The notes under the pieces are model-generated. The model searched no databases. It was given only the letters and a program-made list of their open reading frames with translations, and was not told where the DNA came from. Below, piece by piece: positions 1-64,000 of a stretch of DNA of 64,000 nucleotides. The first letter of the stretch is position 1, and each line of letters opens with the position of its first letter. The translations under genes and the position numbers were made by a program. Source of the stretch: an uncultured Arthrobacter sp. (GTDB taxonomy: Bacteria; Actinomycetota; Actinomycetes; Actinomycetales; Micrococcaceae); contig NZ_CANLXP010000016.1 of the NCBI RefSeq assembly GCF_947495145.1, positions 1 through 64,000 on the forward strand, in the 5' to 3' direction.

Positions 1-282
1 CGCCATGCCCGCACACCGCACAACCCGCCGAAACCGCAACCGGGCTACCCGCCACACCCAGCCGGTGGATTCAGGCTAAAACACCCCGCCCTTAGTGCGT
101 GAAAAACACACTAAACGCAGACATCACCGCAGGTCACAGCCACACACCTCAGAAAAGCCGCAACCCGTGAGCCAAGTCAGGTCGGAGTCGGCACATCCAT
201 CAGACTCGTCCCGCTCACCTGGTGGATCCCAATATCGGGGGGCATCATGCTGGTGCACGGACTCGGTGGTTCCTATTGAGTC

Positions 283-1722
283 CTATAGCAGTCCCAGCGG
301 GTCGACGAGGGAACCGTTGAGTTGGGTTTCGAAATGCAGGTGGCAGCCGCTTGAGTTGCCGGAGGTGCCTACGTAGGCGATGAGCTGCCCGGCTTTGACC
401 TGCTGGCCGGGGGAGACCGCGAAACTTTCCAGGTGGTAGTAGTTGGTGACCAGGGCGTTTCCCTGAACGACCCCGTGGTTCAACACCACGCGCACTCCTG
501 CACCGCTGAGGACACCGGAATCGGCGAACCAGACCTCGCCTGCGGCGGGTGCGTAGATCGGAGTCCCGCAGCCGACACCATAATCGATTCCTGTATGCGC
601 ATAACCTCCGGTGCCACTCCAGTCGATGGTCCCAGCCGGTGTGGGGCGGTAACCAAATATTGAGGTGATGGGGCCGTTGAGGGGCGGATTCAACCCGAAT
701 GTCGACGGGCTCCCGACGGCTGGTGGTGACGGCGGCGGGACGGGTACCGGCACTGGAGCAGGACGGTTCGCGGCGGCGGCCTCTGCGGCCCGCCGCTCGT
801 TTTCGATCCGTGCGCGTTCTTCGGCTTCTGCCTTCAGCCGTGCTTGCTCACGCTTGCGGGCCTCCTCCAGCAGCCTGCGCTGCCGCTCAGCGATGTCCGC
901 GACCACCTGTCGCTGCTCCGCTTCGATCTTGGCCAACCGGGTTTCGATGACCGGTTTCTGCGCCTGGAGTTCTTCAGAGAGGGCGGTGGTCTCAGCAATC
1001 AGGTCATCGACCTTCGCCTTCTCGACCTCAGCCTCATCGCGCGCCCTCTGTTCAGCGGCAAGGGCATCTTCGGCCTGGTACTTGAGATCACGGATTTCCT
1101 CCTCAACCGATATGAGCCGCGCCTCCGAGTTGACGTTGATGGCGTTCTGTTGGGACAGCTGCTCTATGGCGGCGTTCTGACTGCGCAGCGCCTGATTCAC
1201 CATGTCCATGGAGTAAGTGAGGCTTTCGGGGCTTTCAGCACCCAGCAATAACGAAATACCGGAAGGTATACCACCGCTTTTATAAGCCTGACTGGCGATC
1301 TGGCCGATCACCACACGGTTCGCCGCCATCTCCTCCCGGTCCCGCTCAAGCTGCTCGGTGAGAGTGTTCTTTGTGTCCTGCGCAAGGTCCACCCGCTGAG
1401 CCAGGACGGCCACTTCATTGGCGGCGACCGCAACTCGGCCCTGCGCATCAACCAGAGACTGCTGCGCTGCCGGAAGCTCATCCTGGTAGACCCGCAGCTG
1501 AGCCACCGTTTCGATGATGTCGGCATCCAGAAAGTCCATCGATTGCTGCACTTCGGCGATCTGGCTTTCAAGGGCGTTCTTGCGCTCGTCCAGCTCGTCG
1601 GCGAAAACCGGTCCACTGCTACCCAGGACCAGCGCCATGACAAGCACCATCGAAGTACCTGTAACGGTCCTGGCCTCAACTGAGATCCTGCCCGCTGCCC
1701 GCAGCCGGGAAACAACGTCCAC
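283..1722 (-). CDS. Secreted M23 peptidase with long coiled coil
   Basis: A 479-residue peptidoglycan endopeptidase of the M23 (LytM/EnvC-like) family. Residues about 24-41 are hydrophobic and end in an alanine-rich signal-peptidase-like site (GPVFA|DE). Residues 45-310 are a Glu/Gln/Ala/Arg-rich coiled coil, followed by a Pro-Val linker (about 318-335) and a C-terminal M23 domain. The zinc ligands are visible: H376 and D380 in HTGID, and H461/H463 in CHLHFE, with H430 as a second active-site histidine, so the enzyme looks intact. The start is GTG, with GGAG about 8 nt upstream. Coiled-coil M23 proteins cut cross-links at the septum or regulate amidases; which applies here is unknown. The gene ends with TAG at 283-285. 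It is the only complete wall enzyme in the decayed left block. Confidence 0.88.
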   Translation of the reverse strand: MDVVSRLRAAGRISVEARTVTGTSMVLVMALVLGSSGPVFADELDERKNALESQIAEVQQSMDFLDADIIETVAQLRVYQDELPAAQQSLVDAQGRVAVAANEVAVLAQRVDLAQDTKNTLTEQLERDREEMAANRVVIGQIASQAYKSGGIPSGISLLLGAESPESLTYSMDMVNQALRSQNAAIEQLSQQNAINVNSEARLISVEEEIRDLKYQAEDALAAEQRARDEAEVEKAKVDDLIAETTALSEELQAQKPVIETRLAKIEAEQRQVVADIAERQRRLLEEARKREQARLKAEAEERARIENERRAAEAAAANRPAPVPVPVPPPSPPAVGSPSTFGLNPPLNGPITSIFGYRPTPAGTIDWSGTGGYAHTGIDYGVGCGTPIYAPAAGEVWFADSGVLSGAGVRVVLNHGVVQGNALVTNYYHLESFAVSPGQQVKAGQLIAYVGTSGNSSGCHLHFETQLNGSLVDPLGLL

Positions 1723-2123
1723 AGGTTCTCCATTCGTTGCTAATTAATAACCCGGAAGCCAAGGAACATCGAAGAAGAGAAACCGGCGAAGTTCTTCGTG
1801 CTCCTGGTCAAGGTCGGGCAGTGTATCGGTTCTGTCCAGAACCGTCGCGGCGGACGCCCACCGCGTGGAACTTTTGATCACTGCAGCAAGTTGACACAGT
1901 AAGCACTCACCGTGTGTTGCTATGAGACCCATGGATAACCATAATCGGACCTTTGCGGCCTACCCCGGACGCTGATGCCGACGCCGTCCGCGTGTCCCGT
2001 GCAGGGCCCACGAGAGGTTCGGAACTCATCCACATGTGTGACCCGCTGTGGCTGCGACAAAGCATGAACCCGGGCACATCAGCCCGAACGGACTCAGATC
2101 ACCCTAAGGGGGCAGCGACGACG
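1723..2123. other. Intergenic region between divergent M23 and TgpA-like genes
   Basis: About 400 bases between the start of the M23 gene (left) and the probable ATG of the TgpA-like gene (right). A 62-codon leftward frame (1744-1932) lies here, but it has no recognisable domain or clear ribosome binding site, so I do not call it. The two divergent promoters should be here; I could not assign convincing -35/-10 boxes. The TgpA-like ATG at 2124 is preceded by AAGGGGG at 2105-2111, a plausible ribosome binding site. Confidence 0.4.
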
Positions 2124-4536
2124 ATGACGACCACGCTGCTGCCGGCACCATCTAGACCTGCACAGCGTCCGGCTCAGCAGCCCCGCACTCCACACGATCA
2201 ACGGCACTTCGTGCTTTCGCTCGTCTCTATGGCAGCCGTGATTCTCGCATCACTGAGCCTCCACGGCGTTATCCAGGGCTGGCTCTGGCTGCCCTCCGTC
2301 GCTCTCACGGTCGGAAGCGTGTTCACCGGCATGGCCATCGCGCGAAGACTGCACTTCCCTGACCCGCTGATCTTTGTGACCGGCCTGCTCGTCCTGGTCG
2401 GCACCGTAAATTGGCAATACTTTTCCGACCAGAGCATCCTGGGCGCCATTCCCGGACCGGAGTTCCCTGAACGCCTGACATTTTTGCTCAAGGATGCAGA
2501 AGACACCGTGGTCTCCCAGCTGGCACCAGTCCTACCCGGTGCGGGGATTCTCCTCATCATCAGTGCCACAACGGGGCTGATGGCGGTATTGATGGATACT
2601 TTGGCCATCACGCTCAGGATGCCGGCTGTCAGCGGAATCATTCTCCTGGTGATCCTCATACCTCCAGCGATCACCAAACCCTACGGCGTGGGTATACCCG
2701 CGTTCGTCGCTGCTGCGACCGGTTACCTGCTTCTTCTCGCCGCTGGGCAATGGCGGGAGAAGCCCAGAAAGACGGCCAGCACCGGCAGGACCTCCGACGG
2801 GTTCTTCGCTCGCGCAGTTTCCATAGGCGCGGTAGCACTCACCACCGCCCTTGTCCTGCCCTTGATGATCCCGGGATTCAATTCAGGCGCGTTTCCACAG
2901 GGGTCCCGCCTGAATCCCTGGGGCACTGCAACCGGATTGAACCCGAGCGTGACACTGGGCAATGACCTGCGCAATCCGACCAGTTTCGGGCGCATCACCT
3001 ATGCCACCAACGCGGACGAGCCGCTGTATCTACGGTCGTCAACTTTGGAAGATTTCTCCGGCCAACGGTGGGAGCCGGACCAGCGGCTGGATTCCCGACG
3101 CACGGGAATCAGGGCAATGGAGGAAATAATCGCACTGGCAGCCCCATAGTGACCACGATTACCACAGGGAGCTTCACCAGCCCATGGCTGCTGGCGCCGT
3201 ACGCGCCGACAAGCATCACGAATGTGGAGGGTATGTGGACGTGGGACCCGCAGAACTTCACCATCCTGGCCTCTGACGGCGGATCAACAGCGCAGCAAAC
3301 GTATCAGGTGCGAAGTTCAACCCCTGAACTCACGAGGGAACTTCTTGCAGGCATAGGACCCGTTCCGGACGGCGAAGTTTCCCCGGACTTTATGACACTG
3401 CCCGACGACATTCCAGCTGCCGTTGAGACAACAGCGCGTGCCCTGACGGCTGAAACGGTCAACCCTTTCTACAAGGCCATGGCGATCCAGAATTATCTGA
3501 GGGGGGAGGAGTTCACGTACTCCCTGGAAGCCCCGGTGGAGGGCGGTTATGACGGCAACAGTATGGGCGTGATCGAGCGTTTCCTGGACGTCAAGGCCGG
3601 GTATTGCGTGCAGTTCGCTGGCACCATGGCCGTGATGGCGAGACTGGTCGGGATCCCAAGCCGGGTCGCGGTCGGCTATGTCCCGGGCACTCCCACCGGA
3701 AACACAATTCGCGGGCCCCATGGGGAGGAGCTCACGGAGTTCGCCGTCGATTCACGGGACGCTCACGCATGGCCCGAACTCTACTTCAGGGACGTCGGCT
3801 GGTGAAGTTCGAACCCACCCCAGGCCGGGGTGTGGTCCCTGACTATGCGCAAACCCAACCGCTCCCGTCCGAGGTGCTTGCCGAGGATAACCTCACACCG
3901 CAGGATTCGCCGCTGCCTGGCGCTCAACCTCCGTCCACACCGGACACCGCACCGGTTCCATCAGATGGTCAGACTGACCGCTCCCGTTTAGGGCAGATAG
4001 GGGTTTTGACGGCCGGAACGCTACTGCTGCTCGCCCTGATTACCGTTACACCATTCCTCAGACGTGAAGCACGGTCCTCCCGCCGCCGTCGGTTGCTTAC
4101 CTCGGGTACCCATAATCCGGCCAAGATGGCCTGGGCCGAAACAACCGAAATAGCAAGTGATTATGGTTATCCAATGGTTCCAGCGGACACCCCCCGTACA
4201 TTCGCTGAGCGGCTCAGATCCAAGGCCGCACTTGAGGGGCAGGCAGCCGTTTCGCTTTCAAGGCTGCAGCATGCTTACGAGATCGAGGAATTCGCTCAAA
4301 CATCCGGATCTCCGCTCCAAGCTGCCGGCACCCTTCGCACCTGGGAGGACGTGCAAACGGTCATCAGCGCCCTGCGTCGCACCGCTAAACCCACCACACG
4401 GCTTAAGGCACAGCTCCTGCCCTACTCCCTCCGTCACCCATTCCAGTCAGATAGGACTCTCGGTTGTAGAAGGCCAGCAGCTGGGTTCAAGGAAGCACTC
4501 ACGGGCGGTCAACCCGAGCCCAAGTCAGGGGGCTGA
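2124..4536 (+). pseudogene. Frameshifted TgpA-like transglutaminase membrane protein
   Basis: One ancestral gene now read in three frames. Frame 1 (2124 to about 3100) gives a TgpA/DUF3488-type N-terminal domain with five to six membrane segments, then a periplasmic strand region containing LRSSTLEDFSGQRWEP. Frame 2 (about 3140-3805) gives the rest of that region and the transglutaminase core: Cys in AGYCVQFAGT, His and Asp in DSRDAHAWPELYF. Frame 3 (about 3803-4536) continues with VKFEPTPGRGVVPDYA, a single membrane helix and a DUF4129-like tail. The second shift is pinned to GGCTGGTGAAG at about 3797-3807: one extra G restores GWVKFEPTPGRG. The first lies between about 3090 and 3150. The usual MoxR ATPase and DUF58 partners are absent. 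Either true decay or homopolymer error is possible. Confidence 0.8.
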
Positions 4537-4647
4537 GATAGCATTGCGAGCAAGCTGTGTAGCGTCAATTCACGCTACTGGTGCTGGGTTGCTGGAACGG
4601 CGTGCGAAGCCTGATGTCCGCAAAGTATTTGAGGGTGAGAACCGAGC

Positions 4648-5361
4648 ATGTTGTTAGGAGTCAGGCACAAGAGGGAAATCCTGTTGCGTCATCTACTGGC
4701 CGGGGGAATTTCCACACTACTTGTGTACTTCGGCTGGCAGTTGCACTCGGGGTGGGACCCGGAGATGCGCTTGTGGAAATCATTTGGTGTTGCCGGCGCC
4801 TTCCTCATTTGGCTCGTTGCGCTCATCGGTCCGGCCATAAGATTATGGGCGCCGCTGGTGCGAATCATTTCTTGGCGCCGAGAGTCCGGCATCTGGTTCA
4901 CGGTAGTGACGCTCGTACACTTCTATCTCGTCTGGGACGGCTGGGCACGCTGGGACGTCCGGGAACTCCTGGGGTATCAATACGTGCCGGAGCTCGACGC
5001 GTATCTGCGATTCGAGCCGGGATTCGGTTTGGCGAATCTCATGGGCCTCATGGCCCTCCTCTTCGCTCTCATCCTCGCGGCAACCTCCTTCGACAGAGCA
5101 GTCAGCTTCCTCGGCCCTTCGTCGTGGAAGTGGTTACACAGCTTCACCTACGTAATCTTCTACGTCGTGGCGCTGCACTCGCTCTACTTCGCGTTTATGC
5201 ACTACACACCGGCCCCGCACCGGGTCCTCATGGGCCTACCGACCGAGTATCCAGAAAATGTTCTCCGGTTCGTCTATCTGGCCATGCTGCTGTCAGTCTT
5301 CATGGCACAGATCGCCGCTTTCGTGAAGACGGTTCACCAGCGACGAAGTATGGCCCGGTAG
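4648..5361 (+). CDS. Ferric-reductase-like transmembrane haem protein
   Basis: A 237-residue membrane protein with about six hydrophobic segments of the ferric reductase-like transmembrane (MsrQ/YedZ/NOX) type. H91 (VTLVHFYLVWDG), H164 and H177 (HSFTYVIFYVVALHS) fall in helices where this fold places its b-haem ligands. It presumably passes electrons across the membrane to an unidentified acceptor. It is followed 5 nt later by a soluble flavin reductase that would supply the electrons. In many actinobacteria these two modules are one polypeptide of about 450 residues; here they are in different frames, with the stop at 5359-5361. The start is weakly supported (GGGTGAGA upstream). Confidence 0.75.
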   Translation: MLLGVRHKREILLRHLLAGGISTLLVYFGWQLHSGWDPEMRLWKSFGVAGAFLIWLVALIGPAIRLWAPLVRIISWRRESGIWFTVVTLVHFYLVWDGWARWDVRELLGYQYVPELDAYLRFEPGFGLANLMGLMALLFALILAATSFDRAVSFLGPSSWKWLHSFTYVIFYVVALHSLYFAFMHYTPAPHRVLMGLPTEYPENVLRFVYLAMLLSVFMAQIAAFVKTVHQRRSMAR

Positions 5362-5366
5362 ACCTG

Positions 5367-6065
5367 GTGCGAGGGCGCGGAGTGTTCAAGACGACCTTGC
5401 TCGAACGAAGGCAGGTAGCGGAAGGAACCCTGGAGCTAGCATTCAAACGGCCGGAGAAGTTCGCGTTTCACGCCGGTCAATACCTTCAGCTCCGGCTGCC
5501 CAAACTTCTCTATCGTGACCGGAGAGGCGCTTCACGTGTGTTTTCCATCGCCTCCTCCCCTGCGGACAAGGAGAGGATCATCGTTGCCTACCGTGACACA
5601 GGTAGCGGGTTCAAACAGACACTTCGCGAGTCACGGATCGGCTCTGAGGTCATAATCGAGGGGCCGCACGGCTTTCATCTCTTGCCTCGGCAACCGGCCC
5701 GCCCGGTCGTCCTTATCGCCGGAGGAATCGGCATCACCTCCTTCATGAGCATGCTGCGGCTTAACGCCGAGCGCGACGAGGTGGCTCGTCCCCACATCAC
5801 TCTCCTGTACGTCAACCGGAGCCAGCGGAGTGCGGCCTACCTTGATGAGCTCAAACACTTCGAGAAGAAATCTGCGCGCCTGACCGTCAAAACGAATTTC
5901 GGCATCATCGATGAAAAGTTCATCTCCACGAGCGTAAAGAACAAGGACCAGTGTCTCTGGTACATCGCCGGCCCGCCCTTTATGGTCGAGTCCGCCCAGG
6001 GCGCGCTAGAGGCCATGGGCGTTGATTCCGGCCGCATATATTGTGAAGAGTTTCCTGGATACTAA
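5367..6065 (+). CDS. Ferredoxin-NADP reductase-type flavoprotein
   Basis: About 232 residues with the FAD/NAD(P) layout of the ferredoxin reductase family. The FAD-binding barrel carries GQYLQLRLP (about 37-45) and RVFSIASSP (about 57-65), standing in for the RxYS motif. The nucleotide-binding half has AGGIGITSFMSMLR (about 118-131), and the protein ends in YCEEFPGY, typical of the family. It should oxidise NAD(P)H and reduce the haem protein encoded just upstream. I chose GTG 5367 because the conserved domain begins within a dozen residues; there is no strong ribosome binding site, which suggests translational coupling to the gene ending at 5361. An alternative is that the two were once one gene and a frameshift split them. 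Confidence 0.8.
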   Translation: MRGRGVFKTTLLERRQVAEGTLELAFKRPEKFAFHAGQYLQLRLPKLLYRDRRGASRVFSIASSPADKERIIVAYRDTGSGFKQTLRESRIGSEVIIEGPHGFHLLPRQPARPVVLIAGGIGITSFMSMLRLNAERDEVARPHITLLYVNRSQRSAAYLDELKHFEKKSARLTVKTNFGIIDEKFISTSVKNKDQCLWYIAGPPFMVESAQGALEAMGVDSGRIYCEEFPGY

Positions 6066-6149
6066 CGGCGGCGCAGATGCCGGCGGGTTCTCCCACCATT
6101 CGGTTACGTCTGTGTACGTCGGCACGGCACCGCCTGATGAGACTCACTC

Positions 6150-6182
6150 ATCTGGCTCCTCCGCAGCGCGAAGGAGCCAGAT
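6150..6182 (+). terminator. Stem-loop after the reductase pair
   Basis: A perfect 11-bp inverted repeat: ATCTGGCTCCT at 6150-6160 and its complement at 6172-6182, with an 11-nt loop. It lies 85 nt after the flavoprotein stop. There is no T-run behind it, so if it terminates transcription it is of the weak L-shaped type common in actinobacteria. Confidence 0.5.
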
Positions 6183-6322
6183 CAGGCAAGCGGAACTTTC
6201 ATGGGGATGGGAGCGTTCGGTTGTAGGGGTCGGCGTCCTTGGCGGAGGGCGATGATCCCGAGGTTCTACCCTCAGGGTTGTCCCCGCAGTCCACGCCGCC
6301 AGCATTATTTGAAGCCCCGATC

Positions 6323-7210
6323 ATGAAGACGAGCCCATCAGTGGATCTTTACATTCCCTCCCCGACCGTCAGTGCCCTGCAGGTGGGACCTCTGTCGATT
6401 GCTTTCTATGCAGTCTGCATCCTTGCGGGCATTGTGGTGGCGACCTGGCTGACTGACCGGCGCCTCGTTGCGCGGGGAGGTGAACCGGGGCAACCACTGG
6501 ACGTCATTGTGTGGGCGGTGCCGTTTGGATTAGTGGGTGGACGTCTTTACCACGTGATCACTGATAACCAGCTGTACTTCGCCCCTGGGATGAATCCGTG
6601 GAACGCGCTCCGGATCTGGGACGGCGGATTGGGGATCTGGGGAGCAATAGCCCTCGGGGCGGTAGGTGCCTACATCGGGTGCCGCCGCCACAAAGTGAAC
6701 TTCGCAGCTTTCGCTGACTCCGCTGCACCGGGAATACTCATCGCGCAGGGGCTGGGCCGCTGGGGAAATTGGTTCAACAACGAACTCTACGGTGGCCCGA
6801 CAGACCTGCCGTGGAAACTTCAAGTCCATGAGATGGACCTTTCCGCCGGGCGGGCAATGCTGGACGCATCCGGAAACCCAGTCGTCCTGGGCTACTTCCA
6901 CCCCACCTTCCTCTACGAATCCATCTGGTGCCTGCTCGGCGCCGCAGTGCTGCTCCTGATCGACAGAAGAATACGTCTGGGTGCCGGCGCGGTCTTCGCC
7001 GCGTATGTTGTCATCTACACGGCAGGCAGGTTCTTCTTCGAACTCATGCGCTCTGACTACGCCAACCTCATTCTGGGGCTACGAGTGAATACCTGGGTCT
7101 CAGCGATCATGTTCCTGGCCGCTGCAGCGGTGTTTGCGCGGCTCCGTTCACGCCAACCATCCCGAACAGGGACATCGGAACCTACACCGGAGCAGGCCGC
7201 CCAAAACTGA
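6323..7210 (+). CDS. lgt: Prolipoprotein diacylglyceryl transferase paralogue
   Basis: A 295-residue multi-pass membrane enzyme that would move diacylglycerol from phosphatidylglycerol to the lipobox cysteine of prelipoproteins. The Lgt signature GRWGNWFNNELYG lies at about residues 145-157; GRLYHV near residue 77 and HPTFLYES further on are also conserved, and about seven hydrophobic helices are present. I chose ATG 6323 because it precedes the first conserved region; an upstream in-frame TTG at 6239 would add 28 residues with no family resemblance. It lies among decayed metal-related genes, not beside trpC or pyk as a chromosomal housekeeping lgt often does, so it is probably an accessory second copy. 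Confidence 0.87.
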   Translation: MKTSPSVDLYIPSPTVSALQVGPLSIAFYAVCILAGIVVATWLTDRRLVARGGEPGQPLDVIVWAVPFGLVGGRLYHVITDNQLYFAPGMNPWNALRIWDGGLGIWGAIALGAVGAYIGCRRHKVNFAAFADSAAPGILIAQGLGRWGNWFNNELYGGPTDLPWKLQVHEMDLSAGRAMLDASGNPVVLGYFHPTFLYESIWCLLGAAVLLLIDRRIRLGAGAVFAAYVVIYTAGRFFFELMRSDYANLILGLRVNTWVSAIMFLAAAAVFARLRSRQPSRTGTSEPTPEQAAQN

Positions 7211-7229
7211 GATACGCCGGGTTTTGAGA

Positions 7230-7427
7230 GTGCGGTGCGTTAGCCGATGGATAATTACACACCCAGTTTTCGTCTGGTTCTCGGTGATCCTCCTGCTTCT
7301 ACTCATCTCCCTGACCCACTGCGTGACCCCCCTCGGGGACGGGGCAAACGGTGATCCCACCCGCCAACCAACCGTAGAACCGCTGGGAGCGAACCAAGAA
7401 CAAGCGAAACGGACAAGAAAACCGTGA
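7230..7427 (+). CDS. Possible small membrane protein
   Basis: A short frame (about 65 residues from GTG 7230) with one strongly hydrophobic helix (VFVWFSVILLLLLISL) followed by a Cys and a charged, Gln/Arg/Lys-rich tail. It begins 19 nt after the Lgt stop and ends just as the DUF3105 remnant begins. I do not recognise a family. It could be a genuine small protein of the accessory block or a fragment. No strong ribosome binding site is visible. Confidence 0.35.
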   Translation: MRCVSRWIITHPVFVWFSVILLLLLISLTHCVTPLGDGANGDPTRQPTVEPLGANQEQAKRTRKP

Positions 7428-7962
7428 TCGCCGGAGTCGGCTTTAGGCCCTCCAGGCACAGCAGAAGGCAGCGAAACGGCGCAAGAACGTTACGGTGTAC
7501 GGCACAGTGCTCCTGCTCGCTGCTGCGGTCGCAGCGGCCGTCTCGTTCGTCATCGTCGACGAAATGCGGCAGAACGCCGCGTTGACCGCGGCCGCGGAGG
7601 CACCCATCGAGGGAGTTCAGACCTTCGAGGATCTCTCGCGTAATCACATCGAATCACCGGTCGACTACCCGCAGACACCTGGAGCCGGTGGTGACCACGC
7701 ACCGGTGTGGATTAACTAGGGCGTCTACACAGAGCCAGTGAACGAAACCCTCGCCGTTCATGCCCTCGAACACGGCGCCGTGTGGATCAGTTACGGCTCA
7801 GACCTGGACCCGGAAGCAGTCCAATCGTTGACTGAGCTGGTCGGAGACCCAAGTCATGTGCTGCTCAGCCCACAGGATGGCCAGGAGAATGCGGTGACAG
7901 CCACCGCGTGGGGAACCCAGCTGACCGTCGAAGATGCCGAAGATCCGCGCCTGGAGCGATAG
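7399..7962 (+). pseudogene. DUF3105 protein broken by three TAG codons
   Basis: One frame carries a complete-looking DUF3105 protein interrupted by TAG at 7444, 7717 and 7960. The pieces read RRSRL(stop)ALQAQQKAAKRRKN, a membrane anchor (YGTVLLLAAAVAAAVSFVIV), EGVQTFEDLSRNHIESPVDYPQTPGAGGDHAPVWIN(stop)-type family text, then the hallmark AVHALEHGAVWISY, VLLSPQDG and ATAWGTQL. DUF3105 proteins are single-pass extracytoplasmic proteins often found beside metal-resistance genes; their biochemical role is not established. The start codon is not identifiable and the usual C-terminal Pro-rich end is missing. The clean frame between stops suggests recent inactivation by point mutation. Confidence 0.8.
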
Positions 7963-8202
7963 TTCTTCCGAGCGAGGCAGAAACGACGCCCGGTTCCACG
8001 AGCTAATAGAAGCGGGGGACCTGATTGTACCCAGCGAGCCCGCGGCGTGCCCATCCTCCTACTATCTTTGCTGCGACGCATGCGCGCCCATAAGGGACGC
8101 AGAACCCGCACGCTAAGCACAACCCGCCTGAAGATCTGAGCAAGCAGCGGGCGACTGAGAAATGATTACTGCCAGCCCGACACGTTACAAAGGAAACTCG
8201 TC

Positions 8203-8445
8203 ATGAGCATCACCGCCGAAAACTTCATTAGCCCACTGGACGACGTCACTCCCGTCGACCACGGGTACACGCCGGAGAAGGAGGCATACCTCCGCCGGCT
8301 CAAGCGCATTGAGGGCCAAGTCGACGGCATCGCCCGCATGGTGGAAAAGGATAAGTACTGCATCGACATCCGCACCCAGGTTTCAGCAATGCAAAGCCGC
8401 GCACGTCGATCCTGGAACAGAGACCATGCGGTCACGCTACAGTAA
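8203..8445 (+). pseudogene. Truncated CsoR-type metal-sensing repressor
   Basis: The frame opens with AAAGGA-like spacing before ATG 8203. Residues 24-63 match the CsoR/RcnR (DUF156) family: YLRRLKRIEGQVDGIARMV, then YCIDIRTQVSAM with the first copper-ligand cysteine. After about residue 63 (base 8391) similarity stops. The last 17 residues (QSRARRSWNRDH...) replace the helix that should carry the second His-Cys ligand pair. The protein would keep part of the helical bundle but lack a full metal site, so it is unlikely to sense copper. I treat it as a remnant of a copper-responsive operon cut by a deletion or recombination event. Confidence 0.75.
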
Positions 8446-8716
8446 CCACACTTCGCCGGATTCTTCCGCCGCATCCCACCAGGTCCTACCACTGACATTC
8501 CGCCACAAAGCGTGGACAGATACGCTGTTATCTGCTGGTCGCAAGCCATGCCCCTTCACCAGACTGTTACCTCTTCGAGTCCTTGATGGCCAAGATTTGA
8601 GGGTGCTTCCGTAGGCCGACAGCATGATTGACAGCACCGCATAAAGAGGCTGCGAGTCCTCCCAGAGCCGCGAGGGTGTTCTGCCCCACCATTCAAGAAT
8701 TTTTAGCCTCTTTTGT
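8446..8716. other. Gap with no gene recognised
   Basis: About 270 bases following the CsoR break point. I see no family match on either strand and no convincing hairpin. It separates two remnants of opposite orientation and probably holds the recombination junction that truncated CsoR. Confidence 0.4.
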
Positions 8717-9235
8717 TTATAGGTCGCTGAGCCCGAGGCGCTGATTATCCAAGCAGCGGGGCCAATTTCCCGTGGGGGTTCCGATGGATCTGCGGCAGGT
8801 GCACTGCGGGCCCTTGGCAGCGGGCAGGGTCAGCCAAATGAACCGCTGAAGATCGTTGTACTCAGCAAAATCCAGCACGGTTCCGTGAATTTTCGGGGCA
8901 AGGTCGATGCTGACACTGAGGTTGATAGCCGAGAAAAGGTGTTGCTGGTGGTCAGCACCACCAGTCGGGTGTCGCTGTCCATCTGCCTCGACCTGACCCA
9001 TGGGGGACAGGGTGCTGAAGACCGGTTCGAGCGGCAGGGTGAGGGAAAAGTACAGGCCCTGCGAACGGCAGCCCCCGGACTTTGGTAACAGTGCAGGGTG
9101 CCACCGAAAACGCCTATCATTTCCAGCGCATCCGTGGTGACGCCGAACGTGTACCCGCGCGGAAGAGCCGCCTGCGCGGCCGACAATGGGCGCGGTATCT
9201 GAACCTCCTGTGTTAGCGATGTGACTCCGCTGTTC
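8717..9235 (-). pseudogene. Unidentified protein remnant, frameshifted
   Basis: Two leftward frames together look coding. An upstream piece contains LSAAQAALPRGYTFGVTTD and LEMIGVFGGTLHC. After a shift near 9080-9095 a second piece contains QGLYFSLTLPLEPVF, HLFSAINLSVSIDLAPKI and LQRFIWLTLPAAKGPQCTC, ending in DL at 8717. I do not recognise the family; no catalytic motif is clear. The coding look (ordered hydrophobic strands, no low-complexity text) and the position between two broken metal genes suggest a decayed member of the same block. It could still be chance. Confidence 0.35.
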
Positions 9236-9243
9236 GGGGGGAT

Positions 9244-9657
9244 TCAGGACGTCGGTGCTGATGCGTCTTCCTCGTGGGCGGCCCAGACAGGGATAGTCAG
9301 CACCGAACCGACGGTAGGGATGCCGGCCCGTAACGTCGCTTCCACAGCCCGACCTTATTCCTGCACCGCGTCCACCGATCACGACGTGGCAGGGAAGGGC
9401 GCTTCGACGTGGAGTTTATGGCCCATCCAACGCATACGCACCGTAGTCCCTGGCGCACACGGCTGAAGGGCCTGCTCTGCCTGGTCCACCAGTGCAGGAT
9501 CAACCCCGCCCATCAGGCGGCGTCCGACGTCCCGGGCTGTTCCGAACAGCAGCACTCCGATCGCAGCAGAAATGAGCAGGCCGATGATCGGGTCCGCCAA
9601 TGGGAAGCCAAGCCAGACGCCAGCAAGCCGCGTCACCAACCTCACGGGACAATACAC
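9244..9657 (-). pseudogene. Cation diffusion facilitator fragment
   Basis: The leftward frame begins inside the protein with GVWLGFPLADPIIGLLISA, the last membrane helices of a CDF (CzcD/ZitB) metal exporter, followed by the cytoplasmic domain: GGVDPALVDQAEQAL and VRMRWMGHKLHVEA. The N-terminal helices are missing. The frame then meets TGA (9379-9381) and TAA (9355-9357), yet between and after these stops it still reads like the family end (GRAVEATLRAGIPTVGSVLTIP, AAHEED). It is therefore both truncated at 9657 and interrupted by point mutations. CDF proteins export zinc, cobalt or cadmium by proton antiport; this copy cannot. Confidence 0.75.
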
Positions 9658-9804
9658 CTAGACCGCGAAGGATGGCCGCGGCTCTTCCCAGGGAAGACTG
9701 ATCCTCAGCTCGGCGAAATCATCGCCCTGGAAGCTGTGTGAACCGGCGCGCAGGTGGGTACTCCTCTGGCACAACGCATTTGCTGCCAGATAAAAAGGAG
9801 CGCA

Positions 9805-11223
9805 ATGACAAGCGAGCCCGAGACGATGATCCGCGGCAGCGCCGCCGGGCAGGAGCCCGTGTTGACCATTCATGATCCGCGCGATGGTAGTGAGGTCGGT
9901 GCCGTCGAGTCTGCCGGGCGGGAGCAGGTTGCGCTCGCCGTCCAGCTCGCCCGATCCGTGCAGCCGGAGTGGGCTGCTGTGACTCCCGCTGACCGGGCAG
10001 GAATGGTTCGCGCCGCTGCCGGTGCCCTGCGAAAGGGGGCGGACCGCCTCGCCGAGTTGAACAGCCGGGAGACCGGACGGCCGCGCGAGGAGGCACTCGC
10101 CGGGATTGAGGCGGGAGCTTCGACGCTCGAACAGTACGCCGAGCTTGGCCCCCTGCATCGTGGTCACAGCCTGCGCGGCTCAGCGCTCGCCTCTGATTAC
10201 ACAGTTGCCGAGCCCCGCGGTGTGGCGGTGCTCCTGACGCCGTGGAATGACCCGGTTGCGGTCGCAGCCGGGCTGATAGGGGCAGCTTTAGTCACCGGCA
10301 ACACCGTTCTGCACAAGCCCAGCGAACGTTGCCCGCACCTGGGTCAACTGCTCGGTGAACTCTTGTCGCCCTGTTTCCCTGTGGGTGTGCTGACCACTCT
10401 GACCGGCGGGTGGGACGTCGGGACCATGCTCACCGCGGAAGAGGGCGTAGACGTCTACGCGCACGTGGGATCCAGCGCGACCGGTGCCCGCATTGCCCGT
10501 GCGGCGGTTCTGACCGGCGCCCATGTGCTTCGCGAGAACGGCGGCAACGACCCGCTGTTGATTGACGACGACGTGGACCCGGTCTGGGCAGCAGAGCAAG
10601 CCGCGATCGGCGCCTTCAGCAACAGCGGGCAGATCTGTACGGCGGTCGAGCGCATTTACGTTGTAGACGCCGTGGCAGACGAGTTTTGCGCGGCGCTTGT
10701 CACCGAAGCCCGCCGCCGCAACTCGTCGGGAACGTTTGCGCCGCTGGTTGACCGCCGCCTGCGGGACGCCGTACACCAGCAGGTCCAGGCAGCGGTGGAG
10801 TCAGGGGCCGAGGCGGCCGAAGGCGGCACCATCCCGGAAGGCCCCGGCGCGCACTACCCTGCGACCGTCCTGCTCAACTGCACTGACCGGATGGATGTCA
10901 TGACGGAGGAAACGTTCGGCCCCGTGGCTCCCATTGTGCGTGTGGGCAGCTTTGACGAGGGGCTTGGGCTCGCATCGGCCGGCCGGTACGGACTGGCTGC
11001 GAACGTCCTGACCGGGAGCATCACGAACGCGCAGAAGGCGGTGGCGGCGTTCAAGGCGGGGACAGTCAAGGTCAACGCCGTCTTTGGTGGTGCGCCGGGA
11101 GGTTCCGCACAGCCACGCGGTGAGAGCGGTCAGGGTTTCGGCTACGGACCGGAACTGCTGGACGAGTTCTGCACCGTCAAGGTGGTGCACATCGAGGCGC
11201 CCGGAAAGCCGGCCCGGTCATGA
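9805..11223 (+). CDS. Aldehyde dehydrogenase family protein
   Basis: A 472-residue NAD(P)-dependent aldehyde dehydrogenase. The ATG at 9805 follows AAGGAG at 9795-9800; an upstream in-frame GTG at 9754 lacks a binding site. The active site is complete: N148 in TPWNDP, E244 and nucleophile C278 in FSNSGQICTA. The usual LELGGK stretch around the glutamate reads LRENGGNDP, a divergence that may alter coenzyme or substrate binding. TEETFGPVAPI and a typical C-terminal oligomerisation strand are present. Its stop overlaps the next start by 4 bases (ATGA), so it is cotranslated with an HldE-like bifunctional enzyme. Its substrate is unknown; a sugar-derived or nucleotide-sugar aldehyde is possible from context. 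Confidence 0.85.
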   Translation: MTSEPETMIRGSAAGQEPVLTIHDPRDGSEVGAVESAGREQVALAVQLARSVQPEWAAVTPADRAGMVRAAAGALRKGADRLAELNSRETGRPREEALAGIEAGASTLEQYAELGPLHRGHSLRGSALASDYTVAEPRGVAVLLTPWNDPVAVAAGLIGAALVTGNTVLHKPSERCPHLGQLLGELLSPCFPVGVLTTLTGGWDVGTMLTAEEGVDVYAHVGSSATGARIARAAVLTGAHVLRENGGNDPLLIDDDVDPVWAAEQAAIGAFSNSGQICTAVERIYVVDAVADEFCAALVTEARRRNSSGTFAPLVDRRLRDAVHQQVQAAVESGAEAAEGGTIPEGPGAHYPATVLLNCTDRMDVMTEETFGPVAPIVRVGSFDEGLGLASAGRYGLAANVLTGSITNAQKAVAAFKAGTVKVNAVFGGAPGGSAQPRGESGQGFGYGPELLDEFCTVKVVHIEAPGKPARS

Positions 11224-12713
11224 CGGCGCTCTCGGAAACCCGCGGCCTCACCGAGTGGGTGCCCGTCGAACTGGCGCGCGTGGCGCCGGTGGTGACGGTG
11301 GTGGGCGACGTGATTCTGGACGGCTGGTGGACTGGGACTATTGAACGGTTCTGCCGCGAGGCTCCCGCACCCGTAGTCGACGTGCAGCGCAGGGAGTATG
11401 CTCCGGGCGGCGCCGCAAACACGGCGATGAATCTTGCTGCGCTCGGCGCACGTGTGCGCCTGGTCGGTCTTGTGGGAAACGACGACGCCGGAGCTCGCCT
11501 CCGCGCGCTGCTGGACGACGCCGGCGTGGACACTACCGGACTCCTGGCCGGGCCGGGCGTCCGGACAACCACCAAGAACCGGATCATCGGCGGCGACCAG
11601 GTGATGCTGCGCCTTGATGATCAGGACGGGGAACCACCGGAGGAATCGGTGGCCGCCCTGGCAGCGGCAGTTCCGGCTGCGCTCGCGGGAAGTGCCGCCG
11701 TCGTTGTCTGTGACTACGGCACCGGAGCCCTTGGCCCAGCCGTCCGGGAGGCGCTGCGGACGCACGCTCACGGCGCGCTGACCGTGGTCGATGCGCATGA
11801 TCCGCGTGCCTGGGCGGAACTGAAGCCCGCCATCGTCACGCCGAATGCGCAGGAGGCGGCGAGGCTGCTGGGCACGAACTTCCCGCCCGCTGCTGCCGAG
11901 GACCGGGTCGCGCTGGTGACTGACCGCAGCGAAGAGCTCTTCGCTGCGACGGGCGCGGGCGCCGTCGTCGTCACGCTAGACCGGGACGGCACAGTGCTGC
12001 TGTCGGCGGAGGGTCAGGCCCATCGGACCTGGGCGCGGCCGGCGTCGGAGAAGCAGGCGTCCGGGGCGGGTGACACCTTTGTTGCCTGCCTGACTGCAGC
12101 GCGGACGGCGGGCATGCCGATGACCGCCGCACTTGACCTGGCGCAGGCGGCGGCGGATGTCGTGGTTGGCAGGGCCGGCACGTCGGTGTGCTCCACCGTG
12201 GATCTGGCCGCGTACCTCGGTGGTCTGTCATCCGCGGTCCTGCCCCTTGATGAGCTGTTGCACCGGGTGGCGGAGGAGCGGGAGCAGGGCCGGCGGATCG
12301 TGCTGACCAACGGCTGCTTCGATGTGTTGCACCGAGGCCATACCCGGTATCTGACGCAGGCCAAGCAGTTGGGTGACGTGCTGGTGGTGGCCCTGAACGG
12401 TGACGAATCGGCGCGGCGCCTGAAGGGACCTGACCGGCCGATCAATTCCCTGGCCGACCGCGCCGGCGTCATCGCGGCACTGAGCTGTGTGGACTACGTG
12501 GCTGCCTTCGATACCGATACCCCTGTGCCCCTGATCGAGGCCTTGCGGCCGGACATCTACGCGAAGGGCGGAGACTACTCGTCGCAGATGCTCGAGGAGG
12601 CGCCCGTGGTTGAGCGCTGTGGAGGTGTAGTGCGCATCCTTGACTATGTGGCTGAGCAGTCGACGACGGCGATGGTCCGGAAAATCCGGGCCGCCCCGAC
12701 CGCTGCGCCATGA
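11220..12713 (+). CDS. HldE-like sugar kinase / nucleotidyltransferase
   Basis: A 497-residue two-domain protein with HldE (RfaE) architecture. Residues about 20-335 are a PfkB/ribokinase-type kinase: GGAANTAMNLAALGA near 63-77 and ASGAGDTF near 280-287, with D285 the expected catalytic base. Residues about 358-490 are a cytidylyltransferase-like domain with TNGCFDVLHRGH (363-374) and YAKGGDYSS. HldE phosphorylates heptose 7-phosphate at C1 and then adenylylates it to ADP-heptose. In a Gram-positive the product would feed a glycan or secondary product, not LPS. Isomerase (GmhA) and phosphatase (GmhB) genes are not in the window. ATGA overlaps at both ends bind it to the aldehyde dehydrogenase and glycosyltransferase genes. 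Confidence 0.85.
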   Translation: MTALSETRGLTEWVPVELARVAPVVTVVGDVILDGWWTGTIERFCREAPAPVVDVQRREYAPGGAANTAMNLAALGARVRLVGLVGNDDAGARLRALLDDAGVDTTGLLAGPGVRTTTKNRIIGGDQVMLRLDDQDGEPPEESVAALAAAVPAALAGSAAVVVCDYGTGALGPAVREALRTHAHGALTVVDAHDPRAWAELKPAIVTPNAQEAARLLGTNFPPAAAEDRVALVTDRSEELFAATGAGAVVVTLDRDGTVLLSAEGQAHRTWARPASEKQASGAGDTFVACLTAARTAGMPMTAALDLAQAAADVVVGRAGTSVCSTVDLAAYLGGLSSAVLPLDELLHRVAEEREQGRRIVLTNGCFDVLHRGHTRYLTQAKQLGDVLVVALNGDESARRLKGPDRPINSLADRAGVIAALSCVDYVAAFDTDTPVPLIEALRPDIYAKGGDYSSQMLEEAPVVERCGGVVRILDYVAEQSTTAMVRKIRAAPTAAP

Positions 12714-13654
12714 GCCGGCGACCGTCGGGAGAGTGGGGACGGCCGGCTCCTGCCCAGAAGCCCGTGCTGGACGTGCTGATTCCCTCCTATGGCCGGGCGT
12801 CCGAGTTGGCGGTTACGCTTGCCGGACTGGCGGGGCAGGACGGCCCCGCGTTCTCGGTGATCCTGAGCGACCAGAGCGACGGCGAACCCGTGTGGACCGA
12901 ACCTGCCGTGAACGCAATGGTCCGGGTGCTTCGCGTGCAGGGGCGGACAGTGCAGCTTCTGCGAAACCTGCCGCAGCGCGGGGTGGCGCAGCAGCGGCAC
13001 TTTCTGCTTCAGCTCTCAACGGCGCGGGAAGTCCTGTTTCTCGATAACGATGTCTGGCTTGAACCCGGGATGATTGCCCGCATGCACGCCGCGCTGGAAG
13101 AAGCGGGCTGCGGCTTTGTCGGTGCGGCGGTGCAGGGGCTGTCCTTCCTCGATGACTATCGGGAACACGAACGCGAACCGTTCGAACTGTGGGAACGCGG
13201 CCGAGTCAGACCGGAACGGGTCCGTCGGGATGCCGGGTCCTTCGACCGGTGGTCGCTGCACAACGCCGCCAATCTCACCCACGCTGCCACGGAGCTGAAC
13301 CTCGGACCTGAGGAATGGCGGCTGTACAAGGTGGCGTGGATAGGCGGGTGCGTCCTCTTCAACAGGGAGGCTCTGATGGACTGCGGCGGGTTCGAGTTTT
13401 GGGATCAGCTGCCGGCCAGTCACGCCGGTGAGGATGTTGCCGCGCAATGGCGGGTCATGGAACGGTACGGAGGTGCAGGCATCGTGCCGACGGGCGCCGT
13501 TCATCTGGAGTCGCCGACGACAGTTCCCGACCGCAAAACCGATGCAGCCGACGTCGTGCTAGGAGACGTCGTTCATGCTCCGTCGCCCGCCGGCTCAGCA
13601 AGTCCGGGCGCCGGCTACGCGACGGAGACGCCGAACACCAGTCCCAGCAGGTAG
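12710..13654 (+). CDS. Family 2 glycosyltransferase
   Basis: A 314-residue GT-A fold glycosyltransferase. The nucleotide-sugar half begins with VLDVLIPSYGRASEL (about 19-33); the acidic metal-binding motif is FLDNDVW (D112, D114), and a later WIGGCVLFNREAL and SHAGEDVAAQWRV (acidic catalytic region) match the family. No membrane helix is present, so it acts at the cytoplasmic face. It starts in an ATGA overlap with the HldE-like gene and so is likely to use the activated sugar made there. Its last 40 bases overlap the convergent ferritin-VIT1 gene; the C-terminal 50 residues are Pro/Ala/Ser-rich and poorly conserved. Confidence 0.82.
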   Translation: MSRRPSGEWGRPAPAQKPVLDVLIPSYGRASELAVTLAGLAGQDGPAFSVILSDQSDGEPVWTEPAVNAMVRVLRVQGRTVQLLRNLPQRGVAQQRHFLLQLSTAREVLFLDNDVWLEPGMIARMHAALEEAGCGFVGAAVQGLSFLDDYREHEREPFELWERGRVRPERVRRDAGSFDRWSLHNAANLTHAATELNLGPEEWRLYKVAWIGGCVLFNREALMDCGGFEFWDQLPASHAGEDVAAQWRVMERYGGAGIVPTGAVHLESPTTVPDRKTDAADVVLGDVVHAPSPAGSASPGAGYATETPNTSPSR

Positions 13655-14769
13655 GTTGCCGCAGCCGCACCCAATCCGATGGCGAGCTGGCGCAGCGCCC
13701 GCTTGAGCGGTGATGCACCGGAAAGCAGGCCGACGACGGCGCCGGTTGCCAGCAGCGCCAATCCCACGAGAGCGCAGGCGACGACCACAGCAGCGATTCC
13801 GGTCAGTCCGAAAATGTAGGGCAGGACGGGAATCACTGCTCCGGAGGCGAAGAAGCAGAAACTGGCCGCGGCGGCGCCCATGGCCGTGCCGACGCTCTCG
13901 TGATCGTCTTTCGGCTCCTGCCGTTCTGGTTGCAGGGAGAAGCTCGGATCGCAGTCGCAGGTGAACTGCCCCATCCGCTCCGCAGCGCGGTGTTCCGCTG
14001 CCTCCGGCGACATGCCGCGCGCACGGTAGACCAGCACCAGTTCATTGGCGTCGATGTCGAGTTCCTTTGCCGCGGTCAGGGTGACCTGCGTCGGGCGCGA
14101 CGCCGTCAGCAGTTCACGCTGGGACCGCACCGAAACGTACTCGCCTGCCCCCATCGAGAGTGCGCCGGCGAGCAGGCCGGCGAGGCCGCTGAATAGGACG
14201 AACGCACTGGAAACCCCGGTCGCGCCGATGCCCATCACGAGCGCGAGATTGCTCACCAGCCCGTCATTGGCGCCGAAGACCGCTGCCCGGAAATTGCCCG
14301 AGAGCCGGTTGCGTCCGCGGGTTGCGAGGCCGCGCACAACCTCTTCGTGGATTTGCTCGTCGGCGGCCATCGCGCTGGTCGCGGACGGGTCTGACGCATA
14401 GGGGGAGCGGCCCTCTGCACGCTGGGCGAGCGCAAGCACAAAGACAGAGCCGAACCGGCGTGCGAGGAAGTCAAGCACCCGGTTCCGCAGCGACGGGCGT
14501 TGGGGTCTGCCGGCGTCGTCGCCCAGCAGGGTGAGCCAGTGCTGTTCGTGCCGCCCTTCCGCCTGGGCCAGCGCGAGGAGGATTTCTTTTTCCTCGCCGC
14601 CGCGCTTGCGCGCAAGGTAGCGGTAGGTGGCGGCTTCGGCGCGCTCGTCGGCCAGGTACTGCCGCCAGCGCTTGATCTCGGCGGGTGTTCGGGCTACCTC
14701 GGGGCTCACAGCCGGCTCCTGATTATCCTCGGCCAGGGCTGTTGGGGCTCCGGCCATTAACGAGTGCAT
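13615..14769 (-). CDS. Ferritin-like / VIT1 fusion, metal transporter (MbfA type)
   Basis: A 384-residue fusion. Residues 28-145 form a rubrerythrin/ferritin-like domain with di-iron ligands in DERAEAATYRYLA (E42, E45), EGRHEQHW (E71, H74) and DEQIHEEVV (E138, H141). Residues 158-384 form a VIT1/CCC1 iron-manganese transporter with NFRAAVFGANDGLVSNLALVMG, a cytoplasmic metal-binding hairpin and a further pair of helices. This is the architecture of MbfA, which exports iron under peroxide or acid stress in Rhizobiales; the role here is inferred from that. The start is ATG 14769; a second ATG six codons on is possible. The 3' end overlaps the convergent glycosyltransferase gene by 40 bases. Confidence 0.86.
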   Translation of the reverse strand: MHSLMAGAPTALAEDNQEPAVSPEVARTPAEIKRWRQYLADERAEAATYRYLARKRGGEEKEILLALAQAEGRHEQHWLTLLGDDAGRPQRPSLRNRVLDFLARRFGSVFVLALAQRAEGRSPYASDPSATSAMAADEQIHEEVVRGLATRGRNRLSGNFRAAVFGANDGLVSNLALVMGIGATGVSSAFVLFSGLAGLLAGALSMGAGEYVSVRSQRELLTASRPTQVTLTAAKELDIDANELVLVYRARGMSPEAAEHRAAERMGQFTCDCDPSFSLQPERQEPKDDHESVGTAMGAAAASFCFFASGAVIPVLPYIFGLTGIAAVVVACALVGLALLATGAVVGLLSGASPLKRALRQLAIGLGAAAATYLLGLVFGVSVA

Positions 14770-14936
14770 GGCCGAAGGTCTCGTTCGCCGCTACTACGGT
14801 GGACTGCCGGGCATCATCACTGAGTGCCAGTATGTCGACAGGCCGCGGAGCGCAAGCACTCCGGAACTACTCCCCTTCGCAAACGTCCATTCTACCCGGT
14901 CCGGTGGTCCTGCTGCCCACTGGCTACGATGAAGCG

Positions 14937-15341
14937 GTGGATACCGGCGGGGAGTGCAACAACGACGACGGCGCCCGGCGCGGTCTCGCTCGCCGCCTCC
15001 TGCGCGGCGGTGCTGAGCCGGACCCGCGGTTCACACTCGCGAATGAACGTACGTTCCTTGCCTGGATCCGCACTTCGCTGGCCTTAATGGCCGGCGGCAT
15101 AGCCGTTGAAGCCTTTACAACCGATATTTTCATGCCTCAGCTGCGCACCACACTGGCCGTCCTGCTGTTGCTGCTCGCGATGATCATTTCGTCAGTGGCA
15201 TGCTTCCGCTGGCTCAATGTCGAACGCGCGATGCGCCATGGCGCGCCCTTGCCGCTTCCATTCCTGGCACCGCTGCTGGCGTTGGGAGGGTCGGTGATTG
15301 CCGCCGTCGTCGTCGTGTTTGTGCTGGTTCGGGGCAGCTGA
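14937..15341 (+). CDS. DUF202 (YidH-type) membrane protein
   Basis: About 134 residues. The family signature is TLANERTFLAWIRTSLALMAGGIAVE, followed by two more hydrophobic helices, making three in total. I place the start at GTG 14937 because the frame upstream has no family resemblance. DUF202 proteins are small inner-membrane proteins of unknown function. A second, shorter DUF202 gene starts 1 nt after the stop, so the two are almost certainly cotranslated and may form a heteromer. Transcription runs away from the ferritin-VIT1 gene. Confidence 0.72.
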   Translation: MDTGGECNNDDGARRGLARRLLRGGAEPDPRFTLANERTFLAWIRTSLALMAGGIAVEAFTTDIFMPQLRTTLAVLLLLLAMIISSVACFRWLNVERAMRHGAPLPLPFLAPLLALGGSVIAAVVVVFVLVRGS

Positions 15342-15342
15342 A

Positions 15343-15669
15343 GTGACCGCGCCGGGTCGCGATCCGGGCCTGCAGCCGGAGCGCACATCCCTGGCCTGGG
15401 GCAGAACCATGACCGCGCTGGTGGGCTCAAGCCTGCTGTTCCTGCGCTGGGTGCCGGCCCACGGCTGGTTCGCGGGCGCACTGGTGGTTGCGTCATTGGC
15501 GGCGGCGCTGGGAATCTACGTAAGCCAGCGGCGAAGGTATGCCGTCCGCGTTGCGGGAGTTTCGCGGGGCAGGGTGGATGCGGATGTCGCTGCGGTGCTG
15601 TGTACGTCGTCGGCGGTGTTCGTTCTGGGCGGGCTCGGAATCTACACCGTGCTGTTCCTGCCGCTGTAA
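15343..15669 (+). CDS. DUF202 membrane protein, second copy
   Basis: About 108 residues from GTG 15343, one base after the stop of the first DUF202 gene. It has the short form of the signature (LQPERTSLAWGRTMTALVGSSLLFLRW) and three hydrophobic helices. Paired DUF202 genes of unequal length are common in actinobacteria; function is unknown. The lack of a separate ribosome binding site suggests coupling by termination-reinitiation. Confidence 0.75.
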   Translation: MTAPGRDPGLQPERTSLAWGRTMTALVGSSLLFLRWVPAHGWFAGALVVASLAAALGIYVSQRRRYAVRVAGVSRGRVDADVAAVLCTSSAVFVLGGLGIYTVLFLPL

Positions 15670-15740
15670 GGGGCTGCACGTAGGGTAGTAGCGAACCTGC
15701 CTGCTTTCGGCACGCCCTCACACACAAGGAAGAAGCGCCC

Positions 15741-16892
15741 GTGGAGTACAGACGCGACACCAGTGCAGCACGAAATCAGCCGAGCCCGTGGCGGGACGGC
15801 CTCGGGAGAGTGAGCATCCGCAGCGCTCAGCTCCTGCTGCTCGTCACAACGGTGGTGGTGTCTATCTACGGACTGATCCAGATCCGCCTGGTGGTCATCC
15901 CGCTGCTGTTGGCTCTCATCCTCGCCGCTGCGATCAGCCCCCTGGTCAATATGCTGCGGCGGCGCGGCTGGCCGAGCGCGCTTGCAACCGCCTCTTCATT
16001 CCTGTTGCTGCTGGTGGTGCTCGGCGGCGTGGTCACGGGCATCGTGTTCGCCGTGCGCAGCCAGCTGGATGAACTGATCCAGCAGGCCAACGAGGGTTTC
16101 CAGCAGGTCTACGACTTCATCCAGACCGGTCCCATCCCGATTGACCAGGAACAGATCGAAAGCGCCAGGCAATCGGTCATCGACTTCGCCACGAGCTCGA
16201 CCGTCGGGAGCACCGCGCTGACCGGGCTGACGGCCGCCGGGGAATTCCTGACCGGCGCGTTGCTGATGCTGGTGATCCTCTTCTTCTTCCTTAAGGACGG
16301 CGACAAGATCTGGGCGTTCATGCTCCGGCCCTTCCGCGGGGAACGGTTGCAGCGCGCGCAGCGGGTCGGTCACAGCAGCCTGGACGTACTGGGCAGCTAC
16401 GTGCGCGGTACGGCCATCATTGCCACGGTGGACTCGGTGTTCATCGGCATCGCCCTGCTGATTCTGGGGGTGCCGCTGGCGGTGCCGCTGGCTGTGATCG
16501 TCTTCATCGGCTCATTCGTTCCGCTTGTCGGCGCCACTGTGGCCGGCGTGCTCGCCGCCCTCGTTGCACTGGTGGCCAACGGACCGTTCGTTGCGCTGAT
16601 GGTGATTCTCGCCGTCATCGTGGTGAATCAGCTGGAGGGCAACTTCCTCCAACCGGTGGTCATGGGGCGCTCGCTGAACATTCACGCGCTCGTGATCCTG
16701 CTGGCGCTGACGGCAGGCACCATCCTTGCGGGAATCATCGGTGCAATCCTCGCCGTGCCGGTTGCGGCGGTCACCTGGGCGGCAATCAAGGCCTGGACTG
16801 AAGATGATGAGCCGGAGCCGGTGACAGCGCCCGCAACGTCCGATCCGGAGCCGGACAGTGTCGGGGGTTCGGAGCCCGCACAGGAACCCTAA
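15741..16892 (+). CDS. AI-2E family transporter
   Basis: A 383-residue integral membrane protein of the AI-2E (UPF0118/PerM) family. An N-terminal pair of helices (about 32-95) is followed by an extended region rich in Gln/Glu, then five to six helices with the family's LEGNFLQPVVMGRSLNIHAL segment near residues 295-314. The start is GTG with AAGGAAG upstream. Members have been linked to autoinducer-2 export and to Na+/H+ exchange; the substrate cannot be told from sequence. The tail (about 350-383) is acidic and Pro-rich. A strong hairpin follows 10 nt after the stop. Confidence 0.85.
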   Translation: MEYRRDTSAARNQPSPWRDGLGRVSIRSAQLLLLVTTVVVSIYGLIQIRLVVIPLLLALILAAAISPLVNMLRRRGWPSALATASSFLLLLVVLGGVVTGIVFAVRSQLDELIQQANEGFQQVYDFIQTGPIPIDQEQIESARQSVIDFATSSTVGSTALTGLTAAGEFLTGALLMLVILFFFLKDGDKIWAFMLRPFRGERLQRAQRVGHSSLDVLGSYVRGTAIIATVDSVFIGIALLILGVPLAVPLAVIVFIGSFVPLVGATVAGVLAALVALVANGPFVALMVILAVIVVNQLEGNFLQPVVMGRSLNIHALVILLALTAGTILAGIIGAILAVPVAAVTWAAIKAWTEDDEPEPVTAPATSDPEPDSVGGSEPAQEP

Positions 16893-16901
16893 GCCATAAA
16901 T

Positions 16902-16955
16902 TGCCCGCAGGTGCACGCCTGCCGGTTCGTAGCGGCAGCCCTGCACCTGCGGGCA
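16902..16955 (+). terminator. Strong stem-loop after the AI-2E gene
   Basis: A perfect 14-bp inverted repeat (TGCCCGCAGGTGCA at 16902-16915, complement at 16942-16955) with a smaller CTGCCG/CGGCAG hairpin in the loop, followed by TTCTTG. It starts 10 nt after the stop codon and separates this gene from the XRE-cupin regulator 34 nt further on. Confidence 0.8.
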
Positions 16956-16989
16956 GTTCTTGAAATCAGCCGTCCCGGAAGGAACCACA

Positions 16990-17568
16990 TTGAAGGCTCT
17001 CCCAGTTGAACCAAGCAATGCCCCCGTGGCGATTGGTTCACGCATCCGCTCAGCGCGGCAGGCGCAGCGGATGACGATCGAGCAGGTCGCCGGTTCAACG
17101 GGTCTGACCAAGGGCTTCCTCAGCAGGGTGGAGCGGGACCTGACGTCTCCGTCGGTTGCTTCACTGGTTACGCTGTGCCAGGTCCTGTCCATCTCGATCG
17201 GCGATCTCTTCACCGTTCCGGAGACCCACCTCACGAGGCTCAGCGAAGCACCGAGAATCAGCCTCGGCGGTGAGGGGATCAACGAGCGGCTCATGACGGC
17301 GCGCTCCGAGCGGCGGCTCCAGATGATCCGTGCTGTGATAGCGCCGCATGGGAAAGGGGAGTCGGACCTCTACTCGGTGGACTGCGAGGTGGAAACCCTG
17401 CACATTGTGGCCGGCCGCTTCGAACTGATCTTCTCCAACGACCGCTACGAGATGGAAGCCGGCGACACGCTGACCTTCCCGGGGCGTGAGCCGCACACCT
17501 GGCTCAACCCCTCGGACGAAGAAGCGGTGGTGCTCTGGACCCTGGTTCCGGCGGCTTCCCGGAGCTGA
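16990..17568 (+). CDS. XRE-cupin transcriptional regulator
   Basis: A 192-residue regulator. Residues about 15-70 form an XRE helix-turn-helix (IGSRIRSARQAQRMTIEQVA, then GLTKGFLSRVERDLTSPSVASL). Residues about 110-185 form a cupin sensor with METGDTLTFPGREPHTW-like text (MEAGDTLTFPGREPHTWLNP). I chose TTG 16990 because GGAAGGAACC precedes it at proper spacing; an in-frame TTG at 16960 overlaps the terminator hairpin. Such regulators usually control nearby amine, polyamine or amino-acid catabolism genes, so the ureohydrolase at 21.9 kb and the binding protein at 17.8 kb are candidate targets. That link is inference. Confidence 0.82.
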   Translation: MKALPVEPSNAPVAIGSRIRSARQAQRMTIEQVAGSTGLTKGFLSRVERDLTSPSVASLVTLCQVLSISIGDLFTVPETHLTRLSEAPRISLGGEGINERLMTARSERRLQMIRAVIAPHGKGESDLYSVDCEVETLHIVAGRFELIFSNDRYEMEAGDTLTFPGREPHTWLNPSDEEAVVLWTLVPAASRS

Positions 17569-17640
17569 CACCGCAGGCGATCCCACCTCGTCCCAATCGT
17601 TACCGGGATACCAAGCGGGCTTATGGAATACTGATCGAAC

Positions 17641-17666
17641 GGCGCCGGTCTAGACAGACCGGTGCC
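17641..17666 (+). terminator. Hairpin between regulator and binding protein
   Basis: An 11-bp inverted repeat with one mismatch: GGCGCCGGTCT (17641-17651), 4-nt loop, AGACCGGTGCC (17656-17666), then TGTTGT. It lies 72 nt after the XRE-cupin stop and 111 nt before the binding-protein start, so it may terminate the regulator transcript or serve as an operator. Confidence 0.5.
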
Positions 17667-17777
17667 TGTTGTGGTCACGAATTGCGGCCAGTCGGCGCGT
17701 GCCTGCTGATTGCCTCGATACCTCGACGATCCGCCCGCGCCAGCGCTGGCGCGTTAGCTTGTGAAGGGACTGGAGCA

Positions 17778-19157
17778 ATGAAGACTTCTCGATCAGCAAG
17801 ATTCGCGGTGGTGACGGCCATCGCCCTGACGGCCACCGCTTGTGGTGGCGGAGGCGGCGGAACCGCCGATACCGGGGAAGCGGTGGATTATGGGGCGGAT
17901 CTTTCGGGCACCATGTCGGCCGGCGGCTTCACCCTGGGCGACGAGGTGGCAACCTCCCGTGCAGAACTCGCTACCGCCGCCTTGGAAGAGGACGGCGTCA
18001 CAGTTGAAATCAACGAGAGCAACTTCGACCCGCAGCGTTTCGCTGCGCAAGCGGCGAGCGGAACGTTGCCCGATCTTGTGGTGATGGATCGGCAGTATGT
18101 GGCGACGTATGCGGCCAAGGGTCTGATCGAACCGGTTGACGAGTGCTTCACCACTCACGACGTCAACGCCGAGGAGCACTACTACCCGGCGGTGCTGCAG
18201 GACGTGACCTATAACGACCAGGTGTACGGCATTCCGCAGTTCTGGCAGCCGTGGGCAATTATCACCAACACCCGCGTCATGGAGGAAGCCGGCGTCACCG
18301 CTGACGATCTGGACACCTCCAACCCGGATGCTGTCCTCGCCGCTGCGGAGGCAATGTACGAGTCCGACGGCGAGAACCCGACGCGTCTTGGTTTTGACCC
18401 CCAGATGCCGTCCCAGGCCCCCATCTGGTTCACAGCTTTCGGCGGACAAATCATGGACGAGACCGGTAAGCCGACCCTCGATGACCCGGCCAACGTCGAA
18501 GCCCTGACCTGGCTGAAGGAGATTTACGACGCGCAGGGTGGCTATGAAACGGCCTACAGCTTCGGCCAGACCTGGGACTTCTTCGGTGAGAATAACCAGT
18601 TCGTCGCCGATCAGGTAGGCGCAGGTCTGTACGCCCAGTGGTACCCGAACGTTCTGTCAGACTTCGCGGATCAGCTTGAGGTTTCCGGTGTGCCCCTGCG
18701 GAACCAGGACGGTGAAGCGATCGCGGTGGCCGGCGGGCAGTCCTACGTCATTCCGGCAGGCGCGAAGAACAAGGCGGCCGCCTGCAAGTGGGCCGTCACC
18801 AACACCTCCGACGACGCCTGGATGGCTGCAGCTGAGGCCCGGGTGTCAGGCATGGAAGAAGGCGGAATGTTCACCGGCATCTTCACCGGTTCACAGACCG
18901 CGGATCAGCTGATCAAGGAGGAGTACCTTGAGCCGACCGGTAACGAGGGCTTCGACCAGCTGATCGATTCCTACTACCAGGCGCTCGAAAACGGCGTACC
19001 CCTCGGGTCCTCGCCAGCGGGCCTCGAGATCCAGACCGAACTGCAGAATGCCATGGCTCCTGCGATGTCCGGCGACAAGACCATCGAGGAAGCGCTCGGA
19101 GACGCCCAGGCCGCCGCGATGCTGGTGTACGAGCAGGCGACCGCCGGCGCGCAGTAG
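17778..19157 (+). CDS. ABC transporter sugar-binding lipoprotein
   Basis: A 459-residue family 1 extracellular solute-binding protein. The start ATG 17778 follows a GGAG-type site (GACTGGAGCA). The N-terminus has a lysine/arginine head, a hydrophobic stretch and lipobox LTATAC, then a glycine-rich tether, so the protein is anchored to the outer face of the membrane. The mature part has the usual two-lobe pattern (YNDQVYGIPQFWQPWAIITN for the hinge region and WFTAFGGQIMDETGKPTLDD later). The ligand is likely a carbohydrate or glycoside. It is convergent with, not cotranscribed with, the two permease genes at 19.3-21.2 kb, an unusual arrangement. Confidence 0.87.
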   Translation: MKTSRSARFAVVTAIALTATACGGGGGGTADTGEAVDYGADLSGTMSAGGFTLGDEVATSRAELATAALEEDGVTVEINESNFDPQRFAAQAASGTLPDLVVMDRQYVATYAAKGLIEPVDECFTTHDVNAEEHYYPAVLQDVTYNDQVYGIPQFWQPWAIITNTRVMEEAGVTADDLDTSNPDAVLAAAEAMYESDGENPTRLGFDPQMPSQAPIWFTAFGGQIMDETGKPTLDDPANVEALTWLKEIYDAQGGYETAYSFGQTWDFFGENNQFVADQVGAGLYAQWYPNVLSDFADQLEVSGVPLRNQDGEAIAVAGGQSYVIPAGAKNKAAACKWAVTNTSDDAWMAAAEARVSGMEEGGMFTGIFTGSQTADQLIKEEYLEPTGNEGFDQLIDSYYQALENGVPLGSSPAGLEIQTELQNAMAPAMSGDKTIEEALGDAQAAAMLVYEQATAGAQ

Positions 19158-19186
19158 GCGCCGTCGTCGTTCTCTGTTCATAGAGC

Positions 19187-19225
19187 GAGGGTGGGAGTCA
19201 GCCGTACAGGCTGGCTCCCACCCTC
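19187..19225 (+). terminator. Stem-loop after the binding-protein gene
   Basis: A 17-bp inverted repeat with one G-T wobble: GAGGGTGGGAGTCAGCC at 19187-19203 and GGCTGGCTCCCACCCTC at 19209-19225, with a 5-nt loop. It lies 30 nt after the binding-protein stop. It sits next to a second, distinct hairpin of the repeated type at 19243-19294. Confidence 0.8.
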
Positions 19226-19242
19226 CTCCACTTCCCCGTTGA

Positions 19243-19294
19243 TTTGGCAGGACACGCCCCGAATAAGCCTCCAAAAGGGGTGTGTCCTGCCAAA
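19243..19294. repeat. Dispersed hairpin repeat, copy A
   Basis: Left arm TTTGGCAGGACACGCCCC (19243-19260), 16-nt loop, right arm GGGGTGTGTCCTGCCAAA (19277-19294); 17 of 18 positions pair and the other is a G-T wobble. A near-identical hairpin occurs at 53149-53198. Both copies lie between convergent genes, so a bidirectional terminator role or a mobile palindromic repeat are both possible. Confidence 0.8.
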
Positions 19295-19323
19295 CCAACG
19301 AGTGGACTTCGCGGAATGGGCAG

Positions 19324-20265
19324 TTAGCCCTTCCGGCCCTGGCCCGCCAATCCCTCGATGAAGTACCGCTGGCCGAACGCGAACAGGACCAGCATGGGCA
19401 GCGTCACCAGCAGGGCCGCCGTCATCACGTACTGATAGTCGGCTTCGCCGCCCGAGGTGGGACTGAACAGGGACATCGCGTAGGAAATACCCAGCGGCAC
19501 CGTGTACTGGTCCGGGCTGCCGAAGTTCAGGTAGATCAGCGGCGCCTGCAGGTTGTTCCAGCTCGCCTGGAACTCGAAGATGAACACGATGATGAAGGAC
19601 GGGATGGAGAGCGGCATCGCTATTCGCCAGAACAATCCGAAGTAGCTGCACCCGTCGATGCGGGCCGCTTCGAAGATGTCGCGCGGCAGCCCCAGGAAGA
19701 ACTGGCGCTGCAGGAAGATATAGAACGCAGACCCGAAGAGGTTGGCGCCCCACAGTGGCACGGTGGTGGTGAGAAAGCCGAGTTCCTTCCAGATCAAGTA
19801 GGTCGGGATCATCGTCACGGCACCGGGCAGCATCATGGTTCCCAGCACGAGGCCGAAGAGCAGGTTGCGGAACGGGAACCGGAAGTAGGCGAAGCCGAAG
19901 GCCACCAAGGAGCTGGAGATGGTGACGAGCCCCGCGGCCAACAGCGCGATGATGACGCTATTGGAGATCCAGGACAGCAGCGGCAACTGCTGCCACACCT
20001 CCACGTAGTTGGTGAAGACCCAGGTTTCAGGAATGAGCCGGTTGTCGAACACGTCCTGGCGCGGTTTGAACGTTGCGGCCAGCAGCCAGACAAACGGGTA
20101 CATGAAGAGGACCGAGAACCCGAGGAGCAGTGCCCACAGGACTATCCGTCCAACGATGCTGCGCGGCTTGTACCAGGGGAAGTGCTTGCTGGGGGCTGCA
20201 GTGGACTTGTCCCGCGGGTCCGATTCAGCCGCTGCCTGCGGTTGTGATTTCAGAACTGATGCCAC
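19324..20265 (-). CDS. ABC sugar permease, MalG type
   Basis: A 313-residue inner-membrane permease with six hydrophobic segments. The ATPase-docking EAA loop is EAARIDGCSYFGLFWRIAMP (about 199-218), as in MalG/UgpE-type proteins. It starts 2 nt after the stop of the MalF-type partner, so the two form a heterodimeric channel. There is no ATP-binding subunit gene nearby; carbohydrate importers of this family in actinobacteria often share a distant MsiK-type ATPase. The binding protein convergent at 17.8-19.2 kb is the probable partner. Confidence 0.87.
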   Translation of the reverse strand: MASVLKSQPQAAAESDPRDKSTAAPSKHFPWYKPRSIVGRIVLWALLLGFSVLFMYPFVWLLAATFKPRQDVFDNRLIPETWVFTNYVEVWQQLPLLSWISNSVIIALLAAGLVTISSSLVAFGFAYFRFPFRNLLFGLVLGTMMLPGAVTMIPTYLIWKELGFLTTTVPLWGANLFGSAFYIFLQRQFFLGLPRDIFEAARIDGCSYFGLFWRIAMPLSIPSFIIVFIFEFQASWNNLQAPLIYLNFGSPDQYTVPLGISYAMSLFSPTSGGEADYQYVMTAALLVTLPMLVLFAFGQRYFIEGLAGQGRKG

Positions 20266-20267
20266 GG

Positions 20268-21224
20268 CTACCGGCCCCCTTCGTAGTAGACGAATTTGTT
20301 CCCGAACCGGACCTGGAAGATCGTGATCACGAGGATGATGGCGAACAGCAGCCAGGCGATCGCGGCGGCGAAGCCCATATTGAACTGCTGGAAGGCCTGC
20401 TGGAACAGGTAGACGCCAACAAAGAGGGCGGCATCCGGCGACCCGCTTGCCGTATCCCGGTAGAACAGCAGGAACGCCTGGTCGAACACCTGGAGCGCGG
20501 CGATCGTCAGCACGATGGTGCAGAAGAACAGGGCGTTGGAGATCATCGGCAGGGTGACGGAGAAGAACTGCCGGATTGCCCCGGCGCCGTCGAGTGCTGC
20601 TGCCTCATACAGATCCTGCGGGACGTTCTTCAGTGCCGCGAGAAGAATCAGCATGGTTCCGCTGACACTCCACAGGCCGATGATGATGATCGACGGTTTC
20701 ATCCAGTTAGGGTCGATGAGCCACTGCGGCCCGTCGATACCGAAAATGCCGAGGAACCCGTTGATTGCTCCGGAGTTGCCGTTGAGCAGCAGGAGGAAGA
20801 TCGACGCTGCGGCGACTGACGGCGTCATTTTCGGCAGGTAGTAGATGATGCGGAAGACGCCGGCACCGCGGTCCGGGATGCGGTGCAGCAGGTACGCCAG
20901 GAAGAGTGCGAAGCAGATCTCGAGCGGTACCGACAGTACTGCGTAGTACAGCGTGTTGCCGAGCGAGGTCAGAACCTTCGGGTCTTTGAGCAGCAACTCG
21001 TAGTTACTTAAGCCGACGGGCGTGGCCGTGTCGGTGGAGAGATCATAGTTGGTGAAGGAGATGACCAGGCTGTAAATCATGGCGCCGAGGGTGAACACCA
21101 GGAACCCGATGACCCAGGGGAGGATGAACAGGTAGCCTGCCCTCGCCTCGCTGTTGAAGGGTTCCTTGATCCAGCGGGGACGCCGAAGCCGTCTCTTCCG
21201 ATGGGAGTCAACCGCTGTGGCCAT
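20268..21224 (-). CDS. ABC sugar permease, MalF type
   Basis: A 318-residue permease with an Arg-rich N-terminal tail and six helices. The EAA loop starts near residue 207 (EAAALDGAGAIRQFFSVTLP). A strong ribosome binding site (AAGGAGGTGCAGC then ATG on the minus strand; + strand 21225-21237) fixes the start at 21224. It is the first gene of a two-gene leftward operon with the MalG-type partner. It lacks its own ATPase and its binding protein is on the opposite strand. The 160-bp region to its right, shared with the VOC gene promoter, should contain its promoter. Confidence 0.87.
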   Translation of the reverse strand: MATAVDSHRKRRLRRPRWIKEPFNSEARAGYLFILPWVIGFLVFTLGAMIYSLVISFTNYDLSTDTATPVGLSNYELLLKDPKVLTSLGNTLYYAVLSVPLEICFALFLAYLLHRIPDRGAGVFRIIYYLPKMTPSVAAASIFLLLLNGNSGAINGFLGIFGIDGPQWLIDPNWMKPSIIIIGLWSVSGTMLILLAALKNVPQDLYEAAALDGAGAIRQFFSVTLPMISNALFFCTIVLTIAALQVFDQAFLLFYRDTASGSPDAALFVGVYLFQQAFQQFNMGFAAAIAWLLFAIILVITIFQVRFGNKFVYYEGGR

Positions 21225-21386
21225 GCTGCACCTCCTTGCTGTCGGCAGAGTCGCTTCTGATTAGAGTAAGCCATCAGCATGCTTTGTTTACGGCGCAAAA
21301 TCTTCCCATTTGAGAAGCGATGGGCTATACGCCGAGAAGGCGGTCGGATAGCGTGAGCGCCACCCCTTCATGGTCAGGAGTAGTCG

Positions 21387-21794
21387 ATGGACTGGACGCT
21401 GGAAGTTGTTGTTGTGCCGGTGAGCGACATCGCGCGCTCGGTCGCGTTCTACCGCGACAAGGTCGGTTTCGCGCAGGATTTCGAGACGGATGCGGGCGGT
21501 ATGCACTTCACCCAAATGACCCCGCCGGGTTCAGGCTGCTCCATCGTCTTCGGCAACGGGCCGGGCATGAACGCCATGCAGCCGGGCACTCTGAAGGGCC
21601 TTCAACTGGTGGTTTCGGACATCAATGCGGCGCGCGAGGAGCTGCTGGCCCGTGGCGTCGACGTCGGTGACATCACTGTCTTTGACGAGCGCGACGGCGG
21701 CACCTTCTTTGGCTTTGATGATCCCGATGGCAATTCGTGGGCAGTGCAGCAAATCAAAGCCCGTGCCGACAAGCCGCTGATCCCGCGCTCCTAG
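21387..21794 (+). CDS. VOC family (glyoxalase/bleomycin-resistance fold) protein
   Basis: A 135-residue single VOC module pair: strand-helix units beginning LEVVVVPVSDIARSVAFYRDKVGF (1-24 region) and GLQLVVSDINAAREELLARGVDV (about 71-93), ending FFGFDDPDGNSWAVQQI. The DPDGN motif with its nearby Glu/His-type ligands is typical. GTCAGGAG precedes the ATG. Substrate is unknown; the family includes glyoxalases, extradiol dioxygenases and antibiotic-binding proteins. It appears monocistronic. Confidence 0.8.
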   Translation: MDWTLEVVVVPVSDIARSVAFYRDKVGFAQDFETDAGGMHFTQMTPPGSGCSIVFGNGPGMNAMQPGTLKGLQLVVSDINAAREELLARGVDVGDITVFDERDGGTFFGFDDPDGNSWAVQQIKARADKPLIPRS

Positions 21795-21935
21795 CCGGCG
21801 GCCCTCGATCCCTTGCAGGCAGCAATCTTGACTGAGACGCGTGCCACAATTAGCCTTTTGGGAAACAGTTGATGCCTATGAGGAAACCTGCGCCCGCCTG
21901 CGTTGCAAGGCAGACTGCAGGGAAGAGGAGATGCA

Positions 21936-22919
21936 TTGGAAGAGCTGCGCGTCACGGCAGGTGGCCACCTGGGGCCGATCGATTCGGCACGTATCCCCCG
22001 TTATGCCGGAGCGGCCACTTTCGCACGGCTCCCGCGGATCGACCAGGTCGAAAAAACCGATATCGCCGTGGTCGGCGTGCCGTTCGACTCCGGTGTGTCC
22101 TACCGGCCGGGTGCGCGGTTCGGTGCCAACCATGTCCGCGAGGCGTCGCGGCTGCTGCGGCCCTACAACCCGGCGATGGACATCTCGCCCTTCGAGCGGG
22201 TGCAGGTGGCTGACGCCGGTGACATGGCGGTAAACCCCTTCAACATCAACGAGGCTATCGAGACCATCCAGCAGAACGCGCTGGATCTCACGCACGACGG
22301 CGCCCACCTGGTCACGCTCGGTGGCGACCACACCATCGCGCTGCCGTTGCTACGTGCCGCCTCCGAACGCGCCGGTGAGCCGGTTGCGCTGCTGCACTTC
22401 GATGCCCACCTCGACACCTGGGACACCTACTTCGGCGCCGAGTACACGCACGGCACTCCGTTCCGCCGCGCTGTGGAGGAAGGGATCCTGGACACCGAGG
22501 CCATCTCGCACGTCGGCACCCGCGGGCCGCTGTACGGTGTGAAGGACCTTGAGGATGACCGGCGCTTCGGTTTCGGCATCGTCACCTCCTCCGATGTCTT
22601 TCGCCAGGGTGTCGATGAGACCGTGGCCAAGCTCCGCGACCGCATCGGGAACCGACCCCTTTACGTCTCCATCGACATCGACGTGCTCGATCCGGCACAT
22701 GCGCCGGGCACAGGCACCCCCGAAGCCGGCGGTATCACCAGCCGCGAGCTGCTGGAAATCCTGCGTGGCCTGCGCGGGATGAACCTGGTGGGCGCCGACG
22801 TCGTCGAAGTCGCCCCCGCCTACGATCATGCCGAGATCACCGGTGTGGCGGCTTCGCACGTGGCCTACGATCTGGTGAGTCTGATGGCTGACGAAATCTC
22901 CACGCGAAAGGACGGCTGA
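21936..22919 (+). CDS. Agmatinase-type ureohydrolase
   Basis: A 327-residue member of the arginase/agmatinase family, which hydrolyses a guanidino group to urea and an amine. The two-manganese site is intact: [15 protein letters not shown] and [17 protein letters not shown] chose TTG 21936 because GAAGAGGAG precedes it with proper spacing; an earlier TTG at 21903 lacks one. Family text cannot separate agmatinase from guanidinobutyrase or guanidinopropionase. Its stop overlaps the start of the following ThDP-dependent enzyme by one base, so the two enzymes are made together and probably act in one degradation route. The XRE-cupin protein at 17 kb is a candidate regulator. Confidence 0.85.
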
Positions 22920-24601
22920 TGCAGTCCGTTGAAAGTGACGCAACAGTTCCCCCGCAGCCGGTCACGAGCCAGCGCAATGGTGGTGACCTGGTTGTCGAGA
23001 CGCTGAGTGCTCTCGGTGCGACGACGGTGTTCGGCATTCCAGGGCAGCATGCGCTGGGCCTGTTTGATGCGCTGTCGCGCTCGGATCTGCAGTTCGTCTC
23101 GTCGCGGGTGGAGAATAACTCGGCTTTCGCGGCCGATGGTTTTTCGCGGGCAACCGGTGAGGTGGGCGTCCTCTTCCTCTCCACCGGCCCGGGCGCGCTG
23201 ACTTCGCTCGCCGGACTGCAGGAGGCCTACGCGACCGGTGTTCCGATGGTTGTCGTCGCGAGCCAGATTCCCCTTGAGGGTCTGGGCGCCCGCCGAAAGG
23301 GCATGCTGCACCAGCTCGACGACCAGAAGGCCTCAGCCGCCAACGTCACCAAGAGCCAGCGGCTGATCCAGCACGCGTCGGGTATCCCCTCCGCCATTCA
23401 GGACGCGTGGACCGAGGCCGTCTCCTCGCCGCAGGGGCCCGTCTGGGTGGAGGTTCCGCAGAATGTGCTGCTCGACGCCGTCGTCGTACCGCAGGTCGAG
23501 GATGCGCTGGCGGAACCGTTCGACAATCCGCCCCGGGTGGAGCTGGTCCGCGAAGCGGTCAAGTGGCTCTCCGAAGCAAAGCGGCCGGCGATCGTAGCCG
23601 GCGGCGGAACCCGCCGCGGCAAGGCCGAGAAAGAGCTGCTTTCGCTCGCGGAGAAGCTGGACGCGCCGGTGTTGTGCTCGCCCGGCGGAAGCGGCGCGTT
23701 CCCCTGGAACCACGAGCTATCGCTGCAGTCCTGGGTGGAGGACCGCTACGTCACCGAGGTGCTTGAGGACGCGGATGTGCTCCTGGTGATCGGATCTTCC
23801 CTGGGCGAGGTGACCTCCAACTACTTCACCCTTGAGCCGCGCGGCCGCATCATTCAGATTGACGCCGAACCGCGGGTCCTCGAATCCAACCGCCCCGCGC
23901 TCGGCATTCGCGCCGACGCTGGTCAGGCGCTTGCAGCGCTGGACGAAGCGCTGGCCCCTGCTGAGCGCCGCACCGGTGACTACGATCCGCGCGCCCTCGT
24001 GGCCGAGACCCTCGCCAAGGTGCAGGCGCGTCTCGATGAACAGGATCTCGGCAAGGAGCGGACCTTCATGGCCGACATCCGCGCGGCCGCCGGGGACGAC
24101 ATGCAAACCTTTTGGGACATGACCATCGCGGCGTACTGGGCCTGGAGCTGCTGGGATTCGAGGGCCGGCGAGTTCCACTCAGCGCAGGGCGCCGGGGGCC
24201 TGGGCTTCGGCTTCCCCGGGGCGATCGGCGGCGCTGTCGGCCTGGCGTCGAAGGACCTGCCCGCACGCGTGCTTGCCGTCTCCGGTGACGGTTCGGCCAT
24301 GTACTCGATTGCTGAGCTTGCCACCGCCCGTCAGCACAATCTGCCGGTCACCTGGCTCATTGTCGACGACGGCGGTTACGGCATCCTGCGCGAATACATG
24401 GAGGGCGCTTTCGGCAAGGCCACGGCGACCGAGCTCACCCGGCCGGACTTCGTGAAACTCGCTGAATCCTTCGGCGTGCCCGCGGTCCGCGTGGCGCCGG
24501 AAAACGTGCGGGAGGCGCTTGAGGCGAGCTTTGCCGCGGAGGGTCCCAACGTCGTCGTTGTCGAGACCCTGCTGCGGCTCTTCGCTCCTACACACCTGTA
24601 G
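22919..24601 (+). CDS. ThDP-dependent enzyme, acetolactate-synthase-like
   Basis: A 560-residue three-domain thiamin diphosphate enzyme. The N-terminal Pyr domain has the cofactor-activating glutamate in SSRVENNSAFAADGF and STGPGALTSLAGLQEA; the middle domain has IVAGGGTRRGKAEKE; the C-terminal PP domain has GDGSAMYSIAELATARQHNL. The ThDP signature normally ends in NN; here it reads IVDDGGYG, with Asp at the metal-ligand position. It is closest in layout to acetolactate synthase, benzoylformate decarboxylase and related 2-oxo-acid enzymes. Start ATG 22919 overlaps the ureohydrolase TGA, so coupling is tight. A role in handling a 2-oxo acid from guanidino-compound breakdown is inference. Confidence 0.83.
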   Translation: MQSVESDATVPPQPVTSQRNGGDLVVETLSALGATTVFGIPGQHALGLFDALSRSDLQFVSSRVENNSAFAADGFSRATGEVGVLFLSTGPGALTSLAGLQEAYATGVPMVVVASQIPLEGLGARRKGMLHQLDDQKASAANVTKSQRLIQHASGIPSAIQDAWTEAVSSPQGPVWVEVPQNVLLDAVVVPQVEDALAEPFDNPPRVELVREAVKWLSEAKRPAIVAGGGTRRGKAEKELLSLAEKLDAPVLCSPGGSGAFPWNHELSLQSWVEDRYVTEVLEDADVLLVIGSSLGEVTSNYFTLEPRGRIIQIDAEPRVLESNRPALGIRADAGQALAALDEALAPAERRTGDYDPRALVAETLAKVQARLDEQDLGKERTFMADIRAAAGDDMQTFWDMTIAAYWAWSCWDSRAGEFHSAQGAGGLGFGFPGAIGGAVGLASKDLPARVLAVSGDGSAMYSIAELATARQHNLPVTWLIVDDGGYGILREYMEGAFGKATATELTRPDFVKLAESFGVPAVRVAPENVREALEASFAAEGPNVVVVETLLRLFAPTHL

Positions 24602-24633
24602 GACTCCCAGGCACCTGTAGGTAGGTTGGAGGG

Positions 24634-25641
24634 ATGTTCGACCTCCGCGACCTTGCCCTGCCCATCATCGGTGCGCCCATGGCCGGGGGCCCTACGACGC
24701 CGGAGCTCGCCGCCGCTGTAAGCAACGCCGGCGGTCTGGGTTTCCTTGCCGCGGGCTACCGCGCGCCGGAGGACCTCGAGGAGCAGCTGCGCAGCGTTTC
24801 CACGCTGACCGGTGGCCCAGTTGGCGTGAACCTGTTTGTGCCGGATTCGTTTCAGCCGGACGCGGCGCTCCTCGACGCTTACGCGCAGTCCTTGCGCGCG
24901 GAGGCTGCCTCGCTGGAAGTGGAAGTGGGCGAGCCGCGGAACGACGACGACGGCTGGGACGCCAAGCTGGCGATTGTCCTGGCTGCGAAGCCTGCAGCGG
25001 TGTCATTCACCTTCGGTTGCCCGGACGCTGCGGTTCTCGGGCGGATGGCCGGGGCCGGAATCCTTCCGATGGTCACCGTGACAACCCCTGCTGAGGCAGC
25101 GTTCGCCGTAGCGGCCGGGGCTCGTGCGCTCGCGGTTCAGGGGCCGAATGCGGGCGGGCACCGTGGGAACTTCGACCAGCGCGAAGCACCGACGGGTCAG
25201 CTGCTCGAGGAGACGCTGGCGGGCATCCGGGCCAGCACGGACGTGCCGCTGGCAGCAGGCGGGGGAGTGTCCGGGCCCGGTGACGTCGTACGGTTGCGCG
25301 ATAGCGGCGCCGAGGCCGTTCAGGTGGGCACGGCCCTGCTGCTTTCGGATGAAGCAGGCACCAACGCGCTGCACCGTTCGGCGCTCAGCGAGGGTCGGTT
25401 TCCCCGGACGTCACTCACTCGGGCCTATACGGGACGGTATGCGCGCGGGCTGACCAACCGCTTCATCCTCGAGCATCAGGACGCTCCCGCAGGCTACCCG
25501 CACCTGCACTACATGACAGCGCCATTGCGGAAGGCGGCCGTGGCTCAGGGGAATGCCGACGTGGCGCACCTTTGGGCCGGGACCGGTTTCGCGTCAGCGC
25601 GGCAGGGGCCTGCGGCGGAGATTATCGAATCGCTGCTATAG
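24634..25641 (+). CDS. Nitronate monooxygenase
   Basis: A 335-residue FMN-dependent TIM-barrel protein of the nitronate monooxygenase (2-nitropropane dioxygenase) family. N-terminal IIGAPMAGGPTTPELAAAVS and SNAGGLGFLAAGY, a central VQGPNAGGHRGNF with the active-site histidine, and a phosphate-binding AGGGVSGPGDVVRL / AEAVQVGTALLLSDEAG are all present. It oxidises alkyl nitronates such as propionate 3-nitronate, detoxifying plant or microbial nitro compounds. TTGGAGGG precedes ATG 24634, 32 nt after the ThDP gene, so it may be the last gene of that operon. It ends 7 nt before the convergent lacI-type gene. Confidence 0.85.
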   Translation: MFDLRDLALPIIGAPMAGGPTTPELAAAVSNAGGLGFLAAGYRAPEDLEEQLRSVSTLTGGPVGVNLFVPDSFQPDAALLDAYAQSLRAEAASLEVEVGEPRNDDDGWDAKLAIVLAAKPAAVSFTFGCPDAAVLGRMAGAGILPMVTVTTPAEAAFAVAAGARALAVQGPNAGGHRGNFDQREAPTGQLLEETLAGIRASTDVPLAAGGGVSGPGDVVRLRDSGAEAVQVGTALLLSDEAGTNALHRSALSEGRFPRTSLTRAYTGRYARGLTNRFILEHQDAPAGYPHLHYMTAPLRKAAVAQGNADVAHLWAGTGFASARQGPAAEIIESLL

Positions 25642-25647
25642 GCACCC

Positions 25648-26655
25648 TCAGGCGGCCGTCGACTCCCGCGCCATCACCTGGAACTGCGTCAGGATCTCTC
25701 GCGGCGCCGGGCCGGCCGGATTCTTGATGCGCTCCATGAGGACCCTGATCGCGGTCTCGGCGATTTCCTCGCGGCCGGGATTGACACTGCTGAGCGTGGG
25801 GATGGAGTAGCGGGTTTCGTCGAGGTCATCGAAGCCGATCACGGCGACATCGGACGGAATGCGCCGCCCGGCTTCCTGCAGCACACGCATGGCTCCCTGC
25901 GCCAGCGTGTCGTTGAAGCCGAACACCGCATCGAACTCGACGCCGCGGTCGAGCAGATCGTGCATCGCTTCGGCACCGTTTGCACGGTGCCAGGTACCGA
26001 CGTAGGCAACGAGGCCGTCGTCGTACGCTATGCCGCGCGCTTCCAGCGCTTCACGATAGCCCTTGAGCCGGAGTCCAGCGGAGCCGATAACCTCTCCCTC
26101 GTGGGCACCGACGACGGCGATGCGTCGCCTCCCGGTGTCCAGGAGGTGTTCGGTGGCGGCGCGGGCGCCCTCGACGTTCTGCATGGTGACGTGGTCACAG
26201 TTGCCGGAGAAAATCCGCTCGCCGAGGAGCACCATCGGAACCTCCGCGCTGACCAGTGACGCGTCCTCCTCCCCGAGTCCAAGCGGGCTGAAGAGCAACC
26301 CGTCCGACATCCGCAGGCGCGGGCTCCGAAGTACCTCAAGTTCGCGATCGCGCTCGCCGCTGGTCTGCTCGATGAGAACCACCAAGCCGCGGGCTTCCGC
26401 TGCACTGATGACGGCGTCGGCCAGTTCTGCGAAATAGGGCAGGCGTAATTGGGGAACTGCGAGCGTTATGGCGCCGGTATGCCCTGAGCGGAGGCTGCGG
26501 GCAGTGAGATTGGGACGGTAGCCCAGCTGCGCGATGGCTTTGTTCACGCGCTCCCGTGTTGCCGGCCGAACGTTTGGATGGTCGTTGATGACGTTGGACA
26601 CCGTCTTGAACGACACCCCGGCCACCTGAGCCACATCATGCAGGGTCGCCGCCAT
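25648..26655 (-). CDS. LacI-family repressor of the arabinan locus
   Basis: A 335-residue LacI/GalR regulator. Residues 1-60 form the DNA-binding domain (ATLHDVAQVAGVSFKTVSNV, then RERVNKAIAQLGYRPNLTARSLRSG with the hinge helix). The rest is a periplasmic-binding-protein-like sensor ending IGFDDLDETRYSIPTLSSV. I chose ATG 26655 because AAAGGAC precedes it; upstream in-frame codons run into a terminator hairpin. Three CAACGTTG-centred operators lie in the divergent control region at 28.3-28.5 kb and fit the palindromic core bound by LacI proteins. The inducer is probably arabinose or an arabino-oligosaccharide (inference from neighbours). Confidence 0.87.
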   Translation of the reverse strand: MAATLHDVAQVAGVSFKTVSNVINDHPNVRPATRERVNKAIAQLGYRPNLTARSLRSGHTGAITLAVPQLRLPYFAELADAVISAAEARGLVVLIEQTSGERDRELEVLRSPRLRMSDGLLFSPLGLGEEDASLVSAEVPMVLLGERIFSGNCDHVTMQNVEGARAATEHLLDTGRRRIAVVGAHEGEVIGSAGLRLKGYREALEARGIAYDDGLVAYVGTWHRANGAEAMHDLLDRGVEFDAVFGFNDTLAQGAMRVLQEAGRRIPSDVAVIGFDDLDETRYSIPTLSSVNPGREEIAETAIRVLMERIKNPAGPAPREILTQFQVMARESTAA

Positions 26656-26681
26656 CTGGACTGTCCTTTTTCGAGTTGAAA

Positions 26682-26709
26682 CCGGTGGGACACGCATGTG
26701 TCCCACCGG
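26682..26709 (-). terminator. Terminator between secreted GH43 and lacI-type gene
   Basis: Perfect 12-bp arms (CCGGTGGGACAC at 26682-26693 and complement at 26698-26709) with a GCAT loop. On the minus strand it lies 50 nt after the GH43 stop and is followed by TTTC. It would separate the GH43 transcript from the repressor gene, giving high enzyme and low repressor expression. Confidence 0.75.
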
Positions 26710-26759
26710 CAGAATATCGCGTTACCGGGCTTCGGAACGCCGAGGGGTGTTGCTGGGAA

Positions 26760-28253
26760 CTAGCGCCGGCCTGCGCGCGGCGTCCGCACATCGACCGTCA
26801 CCGGTTCGGTGGCTGTGGATCCGTGTGCGTTGGCGAACACGGCCCGCACCAGCAGCCCGTCCTGCGCTGCCGTCAGGTTTTTCAGCGTCAGCTGTGACCG
26901 ACGCAGGTTGTCCCCGGCGTTGATGGTGCGGGGCTGGTCCCCCACCTGCTGCCAGGTGGCGCCGTCGTCCGCGGACGTCTCCCACTGCGCCACCGGGGCC
27001 GGTGTGCCCGTCGCCTCGGCGCGGAAGGTCGCCTTACCGCCGACGACGGCGGCGTCATCTTTTGGAGCCTGTGTCACCTTTGGCGGTTCAACGGTCAGGT
27101 TGAACTCGGGCCAGCCGTCGACCCAGTCGATCTTCTGGAGGCCGAGGGTGGGGAAGTAGGGGATGTCCTTGTTGGCGCCGTCGTAATAGTGGAAGGCGAG
27201 ATAGTCGCCGAAGACAGACTGACCGCCCGGCCCGGTGATGGCGCCGTGGGCGTCGAGCACCACCGTACCGCCGCCGCCGAACATGTCCCGGCCGTCCTTG
27301 TCGAGGTACGGTCCCTTGACCGACTTCGACCGGCCAACCGCGATCTTGTAGGTGGAGTCGCCGCCGCGGCAGCAGGAGTCGAAGGAGACGAAGAGGTAAT
27401 AGTAGTCGCCGTTCTTCGTGATGTACGGGGCCTCGATGGGGTTGCCCGGCATGAACCGGTCGGCAATGTTTACGGTCTGGGACTGCCAGTTCTCAACGGG
27501 TTTTCCGCTGGGCCACTCGATCGGGACCAGGAAGATGCCGTACCAGAAGGAGCCGATCGCCATGTATGGTTTGCCGTCCTCGCCCTCGACAATGCCGGCG
27601 TCGATTGCGTTGAACGTTTTGCCCGGGTTGTTCGGATCTAGGCCGGTTGCGGGCGAGGAGACCACCAGGCCCTGGTCGACCCATTCATAGTCGGGATCCT
27701 CGGGATCGAGGGTGGTGTTGGTGGCGAGTGCGGTCAGGGAATTGTTTCCGCCGAACCGGGAGGCGGAGTAGTACAGGTAAAACGTGCCGTCGTTCTCGTA
27801 GATCTCGGGTGCCCAGAGGTTGCCGGGAAGCTCTCCGTCGGAGAAGTGCTTATCGATCCAGGCGGGAATCCGGTCCCAGACCGTGCCGGTGTACTCCCAC
27901 GTGGTGCCTTCGTCAGAAGAGGACCAGATCTGGATGGTTCCGCCGTTTTCCCTGTTGACCAGGCCGGTGGAGTAGACGTACCAGGTACCGTCGTCGTCGA
28001 TGATGAGGGCGGGGTCGTGGATGGGGGAGGTCTGGCCCACCACGGTCTTGCCGCCGGGAAGGTCTTCCGTGAACGGTCTGCCCTGGCCGGTCCACGTTTG
28101 GGAAGAGTTCTGGCTGTTGTCGGCCGCCACTGCCGGAGCAGTGGCGGTGCCGGTGAAGATCAGCCCGACGCTTATGCCGATGGCTGCTGTTGCTTTGGTG
28201 AAAACTGCTGTTGCTTTGGTAAGGCGCTGGCTTTGCGGTGATCGTGACGCCAT
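26760..28253 (-). CDS. Secreted GH43 endo-arabinanase with C-terminal Ig-like domain
   Basis: A 497-residue secreted enzyme. A signal peptide (residues 1-44, ending PAVAA) leads into a GH43 five-bladed propeller. The catalytic trio is visible: D80 in SPIHDPALI (base), D218 in FNAIDAGIV (pKa modulator), E274 in PIEAPYI (acid). GNLWAPEIYENDGTFYLYYSAS and SFDSCCRGGDSTYKIAVGRS resemble arabinan endo-1,5-alpha-arabinosidases. Residues about 395-490 form an Ig-like domain (VVGGKATFRAEATGTPAPVAQWETS). AAAGGA precedes ATG 28253. It should cut plant arabinan outside the cell. It is transcribed from a promoter facing away from the transporter operon and overlapped by an operator. Confidence 0.88.
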   Translation of the reverse strand: MASRSPQSQRLTKATAVFTKATAAIGISVGLIFTGTATAPAVAADNSQNSSQTWTGQGRPFTEDLPGGKTVVGQTSPIHDPALIIDDDGTWYVYSTGLVNRENGGTIQIWSSSDEGTTWEYTGTVWDRIPAWIDKHFSDGELPGNLWAPEIYENDGTFYLYYSASRFGGNNSLTALATNTTLDPEDPDYEWVDQGLVVSSPATGLDPNNPGKTFNAIDAGIVEGEDGKPYMAIGSFWYGIFLVPIEWPSGKPVENWQSQTVNIADRFMPGNPIEAPYITKNGDYYYLFVSFDSCCRGGDSTYKIAVGRSKSVKGPYLDKDGRDMFGGGGTVVLDAHGAITGPGGQSVFGDYLAFHYYDGANKDIPYFPTLGLQKIDWVDGWPEFNLTVEPPKVTQAPKDDAAVVGGKATFRAEATGTPAPVAQWETSADDGATWQQVGDQPRTINAGDNLRRSQLTLKNLTAAQDGLLVRAVFANAHGSTATEPVTVDVRTPRAGRR

Positions 28254-28289
28254 TATCACGGTCCTTTCGTTCAGGGATGCGCTGCAAAA

Positions 28290-28303
28290 TTACAACGTTG
28301 CAA
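28290..28303. promoter_or_regulatory. LacI-type operator O1 (GH43 side)
   Basis: TTACAACGTTGCAA, a near-perfect palindrome around CAACGTTG (28293-28300). It lies directly downstream of the predicted -10 box of the leftward GH43 promoter. Two more copies lie at 28514-28539 on the transporter side. The spacing suggests a repressor bound here would cover the transcription start. Confidence 0.82.
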
Positions 28304-28331
28304 ATATTGCAGAGGTTCTCTGTAGCGTCAA
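28303..28331 (-). promoter_or_regulatory. Leftward promoter of the secreted GH43 gene
   Basis: On the minus strand, TTGACG (+ strand 28326-28331), 17-nt spacer, then AATATT (28303-28308). The -35 is one base from consensus and the spacer is ideal. Operator O1 begins where the -10 box ends. Confidence 0.65.
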
Positions 28332-28480
28332 GGGTGGATGCGTTCTGATAGCGGTTCGGCCGGGCGTTAGCGGTTAAACGGTGTCATTAGGCATGAGTGC
28401 TATCACCCAGCGGAAACGTATCGCGGTCCCGGTCGCGCGGGGCCTCCGGCATCCCCAGTCGGAAACTTTCGCGGAGACTG

Positions 28481-28510
28481 TTGACGGTTGGATGTGATCT
28501 ATGCCATTCT
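28481..28510 (+). promoter_or_regulatory. Rightward promoter of the arabinan transporter operon
   Basis: TTGACG at 28481-28486, 18-nt spacer, CATTCT at 28505-28510. The -10 is weak but the -35 matches the leftward promoter. Operators O2 and O3 follow immediately, mirroring the arrangement on the other side of this control region. About 94 nt of leader separate it from the binding-protein start. Confidence 0.5.
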
Positions 28511-28513
28511 CGT

Positions 28514-28539
28514 TTTCAACGTTGTAATCAACGTTGTAA
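28514..28539. promoter_or_regulatory. Tandem LacI-type operators O2 and O3
   Basis: Two overlapping copies of the operator: TTTCAACGTTGTAA (28514-28527) and AATCAACGTTGTAA (28526-28539), with CAACGTTG cores 12 bp apart. Together with O1 they define a consensus TTNCAACGTTGYAA. Twelve bases is about one helical turn, so two repressor dimers would sit on nearly the same face but very close; cooperative or mutually exclusive binding are both possible. Confidence 0.82.
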
Positions 28540-28603
28540 CTCCGGCCTCGCTACCAGGATGAACTGGTGTGCCGCCCCACCCTCTAACCGGAAGGACCAC
28601 GTG

Positions 28604-29944
28604 ATGATGAAGTCACGTACCATCACCAAGACCATCGCCGCAGCAGCGGCGGCAAGCTTCCTGCTCAGCGGATGTGCCGCCGCTGCCGGCGGAGGCGAAG
28701 ACGGCGACAATACCCTCACCTTCATGTACCGCGGCGGGCCTGATGACAAGAAGGCCTACGAACAGGCAGTCGCGCAGTTCGAGGAGGACAACGGGGTCGA
28801 GGTCGAAATGATCCAGACCACCGCAGACCAGTACAGCACCAAGCTCAAGGCGGCCATCTCCGGCCGGCAGATTCCCGACGTGTTCTACATCAGCCCCGGC
28901 GAGGTCCAGGCCTATGTGCAGAACGGCATCATCAAGGACATCACCGAGTACGTTGAGGGCTCCGAGAACATCGACCTGGACAACATCTGGGACTACGGCG
29001 TAGACAGCTACCGCTTCGACGGAGAGCTCAGCGGCCAAGGCGCAATTTATGCGCTCCCCAAGGACGTTGGGCCGTTCTCCTTCGGCTACAACAAGACGAT
29101 GTTCGAGGAAGCTGGGGTGCCGCTGCCGGATCCTGAGAAGCCATACACCCTCGAAGAATTCGTCGACGTAGCGAAGCAGCTGACCAAGGATAACAACGGT
29201 GACGGAAAGCTCGACCAATGGGGCACCGGCCTCAACGTCACCTGGAACCTTCCGGCTTTTGTCTGGTCCAACGGGGGGTCGTGGCTCAACGAAGACCGCA
29301 CCCAGGTAACCATCGATACACCGGAATTCACTGAGGCGCTGCAGTGGTTCGCCGACCTGCAGAACGAACACAAAGTCACGCCATCTGCCGGCGAAGCACA
29401 GACTTTGGACACGTATCAGCGATGGATGAAGGGCGAGATCGGCTTCTTCCCAGTCGGGCCCTGGGATCTGGCCACCTATGAGGACCTGCCGTTCGAATAT
29501 GACCTGATTCCCTACCCCGTCGGTGCTACCGGCGAGACCGCAACCTATACCGGCACGCTGGGGATTGCCGTCTCCAACTCCTCGGCACTCCCGGAGGAAG
29601 CGGCGAAGCTCGCAACCTATTTCTCCGCCAATGAGGAAGCACAGCAGACCCTCACTGACGCCGGAGTCCAGATCCCGAACCTCGAGGACATGGCTGAGGA
29701 ATGGGCAAGTGACGATAGCACCAAGCCCGCCAACAAGGGGGAGTTCCTCCAGATTGTCCGCGACTACGGCCGCCCGCTGCCAAGCGAGCTCACGTACAAC
29801 GCCGAGTGGTATGACGAATTCTTCACCAACATCCAGCCGGTGCTGGACGGCGAGAAGACTGCGGCCGAATACGTGAAGGAAGCGCAGCCCAAGATGCAGC
29901 AGTTCCTTGACTCGGCGAACCAGCAGGCAGGCATCGGCGGCTAG
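28604..29944 (+). CDS. Arabino-oligosaccharide-binding lipoprotein (ABC)
   Basis: A 446-residue family 1 solute-binding protein. ATG 28604 (and a second ATG at 28607) follows GAAGGA at 28591-28596. A basic head, an Ala-rich hydrophobic stretch and lipobox LLSGC mark a lipoprotein. The mature protein starts [20 protein letters not shown] and has hinge text [23 protein letters not shown] typical of oligosaccharide-binding proteins. The next genes are two permeases and four arabinan-active glycosidases, so arabino-oligosaccharides are the probable ligand; that is inferred from context. Transcription starts at a promoter flanked by two LacI-type operators. Confidence 0.88.
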
Positions 29945-30068
29945 GTGCCGCGCGTTCAAGGCTAATCCGATCCGGGTGCTGCGGCCGCGCCAAGGCCGGC
30001 CGCAGCACCTCTCCAGCCAGGCTCCTGCCGGGCAGACCCATACGTTCTTGAATCAACGAGGATTTCAG

Positions 30069-30968
30069 ATGTCCACCACCGCGCGCCGATCCCGGCTCCA
30101 CCGGCAGGAACACCTGACTGCGCTGGCGTTCGTTGCCCTGCCGGTCATCGGGTTCCTGCTGTTCACCCTCTATCCGATGCTGTTCTCCGTCTACGCCTCG
30201 TTCACTAACTGGAACGGGTTGACCGCCCCTGTCTTCAGCGGCTTCGACAACTACATCGCCATGGTGCAGGACCCGTACTTCCTGGAGTCCATGTACAACA
30301 CGTTCTTCCTGATGCTCGGGATTCCGATCGGGCTGGTGATCTCCCTGGCTCTGGCGTTGGCCATGAACCGGAAGATGCGCGGCTCTACCTTCTTCCGCAC
30401 CATCTACTACGTCCCCGTGATCTCCTCGATCGCGGCGGTGGCCATCCTGTGGCAGTGGGCCTTCAACGGCGACTTCGGTCTCATTAACCAGATCCTGGCG
30501 CTCGTCGGCATCGACGGCCCCAACTGGCTGCAGGACACCGCAACCGTGAAACCGGCCTTGATCATCATGGCGATCTGGAAGGGCCTCGGCTTCTCGATGC
30601 TGCTCTACCTGGCCGCTCTGCAGTCAGTGCCGCGCCACCTCTATGAGGCAGCGGCCCTTGACGGCGCCGGAGCCTGGAAGCAGTTCCGCCACATCACCGT
30701 CCCAATGGTCCGCCCCGTCACCTTCTTCCTCGTGGTCACGAGCGTCATCGGCGGGTCACAGGTCTTCGTGGAAATCAACATCATGACCCCGACCGGCGGT
30801 CCCGAGTTCTCCTCCGCCACCATCGTTTGGTACATCTGGCAAAAGGCCTTCGACAACCTGCAGATGGGTTACGCATCCGCCATGTCGATCGTGCTCGGCC
30901 TCATGGTGTTCCTTATTACCTTCATCCAGTTCCGGCTCAACCGCCGCAACCAGTTCTCGATTGACTGA
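30069..30968 (+). CDS. ABC permease, MalF type (arabinan locus)
   Basis: A 299-residue permease with six helices and the EAA loop YEAAALDGAGAWKQFRHITVP near residues 194-214. I chose ATG 30069 because GAGGAT precedes it and the hydrophilic head plus first helix follow directly. It lies 124 nt after the binding protein and 12 nt before the second permease. No ATPase gene is in the operon, as in many actinobacterial sugar importers that use a shared MsiK-type subunit. Confidence 0.88.
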   Translation: MSTTARRSRLHRQEHLTALAFVALPVIGFLLFTLYPMLFSVYASFTNWNGLTAPVFSGFDNYIAMVQDPYFLESMYNTFFLMLGIPIGLVISLALALAMNRKMRGSTFFRTIYYVPVISSIAAVAILWQWAFNGDFGLINQILALVGIDGPNWLQDTATVKPALIIMAIWKGLGFSMLLYLAALQSVPRHLYEAAALDGAGAWKQFRHITVPMVRPVTFFLVVTSVIGGSQVFVEINIMTPTGGPEFSSATIVWYIWQKAFDNLQMGYASAMSIVLGLMVFLITFIQFRLNRRNQFSID

Positions 30969-30979
30969 GGCAGGTCACC

Positions 30980-31933
30980 ATGTCCTCCCAACGCGTCCTT
31001 CCATCTCCGCCGCCGCTCAAGCCCGAGCGGAATCTCCCGGACCGGACATCATCCCGCGCAGCTTCACACACCAAGACACGCACCAGGCCGTCAAACTCTG
31101 AGCGGAAGCACCGCCTCGGCAACCTCATCGTGACCATCGTGCTCTCGCTGGGAGCCGTCGTGATGGTTGCTCCGCTGCTCTGGACGTTCTCGACATCGCT
31201 GAAGACCCGTGAAGGGGTCTTCGCCCTTCCGCCCCAGTGGATCCCCGACCCGTTTGTCTGGGAGAACTATCTCCGGATCTGGTCCGCCGGACCGCTGCTC
31301 ACGGGCATTCAGAACAGCCTCATCGTCGCGTGCACCGTCACGATCGTCGGGACGCTTTTCTCCGCCCTGGCAGCCTTTGCCTTCGCGAAGATGCGGATGC
31401 CGTTCAAGAACGTGGTCTTCCTGAGCCTGCTCGCAGCGCTCATGGTGCCGTTCCCCACCCTGATGATTCCGCAATTCACCATGTTCGCCTCGATCGGCTG
31501 GGTGGACACCCTGCTTCCGCTGATCGTGCCGTTCATCTTCGGCAACATCATCATGATTTTCTTCCTTCGCCAGTACCTCAATTCAGTGCCGGATTCGATC
31601 ATCGAAGCGGCCCGGATCGATGGTGCCTCGTTCCTGCAGATCTTCTTCCGTCTGATCTTCCCGATCATCAAGCCGGCGATTGCCGCGCAGTTCATCCTGT
31701 GGTTCATGGCCGTCTGGAATGACTATCTGGCGCCGATCATCTACCTGAATTCGCCGGAGGTGCAGACACTGCAGCTGGTCATCGCGAACTTCAACGCCCA
31801 GTACGCGATTCAGACCGACTACCCGCTCATCATGGCGGCGTCATTTGTCGCGCTGCTGCCGGTGCTGATCGTGTTCATCGTGTTCCAGCGGCAGATCATC
31901 GAATCCATCGCCCTGACCGGTTCGAAGGGCTGA
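30980..31933 (+). CDS. ABC permease, MalG type (arabinan locus)
   Basis: A 317-residue permease. An unusually long basic, Pro/Ser/Arg-rich cytoplasmic tail (about residues 1-45) precedes six helices. The EAA loop is IEAARIDGASFLQIFFRLIFP. CAGGTCACC precedes ATG 30980. It pairs with the permease 12 nt upstream. The following gene, a GH43 enzyme without signal peptide, starts 4 nt after its stop, tying import directly to intracellular hydrolysis. Confidence 0.88.
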   Translation: MSSQRVLPSPPPLKPERNLPDRTSSRAASHTKTRTRPSNSERKHRLGNLIVTIVLSLGAVVMVAPLLWTFSTSLKTREGVFALPPQWIPDPFVWENYLRIWSAGPLLTGIQNSLIVACTVTIVGTLFSALAAFAFAKMRMPFKNVVFLSLLAALMVPFPTLMIPQFTMFASIGWVDTLLPLIVPFIFGNIIMIFFLRQYLNSVPDSIIEAARIDGASFLQIFFRLIFPIIKPAIAAQFILWFMAVWNDYLAPIIYLNSPEVQTLQLVIANFNAQYAIQTDYPLIMAASFVALLPVLIVFIVFQRQIIESIALTGSKG

Positions 31934-31936
31934 CCA

Positions 31937-33277
31937 GTGGCGCTCGTGAACAGCCTGCAACCGGTTCCGACCGGCCGACCGGAAGCCTGGGGCGCCCGCC
32001 ACGCGCACGATCCGACGGTGGTAAGGGACGACGACGGCACCTACTACATGTTCTCGACCGACGCGGTAGCCAACTCAAGGGAGGTTCCCGCGGGAGTGCA
32101 TGTGCGCACGTCCGCCGACCTGGTCGAGTGGACCTACGTGGGCACTGCGCTGGACGGCGTGCCTGCTGAAGCCCGCGAATGGAGCGGTGCCCGTGGCCTC
32201 TGGGCGCCGGAGGTGGTCCGCTGGCCTGCGTCTGCGGGGGAGACCCGATGGCACATGTATTATTCGGCGTCCACCTTCGGCTCCAGCACGTCGGCCATTG
32301 GCCTTGCGGTGGCGGGCAGCCCCGCCGGCCCGTGGGAGGATCGCGGGATCGTGGTCCGGACGCTCGCAGGCAGGGATACGCAGAACGCCATCGACGCGGC
32401 CGTCACCTTTGACCGGCACGGTGATCCCTGGCTCACCTATGGCTCCTTCTTCGCAGGCATCCATACGCTGCGACTGAATACGGAGACCGGCAAAGCGCTG
32501 ACCGACGGAGACCTCGGCACCTGCATTGCCCGCCGGCATCCGGACGTCGACCGCGCCATTGAGGGTGCTTTCATCCACTACCGCGCGGAGGATGACCGCT
32601 ACGTCCTCTTCGTTTCGTATGACTCGCTGTTCAGCACCTACAACGTGCGCGTTGCGGTCGCCGAGGAGATCACCGGCCCCTTCAAGGACGTGAACGGCGC
32701 CGAAATGACGGACGTCGACACCGAGCCGCACAGCGTGGGCACCAAGATCCTGGGCAGCTATCGGTTCGACGGCGACACCGCCTGGCTGGCGCCGGGCCAC
32801 AACTCAATCCTCACTGTGCCGTCCGGCGAGAGAAACGTGGAGGAGCAGTTCATGGTGCACCACGTCCGCTTCGCCGAAGACCCTACCCAGCACCTGGTTC
32901 AGCTTCGGCGGGTCTTCACCACGGCGAATGGCTGGCCGATCGTCTCGCCGCAGCCTTACGCCGGACCGGACCGTGAAACGCTTCCCGCACCTGAAGGGAT
33001 CAGCGGTCCGTGGCGCGTACTGCGCTTTGCTCCGGAATCCACCGATCTGGTCGAAGCCCAGTCCGTGACCGTGCACGACGACGGCGGCGTCACCTCTGCC
33101 GGTGAACCACGCCGGGTCCGGCTCGCCGTCGCCGGATCCGATGAAGATGCGGGGCTCGATGCTGTGTTGGATGCTGTGGTGTTCGGCTCCTGGGACGCCT
33201 CACGCAACCGCGCTGCGCTGTCTTTCAGCGGCATCGACGAGCACGGCGTGGTCTATTCCGGGACCCAGGGGGCATGA
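31937..33277 (+). CDS. Cytoplasmic GH43 arabinosidase
   Basis: A 446-residue GH43 enzyme with no signal peptide, so it should act inside the cell on imported arabino-oligosaccharides. Catalytic positions are D25 (RHAHDPTVV), D153 (QNAIDAAV) and E209 (RAIEGAFIHY). GLWAPEVVRW and MYYSASTFGSSTSAIGLAV match the propeller blades of arabinanase-type GH43. A C-terminal beta-sandwich of about 120 residues (from about 320) follows the propeller. Start is GTG 31937, 4 nt after the permease stop. It differs from the two exported GH43 proteins of this locus in having EGAF where they have EAPY at the catalytic acid. Confidence 0.85.
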   Translation: MALVNSLQPVPTGRPEAWGARHAHDPTVVRDDDGTYYMFSTDAVANSREVPAGVHVRTSADLVEWTYVGTALDGVPAEAREWSGARGLWAPEVVRWPASAGETRWHMYYSASTFGSSTSAIGLAVAGSPAGPWEDRGIVVRTLAGRDTQNAIDAAVTFDRHGDPWLTYGSFFAGIHTLRLNTETGKALTDGDLGTCIARRHPDVDRAIEGAFIHYRAEDDRYVLFVSYDSLFSTYNVRVAVAEEITGPFKDVNGAEMTDVDTEPHSVGTKILGSYRFDGDTAWLAPGHNSILTVPSGERNVEEQFMVHHVRFAEDPTQHLVQLRRVFTTANGWPIVSPQPYAGPDRETLPAPEGISGPWRVLRFAPESTDLVEAQSVTVHDDGGVTSAGEPRRVRLAVAGSDEDAGLDAVLDAVVFGSWDASRNRAALSFSGIDEHGVVYSGTQGA

Positions 33278-33278
33278 A

Positions 33279-33968
33279 ATGAGCACCGACACCCCGGGCT
33301 GGGCGGGCCGTCTCATGGACTGGCTGCGCTTTGTCATGCAGCTGGTGCTCCTGAATCTCCTGTTCCTCGCCGGGACGTTGGCCGGACTCGGCATCTTCGG
33401 GATCTTCCCGAGCGCGGTGGCTACCACTGTGCTGCTAGCACGCCTCCGCGCCGGCGACTCCGGCGACCGGCTGATTCAGGACTTCGTCACCGCCTACCGT
33501 GCCCAGTTCATCCACGCGAACAAAGTCGGCAGCCTGTTCGCCCTTGCCGGTCTGCTGGCGGTCCTCAACCTTGCAGCAATCCCGGGCGCCGCGCCGGGTC
33601 CGCAACTGGCACTCAGTGCGCTCGCCGTCGTCGTCTCGGTGGGGCTGGCAGTGTCGGCGGGTGCCGCCGTCGTAATTTGCTCCCGCCACCGGGATTCAGT
33701 GCTGGGCACCTGGCGATACGCACTGGTGCTTCCGCTCGCCTCGCCGGCAATGGCTCTCGCCTGGCTGGTATCGGTCGCAGGTATTGCGGTGCTCCTCAGC
33801 GGTGTCAACGCCCTGCTGCCGCTGGTCGGAGCTTCGCTGCCGTTGCTCGTATCCGGACTCGTCATCGGTCATCGGTTGGATCACCTTTCGCAGGACCGAA
33901 TCCAGAATGACGACGACGGTGCCCGGCGACATTCCCATTCCGGGAGGCCGCGCCAGCTCACCGCCTGA
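33279..33968 (+). CDS. DUF624 (YesL-like) membrane protein
   Basis: A 229-residue protein with five to six hydrophobic helices and the DUF624 opening (LMDWLRFVMQLVLLNLLFLAGTLAGLGIFGIFPS). ATG 33279 is one base after the stop of the GH43 gene. The tail is hydrophilic (QNDDDGARRHSHSGRPRQ). DUF624 genes are regularly found in plant-polysaccharide ABC operons (for example yesL in the Bacillus pectin cluster), but their function is not known; a transport accessory role is usually assumed. Confidence 0.78.
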   Translation: MSTDTPGWAGRLMDWLRFVMQLVLLNLLFLAGTLAGLGIFGIFPSAVATTVLLARLRAGDSGDRLIQDFVTAYRAQFIHANKVGSLFALAGLLAVLNLAAIPGAAPGPQLALSALAVVVSVGLAVSAGAAVVICSRHRDSVLGTWRYALVLPLASPAMALAWLVSVAGIAVLLSGVNALLPLVGASLPLLVSGLVIGHRLDHLSQDRIQNDDDGARRHSHSGRPRQLTA

Positions 33969-34039
33969 CCTCGCCCCACAAACCTGTACTTGCTACATCC
34001 GGACTTCGAACAGACCACACCATAGATAAGGAACCCACC

Positions 34040-35605
34040 GTGACCACCACCACGCCCGACTCGACGGCGGCCACGACACCCGCCGAAGGCAGCGACCTTC
34101 CCGTGCAAGCCCCGACAACCATCCGTGTTGATCGGTCCGCAGTTGTCGCGCCGGTCAGCCGCCGGATCTTCGGCTCCTTCGTTGAGCACCTGGGCCGCTG
34201 TGTCTACGACGGCATCTACGAGCCCGGACACCCGACTGCGAACGAGGACGGCTTCCGCATGGACGTCGTCGAACTGGTCCGCGAGCTCGGCTCGACGACC
34301 ATCCGCTATCCCGGGGGCAACTTCGTGTCCGGCTACCGCTGGGAAGACGGTGTCGGCCCCCGCGATGAGCGTCCCGTGCGCCGTGACCTGGCTTGGCACT
34401 CCATCGAGACCAACCAGGTTGGCCTTGAGGAATTTGCCCGCTGGTGCAAGCTCACCGACTCCGAGCTGATGATGGCCGTCAACCTCGGCACCCGCGGTAT
34501 CGAGGCGGCGCTGGACCTGCTCGAGTACGCGAACCACCCGTCCGGCACGGCGCTGAGTGATCAGCGCATCGCGAACGGCGCGAAGGACCCCTACAACATC
34601 CGCATGTGGTGCCTTGGCAACGAGATGGACGGACCCTGGCAGATCGGCCACATGTCCGCTGAGGACTACGGCAAGATCGCCGCCCGCACAGCTTCCGCGA
34701 TGAAGACGGCGGACAAGGACCTTGAGCTGGTTGTCTGCGGCTCCTCCGGCTCCTCCATGCCGACCTTCGGTGAGTGGGAGCGGGTGGTCCTCGAGCAGAG
34801 CTACGACTACGTCGATTACATCTCCTGCCACGCCTACTACCAGGAACGCAACGGCGATCTCGGCTCCTACCTCGCTTCCTCGCTGGACATGCAGTACTTC
34901 ATTGAGACCGTGGTGGCCACGGCGGACCACGTCAAGCACAAGCTCAAGAAGCAGAAGACCATCAAGCTTTCCTTTGACGAGTGGAACATCTGGTACCTGG
35001 ACGAGCACCAGGCATCGGACGAGGTCAATGATGAGTGGCGGGCAGCGCCCCGCCAGCTCGAGGACACCTACTCCATGGCTGACGCAGTGGTCTTCGGCAA
35101 CCTGCTGATCACCCTGCTGAAGAACCATGATCGCGTCGCCTCCGCTTCGCTGGCACAGCTGGTGAACGTGATCGCCCCGATCATGACCGAGCCCGGTGGC
35201 GACACCTGGCGCCAGACCACCTTCTTCCCTTTCTCCGTGACTTCCCGGCTGGCGAAGGGAGAGGTCCTGCGCCCGCAGATCAACGCCGGCACCTACTCCA
35301 CGAAGGTCTACGGCGACGCGCCATTGGTCGACGCGGTTGCCACGGTCGACGCCGGCAAGGCGGCACTGTTCCTCGTCAACCGCAGCCAGACCGACGCAAT
35401 CGACGTGTCGATCGATGTGAAGGATCTGGCCGCGAGCGTGATCACGGAAGCGGTCACGCTGCATGATGAGGACGTCTACGCCAAGAACACCCTCGAGAAC
35501 CAGAACCGGGTGGGCCTCAAGGACCTGCAGGGCGCCGTCCTCGACGACGGCATCCTCACCGTCACTCTGCCGCCGGTTTCCTGGTCAGCGATTGCGCTCG
35601 GCTAA
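34040..35605 (+). CDS. abfA: GH51 alpha-L-arabinofuranosidase
   Basis: A 521-residue intracellular GH51 enzyme that removes alpha-1,2/1,3/1,5-linked arabinofuranose. The acid/base is E195 in WCLGNEMDGPWQ and the nucleophile E314 in LSFDEWNIWYL. IFGSFVEHLGRCVYDGIYEP and RYPGGNFVSGYRWEDGVGP are hallmark GH51 text. The C-terminal beta-sandwich is complete and the length is normal. No signal peptide. Start is GTG 34040 after AAGGAA; the 71-nt gap before it is the only sizeable break in this operon. Its stop overlaps the start of the lipoprotein GH43 by one base. Confidence 0.93.
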   Translation: MTTTTPDSTAATTPAEGSDLPVQAPTTIRVDRSAVVAPVSRRIFGSFVEHLGRCVYDGIYEPGHPTANEDGFRMDVVELVRELGSTTIRYPGGNFVSGYRWEDGVGPRDERPVRRDLAWHSIETNQVGLEEFARWCKLTDSELMMAVNLGTRGIEAALDLLEYANHPSGTALSDQRIANGAKDPYNIRMWCLGNEMDGPWQIGHMSAEDYGKIAARTASAMKTADKDLELVVCGSSGSSMPTFGEWERVVLEQSYDYVDYISCHAYYQERNGDLGSYLASSLDMQYFIETVVATADHVKHKLKKQKTIKLSFDEWNIWYLDEHQASDEVNDEWRAAPRQLEDTYSMADAVVFGNLLITLLKNHDRVASASLAQLVNVIAPIMTEPGGDTWRQTTFFPFSVTSRLAKGEVLRPQINAGTYSTKVYGDAPLVDAVATVDAGKAALFLVNRSQTDAIDVSIDVKDLAASVITEAVTLHDEDVYAKNTLENQNRVGLKDLQGAVLDDGILTVTLPPVSWSAIALG

Positions 35606-36597
35606 TGTACCGTCGCGCAACAGCCTGGTCCGCCGTCCTGGTCACCCTGGTGATCGCGACGGCGGGCTGTGCCGCGATTCCGGCAGGGGAGCGGGAGTTG
35701 AGCGGCGACTACTTCACCCATGACCCGGCGCTAGTCTCAGGTTCCGCGGGTGAGGACTGGTTCGTCTACTCCACCGGCGACGGGCAGGTTGCGGACGGCA
35801 ACATCCAGGTCCGCCGCTCCGACGACGGCGAGCACTGGGAGTACGCGGGCGAGGTATGGCAGGAGAAACCGGACTGGCTTGCGGAGGCTGTTCCCGGCGT
35901 CGACAATCTGTGGGCTCCGGAGCTCTATGAGCATGCAGGCACCTGGTACCTCTACTACTCGGCATCGACTTTCGGGAGCAACGAGTCGGTGATCGGGCTC
36001 GCGACGAACACCACCCTCGACCCTGAGGATCCTGACTATCAGTGGGTGGACCAGGGTGAAGTGATCTCCTCGGCGGGGGAAAACTTCAATGCGATTGACC
36101 CCGGCATTGTGGAAGATGCGGACGGCACACCGTGGATGAGCTTCGGCTCGTTTTGGGGAGGCCTGCAACTGGTCGAACTCCAGTGGCCCTCGGGGCTGCC
36201 CGCGGACCCGGCAGCCGAGCCTGTAACCATCGCCGACCGGGGTACGCCGCCGAACGCTATCGAGGCGCCGTACCTGATTGAGCGCGACGGCTACTTCTAC
36301 CTTTTTGTCTCGAAGGACTTCTGCTGCCAGGGCCTGGACAGCACCTACAACATAGCCGTAGGTCGGTCGGAGAATATCGAAGGCCCCTATGTGGACCGTG
36401 ACGGCGTTCCCATGCTCGACGACGGCGGCACACCCTTGCTGGCGAGCGATGGCCCTCGTGTGGGGCCGGGCGGGCAGTCCGTATCCAAGGACATACTGGC
36501 CTTTCACTACTACGATGAAACACTCGACGGCGCGTTCCGGCTCGGTCTGGTTCCCCTCAACTGGAACGACGGCTGGCCCACAGCGCGCTGGGATTAG
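35605..36597 (+). CDS. GH43 arabinanase lipoprotein
   Basis: A 330-residue cell-surface GH43 enzyme. The signal peptide ends in lipobox ATAGC (C22), so it is membrane anchored. Catalytic residues are D40 (FTHDPALV), D165 (NFNAIDPGIV) and E220 (NAIEAPYLIE). SKDFCCQGLDSTYNIAVGRS closely parallels the secreted GH43 at 26.8-28.3 kb, so the two are paralogues, this one lacking the Ig-like domain. It would trim arabinan at the surface next to the importer. ATG 35605 overlaps the GH51 stop (TAATG). Confidence 0.88.
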   Translation: MYRRATAWSAVLVTLVIATAGCAAIPAGERELSGDYFTHDPALVSGSAGEDWFVYSTGDGQVADGNIQVRRSDDGEHWEYAGEVWQEKPDWLAEAVPGVDNLWAPELYEHAGTWYLYYSASTFGSNESVIGLATNTTLDPEDPDYQWVDQGEVISSAGENFNAIDPGIVEDADGTPWMSFGSFWGGLQLVELQWPSGLPADPAAEPVTIADRGTPPNAIEAPYLIERDGYFYLFVSKDFCCQGLDSTYNIAVGRSENIEGPYVDRDGVPMLDDGGTPLLASDGPRVGPGGQSVSKDILAFHYYDETLDGAFRLGLVPLNWNDGWPTARWD

Positions 36598-36606
36598 GAA
36601 GCACTC

Positions 36607-38766
36607 ATGGAATCCCGAACCGCCACCGTTACGCCCGCAGCACCGCGTTCCCCGGAACGCCTGACGCTGAAGCCCCTGGGCTTCGACGCTGTAACTTTCA
36701 ATCCTGCCGGGATGCTCGGTGGCTGGCAGGAGATCAACCGCAACGCGAGCCTGCGCCACTGCATCGAGCAGTTGGAGGTATCCGGTGCGCTGCCGAATAT
36801 GCGGGCCGCTGCGGAGCCAAAGGAGGCAGCGTCGTCGTACACCTTTGCTGGCTTCCACTTTGCCGATTCCGACATCTACAAAGTGCTGGAGGCCCTCGGT
36901 TGGGAAGCCGGCCGCAGCGATGTCTCGGAGTTTTTGCCGTTTGTGGACGGGACAGTGGATTTGCTTGCCCGCGCGCAGCAGGAGAGCGGCTACCTCAACT
37001 CCTTCTACGCCGCAGCGCCGGACCGGCAGTTCGCCGATTTGCGGTGGGGGCACGAGCTGTACTGTCTCGGTCATTTACTGCAGGCCGGCATCGCCTGGGC
37101 CCGAACGAGCGGCCGGACCGACCTGCTGGACATCGGCATCCGCTTCGCCGAACTGGTGGAGCGCACCTTCCCGCCCGGCGGCCGTCCGCCGGTCTGCGGA
37201 CACCCGGAGATCGAGACCGCCCTCGTGGAGCTGTACCGGCACACCGGCGAGACCCGCTGGCTGGAGCTCGCGCGGCGCATGGTCGATGCCCGCGGTCACC
37301 GGAGCGTCGGCGAAGATCGGTTCGGCTACCAGTACTTCCAGGACCATCTGCCGGTGCGCGACGTCCCCGGGGCTACCGGGCATGTGGTGCGTCAGCTGTA
37401 CCTGACGGCCGGGGTCGCGGATCTGTACACCGAGGACGGCGACGAGGACCTGCTCGAAGCTTTGAAGCGCATCTGGTCCGACGTGCACTCCCGCAAGATG
37501 TACATCACCGGTGGCCTCGGTTCCCGGCATCGCGACGAAGCGTTTGGAGACCCTTTCGAGCTGCCGCCGGACCGCGCCTACTCGGAAACCTGCGCGGCAA
37601 TCTCCAGCCTCCAGTTCAACTGGCGGATGCTGCTGATCACCGGTGAGGCGAAGTACGCGGACGAGCTCGAGCGCGCCCTGTACAACGCCGTTGCGGGGTC
37701 CACCTCACCGGCGGGAACTGAATACTTCTACTCCAACCCGCTGCAGGTCCGCACCGAGCGCGACGGCGAACACGAGCAGGCGCCCGCCCGGCGCGCACCC
37801 TGGTACGACTGTGCCTGCTGTCCGCCGAACCTTGCCCGCCTGCTTTCGTCGCTTCACTCCTATGCCGCGACCACCGACGACGACGGCGGCCTTCACCTGC
37901 ATCTCTATGAGCCCGGCGACATCCGGCTTCCGCAGGCGTCCGTGACCGTAGCGACGGGATACCCGTTCGACGGCCGGATCAAGCTCGAGGTTGCGGGCGA
38001 TCTGCCGTGGTTGTCGCTGCGGGTTCCCGGATGGGCAAGCTCTTACGAGCTATCCGTGAACGGTGTGGAAGAGCAGGTGGAGCCTGTGGACGGCTACCTG
38101 CGACTTGCCGACGTTGGCCCCGGGACGATTGAGCTGGTGCTGGACATGCCCGCACGGCTTCGGGCGCCGCACCCGCATATCGACGCCGTCCGAGGCTGTC
38201 TCGCGGTGACGAGAGGGCCGATCGTGTACGCGCTGGAACAGACCGACTTGCCCGCCGACGTCGTAATCGAGGATGTGCTGCTCGATCCATTAAGCCAGCC
38301 CGTCGTGACTGCTTCGGAACCGCTAGTTTCGGGCGACATCAGTGTTCCGAAGGTGAGCATCTCTGCGGCGGTCAGGCCGCCGTCGTCGTCGGAGCCTTAT
38401 CCCCTTGCGGGAGAGCCGGCGGCGGGCGGGGGAAGCACTTTCACCGTGGACCTCGTTCCGTACTTCCGCTGGGGCAACCGCGGCTCAGGCGGCATGCGCG
38501 TCTGGATTCCGACGATCCCTCAAGGGGTGGTGCGCACCCGCTCCGGATGGCAGGCTGGGGCAATGTCATTCAGCAAGGGAACCAAGGTCACCTGGAACAC
38601 GTCGCAGGGCAAGACGCACGGCAAGGTCGTGGAGAAGAAGGACAAGGAGTTCACCTTCGACGGCCAGAAGTTCAACGCGTCGAAGGATGAGCCCTACTAC
38701 ATCGTCGAGAGCGAGAAGTCGGGCAAGCAGGCGGCGCACAAGGAAAGCGCGCTCGACGAACAGTAG
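36607..38766 (+). CDS. GH127 beta-L-arabinofuranosidase fused in frame to DUF2945
   Basis: One uninterrupted 719-codon frame. Residues 18-635 are a GH127 enzyme. Its metal-thiolate site matches the known HypBA1 layout: E327 and C329 in SETC, C404/C405 in DCACCPPN, and acid/base candidate E311 sixteen residues before E327, the same spacing as in HypBA1. The GH127 part ends at RWGNRGSGGMRVWIP-type text. After a 16-residue joint, residues 653-719 (from base 38563) are a DUF2945/HVA1 Tudor-like protein (FSKGTKVTWNTSQGKTHGKV), normally an independent gene of about 67 residues. Either the GH127 stop was lost or two proteins are translated, with ATG 38563 as a second start. No signal peptide. Confidence 0.85.
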   Translation: MESRTATVTPAAPRSPERLTLKPLGFDAVTFNPAGMLGGWQEINRNASLRHCIEQLEVSGALPNMRAAAEPKEAASSYTFAGFHFADSDIYKVLEALGWEAGRSDVSEFLPFVDGTVDLLARAQQESGYLNSFYAAAPDRQFADLRWGHELYCLGHLLQAGIAWARTSGRTDLLDIGIRFAELVERTFPPGGRPPVCGHPEIETALVELYRHTGETRWLELARRMVDARGHRSVGEDRFGYQYFQDHLPVRDVPGATGHVVRQLYLTAGVADLYTEDGDEDLLEALKRIWSDVHSRKMYITGGLGSRHRDEAFGDPFELPPDRAYSETCAAISSLQFNWRMLLITGEAKYADELERALYNAVAGSTSPAGTEYFYSNPLQVRTERDGEHEQAPARRAPWYDCACCPPNLARLLSSLHSYAATTDDDGGLHLHLYEPGDIRLPQASVTVATGYPFDGRIKLEVAGDLPWLSLRVPGWASSYELSVNGVEEQVEPVDGYLRLADVGPGTIELVLDMPARLRAPHPHIDAVRGCLAVTRGPIVYALEQTDLPADVVIEDVLLDPLSQPVVTASEPLVSGDISVPKVSISAAVRPPSSSEPYPLAGEPAAGGGSTFTVDLVPYFRWGNRGSGGMRVWIPTIPQGVVRTRSGWQAGAMSFSKGTKVTWNTSQGKTHGKVVEKKDKEFTFDGQKFNASKDEPYYIVESEKSGKQAAHKESALDEQ

Positions 38767-38797
38767 CGGGAATGTTTCCCGGTCTTCGCCGGTTCAA

Positions 38798-38817
38798 CTA
38801 GATGCAAACGCATTTAG
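38798..38817. promoter_or_regulatory. Inverted repeat upstream of FMN reductase gene
   Basis: CTAGATGC, 4-nt spacer, GCATTTAG: an 8-bp inverted repeat with one mismatch, 25 nt before the FMN-reductase ATG. Position and symmetry fit an operator for a dimeric regulator such as a MarR-type protein. No regulator gene is adjacent. Confidence 0.5.
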
Positions 38818-38842
38818 AAACGTAGCAACTGGAGGACCGGCA

Positions 38843-39469
38843 ATGGAAACACGCCGAGTAGTAGTGGTGTCGGGCGGAATGGGATCGCCGTCGTCGAGTC
38901 GGATGCTGGCCGATCAACTGGGCGAGGCAGCACGGCGCGAGCTGGAGCGTGCCGAGGTTCACGCCGACATCACCACCATCGAATTGCGTGAACTTGCCGT
39001 GGACATCGCCAACAATATGGTTGCGGGCTTCGCTCCGCCTGCGCTGGCGGACGCCCTGAAGTCCGTCGCCGACGCCGATGCGCTGATCGTCGTGAGCCCC
39101 GTCTTTTCCGGTTCCTACAGCGGTCTGCTGAAGTCTTTCTTCGACGTCCTCGACAACACCGCGCTCGACGGAATGCCCGTGCTCATCGCTGCCACCGGCG
39201 GCAGTGTCCGGCACTCACTCATGCTCGATCACGCCATGCGCCCGCTCTTCACCTATCTCCGCGCCCGCGTTGTCTCGACCGGCGTGTATGCCGGTCCGGA
39301 AGACTGGGGAACCGGATCCGACGGCGCGCCCGCCCTGGACCAGCGCGTCACCCGCGCGGCCAGCGAACTCGCCGGAATGGTTGCGGGAACGACGACGGCG
39401 CGCCGCCCCAATGGGCTGCAGGCCTCCCTGCCGTTCGAGCAGCTTCTCGCGCAGGTGCAGGGCCGCTGA
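38843..39469 (+). CDS. NADPH-dependent FMN reductase family protein
   Basis: A 208-residue flavodoxin-like oxidoreductase. It opens with a phosphate-binding loop SGGMGSPSSSRMLADQL and has SPVFSGSYSGLLKSFFDVL, typical of NAD(P)H:FMN reductases of the CE1759 type. It probably supplies reduced flavin or detoxifies quinones. GGAGGA at 38831-38836 fixes ATG 38843. The gene lies 76 nt after the DUF2945 stop, with an inverted-repeat operator candidate between them, so it is likely a separate unit from the arabinan operon. Confidence 0.85.
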   Translation: METRRVVVVSGGMGSPSSSRMLADQLGEAARRELERAEVHADITTIELRELAVDIANNMVAGFAPPALADALKSVADADALIVVSPVFSGSYSGLLKSFFDVLDNTALDGMPVLIAATGGSVRHSLMLDHAMRPLFTYLRARVVSTGVYAGPEDWGTGSDGAPALDQRVTRAASELAGMVAGTTTARRPNGLQASLPFEQLLAQVQGR

Positions 39470-39503
39470 TCCGCCACCCGGGACATCCCACCCAATCGCG
39501 GAT

Positions 39504-39535
39504 TTCAGTGGGAATGTCTAGACATTCCCACTGAA
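39504..39535. repeat. Perfect 32-bp palindrome with related flanking half-sites
   Basis: The half TTCAGTGGGAATGTCT (39504-39519) is followed without spacer by its exact reverse complement (39520-39535), centred on TCTAGA. Flanks carry related text: GGGACATCCCACC at about 39480-39492 and TTCACTGGGATATCC at about 39544-39558. It lies between the FMN-reductase stop (39469) and the FAD-oxidoreductase start (39609). A spacerless palindrome of this length is more like a protein-binding site or a cruciform-forming repeat than a terminator. Confidence 0.75.
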
Positions 39536-39608
39536 CGCGTCCGTTCACTGGGATATCCGGAGTTGGTCAGGGCTGCGCCGGCATGCTCAAGCATGTTTTG
39601 CTGGACCC

Positions 39609-40697
39609 ATGACTCGGATTGCAGTGGTGGGTGCAGGAATCGTCGGACTGGCTACAGCCCATGCCCTCGTGAAGGAGGGCGCGGATGTCACCATCTACGA
39701 GTCCGGAACACCCGGCGGCGGACAGTCTGCCGGCGACGGCCGGATCTTCCGGCACGCCCACGACGACGTCCGGCTGGCCGGGTTCGTCAGCCACAGCCGC
39801 ACCCTCTGGCGGCAGTGGGAGGCCGAGTTCGGCGTGGAACTGGTGTCCGATGCCGGAGCCGTGGCGATCGGCGACAGTGTCGAGGACAAACTGCGCGTTC
39901 TCAGCGACCTTCCACACATCCTTCTTGCGCTGCTGGCACCGGGACAACTCGCATCAGCGCTGCCGATCCTCGCGGACTTCGAGGGTAAGGCCATGCTCGA
40001 TCTGGACGGCGGCACTATCCGTACTCTCGCCGCTTTCCGGGCCCTGACCGCGAGCCTTTCCGCCGCTCTGGTGGCGGACCACGTGCTGACCGTCCAGCAC
40101 ACCGTCGAGGGGAAGGTCGAAATCCGTACCGGGACCCGCGTTGACCGGTTTGACCATGCCGTCCTGTGCGCCGGCCGCGGCACGGCTCCGCTGGCGCGGG
40201 ATGCAGGGCTCGAAATTCCTGTTGAACTCGCAGCCCATGCCCGGGTGACGTTCCGGGTACGGGGAGACGCTGACACGCCGTTGCCGACCTTCCAGGACGG
40301 CAGCGGAACTTTCGGGGAAACCGGGATCTACGCGGCGCCGTCGGCCGATAACCGTTCCTACTCGGTGGGCCTCAGCGAAACAACCGGGGTACGGCAGGAC
40401 GGAAGCCTCTCGGACCCCACCGCACTCACGTTACTTGCCGCCCGTGCAGCGACCTATGTCCGCCATGCTTTGCCGGGCCTGGACCCAGAGCCGTCCGGCT
40501 ACGTGCACTGCTGGGTGACCCGTCTGCCCTGGGGCGAGGACGGCGTCGGCGTCTGGTCTACCGGCAAAATCAGCGCCATTGCCGGCCATAACCTCTTCAA
40601 ACAGGCACCGGCACTGGGGGAGGCGCTGGCAGAAACCGCACTGTCCGGCGTCGTACCGGCTGTCCTTCGCCCGGAAGCGCAGCTCGGAAAGGCCTGA
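39609..40697 (+). CDS. FAD-dependent oxidoreductase, DAO family
   Basis: A 362-residue D-amino-acid-oxidase-type flavoprotein. The FAD-binding Rossmann motif is at the N-terminus (RIAVVGAGIVGLATAHALV) with the acidic residue at the end of the second strand (VTIYES). GGGQSAGDGRIFRHAH and a C-terminal GVWSTGKISAIAGHNLFKQAPALGE complete the fold. Substrate is likely an amine or amino acid (glycine/sarcosine-oxidase-like), but family text does not fix it. It is flanked by a long palindrome upstream and converges on the phenolic-lipid operon 12 nt beyond its stop. Confidence 0.82.
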   Translation: MTRIAVVGAGIVGLATAHALVKEGADVTIYESGTPGGGQSAGDGRIFRHAHDDVRLAGFVSHSRTLWRQWEAEFGVELVSDAGAVAIGDSVEDKLRVLSDLPHILLALLAPGQLASALPILADFEGKAMLDLDGGTIRTLAAFRALTASLSAALVADHVLTVQHTVEGKVEIRTGTRVDRFDHAVLCAGRGTAPLARDAGLEIPVELAAHARVTFRVRGDADTPLPTFQDGSGTFGETGIYAAPSADNRSYSVGLSETTGVRQDGSLSDPTALTLLAARAATYVRHALPGLDPEPSGYVHCWVTRLPWGEDGVGVWSTGKISAIAGHNLFKQAPALGEALAETALSGVVPAVLRPEAQLGKA

Positions 40698-40709
40698 TCG
40701 CGCACAGGG

Positions 40710-41831
40710 TCAGTGCATCGTGAAGGTGCGGGCTACGGCGTCGTGCACTCGCGGCACTCCGGCCATCCTGCCCATCACCCGGTTGCGCGCGGCCAGCATG
40801 CCCGGCGGGAGCGGACGCCCGAGGATCATATTGATGTGCGCCTGGCGCGAGGCCGCCAGTGCCGCCCGGCGCCGCTCATCGTTGAAGCGCCGAAGGCCAA
40901 GCCCGACGTCGGTGCCCGCCAGCGACGCAACAACCAGCGGCACCAGCTGTACGGCGTCGAGCCACCCCAGGTTCATGCCCTGTCCGCCGATGGGCGACAC
41001 CTCATGTGCGGCATCGCCGATCAGCGTGATACGCCCCTGCACAAACCGGTCGGCGATGCGCCGTCGGACCGCGAAGGAGCTCAGCATCGTGTTGTTCCGG
41101 GTGTCGACGCCCACGCCGGTGCGGCTCGCCACCAATCCCGCGACCGCTTCGGCCGTGGGGTCTTCCATCAGCGACGGCATCCGCACCACCCAACGACGGA
41201 CGGAGCCGGGCAGCGGGAATGACTCAACAATTCCGCCGGCCTCCAGGTACAGGGCGGCGGTGCTTCCGTCCCCGGTGGTGTCCGGGAAGTCCCCCATGAC
41301 GTAGGCATCGGGATACGGTCGGATGCTGGCGCCGATACCCGCTGCGTCGCGCACCGTGCTCCGGGACCCGTCTGCGCCGATGAGCAACGCGGACCGGTGA
41401 GTGCCGCGGCCGGTGACGGTGAGCACCTCGCCCCCGACGTCGTGAACGGCCTCGACGGTTTCGCCCCTGCGCAGCGCGTCCGGCGCGAGTTCAGCGAGCC
41501 GCTCCGAGAGGATGCGCTCAGTATGTTCCTGTGGAATCGCCAGCACGTAGCGGCGCTTGCCGGGTAGGGATGAGAAGGACAGTTCAGCGACTGTCCGCCC
41601 GCCGCTCCGCGCAACACCCCCGGGAATCTGCACCCCTGCGGCAACCAGGTCATCGGCGACTCCGGCCTGCTCGAGTGCGGCAAGCGCCGGCGGGTGGATA
41701 CCGATCGCACGGGAGTGCGAACTGCGCTCGGTGCGGCGTTCCAGGACCTCCACCTCAACACCCGACTGCGCCAGCAGGATCGCGGCGAACAATCCCACCG
41801 GGCCGCCACCGACTATCAGGACATCAGGCAC
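40710..41831 (-). CDS. FAD-dependent aromatic monooxygenase (phenolic-lipid operon)
   Basis: A 373-residue group A flavin monooxygenase. N-terminal GGGPVGLFAAILLAQSG binds FAD; the second FAD motif is GDAAHEVSPIGGQGMNLGWLDA. It would hydroxylate an aromatic ring using NAD(P)H and oxygen. It is the last gene of a three-gene leftward operon with a type III PKS and a methyltransferase and overlaps the methyltransferase gene by 8 bases. By analogy to the SrsABC set of Streptomyces griseus, the substrate would be an alkylresorcinol that is oxidised toward a hydroquinone or quinone. That assignment is inference from context. Confidence 0.85.
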   Translation of the reverse strand: MPDVLIVGGGPVGLFAAILLAQSGVEVEVLERRTERSSHSRAIGIHPPALAALEQAGVADDLVAAGVQIPGGVARSGGRTVAELSFSSLPGKRRYVLAIPQEHTERILSERLAELAPDALRRGETVEAVHDVGGEVLTVTGRGTHRSALLIGADGSRSTVRDAAGIGASIRPYPDAYVMGDFPDTTGDGSTAALYLEAGGIVESFPLPGSVRRWVVRMPSLMEDPTAEAVAGLVASRTGVGVDTRNNTMLSSFAVRRRIADRFVQGRITLIGDAAHEVSPIGGQGMNLGWLDAVQLVPLVVASLAGTDVGLGLRRFNDERRRAALAASRQAHINMILGRPLPPGMLAARNRVMGRMAGVPRVHDAVARTFTMH

Positions 41832-42510
41832 GGCGTACCAGCAGATTACGGAACGGCACCTGCCGCTCCACGCGCCAGCCGGTTGGTACGACGGCGCGCA
41901 GTTCCTTCGCCAGGTAGCTTCGCCGGATCGACGTCAGCCCGTCCACGCGGATGTAGGACCCGCGCATCGGCAGCGTTACCAGCGAAAACAGGGGATATCC
42001 GACGCGTGTTCGCCGGATGTCGCTGTGCAGGACGAGCCGGGTGCTCAGCTTCTCCGAGTCGCTGAGCAGCCCGCTCAGTTCGTCCGCCGAGAGGTGATGG
42101 AGCACGTGGTTGGAGGTGACGACGTCGAACTGGGCACCTTCGGCGACCAGCTCCGAAGTGAACGCACGCCGGTAGGTGAGCCCCGGCGTCGTCGGCTGGC
42201 TGCTTGCGAAGGCATTGGCGCGTTCGTCAGGGTCAATCGCGGTGATCTCCAGTTCGAAGCCGTCGCGGGCAGCCCAGCGGGCAAACGCACGCGGCACATC
42301 ACCGCCGCCGGAACCGACGTCGAGCAGGGTGTTGGTACGCGACGCCGACAGGACGGGCCGGATGTAGCGCGCCCAGGTGCGGTGCCAGCCGGTGACCGTG
42401 CGGTTGACGAGCGGGAACTGTGCGTAGGTGCGGTCGAGCATCTCCGGATCGCAGTCGGGCTTGTCCATTTCCTCGATCGCGGTGAGGTTCCGGTGCGTGA
42501 GGAACGCCAT
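41824..42510 (-). CDS. Class I SAM methyltransferase (phenolic-lipid operon)
   Basis: A 228-residue soluble methyltransferase. Motif I is LLDVGSGGGDVPRAFARWA (about residues 66-84), with ITAIDPDERANAF as motif II and VVTSNHVLHHLSADEL as motif IV/post-motif. Its ATG ends 1 base before the PKS stop codon on the minus strand, and its end overlaps the monooxygenase start by 8 bases, so the three proteins are coupled. It probably methylates a hydroxyl or ring carbon of the polyketide product. Confidence 0.85.
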   Translation of the reverse strand: MAFLTHRNLTAIEEMDKPDCDPEMLDRTYAQFPLVNRTVTGWHRTWARYIRPVLSASRTNTLLDVGSGGGDVPRAFARWAARDGFELEITAIDPDERANAFASSQPTTPGLTYRRAFTSELVAEGAQFDVVTSNHVLHHLSADELSGLLSDSEKLSTRLVLHSDIRRTRVGYPLFSLVTLPMRGSYIRVDGLTSIRRSYLAKELRAVVPTGWRVERQVPFRNLLVRRA

Positions 42511-43647
42511 TCAGGCGGAGGTCTTGGTCAGGAGCGCGGTCTCCACCGTCAGCCCCGGACCGAAGGCCATGGAGCAGATGCGCTCATTCGCGTCCAAGCC
42601 GGGCTGGTCGAGGATGTGCTTGAGGACAAACAGCACCGTTGCGCTGCTCATGTTCCCGTAGTTCCGTAGGGTTTCCCGGGCAGGGACCAGCTGGTCATCG
42701 CTGAGCTTCAGCTTGGCCTGGACCTTGTCCAGGATGCTCCGGCCGCCCGGGTGGATGGCCCAGTGCTCGATGTCCCGGTACTCGAGACCGATCAGGGACT
42801 CATCGCGTTCCAGCAGGGGAGCGAGGGCACCGACGATGTGCTCGTCGATGATGTGCGGCACGTAGGTTCCCAGCACCATTTCGAACCCCTCGTCGCCGAT
42901 GTTCCAGGCCATCGATTCCTCACCGACCGGCGTGAGGGTGGTTTCGAAGAAGTCGAGGGACAGGGCAGGGCCCGACGGCGGCGCCAGGTCGGGGCGGGCG
43001 GAAATGACCGCGGCAGCTGCGCCGTCGGCGAAGAGGGACGTACCCACAATGGTGTCCGGGTTGTTGGAAGACCTCACATGCAACGAGCAGAGCTCGGCGC
43101 TGACCACGAGGACCACAGCCTTTGGATCCGCCTCACAGAACGACTTTGCCGCCCGCAGGGCGGGGAATGCCGCGTAGCAGCCCATGAAGCCGAGGTGGTA
43201 GCGCTGTGCGGACGGGTTCAGACCCAGTGCGCGGACGATCTTGTAATCCGGTCCCGGGTTGAAAAAACCGGTGCAGGACACCGTTACCACGTGGGTGATG
43301 TCTGCCGCTTCAATGCCCTCAGCCGCATCAAGCGCTTTTTGCGCGGCTTCTACGAAGAGCTTGGTTCCAGCCTCGGCATACACCTCGTTGCGTGCCTTTG
43401 TGCCGGGGCTGAGGATGGTCATGGTCTCCGAATCGAAGAACACCGGGGTCTCGCTGTGGCGTTCGAGGGTGAGCTCCTCCACAGCCGTGTAACGGGTGTC
43501 GATGCCGGAGGAATCGAACGCGGCGGTCACCAGCCGCTGCCCCAGCCGGTTCAGTTTAGGCTGCGCGGCGAACACATCGCGCACCTGAGGCTGCACCATG
43601 ACGGTGGTCGGTACGGCGGTTTCGAGGGACCTCATCAGCACTGTCAT
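42511..43647 (-). CDS. Type III polyketide synthase
   Basis: A 378-residue chalcone-synthase-fold enzyme. The catalytic triad is complete: C157 in LGFMGCYAAFPAL, H299 in HWAIHPGGR, N332 in NYGNMSSAT. Type III PKSs extend a CoA starter with malonyl-CoA and cyclise it without an acyl carrier protein. With the downstream methyltransferase and FAD monooxygenase, the layout matches phenolic-lipid pathways in which fatty acyl starters give alkylresorcinols or alkylpyrones. I start at ATG 43647; an ATG four codons on (43635) is an alternative, and no clear ribosome binding site helps. Divergent from the lipoprotein gene at 43765. Confidence 0.9.
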   Translation of the reverse strand: MTVLMRSLETAVPTTVMVQPQVRDVFAAQPKLNRLGQRLVTAAFDSSGIDTRYTAVEELTLERHSETPVFFDSETMTILSPGTKARNEVYAEAGTKLFVEAAQKALDAAEGIEAADITHVVTVSCTGFFNPGPDYKIVRALGLNPSAQRYHLGFMGCYAAFPALRAAKSFCEADPKAVVLVVSAELCSLHVRSSNNPDTIVGTSLFADGAAAAVISARPDLAPPSGPALSLDFFETTLTPVGEESMAWNIGDEGFEMVLGTYVPHIIDEHIVGALAPLLERDESLIGLEYRDIEHWAIHPGGRSILDKVQAKLKLSDDQLVPARETLRNYGNMSSATVLFVLKHILDQPGLDANERICSMAFGPGLTVETALLTKTSA

Positions 43648-43764
43648 AGGTTCATTGTTAGGCGACCGAGTAACTGAACACAATACGAAGCAGGCTGACG
43701 ATGCGTTCGTTGCCTGCGCGCTGTGCCTGCCCGGACTCGCTTCCTATGGCGGTAGCGTGAAGTT

Positions 43765-44811
43765 ATGGCACTGAACCGGAACGTACGACGACGTCGCAGC
43801 CGCATCCCTGAGGAAGCCCGGCGCACGCTGCGCTTCGGCTCGGTGTGGGCGGTATCGGTCGCGTTGCTGGCCGGGTGCAGTGCCCCCGCTCCGGAGGGTG
43901 CCCCGGCGTCGTCCGGTTCGCCGGAACAGTCGTCCGGTTCGCCCGAAGCGACCGTGCCGGCGTCTGCACCGGCGTCTTCCAGCCCCACACCCACACCGAC
44001 TCCCACACCCGAGACCCTTGAGCTACCCCGCGGCGGCGTTGAGCTGTTTCCGGAGTACCGGCTCGTCGGGTTCAGCGGGCACCCCTACTCGGCGGGACTC
44101 GGCCGGCTCGGGATTGGCGCGATCGATGAGCGGGTGGCAGAAATCAAGACCCTTGGAACGGAACTGGCGGGCGACAGGAAGCCTATGCCGGTGCTGGAAC
44201 TGATTGCCGTCGTCGTGCAGGCAGCCCCGGGCGACGACGGTGCCTACCGGACCCGGACGTCCGACGAGATCATCGCCGAGTACCTCGAGGCCGCCCGCAG
44301 GCATGACGGAATGCTGCTCCTGAACGTCCAGCCCGGCCGTGCCAGCATGGCGGAGGAAGTGCGCGCACTCGAGAAATGGCTGGTAGAGCCCGACGTCGGT
44401 GTGGCCATCGATCCTGAATGGGACATTACCGCCGAGCAGCTTCCGGGACAGTCCTACGGACACACCGCGGGGGAGGAAATCAACGAAATCGCGGCATACC
44501 TCGATGCCCTGGTGGAGGAAAAGAACCTCCCGCAGAAGGCCCTGGTCTTCCATCAGGTGGCTCCCGGCGTCGTCAGCAATGTGGCTGCCATCCAGGAGTA
44601 TCCCGGCGTCGAGGTAATTCGGAGTGTCGACGGAATCGGGTCTGCGGGGATGAAGATCGAAACCTACAACCTGCTGATGGAGGACCTGCCACCGACCGTT
44701 CATCCCGGCTTCAAGCTCTTTTTCGAGGAGGACGTGGTGCTGGGGCCGCTCATGACGCCGGCCGAAGTTCTCGCGCTCACGCCGCAGCCGGAATACGTCC
44801 TTTACGAGTGA
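43765..44811 (+). CDS. Lipoprotein of unknown function
   Basis: A 348-residue protein with an Arg-rich head, a hydrophobic stretch and lipobox ALLAGC, then a Ser/Pro/Thr-rich tether (about residues 40-85) that includes a TPTPTPTP run. The conserved-looking domain (about 90-348) contains FSGHPYSAGLGRLGIG, GMLLLNVQPGRASMAEEV, VGVAIDPEWDI and GHTAGEEINEIAAYLDAL; the alternation of strands and helices with acidic residues suggests a TIM-barrel, possibly a glycosidase-like fold. I do not recognise a named family. It is exported and membrane anchored and is followed by another lipoprotein gene 61 nt later. Confidence 0.7.
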   Translation: MALNRNVRRRRSRIPEEARRTLRFGSVWAVSVALLAGCSAPAPEGAPASSGSPEQSSGSPEATVPASAPASSSPTPTPTPTPETLELPRGGVELFPEYRLVGFSGHPYSAGLGRLGIGAIDERVAEIKTLGTELAGDRKPMPVLELIAVVVQAAPGDDGAYRTRTSDEIIAEYLEAARRHDGMLLLNVQPGRASMAEEVRALEKWLVEPDVGVAIDPEWDITAEQLPGQSYGHTAGEEINEIAAYLDALVEEKNLPQKALVFHQVAPGVVSNVAAIQEYPGVEVIRSVDGIGSAGMKIETYNLLMEDLPPTVHPGFKLFFEEDVVLGPLMTPAEVLALTPQPEYVLYE

Positions 44812-44872
44812 ACCCATCCAGGAGCTCTGTGTCGCCGAACACAGGTAAAGGCTTCTCTGGAGGATGGTGGAT

Positions 44873-45517
44873 ATGGCGGTTCGATCGGCAGCACGGGTTG
44901 GCGGCGTAATGCTCGCCGCGCTCCTTACCAGCGGCTGCATGGCTGTCGAGGCCAACCCGCTCGATGTGAATTCTCCGCGCTCGCAGGGAAACGTCAGTGC
45001 CGTTCAGCAGACGGTGGCGAACTTCGGTGATGATCCGCTGAACCTCGCGGAGAACGGCGCCACTCTCTGCTACACCCAGCCGGACATCGGCTTTCAGGAG
45101 TTCACGGTCCTTGTGCACAACGAGGCGCTGGAAACCTTTACGCTCGACGACGTCACGCTGCAGGATCCCGAAAACCTCACCCTGGTGAGCGCCGAAGTAT
45201 CACCGGCCAACCGGGACGGCCATCACAAGGCCCCCGCAGACGACGACGGCGGCGCTCACGGCACGCACAGCGCGGAACCTGCGCCTGCAGCTCCTTCCGA
45301 GAGCGCTGAGCCTGCCGGTCCGGTTGAGCCGGTGTCCGCTGAGGGGTACAACATCACCACCCACGAATACGTCAACCTCGTGGTCGCGGTGTCGATCGCG
45401 GAGGGCGCGGACGCCGGCACAGCGCAAGGCATCACCGTTGCGTACTCCACCGGCGGCTCCGAATTCACGGGCACCCACCCGCTGGTGGTCGAGCTGGACC
45501 GCGAGGGCTGCGTCTAG
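44873..45517 (+). CDS. Small lipoprotein of unknown function
   Basis: A 214-residue protein with lipobox LLTSGC. After it, a beta-rich region (DIGFQEFTVLVHNEALETFTLDDVTL) is followed by an Asp/His/Ala/Pro-rich low-complexity insert (about residues 105-150) and a second beta-rich stretch ending in DREGCV. GGAGGA at 44859-44864 supports ATG 44873. No named family is recognised. It sits 61 nt after the previous lipoprotein gene and could be cotranscribed with it. Confidence 0.65.
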   Translation: MAVRSAARVGGVMLAALLTSGCMAVEANPLDVNSPRSQGNVSAVQQTVANFGDDPLNLAENGATLCYTQPDIGFQEFTVLVHNEALETFTLDDVTLQDPENLTLVSAEVSPANRDGHHKAPADDDGGAHGTHSAEPAPAAPSESAEPAGPVEPVSAEGYNITTHEYVNLVVAVSIAEGADAGTAQGITVAYSTGGSEFTGTHPLVVELDREGCV

Positions 45518-45700
45518 CGTCCTGACCTTAGGGAATAAGCGTGTGCCTGTGATGGGTAGATTCAATGGCTTCCCCATCCTCAGCGCCTATCGGCAATGCC
45601 TTGGCCGCACATGGCAGGATGGCGGTATGGGGAAGCCGAAAGCTGTCGTCATCGCCTCTGTGCCGGCCACGCTGCCGTCGTCGGATCGGTCCGGCCAGGA

Positions 45701-45850
45701 ATGACATTGCTCGAAATAGTCGCACTCGTAGCTGTAGTGCTGCTGATCGCCTTTGCCGTCCGTCGCCTTAGGGAGAAGAACGTAAAGCTTCCCCGTGAGG
45801 ATGAAGGGCAACGGCATCACCGCGGCCGTGGTGGCGGCGGACTGATGTGA
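45701..45850 (+). CDS. Possible 49-residue membrane microprotein
   Basis: ATG 45701 opens a frame with one N-terminal hydrophobic helix (LLEIVALVAVVLLIAFAV) followed by a basic tail with a Gly/Arg-rich end. CCAGGA lies just upstream but very close. The layout (start, helix, charged tail, stop) is that of a small membrane protein. The surrounding 550 bases (45518-46068) hold no other supported gene. Confidence 0.35.
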   Translation: MTLLEIVALVAVVLLIAFAVRRLREKNVKLPREDEGQRHHRGRGGGGLM

Positions 45851-46068
45851 AGGCCTACAGGGTAGTCCGCCGGGTACCCTCTTCGCCTCGCTCTTACTCC
45901 TCGCGCTCTCTTTGTGGCCGTGGCACCGAAGGTCATAGCGTTTACTCACCGTGACACGGCCCGAAGATTACCGCCGATGCAATGGCTCAGCAGCAGGCGA
46001 TCGGTGATCGCCTGGCACGTGCGCTCGACTATGGCAATTGCTGGGAACTCCTGTGGCAGAGTTACTGG

Positions 46069-46680
46069 ATGCGCTTGCTTGTGATTTTTGGTCCGCCCGC
46101 TGTCGGAAAGATGACCGTCGGACGCGAGATCGCTGAGCGGAGCCAGTTCCGCCTGTTCCATAACCACGCACTCATCGAGCCTCTACTTGAGGTGTTCGAC
46201 TACGGGACACCACCGTTCAATCGACTACTTGGCGAGTGGCGCACCCGGGTCGTCGAGGAAGCGGCCACGTCGGGAATAGATCTGTTGTTCACGTTCGTCT
46301 GGGGCCTTGAGCTGCAGGATGACGCCGAGGAGCTGGCGAGATACATCCGCCCTTATGTCGAGAAGGGTGCAGACGTGGCGTTCGTGGAACTGTCGGCGGA
46401 TCTGAATGAGCGCCTGCGACGGAATCGGACCGAGTTGCGGCTTGCCGAGAAGCGATCGAAACGGGACGTGGAGTGGTCCGACGCGAATGTTCGCGAGATG
46501 GAGCGTTTTGTTATGAATACTGACTCCTACGCCGATGTCGTCCCAGCTTTGCCAGGGGCCGCACTCCTGACTGAGCACCGGCACATGCGGCTCGACAACG
46601 GCGACCTCACACCACAGGAGGCGGGAGCTCGAATTCTCGCCTGGTTAGACAAATCACCAACGGGATGTGCGAGGGCCTGA
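46069..46680 (+). CDS. P-loop kinase-like protein
   Basis: A 203-residue nucleotide-binding protein. It begins MRLLVIFGPPAVGKMTVGRE, with Walker A GPPAVGKM at residues 8-15, and continues with a lid-like stretch of basic residues (ELSADLNERLRRNRTELRLAEKRSKRD). The family resembles shikimate/adenylylsulfate-type kinases often annotated as AAA-family or zeta-toxin-like kinases; substrate unknown. I start at ATG 46069 because the P-loop follows at once; the frame remains open upstream but without family resemblance. It begins an apparent accessory stretch running to 49.06 kb. Confidence 0.72.
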   Translation: MRLLVIFGPPAVGKMTVGREIAERSQFRLFHNHALIEPLLEVFDYGTPPFNRLLGEWRTRVVEEAATSGIDLLFTFVWGLELQDDAEELARYIRPYVEKGADVAFVELSADLNERLRRNRTELRLAEKRSKRDVEWSDANVREMERFVMNTDSYADVVPALPGAALLTEHRHMRLDNGDLTPQEAGARILAWLDKSPTGCARA

Positions 46681-46759
46681 CGGACCCGCGAAATCAGCCG
46701 TTGAGGAACCCGTCATGTTGAACAGCACGTCTCTTGACGGGGGCTGTTAGCCTCCTTGC

Positions 46760-48164
46760 ATGGGGGATGATACGGCGAAGTTTGTCAGTGATTTCGGTGC
46801 GATGGTCAGGCTTGCGCAGTCGACTCAACCCACCTCTGACCGTGGTCGGGAATTGGTCGATACGATGGCTGCACACCTTGGCGCTCAGCCATCGTCTCTT
46901 CCGCTGGTTGTTGAGGAAGTGCCTGTTCACCGGTTGGTGGACGCCGACATCGTCCTCGCCTCGCTCGTGGGTTGAGGGCAGCAGGCTGACCGGCATCGGC
47001 GGCGGTGATCAGCGGCACCACATGTCTTTGAGCGATATGGTCCAGCAATCCGACATGTATCCCAATTTCCCGCTTTCGCAGCCGGACTACGCGAATCTTC
47101 CAATTGGTCCTGATGAACAGCGACAGACGGTGGCGCTCGGACTTCGACTCTTTCATCACAACGGCGAACCGATCGCACTCCTGCAGCGCAAAGCGGAACC
47201 TCGATACGGCCGGCAGTCCGCTTCCATGGAGGTTCTCTGCGCGGATGCTGCTGTCACGGCGGACTTCCTCGCCGTATTTCGACGTCGCATGCAGAGCGAA
47301 AGCATCCTGAAAGGACAAATTCTGTCCTTCACCGTCGAGCAGTTTGGTCCTAGTAGCGCGGGCGTGACATTCCACCGGCGGCCGGATCTGACGAGGAACC
47401 AGATCGTGTTACCTGACGGTCTCCTCGCCAGGATCAGCGAGCATGCCCTTGGAATCGCCGTTCATAAGAACGAACTTGTCGCAGCCGGACAACATCTCAA
47501 GCGGGGAATTCTCTTGTACGGCCTACCGGGCACGGGCAAGACGCACACCGTGCGTTACCTGTTGAGCGCAAGCGAGAAGACTACGGCCATCATCTTGTCC
47601 GGAAACACGCTGGCGCATGTGAGCGAGGCAGCCCGGATGGCACGAGCCCTCCAACCGTCCATCGTGGTGCTTGAAGACTGTGACCTCATCGCGGAAGACC
47701 GCAGCTTCGGCCATGGTCCGCAACCCCTGCTCTTTGAAGTGCTGGATGCGATGGACGGCCTTGCCGACGATGCAGACGTTACATTCGTGCTCACGACCAA
47801 CCGTGTGGACATGCTCGAACGCGCCCTCGCGCAGCGTCCCGGCCGTGTGGACCTCGCCGTCGAGATTCCCCTCCCCGATGATGGTGAACGCGCTGCCCTG
47901 TTGCAGCTTTACGCGCCCGGGGAAGTATTCAGTCCGGAAGCTATTCACGCGGCAGCGAAAGCAACTGAGGGAACGACTGCGTCCTTCACAAAGGAACTTG
48001 TTCGCCGCGCCGTGCTTGCTGCAGCGTCCGAATCGACCCGCTTGAGAGACGAACACCTGCTTACTGCAGTGAATGAGTTGATGGCGGATGGTGCCGCCCT
48101 CACACGGAGCCTACTCGGTAGCAACACCCAGCCGGCGGAAGAGAGCTACGGGATGCGGTCCTGA
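46760..48164 (+). pseudogene. AAA ATPase split by a one-base frameshift
   Basis: Two frames make one ATPase. Frame 1 (46760-46975) encodes an N-terminal region: MGDDTAKFVSDFGAMVRLAQ to VPVHRLVDADIVLASLVG. Frame 2 resumes with EGSRLTGIGGGDQRHHMSL and continues through the ATPase core: Walker A YGLPGTGKTH (near 47517), Walker B SIVVLEDCDLI (near 47657), sensor region FVLTTNRVDMLERAL and arginine-finger text RPGRVD, ending in a lid domain. Removing one G from GTGGG at about 46967-46971 restores LVVEGSRLTG. It resembles classic AAA proteins (FtsH/spastin-like core) without a protease domain. Sequencing error at a G run is a real alternative to mutation. Confidence 0.75.
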
Positions 48165-48209
48165 GCTCTGACCCTTCCGATCACGCCTACCGGGTTGTAG
48201 TGTGATGGC

Positions 48210-49064
48210 GTGATCGTCCCCGATGTTGCACAGAACGCTGAGGCGGTCGCCGATCATTACGACGAGCTCGATTCGGTTTATCGTCGGTTCTGGGGCGATC
48301 ATGTCCATCACGGGCTATGGATTACGGGTCAGGAGACTCCCGCCGAGGCCGTTGAAATGCTGGTTGACACAGTGGGCGACCGGTTGCGCCTTCAGTCCGG
48401 TGAGGCGTGCGTTGACATCGGTTGCGGCTATGGTTCCACCGCGAGGCGGCTTGCGCTCACCCGCCGCGTCCGCGTTACCGGCTTAACGATTTCCGCTGAG
48501 CAGGCCAACTACGCCGCCGCGCATCCCACGCCTGATGTGGACATCCAAGTCTGCGACTGGCTCTCCAACGGCCTGACCGATTCCTCGGCCGACGCCGCAT
48601 GGGCGATCGAGTCAAGCGAACACATGGTCGATAAGCCCGGCTTCTTCGCTGAGGCGCATCGAGTGCTGTCACCCGGCGGACGCCTTGTCGTCTGCGCCTG
48701 GCTCGCCGACACCGATGCCAGGGGTTGGAAAGTCCGCCACCTGCTCGAGCCGATCTGTCGCGAAGGACGCCTGCCGTCGATGGGCACGCGGGAGGAGTAT
48801 GAGGCGATGGCAGCGGCGGCGGGCTTTGCGATCGTGGGCTATGAGGATGTCAGCAGCCGAGTCGCGCGCACATGGACGATCTGCGCACATCGACTTCTGA
48901 AGGCCCTGCTCCTCGACCGCGAAACCCGTCGCCTCGCAGTTCGCGCACGCAATCGCGTCTTCATTCTGAGTCTGCCCCGTCTGATCCTCGCCTACCGCAC
49001 CGGCGCCATGCGGTACGGAATATTCACCCTGACGAAGGTGGGGAAGGACGAAGGGCCACGCTAA
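48210..49064 (+). CDS. SAM-dependent methyltransferase
   Basis: A 284-residue class I methyltransferase. Motif I is ACVDIGCGYGSTARRLAL (about residues 66-83), preceded by HHGLWITGQETPAEA, a phrase shared with sterol/tocopherol C-methyltransferase-like and cyclopropane-synthase-like proteins. WAIESSEHMVDKPGFFAEAHRVLSPGGRLV is motif IV-VI text. The C-terminal third is rich in Arg/Leu. Start is GTG 48210. It follows the frameshifted AAA gene by 45 nt and is the last gene of the accessory stretch before tex. Substrate unknown. Confidence 0.78.
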   Translation: MIVPDVAQNAEAVADHYDELDSVYRRFWGDHVHHGLWITGQETPAEAVEMLVDTVGDRLRLQSGEACVDIGCGYGSTARRLALTRRVRVTGLTISAEQANYAAAHPTPDVDIQVCDWLSNGLTDSSADAAWAIESSEHMVDKPGFFAEAHRVLSPGGRLVVCAWLADTDARGWKVRHLLEPICREGRLPSMGTREEYEAMAAAAGFAIVGYEDVSSRVARTWTICAHRLLKALLLDRETRRLAVRARNRVFILSLPRLILAYRTGAMRYGIFTLTKVGKDEGPR

Positions 49065-49143
49065 CCCGGCACCTCAACGCAGCAGAAGACACTGGCCGCG
49101 AAGACCAGAGTCATTTGGGCCCGCCGCCGCCCTCAATGTCACA

Positions 49144-51564
49144 ATGGCAGGCGTGAGCGCACCAAACATCACCCGTCCCACCATTTTCGAGCAACTCGCT
49201 GAGGAACTCGGCGTCCAGCAGTGGCAGATCAAGGCAGCCGTAGAACTTCTCGACGGCGGATCGACGGTCCCCTTCATCGCCCGGTACCGCAAGGAAGTCA
49301 CCGGAACACTGGACGACGCCCAGCTGCGTGAGCTGGAAGAGCGGCTGCGCTATCTGCGGGAACTCGAGGACCGGCGCGCGGCTGTGCTTGAGGCGATCGA
49401 AGCGCAGGGCAAGCTTACCAATGAACTCCGTGCCGCCGTCGTCGGTGCGATCACCAAAGCGCGGCTGGAAGATATCTACCTGCCCTTCAAAACGAAGCGG
49501 CGCACCAAAGCGCAGATCGCGCGTGAAGCCGGGCTGGAACCGCTCGCAGATGGCCTGCTCGGCAACCCCTCCCTCGATCCCGCGGTTGAGGCCGGCCGCT
49601 ACCTGAACGACGCCGTTCCCACAGCCGAAGACGCCCTGGCAGGTGCCCGTGCATTGCTCGTGGAGCGGGCGGGTCAGGACGCTGACCTGCTCGCCGACCT
49701 GCGGGAACGGTTCTGGAAACAGGGACGGTTGCGCTCGCAGGTGATTGCCGGCAAGGAAGCCGAGGGCCAGAAGTTCTCCGATTACTTCGACTTTGTGCAG
49801 GCGCCGTCGGCCATGCCGTCGCACCGCGTGCTGGCGCTGCTGCGCGGTGAGAAGGAGGGAGTGCTGCAGCTGACGCTCACGGAGGCTGACACAGCTGACG
49901 CCGAAGCCGCCTTGCGCGCCCGGAGACGTTTCGAGAACTCCGTGGCCGCGTTCCTCGGCGTCGCGGAACAGGGTCGGCCGGCGGACGCGTGGCTCATGGC
50001 CAGCGTCCAGCAGGCGTGGCGCAGGCTGCTCGCGAAGCTCTCGATCGATCTGCGTGTGCGGCTCTTCGTGGAGGCGGAAACCGAGGCGGTGCGGGTCTTC
50101 GCTGCCAATCTGCGTGATGTGCTGCTCGCGGCGCCTGCGGGCAGCCGCACCACCATCGGTCTGGACCCGGGGCTGCGGACCGGCGTGAAGGTTGCCGTGG
50201 TTGATGGAACCGGGAAGGTACTCGAAACGGCGACCATCTATCCGCACGCACCGGCGAAGAAGTGGGATGACGCGCTCACAACGCTATCGCGCATGGTGGC
50301 CAGTCACGACGTCGAACTCATCGCGATCGGCAACGGCACTGCGTCGCGGGAGACTGACAAGCTTGCGTCCGAGCTGATCACGCTGATGTCCGGGCACGCC
50401 CTGCAGAAGCTGGTCGTTTCCGAAGCCGGTGCCTCGGTGTATTCGGCGTCGGCGCTGGCGTCAGCTGAACTGCCGGAGCTTGATGTGTCGCTGCGCGGTG
50501 CGGTGTCCATTGCCCGGCGCCTTCAGGATCCGTTGGCGGAGCTGGTGAAGATTGACCCGAAGTCGATCGGCGTGGGCCAGTACCAGCACGACGTGAGCCC
50601 GGCGAAGCTCGAACGGTCGCTGGACGCCGTGATCGAGGACTGCGTGAATGCGGTGGGTGTCGACGTGAATACCGCGTCGCCGTCGCTGCTGACCCGGGTG
50701 GCCGGCGTTGGTTCGCTGCTGAGCGGGAACATTGTTGCGCACCGGGATGCGAATGGTCCCTTTGCCCGCCGGAGTGACCTGCTGAAGGTGCCGAGGCTCG
50801 GCGCGAAGGCCTTCGAGCAGTGTGCAGGCTTCCTGCGGATTCCCGGCGGACCTGAGCCGCTGGACGCTTCCAGCGTGCACCCGGAGGCGTATTCCGTGGC
50901 GCGGCGAATGGTGAACGACGCCGGCGGCTCACTTCGGTCGCTGAGCCTAACTGAGTATGTTGACGAGACCTTCGGTTTGCCTACCCTGCAGGACATACTC
51001 GCAGAACTCGAGAAGCCGGGGCGTGATCCGCGTCCGGCCTTTGTGACCGCCGCGTTTGCCGACGTCGAGAAGATCTCTGATCTGCGTCCCGGCATGGTTA
51101 TTGACGGCGTAGTGACCAACGTTGCTGCTTTTGGCGCCTTCGTAGACGTTGGGGTGCATCAGGACGGACTGGTTCACGTCTCAGCCATGGCAGACCGCTT
51201 CGTGAGCGATCCGCACGAGATTGTGAAATCCGGCCAGGTCGTCAAGGTCAGGGTGCTGGAGGCTGATCCGGACCGGAAGCGGATTTCGCTCACCCTGCGA
51301 TTGAACGACGACGCAGTATCACGTGGCGGGAAGTCCGCGCGTGAGGCGCGGGGCGGGGGAGGGGAGGACCACCGTCGTCGTCCGTCCGGTGGGCAGGGTA
51401 ACAACCCAGCGAAGGGTGGCGGTTCAAAGCCGGGGTCCAACTCCAAGCCGGGGCCCAGCTCCAGGTCGGGCGCGGGAAAGCAGGGCGGCAAGCCAGCTCA
51501 GGCTCCGGCCAACAGCGCCATGGCAGAGGCGCTTCGCGCTGCGGGGTTGGCGCCAAAGGATTAA
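49144..51564 (+). CDS. tex: Tex-family S1 RNA-binding protein
   Basis: An 806-residue Tex (YhgF) protein. Order: N-terminal helical region, YqgF/RNase H-like domain from about residue 335 (TTIGLDPGLRTGVKVAVVD), helix-hairpin-helix regions (VGVDVNTASPSLLTRVAGVG, GPFARRSDLLKVPRLG), and an S1 domain at about 645-715 (RPGMVIDGVVTNVAAFGAFV). The tail after the S1 domain is a long basic Gly/Ser/Arg/Pro-rich extension (about 720-795) typical of actinobacterial orthologues. Tex binds nucleic acids and affects transcription. It ends just before a strong bidirectional terminator shared with the convergent rpf-like gene. Confidence 0.95.
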   Translation: MAGVSAPNITRPTIFEQLAEELGVQQWQIKAAVELLDGGSTVPFIARYRKEVTGTLDDAQLRELEERLRYLRELEDRRAAVLEAIEAQGKLTNELRAAVVGAITKARLEDIYLPFKTKRRTKAQIAREAGLEPLADGLLGNPSLDPAVEAGRYLNDAVPTAEDALAGARALLVERAGQDADLLADLRERFWKQGRLRSQVIAGKEAEGQKFSDYFDFVQAPSAMPSHRVLALLRGEKEGVLQLTLTEADTADAEAALRARRRFENSVAAFLGVAEQGRPADAWLMASVQQAWRRLLAKLSIDLRVRLFVEAETEAVRVFAANLRDVLLAAPAGSRTTIGLDPGLRTGVKVAVVDGTGKVLETATIYPHAPAKKWDDALTTLSRMVASHDVELIAIGNGTASRETDKLASELITLMSGHALQKLVVSEAGASVYSASALASAELPELDVSLRGAVSIARRLQDPLAELVKIDPKSIGVGQYQHDVSPAKLERSLDAVIEDCVNAVGVDVNTASPSLLTRVAGVGSLLSGNIVAHRDANGPFARRSDLLKVPRLGAKAFEQCAGFLRIPGGPEPLDASSVHPEAYSVARRMVNDAGGSLRSLSLTEYVDETFGLPTLQDILAELEKPGRDPRPAFVTAAFADVEKISDLRPGMVIDGVVTNVAAFGAFVDVGVHQDGLVHVSAMADRFVSDPHEIVKSGQVVKVRVLEADPDRKRISLTLRLNDDAVSRGGKSAREARGGGGEDHRRRPSGGQGNNPAKGGGSKPGSNSKPGPSSRSGAGKQGGKPAQAPANSAMAEALRAAGLAPKD

Positions 51565-51580
51565 CTGTGGCCGGACACAA

Positions 51581-51617
51581 AAAGAACCCCGCAACGCATA
51601 ACGTTGCGGGGTTCTTT
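51581..51617. terminator. Bidirectional terminator between tex and rpf-like gene
   Basis: A perfect 16-bp stem: AAAGAACCCCGCAACG at 51581-51596 and its complement at 51602-51617, with a 5-nt loop. The arms supply an A-run on one side and a T-run on the other, so it works in both directions. Tex ends 17 nt before it and the convergent gene ends 22 nt after it. Confidence 0.92.
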
Positions 51618-51638
51618 GCGCTTGTGGCTGTTGCCTTA

Positions 51639-52656
<1,018 letters not shown>

Positions 52657-53124
52657 ATGGACGTACACCGAACTATTACCTGTGAAATTGCTCTGAGATG
52701 GTCAGACATGGACGCTTATGGTCACATCAACAACGTCCAGGTAGTGAGGCTGCTTGAGGAGGCCCGAATTCATGCGTTCGGTCCTCCCGGAGGAACCGGC
52801 GCGTTCGGACAGGAGCCACCGGTGCCCCTCTTCTCCTCGGTAGCCACGGGGGTGCAGGCGTTGGTGGTCGAGCATCGCATCAGGTACACGGCCACCCTGG
52901 ATTACCGGAACCTTCCGCTGAACGTGGAGGTCTGGATCACCGATCTGAAGGCGGCAAGTCTCGACGTCGCATACCGGATCCACGATCCTGTGGACGCTCG
53001 TGTCTGCGTAAAGGCGCAAACCACGCTGGCATTCGTAAATGGTGAGGGCGGAGCGCTGCTTCGGATCACGCCCGAGCAGAAGCGGCAATTGGCACCCTAC
53101 GTGGGCCCGGCACTCTTCAGATGA
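52657..53124 (+). CDS. Hot-dog acyl-CoA thioesterase
   Basis: A 155-residue single hot-dog-fold protein of the 4-hydroxybenzoyl-CoA thioesterase/YbgC type. The conserved opening LRWSDMDAYGHINNVQVVRLLEEAR (about 12-36) carries the catalytic Asp (D17/D19 region) and the central helix; VEHRIRYTATLDYRNLPLNV is the second conserved strand pair. It hydrolyses an acyl-CoA to acid and CoA. It appears to be monocistronic and its transcript would run into a dispersed hairpin 24 nt after the stop. Confidence 0.83.
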   Translation: MDVHRTITCEIALRWSDMDAYGHINNVQVVRLLEEARIHAFGPPGGTGAFGQEPPVPLFSSVATGVQALVVEHRIRYTATLDYRNLPLNVEVWITDLKAASLDVAYRIHDPVDARVCVKAQTTLAFVNGEGGALLRITPEQKRQLAPYVGPALFR

Positions 53125-53148
53125 CCCGTGTGGGACGAGACCCGTGAG

Positions 53149-53198
53149 TTGGCAGGACACGCCCCTTTCGCGTGCTCATAAGGGGCGAGTCCTGCCAA
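53149..53198. repeat. Dispersed hairpin repeat, copy B
   Basis: Left arm TTGGCAGGACACGCCCCT (53149-53166), 14-nt loop, right arm AGGGGCGAGTCCTGCCAA (53181-53198), one mismatch. The arms are nearly identical to copy A at 19243-19294, including the flanking CAACGAG, while the loops differ. It lies between the convergent thioesterase and formaldehyde dehydrogenase genes. Confidence 0.8.
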
Positions 53199-53210
53199 AT
53201 CAACGAGGGG

Positions 53211-54428
53211 TTAGGCGGCGATGTAACCGTTCGGGTTCAGCACATACTTGGTGGCCGCACCCTTATCGAATTCCTCGTAGCCGCGCGGCGCATCTTCGAG
53301 GGGAATCGCCTTCGCGTTGACTGCCTTCGCGATCTGCACCTTGTCATGCAGGATCGCCATCATCAGGCCGCGGTTGTATTTCATGACCGGGCACTGTCCG
53401 GTGGTGAAGGACAGCGATTTCGCCCACCCGGTACCGAGGGAAATGGACAACGATCCAACCTTCGCGGCCTCGTCGATTCCACCCGGGTCCCCCGTGACGT
53501 AGAGTCCGGGGATTCCGAGCGCCCCACCGGCGGCCGTGACATCCATCAGTGAGTTCAGCACGGTAGCCGGGGCCTCATGCGAGGAGTCGCTCCCATGACC
53601 GCGCGCCTCGAAGCCGACCGCATCAACGCCGCAATCGACTTCCGGTACACCGAGGATCTGCTCGATCTGGTCCTTTGGATCTCCCTTGAAGACGTCAACG
53701 GTCTCGCAACCGAAGCTCCGTGCCTGCGCCAACCGCTCTTCATTCAAGTCGCCGACAATGACGACGGCGGCACCGAGCAGTTGCGCCGATACTGCAGCAG
53801 CGAGGCCCACGGGTCCGGCTCCCGCCACATAGACTGTCGATCCGACTCCGACGCCGGCCGTGAACGCGCCGTGGAAACCGGTCGGGAAGATGTCGGAGAG
53901 CATGGTCAGGTCCAGGATCTTCTCCAGTGCCTGGTCCCGGTCCGGGAACTTCAGCAGGTTCCAGTCAGCATATGGAACCAGTACGTACTCTGCCTGCCCG
54001 CCGACCCAGCCGCCCATGTCCACGTAACCGTAAGCGCTGCCCGGGCGGTCGGGGTTGACGTTGAGGCAGATGCCGGTCTTGCGTTCCTTGCAGTTCCGGC
54101 AGCGGCCGCAGGAGATGTTGAACGGAACTGAACAGATATCACCCTTCTTGATGAACTCGACACCGCTTCCGACCTCGATCACTTCACCGGTGATCTCGTG
54201 CCCCAGCACCAGATCGGTGGGCGCTGTGGTTCGTCCGCGGACCATGTGCTGGTCTGACCCGCAGATGTTGGTGGCGACCGTCTTGAGAATGACTCCGTGG
54301 TCCACCTTGCGCCCGATGTTGGCCGGATTGATTCCCGGCGCGTCCTTCAGATCAAAAGTGGGGTAGTTGGTATCGATGACTTCGACCTTGCCTGGGCCCT
54401 TGTAGGCCACAGCCCTGTTTCCTGACAT
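53211..54428 (-). CDS. fdhA: Glutathione-independent formaldehyde dehydrogenase
   Basis: A 405-residue zinc medium-chain dehydrogenase that oxidises formaldehyde to formate with NAD+. C56 (NICGSDQH) and H77 (LGHEITGE) are catalytic zinc ligands; the structural zinc cysteines are C107, C110, C113 and C121 (CGRCRNCKERKTGIC). The coenzyme site is VYVAGAGPVGLAAAVSAQLLG. Length, and the long insert following the structural zinc loop (NVNPDRPGSAYGYVDMGGWV), match Pseudomonas putida-type FdhA. GGAAGGA precedes ATG 54428. The gene stands alone; no other one-carbon gene is nearby. Confidence 0.93.
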   Translation of the reverse strand: MSGNRAVAYKGPGKVEVIDTNYPTFDLKDAPGINPANIGRKVDHGVILKTVATNICGSDQHMVRGRTTAPTDLVLGHEITGEVIEVGSGVEFIKKGDICSVPFNISCGRCRNCKERKTGICLNVNPDRPGSAYGYVDMGGWVGGQAEYVLVPYADWNLLKFPDRDQALEKILDLTMLSDIFPTGFHGAFTAGVGVGSTVYVAGAGPVGLAAAVSAQLLGAAVVIVGDLNEERLAQARSFGCETVDVFKGDPKDQIEQILGVPEVDCGVDAVGFEARGHGSDSSHEAPATVLNSLMDVTAAGGALGIPGLYVTGDPGGIDEAAKVGSLSISLGTGWAKSLSFTTGQCPVMKYNRGLMMAILHDKVQIAKAVNAKAIPLEDAPRGYEEFDKGAATKYVLNPNGYIAA

Positions 54429-54579
54429 GGTGATCCTTCCGAGTTGGTGGGAGTTCGTCGTCGAACGCCCGTTCAAGGCCGTAACCGACCCCAGTCGTCG
54501 TAGGTGGCCTCGCGGTCAGTCTAGGTCTCGGACCCCTAAGGAAGCATCAGTTTTGGTAAACATTCCAGTCGTACAAGAA

Positions 54580-54610
54580 CACGCCCCGCCGGGCTTCCGG
54601 GCGGGGCGTG
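54580..54610 (-). terminator. Terminator after the DUF4383 gene
   Basis: An 11-bp GC-rich stem (CACGCCCCGCC at 54580-54590, complement at 54600-54610) with a 9-nt loop. On the minus strand it begins 18 nt after the DUF4383 stop and is followed by TTCTTG. It separates that gene from fdhA. Confidence 0.8.
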
Positions 54611-54628
54611 GGTTCCGGACTCAAGCCG

Positions 54629-55087
54629 TCAGATGGCGCGGGTTCCCCGGTGCCGCATGGCGTAAGCGGCGCCCAACCCTACAGCGATGACGCCGAGGAT
54701 CAGGTTGAGCCAGTTGGTGGATGCGTTCGTGGACAGAATGTTGGCCGCGGAGGTGCCGACAATCAAGCCGTAGAGCCACATGACCAGCAGAACTGCACCG
54801 CTTCCCATGAGGAAGTTCCGGGCCGAAAGAACCCCGCGGCTCGTCCAGACTCCGGCAGCCCCCATGGCCAGATACACCAGATTGAGCAGCACAGAGACCT
54901 GGAACGCGCCCAGGAGCAGTGCTTCGGAACCGGATGCAAAAGCCATGGAACTGTATTGGGTGGTGATGCCCGGGAACAGCCCGAGGACCCCCACCAGCAG
55001 GAAAACTACTCCCATCCCCATAGAGGCGCTGCGAACGTGATCGCGCGTCACATGGAAATCATGCGCATGGTGTGATGCGGTAGTCAT
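54629..55087 (-). CDS. DUF4383 membrane protein
   Basis: A 152-residue protein with four hydrophobic helices. ATG 55087 follows GGAGGGG on the minus strand, so the long frame that continues upstream is not coding. The text GVVFLLVGVLGLFPG, ASGSEALLLGAFQVSVLLNLVYLAMGAAGV and NASTNWLNLILGVIAVGLG is typical of DUF4383, a family of small actinobacterial/proteobacterial membrane proteins of unknown function. Monocistronic, with its own terminator. Confidence 0.82.
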   Translation of the reverse strand: MTTASHHAHDFHVTRDHVRSASMGMGVVFLLVGVLGLFPGITTQYSSMAFASGSEALLLGAFQVSVLLNLVYLAMGAAGVWTSRGVLSARNFLMGSGAVLLVMWLYGLIVGTSAANILSTNASTNWLNLILGVIAVGLGAAYAMRHRGTRAI

Positions 55088-55237
55088 CTCCCCTCCTATT
55101 GTATGAATATGACTCTTCGCCGTGCCGCGAGACGTCTGGAGAGGCGCACCGCTTGCACCGCTGTTGGAGGAGCGCAAACCGCGCCCAACCAGCGCTTTTA
55201 TTTTACTGCTGAAACACCCACCTGATAAGGCAAAACA

Positions 55238-55996
55238 ATGGATGACCGGGCAATGATCACGGGCGCGACAGCGGGGCTCGGCGCCGAGTTCGCAGAGCAG
55301 CTCGCCGCGCTGGGAAACAGCCTCATCCTGGTCGCAAGGGATGCCGCCAGGCTGGAGGAAAAAGCTGCTGGGCTTCGCTCCCGCTTTGGTGTGAGTGTTG
55401 AGGTGCTGGTCGCGGACCTGCACGACGACGACGGCGTCCGTCGCGTTCTCGACAGGCTGCGGGACAGCGGGGAGCCGGTTTCGATCCTGGTGAATAATGC
55501 GGGCTATGGCCTCCCCAAATCCTTCGAAGCGAATCCGCTTGGGGATGAGCTGAACCACGCAGCGATCCATCTCACCGTTCCGCTGGCGCTCAGCCATGCA
55601 GCGCTGGAGGGCATGCTGGCCCGCGGCTCCGGGAGGATCGTGAACGTGGCAAGTGTCGCCGGGTTTACGCCGCGGGGAACCTACGGCGCCCTGAAAGCGG
55701 CCATGATCAATTTCAGTACGTGGGCGAATTTCGCGTACCGCCGGCGCGGCGTCACCGTAATGGCCCTCTGTCCCGGCTTCGTGCACACTGAGTTCCACCA
55801 GCGGATGGGCATGGACAAGGGTGCCGTCCCGCGTTGGATGTGGCTCAACGCCGCGGAGGTGGTCCGCGACGCGTTGAAGGACCTTTCCGCCGGCAAGGCG
55901 GTTTCCATTCCCAGCCTGCGCTACAAGGTGCTTGCTTTCATCGCCAGGAATGCGCCGTCGTCGCTGGTGGCCTCCCTGGCCGCGCGCGGGAGGTGA
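55238..55996 (+). CDS. Short-chain dehydrogenase/reductase
   Basis: A 252-residue classical SDR. The NAD(P) motif is ITGATAGLGAEF near the N-terminus, NNAGYG follows at about residue 88, and the catalytic set is the serine in NVASVAGF with Y and K in TYGALKAAM. The final segment is basic and Ala/Arg-rich. Substrate unknown. It is followed 6 nt later by a DUF503 gene with which it is probably cotranscribed. Divergent from the DUF4383 gene. Confidence 0.87.
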   Translation: MDDRAMITGATAGLGAEFAEQLAALGNSLILVARDAARLEEKAAGLRSRFGVSVEVLVADLHDDDGVRRVLDRLRDSGEPVSILVNNAGYGLPKSFEANPLGDELNHAAIHLTVPLALSHAALEGMLARGSGRIVNVASVAGFTPRGTYGALKAAMINFSTWANFAYRRRGVTVMALCPGFVHTEFHQRMGMDKGAVPRWMWLNAAEVVRDALKDLSAGKAVSIPSLRYKVLAFIARNAPSSLVASLAARGR

Positions 55997-56002
55997 GCGG
56001 CC

Positions 56003-56296
56003 GTGTGGGTGGGATTCGTTGAGTTCGACCTCCTGCTGGGAGACGTGCATTCGCTGAAGGGGAAGCGCTCACTGGTGCGGCCGTTGGTTGCCGAGGTACG
56101 GCGGCGGTTTGAGGTTTCCGTGGCCGAAGTCGGCTCGCAGGACCTGCACCGCCGCGCAACCGTCGGGGTGGGGTTGGTGTCAGGTGACCGCAGGCACGTT
56201 GTCGAGGTCCTCGACGCGGTTGAGCGGTTCGTTGCCGGACGGCCGGAGCTTGAACTGTTGAGTACCCGTCGCCGAATTGTGACCGGCGATGACTAA
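56003..56296 (+). CDS. DUF503 protein
   Basis: A 97-residue protein of the YlxP/DUF503 family: WVGFVEFDLLLGDVHSLKGKRS, then RRFEVSVAEVGSQDLHRRATVGV. The family has a ferredoxin-like fold and unknown function; orthologues often lie near rbfA and infB, which is not the case here. Start is GTG 56003 with GGGAGGTGAG upstream, overlapping the end of the SDR gene region. Confidence 0.83.
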   Translation: MWVGFVEFDLLLGDVHSLKGKRSLVRPLVAEVRRRFEVSVAEVGSQDLHRRATVGVGLVSGDRRHVVEVLDAVERFVAGRPELELLSTRRRIVTGDD

Positions 56297-56359
56297 CAGG
56301 ATCGCAAGCGCGCTTACTACCATGGGAATGTTGAGGCGTACTTACGAGGAGGTAAGAGC

Positions 56360-56617
56360 GTGGCTGGATACTTCAAGCTGGTTGACGCCCATGATCATGG
56401 GTACCGGCTGAAACTCATGTCGGGTGACGGCACTTTGGTTGCCGTTTCTGCATACTTCCCCACCAAGCAGGCAGCTATCGAGGGCATCGACGTAATCCGT
56501 GAGATTGCCGGAACCGGGCCGGTCATGGATCACACCCGCAAAGACCAGTCCCGCAGGGAGCATGTCCGCGAGGAGCACTCCGCCCACGCGGCAGTGAAGG
56601 GACGCCTGTCGGCCTGA
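56360..56617 (+). CDS. DUF1508 (YegP-like) protein
   Basis: An 85-residue protein with one DUF1508 repeat: GYFKLVDAHDHGYRLKLMSGDGTLVAVS-type text, then YFPTKQAAIEGIDVIREIA. Most YegP proteins have two repeats; this has one plus a charged His/Arg/Glu-rich tail (56-85). GAGGAGG precedes GTG 56360. Function unknown; small, soluble, probably stress-related by analogy only. Confidence 0.8.
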   Translation: MAGYFKLVDAHDHGYRLKLMSGDGTLVAVSAYFPTKQAAIEGIDVIREIAGTGPVMDHTRKDQSRREHVREEHSAHAAVKGRLSA

Positions 56618-56778
56618 GCCGGACACGGAGGCAGGCAGCGAGCACCGTCATCACGTGACAGTGCGGCCGAGACGCTCCTGTTTCCGTGCCTCGTTCACGT
56701 AACACCATCGCCACAATGCGCTTTGCAGCCCACACGTGTACGCTGTTCCAGCACATCTACAAGGAGGATCAGCACCAC

Positions 56779-57081
56779 ATGGCTACCGACTATGACGCTC
56801 CGCGCGTCCGCGAAGAAGATCAGCCAGCGAACGAGTCACTCGAAGCGCTGAAGGCTGAGCGGAGCTCCGCAGCGAAGACAGCAGTGAATGATGTCGACGA
56901 AGCCGATACTGCAGAAGGCTTTGACCTTCCGGGAGCAATGCTGGAGGAGGAACTTCAGATTCACGTTGTTCCCGCTCAAGCAGACGAGTTCACCTGCATG
57001 TCGTGCTTCCTGGTGCGGCACCGAAGCCAGTTGGCCCGGGAGCAGGGCGACGCGAAGTTCTGCGCCGACTGCGAGGGCTGA
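56779..57081 (+). CDS. DUF4193 zinc-ribbon protein
   Basis: A 100-residue acidic protein of the actinobacterial DUF4193 family. It opens ATDYDAPR, has a strongly acidic middle (VDEADTAEGFDLPGAMLEEEL) and ends in a four-cysteine ribbon (CMSC 17-18 residues before CADC). AAGGAGG precedes ATG 56779. Family members are conserved next to RNA-polymerase-associated or dUTPase genes; the function is not established. The next gene starts 29 nt downstream. Confidence 0.87.
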   Translation: MATDYDAPRVREEDQPANESLEALKAERSSAAKTAVNDVDEADTAEGFDLPGAMLEEELQIHVVPAQADEFTCMSCFLVRHRSQLAREQGDAKFCADCEG

Positions 57082-57110
57082 CGTTTCCCGGATTGTTGAA
57101 CGGTACCCGC

Positions 57111-58679
57111 ATGTCTTCCCGTCTACTTCACGGCGCAGGACAGATTGGCGTCGTCATAGGACGCACTTTGGCCTACATCCTGGTCTGGGCAGGGCTTGCG
57201 CTGCTTATCGCCGCCGTCGTCATTCGTGTCTACTGGGGCAAGATTTCTGTGGGGCAAATGCTCCTGAATCTCGTCTCCGTGGAAACCGACGGCGGGGGCG
57301 GAGCTATCGTCTGGACCAGCATCCTGGGCATCGGCGTCGTGCCCCTGGTGATCACGATAGGGATTGCGCTGCGGCAGTACTTCCGGCGCCGCAAGCGCCG
57401 CCGCTTCGGCGGCGACAAGCGTTCACGGCGCTCGCAGTGGATTATGCACGCCGTTTCGACGGCTCTCGTGATCGCGGTGGCGGTCAGCGGTACCACGGCC
57501 TTCGCCACCACGGTGGATCTGGCGGAATACATCCGGGCAGCGAACTCCAAGTACGACATCGGCGATTACTACGTGGAGCCGACCGTCACCAGCGACAAGG
57601 ACAAGCGCAACCTTGTGGTGATTTACCTCGAGTCCGGCGAGGCTACCCTCGGGGACGACAAGCTCTTCGAGAAAGACCCGTTCACTACCCTGAAGGACGC
57701 CACCAAGGCAGCAGACGGCTGGCAGAGCGTGGACGATCTTCGGCAGTACGAGGGCGGAGGCTGGACCATGGCCGGGCTCACCGCCACGCAATGCGGCGTC
57801 CCGCTGAAGGGCATGGGATCGATAACGAGCACCGGCGCACTCAACCAGCTCGGCGGCGAAGTCGACACCTATCTGGGCGGCGTTACCTGCCTGGGCGATG
57901 TTCTGGATCAACACGGCTATAACAGCGTCTTTCTCGGCGGTGCGAACGCTTCCTTTGCCGCGAAGGACGTCTTCCTGAAGGGTCACGGCTACTCAACGAT
58001 CAAGGACCTCTCCGACTGGCGCGCCGCCGGTGAACCGGAAAACAACTTCCGCAGTGATTGGGGCCTCAGCGACGAACGCCTCATGGCTTACGCCAAGGAG
58101 GAGATCGACGAGCTGCATGCCGAAGCGGAGAAGACCGGACAGCCGTTCAACCTCTCCATCCTGACGTTGGACACCCATGATCCGGTGCACATCTTCGACT
58201 ACTGCAATGTGGATACGCAGAACGCGTCCATTTCCGTGTTCGCCTGCTCCGCCACCCAGGTGGCCGGCTTCGTGAACCATATGAAGGAAAAGGGCTACCT
58301 TGACGACACCGCCGTGGTCATCATGGGCGATCATGTCAAACAGCTCAACGCCGGCGACCCAAGCCGTGAGCAGCTGGACGGTTACAGTAACAGGTCTATC
58401 TTCAATCGGATCTGGGTGCCGGGCGGGGACAAGAACAGCGAGCTGCGCTCCGGCTTGGACCAGTTGAACCTATACCCCACGATCCTGGAAGCCGCCGGCT
58501 TGGCCCTGCAGGATCATGAGGCCGGTCTGGGCGTTTCCGCCTTCGTCTCCGAAGTCCCTGACGGTTCGGCCCAGGCCATGGACCCGAGCGCCTATGCGGA
58601 GCTGCTGACATCCCGGTCAGCGCGTTTCTACGCGGAGGCCTGGGCCGGCGAAGACGCGCCCGACGACGCCCCGCAGTAA
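57111..58679 (+). CDS. LtaS/OpgB-like phosphoglycerol transferase-type membrane protein
   Basis: A 522-residue alkaline-phosphatase-superfamily membrane protein. Three N-terminal helices (about 18-40, 66-88, 110-130) are followed by an extracellular sulfatase-fold domain: VVIYLESGEATL, with metal ligand E174 and the candidate nucleophile T179, then TLDTHDPVHI and VVIMGDHVKQL with further metal ligands. LtaS and OpgB use this layout to move glycerol phosphate from phosphatidylglycerol to polymers. The length is shorter than LtaS (which has five helices) and the extracellular domain contains several cysteines. I choose ATG 57111 because the first helix follows. Precise acceptor unknown. Confidence 0.83.
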   Translation: MSSRLLHGAGQIGVVIGRTLAYILVWAGLALLIAAVVIRVYWGKISVGQMLLNLVSVETDGGGGAIVWTSILGIGVVPLVITIGIALRQYFRRRKRRRFGGDKRSRRSQWIMHAVSTALVIAVAVSGTTAFATTVDLAEYIRAANSKYDIGDYYVEPTVTSDKDKRNLVVIYLESGEATLGDDKLFEKDPFTTLKDATKAADGWQSVDDLRQYEGGGWTMAGLTATQCGVPLKGMGSITSTGALNQLGGEVDTYLGGVTCLGDVLDQHGYNSVFLGGANASFAAKDVFLKGHGYSTIKDLSDWRAAGEPENNFRSDWGLSDERLMAYAKEEIDELHAEAEKTGQPFNLSILTLDTHDPVHIFDYCNVDTQNASISVFACSATQVAGFVNHMKEKGYLDDTAVVIMGDHVKQLNAGDPSREQLDGYSNRSIFNRIWVPGGDKNSELRSGLDQLNLYPTILEAAGLALQDHEAGLGVSAFVSEVPDGSAQAMDPSAYAELLTSRSARFYAEAWAGEDAPDDAPQ

Positions 58680-58704
58680 CGCCTCCCGCCAGTAATTCCC
58701 GCTC

Positions 58705-61700
58705 CTACCCGGCGAGCAACTCCTTGATGTCGTCCGCCGTCAGCGCTGAACTGAAGACGGCGTCATCATCCATGACGGAGCTGAACAGCTTGGCTTTCTG
58801 CTCCTTCAGTTTCATGACCTTCTCTTCGATGGTGTCCGTCGAGACCATCCGGTAGACCATGACGTTCTTCGTCTGGCCGATTCGGTGGGTCCGGTCCACC
58901 GCCTGCGCTTCGCTGGCGGGGTTCCACCACGGGTCCAGCAGGAAGCAGTAGTCGGCCTCCGTGAGGTTAAGCCCGAAGCCGCCGGCCTTCAGGCTGATAA
59001 GGAACACCGGAGCCGTGCCGTTCTTGAAGGAATCGATCACCTCTCCGCGCTTGCGGGTGGAGCCGTCAAGGTATGCGAACTCGACACCCTGGGCTTCCAG
59101 CCGGGCGGCCGCGAGTTTGAGGTAGGAGGTGAACTGGCTGAACACCAGGGCGCGGTGGCCCTCCGCGAGGACGTCCTCCAGTTGCTCGAACAGGACGTCC
59201 AGCTTCGCTGACGGTACGCCCTCATACTCGGGCTCAACCAGCGAGGCATCGAGGCTGAGCATCCGCAACAGGGTGAGCGAGCGGAACACAATCATGCGGT
59301 TCCGGTCCAGGTCCTCGATCAGGCCGAGCAGCTTTTGCCGCTCCCGCTGGAGGTGCGTCTGGTAGATCTTGCGGTGACGAGGATGCAGTTCCACCGCCAG
59401 CACCTGCTCCTGCTTCGGCGGCAGATCTGAAGCAACCGCCTCCTTGGTGCGCCGCATCATCAGCGGGCGGATGCGGCGCCGAAGCCGCTGCAGGCGCTCG
59501 GTGCTGCCCTGTTTCTCGATGGGCGTCCGGTACTCCTCGGTGAAAGCACGCGATGACGGAAACAACCCGGGCGCGGTGATGTTGAACATGGCCCACAGCT
59601 CCATCAGGTTGTTCTCCATCGGGGTACCCGTAATGGCGAGCTTGAACGGCGCATTCAGTTCCTTGGCGCACCGGTGCACCTTGGCAGCGTGGTTCTTTAC
59701 GAACTGCGCCTCATCCAGAATGAGCCCCGCCCACTCCTGCTTCCCGTAGGCGTCATTGTCCAGCCGGAAGAGCGCATAGGACGTGATAACGACGTCGGCG
59801 CCCTCCACCTGCTCAGCCACGGGAGTGCCGCTCTTGGCCTGGGTGTCGGTGATTCCCCGCACTGCGAGGCTGGGCGCAAAGCGCTGTGCCTCAGCAATCC
59901 AGTTCGGCACGACGGAAGTGGGTGCCACAACCAGGAAGGGCCGCTGCTCGCCCTGATCCTTCGCATGGACCAGTAACGCGAGCGTCTGCAGGGTCTTGCC
60001 GAGACCCATGTCATCGGCGAGCACACCCCCGAGTCCGTGTGCCCAGAGGAACGCGAGCCAGTTGAAGCCGTCCACCTGGTAGGGGCGCAGCGTTGCATGA
60101 AGGCCTTCCGGCAGCGGCGTCTGCTCTACTTCGGTGAGCTCGAGGAGACCGTTGACCGCCGCCCGCCACGACTGCGCCTGCTCCGTCTCCTCAGCCAGGT
60201 CCTCGAATTCAGCCCACAGTCCGGCCTGATAGCGGCTGATCCGCAGGCCGGCCTCCCACTCGTTGAGCATCCGCGCCTCATCGATGAGCTCGCGGAGCTG
60301 GTCGAAGATGGGCTGGTTCAGCGACATGTAGCTGTTGTCCACCAGCTTGATCCGGTTGCTGCCCTTGGCCAGGGCGGTGAAGATATGATCAAACGGGATT
60401 TTCCGGCCCTGCACGGTGACCAGCACCCCCAGGTCAAACCAGTCGCGGTCTTCCGTGTCCACGGTGGTGATCAGGAGTTGCGGCGTTTCCGTAAGCTCCT
60501 CAAACGTCGGCTTGCTTCCGAGAATGTCCACGCGCACTGCGTCGAGCCGTTCCAGCCGGGGGAGGACGGTCTCGGTGAAGTCAACCACCTCCATTCCCGT
60601 GAACACGCGGTCCTTCACCATGCGCCCACCGAGTGCTTCCCTTGCCGTCTGCAGGGCGGCCGCTTCGGCAGCAGCGTCACGGTAGCCGCCGTCGTCGTCC
60701 TTGCTTTTGAGGGGTTTGCGGGTTTCAGAGTCCCCGCTCTGGTACGCCCAGTCCCAGGAAAGCTGCACCTCATCCTCACCGAAGGCGGCGGTAAGAACGA
60801 GGACCGGCGGGATGATTTCCGGGAAGATAACGGAGCCGTCGCTGCTCACCACATCGATCGACTGGATGAGCCGCGGGTAGAAGCCGGCTAGGAACTCCTG
60901 CTTTTCAGTCTCCGGGATGCGGACGGGCTTGGTGCGCTCAAGGAGCTCCCGGTTGTGGTCGGTGAGCTTGCGCGTGGTGGGCGCCAGGGTGATGACGCCG
61001 TTCTCCGATGCTGTGTAGACCCCGTGGTCGGCAATGACGTGTGCGGACTCCGGCGGGTGATTTTCGCCGTCGATGTTGATCGCCGGGCAGAGCTGGATGG
61101 CGCCGTCAGCTGTGGTGGCGTCAAGGAGCAGCACGGCCTGGGACGCCAACTGCACCGTGACACTCTTCTTTGAGCCCACAAACGGAATGCCGAGCCGCTG
61201 CGCCTCCTGCAGCAGTTGCCACAGGAGAGGGTTGCTGAAGTCATCCAGGTACAGCCAGGAGTCATTGTTGCCGAAGTAGGTGACGCCGGTCCCGCGATGC
61301 AGGGCTGGGAACTGCGCGAACCAGCGGTGCTGATCCGAATTCAGCTTCAGGCCATACGTCTGGTAGCTGATGTTTCCCCACGCCAGGTTGTTCTTCACCC
61401 AGTTGCCCTTGGCGTTCTGGATTACCGGGCGGACGCCGAGCTTGAAACCGCGGTAGGCGCGACGCTTCTCCCACTTGGATACCGTAGTGGGGCGCAGTTC
61501 GAACTGCAGGCCCATGGTGGTGAGCTGGACGGCGGCCAGCGCGCCGTCGTCGTGCTGGTGGGTTGAGAGTAGACCCGAGAGGGATTCCTGCCACCCGGCC
61601 GGGCGGGCGGACGACGCCGGTGCCGTCAGCTCCTGATTGGCGCGAAGGTTCTCCATGTTGGAACGAAGCGCGACGGCGGCAACATGCTTGCAGTCCAACC

Positions 61701-61953
61701 CCACCGGACAGGAACACACACTGTCGCGGAGGTGATACCGGCCGTCGCCTTTCTGCGCCAGATATAGCTGGGTACGGTACGGCGCCGGGGAGCTTCCCAT
61801 CACCCGCGCGTGCACTACTTTGGACTCGGCTTCGAAGGTTAGCCCCTGCACCAGGGCTTCCTTGGCATAGCCCTGACCGCGCTGGAACGCGGCACCGCCG
61901 ACCATGCGGATGATGTCGGCGACATCGATCATGGGATACGGGGTAACAGGCAT
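58705..61953 (-). CDS. SWIM-domain SNF2 helicase
   Basis: A 1082-residue DEAD/DEAH-type SNF2-family ATPase. A SWIM zinc finger lies near residues 77-95 (SVCSCPVGLDCKHVAAVAL). A large middle region precedes the ATPase: Walker A LADDMGLGKTLQTL near 640-650, motif II LILDEAQFVKNHAA near 742, TGTPMENNLMELW, and helicase-C text SLKAGGFGLNLTEADYCFLLDPWWNP and QAVDRTHRIGQ. It would translocate along DNA or remodel nucleoprotein; the bacterial SWIM-SNF2 branch (RapA-related in mechanism) has no settled role. No nuclease or defence gene lies beside it. The start ATG 61953 has no visible ribosome binding site. Confidence 0.92.
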   Translation of the reverse strand: MPVTPYPMIDVADIIRMVGGAAFQRGQGYAKEALVQGLTFEAESKVVHARVMGSSPAPYRTQLYLAQKGDGRYHLRDSVCSCPVGLDCKHVAAVALRSNMENLRANQELTAPASSARPAGWQESLSGLLSTHQHDDGALAAVQLTTMGLQFELRPTTVSKWEKRRAYRGFKLGVRPVIQNAKGNWVKNNLAWGNISYQTYGLKLNSDQHRWFAQFPALHRGTGVTYFGNNDSWLYLDDFSNPLLWQLLQEAQRLGIPFVGSKKSVTVQLASQAVLLLDATTADGAIQLCPAINIDGENHPPESAHVIADHGVYTASENGVITLAPTTRKLTDHNRELLERTKPVRIPETEKQEFLAGFYPRLIQSIDVVSSDGSVIFPEIIPPVLVLTAAFGEDEVQLSWDWAYQSGDSETRKPLKSKDDDGGYRDAAAEAAALQTAREALGGRMVKDRVFTGMEVVDFTETVLPRLERLDAVRVDILGSKPTFEELTETPQLLITTVDTEDRDWFDLGVLVTVQGRKIPFDHIFTALAKGSNRIKLVDNSYMSLNQPIFDQLRELIDEARMLNEWEAGLRISRYQAGLWAEFEDLAEETEQAQSWRAAVNGLLELTEVEQTPLPEGLHATLRPYQVDGFNWLAFLWAHGLGGVLADDMGLGKTLQTLALLVHAKDQGEQRPFLVVAPTSVVPNWIAEAQRFAPSLAVRGITDTQAKSGTPVAEQVEGADVVITSYALFRLDNDAYGKQEWAGLILDEAQFVKNHAAKVHRCAKELNAPFKLAITGTPMENNLMELWAMFNITAPGLFPSSRAFTEEYRTPIEKQGSTERLQRLRRRIRPLMMRRTKEAVASDLPPKQEQVLAVELHPRHRKIYQTHLQRERQKLLGLIEDLDRNRMIVFRSLTLLRMLSLDASLVEPEYEGVPSAKLDVLFEQLEDVLAEGHRALVFSQFTSYLKLAAARLEAQGVEFAYLDGSTRKRGEVIDSFKNGTAPVFLISLKAGGFGLNLTEADYCFLLDPWWNPASEAQAVDRTHRIGQTKNVMVYRMVSTDTIEEKVMKLKEQKAKLFSSVMDDDAVFSSALTADDIKELLAG

Positions 61954-61991
61954 GAATTTATGCTCTCACGCGGTCCTGACAGACTGGATCC

Positions 61992-62519
61992 ATGCGGCTA
62001 CTCACTGTGGGGCACGGAACAGCGGACCGGGAACAGTTCAGCGCGCTGCTTCGGGAGGCAAAGGTGCAGACCCTCGCCGATGTGCGGCGCTTCCCGGGGA
62101 GCCGCCGCAACCTCGATACGCGCAAGGAAGCGCTCGAGGAGTGGTTGCCGTGCGAAGGGATCGATTACCGGTGGTTCGAGGATCTCGGCGGGCGCCGTCG
62201 TCGTTCTGCGGGGGAGCCGGAAACGGACAGCTGGTGGCGGGTGGCGCAGTTCCGTGCGTACGCCGGGTACACCCGGACCGATGAATTCGCGGCAGCGCTC
62301 GCGGAGCTACGGACCGTTGCGGGGCAGGGCTCCACCGCGATCATGTGCAGTGAGAGCGTCTGGTGGCGCTGCCACCGCCGCATTGTTGCGGACGTGCTGG
62401 TGCTGCTGCACGGTTTCGAGGTTCACCACCTCATGCATGATGGCAGGCTGACACTGCATGAGCCGTCTGACGGTGCCCGCGTGTCCGACGGCGCGGTGTA
62501 TTGGGACGTGCAGGACTAA
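61992..62519 (+). CDS. DUF488 protein
   Basis: A 175-residue DUF488 protein: LLTVGHGTADREQFSALLRE, VQTLADVRRFPGSRRN, FEDLGGRRR and the cysteine motif MCSESVWWRCHRRIVADVL. The conserved Cys and basic residues suggest a metal or nucleic-acid role, but no activity is established for the family. It is divergent from the SWIM-SNF2 gene 38 nt away, so the two share a very short promoter region, and its last 4 bases overlap the convergent MarR gene. Confidence 0.85.
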   Translation: MRLLTVGHGTADREQFSALLREAKVQTLADVRRFPGSRRNLDTRKEALEEWLPCEGIDYRWFEDLGGRRRRSAGEPETDSWWRVAQFRAYAGYTRTDEFAAALAELRTVAGQGSTAIMCSESVWWRCHRRIVADVLVLLHGFEVHHLMHDGRLTLHEPSDGARVSDGAVYWDVQD

Positions 62520-63004
62520 CCTGCCAGCCCGGTTCCGAACTTCTTCAGCAGGTCGGCAAGGGTGCGGCGCTCACTGGCTGAAAGGCCTGCGAGCAGTTCT
62601 TCCTCGGCAGCCAGATGGGTGGGGAGGGTTGCGTCGACGATGTCCCGTCCCTCCTGGGTGAGCGTTACTGTCGTTCCCCGGCCATCGACGCTGCTCTTCG
62701 CGCGGGTGATGAGTCCGCGCTCCTCCAGCCGGTTCAGGCGCTGTGCGACGGCGCTTGAGGTGATCATCGCGCTCCCGGCAAGGTCTTTGGGGCTGAGCGT
62801 GTAGGCAGACCCGTTCCGCCGCAGCGTCGCGAGTACGTCGAAGGAACCGGAATCCAGGCCGTGCCGAGCGAAATTCTCCTCCAGCCGGCGCTCCACCTGC
62901 TGGGCTACGCGCGAAAGCCGCCCCAGAACGTGCATGGGGGCGACGTCCAGATCCGGCCGCTCGCTATGCCACTGCTGCACAATTCCGTCCACGTGGTCAC
63001 TCAT
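62516..63004 (-). CDS. MarR-family regulator
   Basis: A 162-residue winged-helix regulator: LSRVAQQVERRLEENFARHGL dimer helix, then ATLRRNGSAYTLSPKDLAGSAMITSSAVAQRLNRLEERGLI (recognition helix) and the wing (AKSSVDGRGTTVTLTQEGRD). It is divergent from an EamA exporter, and two identical TGCTAAGTGCTTAGC palindromes lie between the starts, so it very probably represses both genes and responds to a compound exported by the neighbour. Its end overlaps DUF488 by 4 bases. Confidence 0.9.
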   Translation of the reverse strand: MSDHVDGIVQQWHSERPDLDVAPMHVLGRLSRVAQQVERRLEENFARHGLDSGSFDVLATLRRNGSAYTLSPKDLAGSAMITSSAVAQRLNRLEERGLITRAKSSVDGRGTTVTLTQEGRDIVDATLPTHLAAEEELLAGLSASERRTLADLLKKFGTGLAG

Positions 63005-63021
63005 GCAACCACTCTAGACAA

Positions 63022-63062
63022 TTTGCTAAGTGCTTAGCTACTATTGCTAAGTGCTTAGCAAA
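63022..63062. promoter_or_regulatory. Tandem MarR operators
   Basis: Two palindromes: TTTGCTAAGTGCTTAGCTA (63022-63040) and ATTGCTAAGTGCTTAGCAAA (63043-63062). Each has CTAAG and CTTAG arms around TG; centres are 21 bp apart, two helical turns. The second copy spans the predicted GTG start of the EamA gene (63051), so repression there would block at or beyond the start of transcription. Confidence 0.88.
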
Positions 63063-63971
63063 ACCGGATGGACCCTTCTTGTCACCGCCCTCGCGCCGAT
63101 GGTCTGGGGCAGCACTTACCTGGTGACTGTCGCCCTGCTGCCGCCGGGGCTTCCCTTGACCGCCGCGGTGCTTCGGGCGCTTCCGGCGGGTCTGTTGCTT
63201 CTGCTGGTTGTGCGGCGGCTTCCGCGCGGATCGTGGTGGTGGAAGGCACTGGTGCTTGGCGGCCTCAACATCGGGGTCTTCTTTGCGTTGCTCTTCGTCG
63301 CGGCGTACCGGCTGCCCGGGGGAGTGGCGGCGACTGTGGGTGCCGTTCAGCCGCTTATCGTGGCAGGACTGGCTACGTGGGTCCTCAAGGACCGGCTGTC
63401 GCTCAAAGTGGTGCTGGCCGGGATTGCCGGAGCTGCCGGCGTCGCGCTCCTGGTTCTTTCCTCACAGGCACGGCTGGACACGGTGGGTGTACTGGCCGCG
63501 CTTGGCGGCGCAGTGTCCATGGCCGCCGGCGTCGTGCTTGCCAAAAAGTGGGGCAAGGCGGAAAAGCCGCTGATCATGACGGCCTGGCAGCTGGTGGCCG
63601 GTGGGCTCCTGCTGGTTCCGCTGATGTTCGTCGTCGAAGGGCCGCCGCCGGAACTGTCGGCAGCTAACCTCAGCGGCTACCTGTACCTCTCGGTGATTGG
63701 GACGGCCGTAGCGTACGTGTTGTGGTTCCGTGGCATTCAGCGGCTGCCCGTCACGGCTCCCTCCTTCCTCGGTTTGCTCAGCCCGGTGGTGGCAGCATTC
63801 CTTGGGTGGCTGGTGATGGGCGAGCAGCTCTCGCTCCTGCAGGGAGCCGGCGGGCTGCTGGTTCTCGGCTCAATCCTGGCGGTCAACGTGCGTCGGCGGA
63901 GGCCCTCCCGTCCGCGGTCGGCGAGCATCGTCCGACCGGCCGAAATCTGCATCCCGACGCCGCTGCGTTAG
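63051..63971 (+). CDS. EamA-family exporter
   Basis: A 306-residue drug/metabolite transporter with ten hydrophobic helices in two EamA repeats: WTLLVTALAPMVWGSTYLVTV begins the first, and MTAWQLVAGGLLLVPLMFVV begins the second. I take GTG 63051 as the start since the first helix needs these residues; the next ATG (63099) would cut into it. There is no room for a ribosome binding site outside the operator, so the mRNA may be leaderless. Likely exports a small metabolite or toxic compound under control of the divergent MarR protein. Confidence 0.85.
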   Translation: MLSKTGWTLLVTALAPMVWGSTYLVTVALLPPGLPLTAAVLRALPAGLLLLLVVRRLPRGSWWWKALVLGGLNIGVFFALLFVAAYRLPGGVAATVGAVQPLIVAGLATWVLKDRLSLKVVLAGIAGAAGVALLVLSSQARLDTVGVLAALGGAVSMAAGVVLAKKWGKAEKPLIMTAWQLVAGGLLLVPLMFVVEGPPPELSAANLSGYLYLSVIGTAVAYVLWFRGIQRLPVTAPSFLGLLSPVVAAFLGWLVMGEQLSLLQGAGGLLVLGSILAVNVRRRRPSRPRSASIVRPAEICIPTPLR

Positions 63972-64000
63972 ATTTGAAGGACCGCACCCGTTCACCAGGA

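Follow-up and report, generated by a model that had tools for sequence, protein, structure and literature searches.

Predicted operators of a LacI-type repressor, including an overlapping doublet, between divergent arabinan genes of an uncultured Arthrobacter sp.

Three palindromes with the common core CAACGTTG (28290-28303, 28514-28527 and 28526-28539; O1, O2 and O3, respectively) were found between divergent arabinan genes in the window, which here means the whole 64,000-nucleotide stretch of DNA that was analysed. Judged from sequence, they very probably serve as operators for the LacI-type protein encoded at 25648-26655. We consider it highly likely that this protein jointly represses two divergent promoters and is released by an arabinan-derived sugar, a reading in which binding, repression, inducer, read-through and occupancy of the doublet are predicted. 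The unusual part is the 12-bp overlap of O2 and O3, which the preliminary description of this DNA had overlooked.

Genes, promoters and palindromes of the locus

The genes of the locus were as follows.
25648..26655, minus strand: LacI-family repressor, 335 aa from ATG (PF00356 and PF13377; helix-turn-helix VSFKTVSNVIN; GTG at 26706, further upstream, also open)
26760..28253, minus strand: GH43, AbnA-like by similarity, with a signal-like N-terminus (by eye), leftward first gene (PF04616, E 7e-36; NF053747, 212 bits, cut-off of 480 not reached)
28607..29944, plus strand: ABC sugar-binding protein (SBP), lipoprotein-like by eye, first gene of the rightward operon (PF01547, PF13416)
30069..30968, plus strand: ABC permease 1 (PF00528)
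30980..31933, plus strand: ABC permease 2 (PF00528)
31937..33277, plus strand: GH43, no evident signal by eye (PF04616; NCBIfam matches under cut-off)
33279..33968, plus strand: DUF624 membrane protein (PF04854)
34040..35605, plus strand: GH51 alpha-L-arabinofuranosidase ArfA (PF06964; NF051901, 694 bits, over the cut-off of 625)
35605..36597, plus strand: GH43, lipoprotein-like by eye (PF04616; NF053747, 278 bits, under cut-off)
36607..38766, plus strand: GH127-like enzyme with a C-terminal Tudor-like domain (PF07944, PF11160)

The GH43 proteins resemble arabinan endo-arabinosidases, yet they scored under the NCBIfam cut-offs. The C-terminal domain of the GH127-like enzyme (Hva1_TUDOR, residues 658-716) is an unexpected fusion. 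Downstream of the GH43 gene (26760-28253), and in the same orientation, the repressor gene follows after 104 bp that contain no CAACGTTG core; the leftward promoter therefore probably makes the repressor as well, and O1 would probably mediate negative autoregulation by read-through from GH43. Autoregulation is reported for 72% of LacI-family regulators in the accessible part of a survey of that family (PMC4052901).

The following promoter elements and predicted operators were identified in the spacer.
28290..28303, no strand: operator O1 (predicted), TTACAACGTTGCAA; core unchanged in the 4-genome alignment; 1 bp overlap with the leftward -10
28303..28308, minus strand: leftward -10 AATATT (promoter scan; region conserved in the alignment)
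28326..28331, minus strand: leftward -35 TTGACG (promoter scan; CGTCAA unchanged in 4/4 aligned genomes)
28481..28486, plus strand: rightward -35 TTGACG (unchanged in 4/4 aligned genomes)
28493..28508, plus strand: conserved spacer element TGTGATCTATGYCATT (crp-like half-site; 4/4 aligned genomes; one exact copy in its own genome)
28505..28510, plus strand: candidate -10 of the rightward promoter, CATTCT, TG-extended (weak, by eye; 18-bp spacer; absent from the scanner list)
28514..28527, no strand: operator O2 (predicted), TTTCAACGTTGTAA (sequence and alignment)
28526..28539, no strand: operator O3 (predicted), AATCAACGTTGTAA; the T usual at -6 is missing from its inner half-site; in 5/5 close genomes the doublet has the linker TAAT

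The palindromes stand where they had been placed in the preliminary description, and their number is far beyond chance: three copies of CAACGTTG were observed in 344 bp, compared with 0.0053 expected by a first-order Markov count (P ~2e-8). The centre-to-centre distance was 224 bp for O1-O2 and 12 bp for O2-O3, the latter two having 2 bp in common, and O3 was two positions off the consensus given by the earlier reader. In the own genome (3.55 Mb), five of the eight strand-wise matches to CAACGTTGNAA were accounted for by these three sites. A fourth CAACGTTG core occurs within the window at 51117, outside the arabinan locus.

The leftward promoter proposed earlier, TTGACG-17-AATATT (28331 to 28303), was recovered with a scan score of 9/12 and a TG ahead of the -10, and O1 does adjoin this -10, overlapping it by 1 bp. 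The rightward promoter was borne out in part: TTGACG is present and conserved in 4/4 genomes, but the best -10 (CATTCT) is weak and was absent from the scanner list. O2 starts 3 bp past this proposed -10. The expected start sites are covered by operators at both promoters, which is the usual repressor geometry. When the window was aligned with three related loci (L138, L130, L132), the operator cores, the -35 boxes and the stretch ahead of the SBP start were fixed, and the middle of the spacer varied in length and sequence.

In the proposed mechanism, the LacI-type protein (25648-26655) would bind palindromes of the TTRCAACGTTGYAA type over the start regions of both divergent promoters and repress both by promoter occlusion until an arabinan-derived sugar frees it. 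One dimer at O1 would shut off GH43 and probably also, through loss of read-through, the repressor gene, and the O2/O3 doublet would shut off the ABC-importer/arabinosidase operon. At the doublet, either two dimers may be unable to use all half-sites, with one inner headpiece disengaged, or one dimer may bind in two registers with an extra half-site nearby.

The regulon looks local. Genome-wide, the palindrome at up to 2 mismatches was not in excess (11 forward matches vs. 14 in the reversed control), and a genome-wide regulon was discarded as a candidate; a one-mismatch site on contig C2 and a core on contig C23 of the own genome (G000) lie inside long open frames. The suggested spread to other arabinose genes was not supported, the 10 kb around araA (L302) being without a site at 12/14 or better. 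Nor was input from CRP/GlxR established: the crp-like 16-mer TGTGANNTANNTCACA was not enriched (2 vs. 2 in the control), but the spacer element TGTGATCTATGYCATT, at up to 3 mismatches on both strands of the own genome, gave 14 matches vs. 3 in the control.

Repressor relatives, conservation of the divergent pair and operator spacing

The protein contains the LacI helix-turn-helix and the periplasmic-binding-like core of the LacI/GalR family (PF00356, 68.2 bits; PF13377, 111.1 bits; each above its cut-off), and its closest solved chain was 4kmr_A (E 2e-83). Even palindromic sites with a central CG, as in LacI/GalR operators, were found at or near LacI genes (CAAC-GTTG sites). Around repressor relatives, 80 loci were fetched (the best 80 of 304). 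In this set CAACGTTG was ~8-fold enriched, with 72 copies compared with 8.7 expected (first-order Markov), and occurred in 50/80 loci; the exact core was missing from the fetched stretch in 30/80. Eight other 8-mer palindromes outranked CAACGTTG by ratio, six of them with 1-5 copies and the others, ATGATCAT and ATCATGAT, with 42 and 41, respectively. Many cores lie 17-175 bp upstream of the LacI gene, and others are upstream of the SBP gene or the next operon; 28 single sites were found no more than 200 bp ahead of LacI genes with 55% identity or more. The recognition segment VS[FIV]KTVSNV was present in 114/115 LacI sequences. Several genomes depart from the full arrangement: no core was found in 8 kb of G034 (LacI 94%), a stretch that also lacks GH43 and SBP, or in 11 kb of G007 (LacI 71%); G028 has one core ahead of its LacI gene and only fragments matching GH43; and G003, G009 and G024 have one core each, near the LacI gene.

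For conservation of the divergent pair, the SBP was searched in ten genomes behind fetched loci (10/10 matched) and in 395 genomes of the family (15 matched). Three loci were shared between both searches, leaving 22 distinct genomes, 17 of them with a divergent GH43 in the fetched stretch. In every one of these 17, a core stands beside each of the two genes flanking the GH43/SBP spacer. A further genome (G023) shares the three cores, but that locus gave no GH43 match; its GH43 with an O1-like core was found on a separate contig piece (L133). Among the remaining four without a divergent GH43, two (L327, L330) have a single core and two (L328, L329) a pair 19 bp apart.

That one repressor serves both the GH43 gene and the import/hydrolysis operon, as the preliminary description had it, remains the best reading, given the two-sided cores in 17/17 genomes and a motif that tracks the repressor; the binding itself is predicted. 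The genome encodes at least two further LacI proteins (37 and 40% identity), and the sites might be read by one of these while the local repressor reads something else. We regard this as highly improbable, because across genera the motif tracks relatives of the local repressor and because the 40% paralogue (G000:C8) has a palindrome of its own, TTCCATCGATGTAA, twice, 37 bp apart and just after its gene. These identical copies, at positions 3623 and 3660 of the fetched locus L305 of contig C8, are probably the paralogous LacI's own operators.

The DNA looping between O1 and O2 that had been put forward fared less well. A repression loop, in which one repressor tetramer bridges O1 and O2/O3, would fit the cores on both sides in 17/17 genomes with a divergent GH43, the distance of 121-122 bp in seven of one set of ten sister genomes, and the fall of 8/9 distinct distances at 0.33-0.67 of a 10.5-bp turn. 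However, the O1-O2 distances differ: among the five closest genomes they were 224, 325, 214, 132 and 157 bp, and thirteen sisters have 120-162 bp. The close five (132-325 bp) show neither conserved nor in-phase spacing; by arithmetic, two of their distances approach a whole turn and the other three lie at about 0.3-0.6. The C-terminal tail of LacI is tetramerising. The local match to E. coli LacI ended at residue 309/360, beyond which LacI has 51 residues and the query 24, and PurR was matched to 329/340; thus no counterpart of the tetramerising tail is evident, and in this sequence comparison the protein ends like PurR, not LacI. No loop is needed, moreover, where two operators serve two promoters, and we judge the bridging tetramer very unlikely. 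The O1-O2 phases lay mostly near half-integral turns (nine distinct distances, R 0.59), a weak tendency among related genomes with exceptions at 325 and 157 bp, near a whole turn.

The overlapping doublet and loss of inner half-sites

The O2/O3 doublet, at 12 bp and with the linker TAAT, was present in 5/5 genomes of the window's clade, and the same promoter in 13 sister genomes has a single operator, TTACAACGTTGCAA. For the spacing of such pairs we relied on a sample of 396 genomes of the order, scanned for two exact cores 9-39 bp apart. Pairs were found in 40 genomes (52 pairs; reversed-pattern control, 20 in total), 13 of them at 13 bp, 5 at 12 bp and 4 at 14 bp, with the others spread; those at 21 bp and partly those at 36 bp are repeats within single genomes. 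A count of 13/52 pairs at one of 31 spacings has P ~8e-9 under even spacing, a value that kinship among the genomes makes optimistic. The doublet is therefore an overlapping pair of the ~13-bp kind conserved upstream of a sugar operon, at 12 bp in 5/5 genomes here and with a peak at 13 bp in the order.

Arabinan context was defined as LacI at 47% identity or more, GH51 at 50% or more, or SBP at 58% or more. All 13 of the 13-bp pairs were near arabinan-gene homologues, compared with 9 of 27 other pair loci fetched, under a looser rule. Among the 12-bp pairs of the order sample, arabinan context was found in the window and G004 and not in G303, G173 and G238. Two other samples, of 398 and 221 genomes, are dominated by near-copies, and their pair counts were not used as independent support. 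The former (family sample f19) held 45 forward pairs, 12 at 13 bp and 12 at 12 bp; 7/12 of its 13-bp pairs were in one genus, whose fetched example (L262) was without arabinan context, and the one 12-bp pair looked at (L271) had GH51 present. Of the 59 forward pairs in the latter, 41 had the 13-bp spacing, and 12 of these were in genus g198. In that genus a 13-bp core pair occurred in 12/13 genomes, and the fetched examples (L260, L261) were ahead of an ABC permease gene and without arabinan context under the looser rule; a different repressor that shares this architecture may be involved there. On the repressor tree, for which a long-branch warning applies and labels count exact cores only, tight pairs were in several clades, the 13-bp label requiring at least 5 changes and the 12-bp label a single change (one clade). 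The idea that doublets never occur at the repressor's own promoter was dropped, as in L179 the LacI gene starts ~150 bp off on the other side.

We collected 67 distinct pairs, a table biased in spacing toward tight pairs, which were mainly chosen for fetching; 44 had arabinan context, and 34 of these were at 12, 13, 14 or 16 bp. In the 34 pairs, A at position 6, beyond the core, was present in 68/68 outer flanks and 49/68 inner flanks (Fisher P 9e-7, inner vs. outer), and in 56/56 flanks of the 28 single LacI-promoter sites. A half-site count was then used in place of a strict PWM partner scan, which had missed degenerate partners. Starting from 165 intact sites in 125 clusters, it asks which half of the partner is intact and favours neither side. 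Kept out of this count beforehand were L049 and L050, which come from the genomes of L138 and L133, as well as L129, L131, L133 and L134, and the loci taken to be without arabinan context (L186-L189, L191, L193, L195, L198-L204, L208, L260-L263 and L277). At 13 bp the partner had the outer half alone in 14 cases, the inner alone in none and both in 17 (both being counted from each end); the corresponding numbers were 3, 1 and 0 at 12 bp, 0, 0 and 13 at 14 bp, and 8, 3 and 29 at 14-31 bp pooled. At 12-13 bp, the degraded half of the partner was thus inner rather than outer by 17:1 (sign test P 1.4e-4; this and the Fisher P are optimistic because genomes are related). A counter-example is provided by four Cellulomonas loci (L093, L098, L099, L106), in which the outer half is altered and the inner flank lost; lacking an intact site, they do not enter the half-site count. 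In Rathayibacter, GH51 promoters (L088 at 7527, L102 at 8240) carry a 12-bp doublet in which the second site has the changed inner half CATCGTTG.

In sequence, the doublet looks like a complete operator accompanied by a single outer half-site, a form often kept in evolution. It could be asked whether only one of O2 and O3 is functional and the other a remnant, or an intermediate in the turnover of operators, as the single TTACAACGTTGCAA at that promoter in thirteen sister genomes and the imperfection of both O2 and O3 would allow. Both sites are kept, however, with identical spacing and linker in 5/5 genomes while parts of the flanks diverge, and tight pairs recur across several repressor clades with a sharp 13-bp peak; we therefore find this reading unlikely. 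If the sites were redundant, outer halves should be lost too, so that a loss almost restricted to inner halves favours, at the level of sequence, occupancy by two dimers, one inner headpiece being disengaged. A constraint imposed by the start site may contribute to the half-site pattern as well. We tentatively raise the possibility, ourselves leaning against it, that 12-13-bp doublets form a class of three-half-site operators, in which one dimer would be fully bound and a second docked by its outer headpiece, the inner headpiece being displaced.

Comparison with known systems

The doublet is of a known but unexplained kind. In the accessible part of the LacI-family survey, spacings of site pairs peak at 13, 22 and 32 bp, and ~13-bp overlapping sites stand before 110 operons (Ravcheev et al., 2014, PMC4052901). 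A ~13-bp pair is described there as conserved at E. coli gntKU (GntR), with tetramer binding difficult to reconcile with structures and no settled structural explanation (PMC4052901, citing Tsunedomi 2003 on gntKU). Upstream of gntK in E. coli K-12, ATGTTACCGATAACAGTTACCCGTAACAT can be read as a pair of sites with a 13-bp spacing. Compared by eye, the outer halves of this pair agree at 7/8 positions and each inner half is two positions off ATGTTACC, which matches the inner-loss pattern; the 16-bp gntK sites overlap by 3 bp, so that some inner loss is forced. Like the GntR/gntKU-type pairs as presented in that part of the survey, in which a central CG is usual, the present doublet consists of two central-CG palindromes 12-13 bp apart at the promoter of a sugar operon. 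It differs from them in repressor clade and motif and in its spacing of 12 bp, not 13, and the loss of inner and outer half-sites was counted here.

By gene content, the locus is comparable to those of bifidobacterial AauR, AbfR and BauR, which, according to the accessible text of Arzamasov et al. (2018, PMC5928203), control arabino-oligosaccharide regulons: these are local LacI-family repressors of GH43/GH51 arabinosidases and an ABC importer, often with the regulator's own gene included. They belong to Bifidobacteriaceae, however, and are likened here by gene content, not by orthology or motif. AraQ of Arthrobacter arilaitensis and bifidobacteria is also a LacI-family, arabinose-related and actinobacterial regulator (PMC5928203, PMC6882875, in their accessible parts), but it controls araBDA, whereas the araA region here is without a site, and the segment bound by bifidobacterial AraQ contains a different sequence, CATTGTGAGC (PMC6882875, accessible part). 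E. coli CytR, as described in the accessible part of PMC3454398, is a LacI-family protein whose half-sites occur as direct or widely spaced repeats; it uses weak half-sites together with CRP, in contrast to the strong contiguous palindromes found here, where a CRP site is not established. Other actinobacterial LacI motifs are presented in the accessible part of PMC3377646. A literature search, with most subscription papers outside its scope, found no paper naming the CAACGTTG motif or the inner half-site asymmetry. Added here to the known kind are the clade, the 12-bp form, the single-site sister genomes and the inner half-site bias.

As a regulon the system is ordinary, and its value is as a natural experiment on how LacI-family dimers use operators ~13 bp apart. 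The overlap of O2 and O3 is so tight that their joint use by two repressors is hard to picture. In sister genomes the same promoter pair carries either one perfect operator or a doublet, and the asymmetry predicts which mutations hurt. If the three-half-site class is true, the inner half-site would be free to decay, and the response of the doublet to repressor level or inducer would differ from that of the single operator in the sisters.
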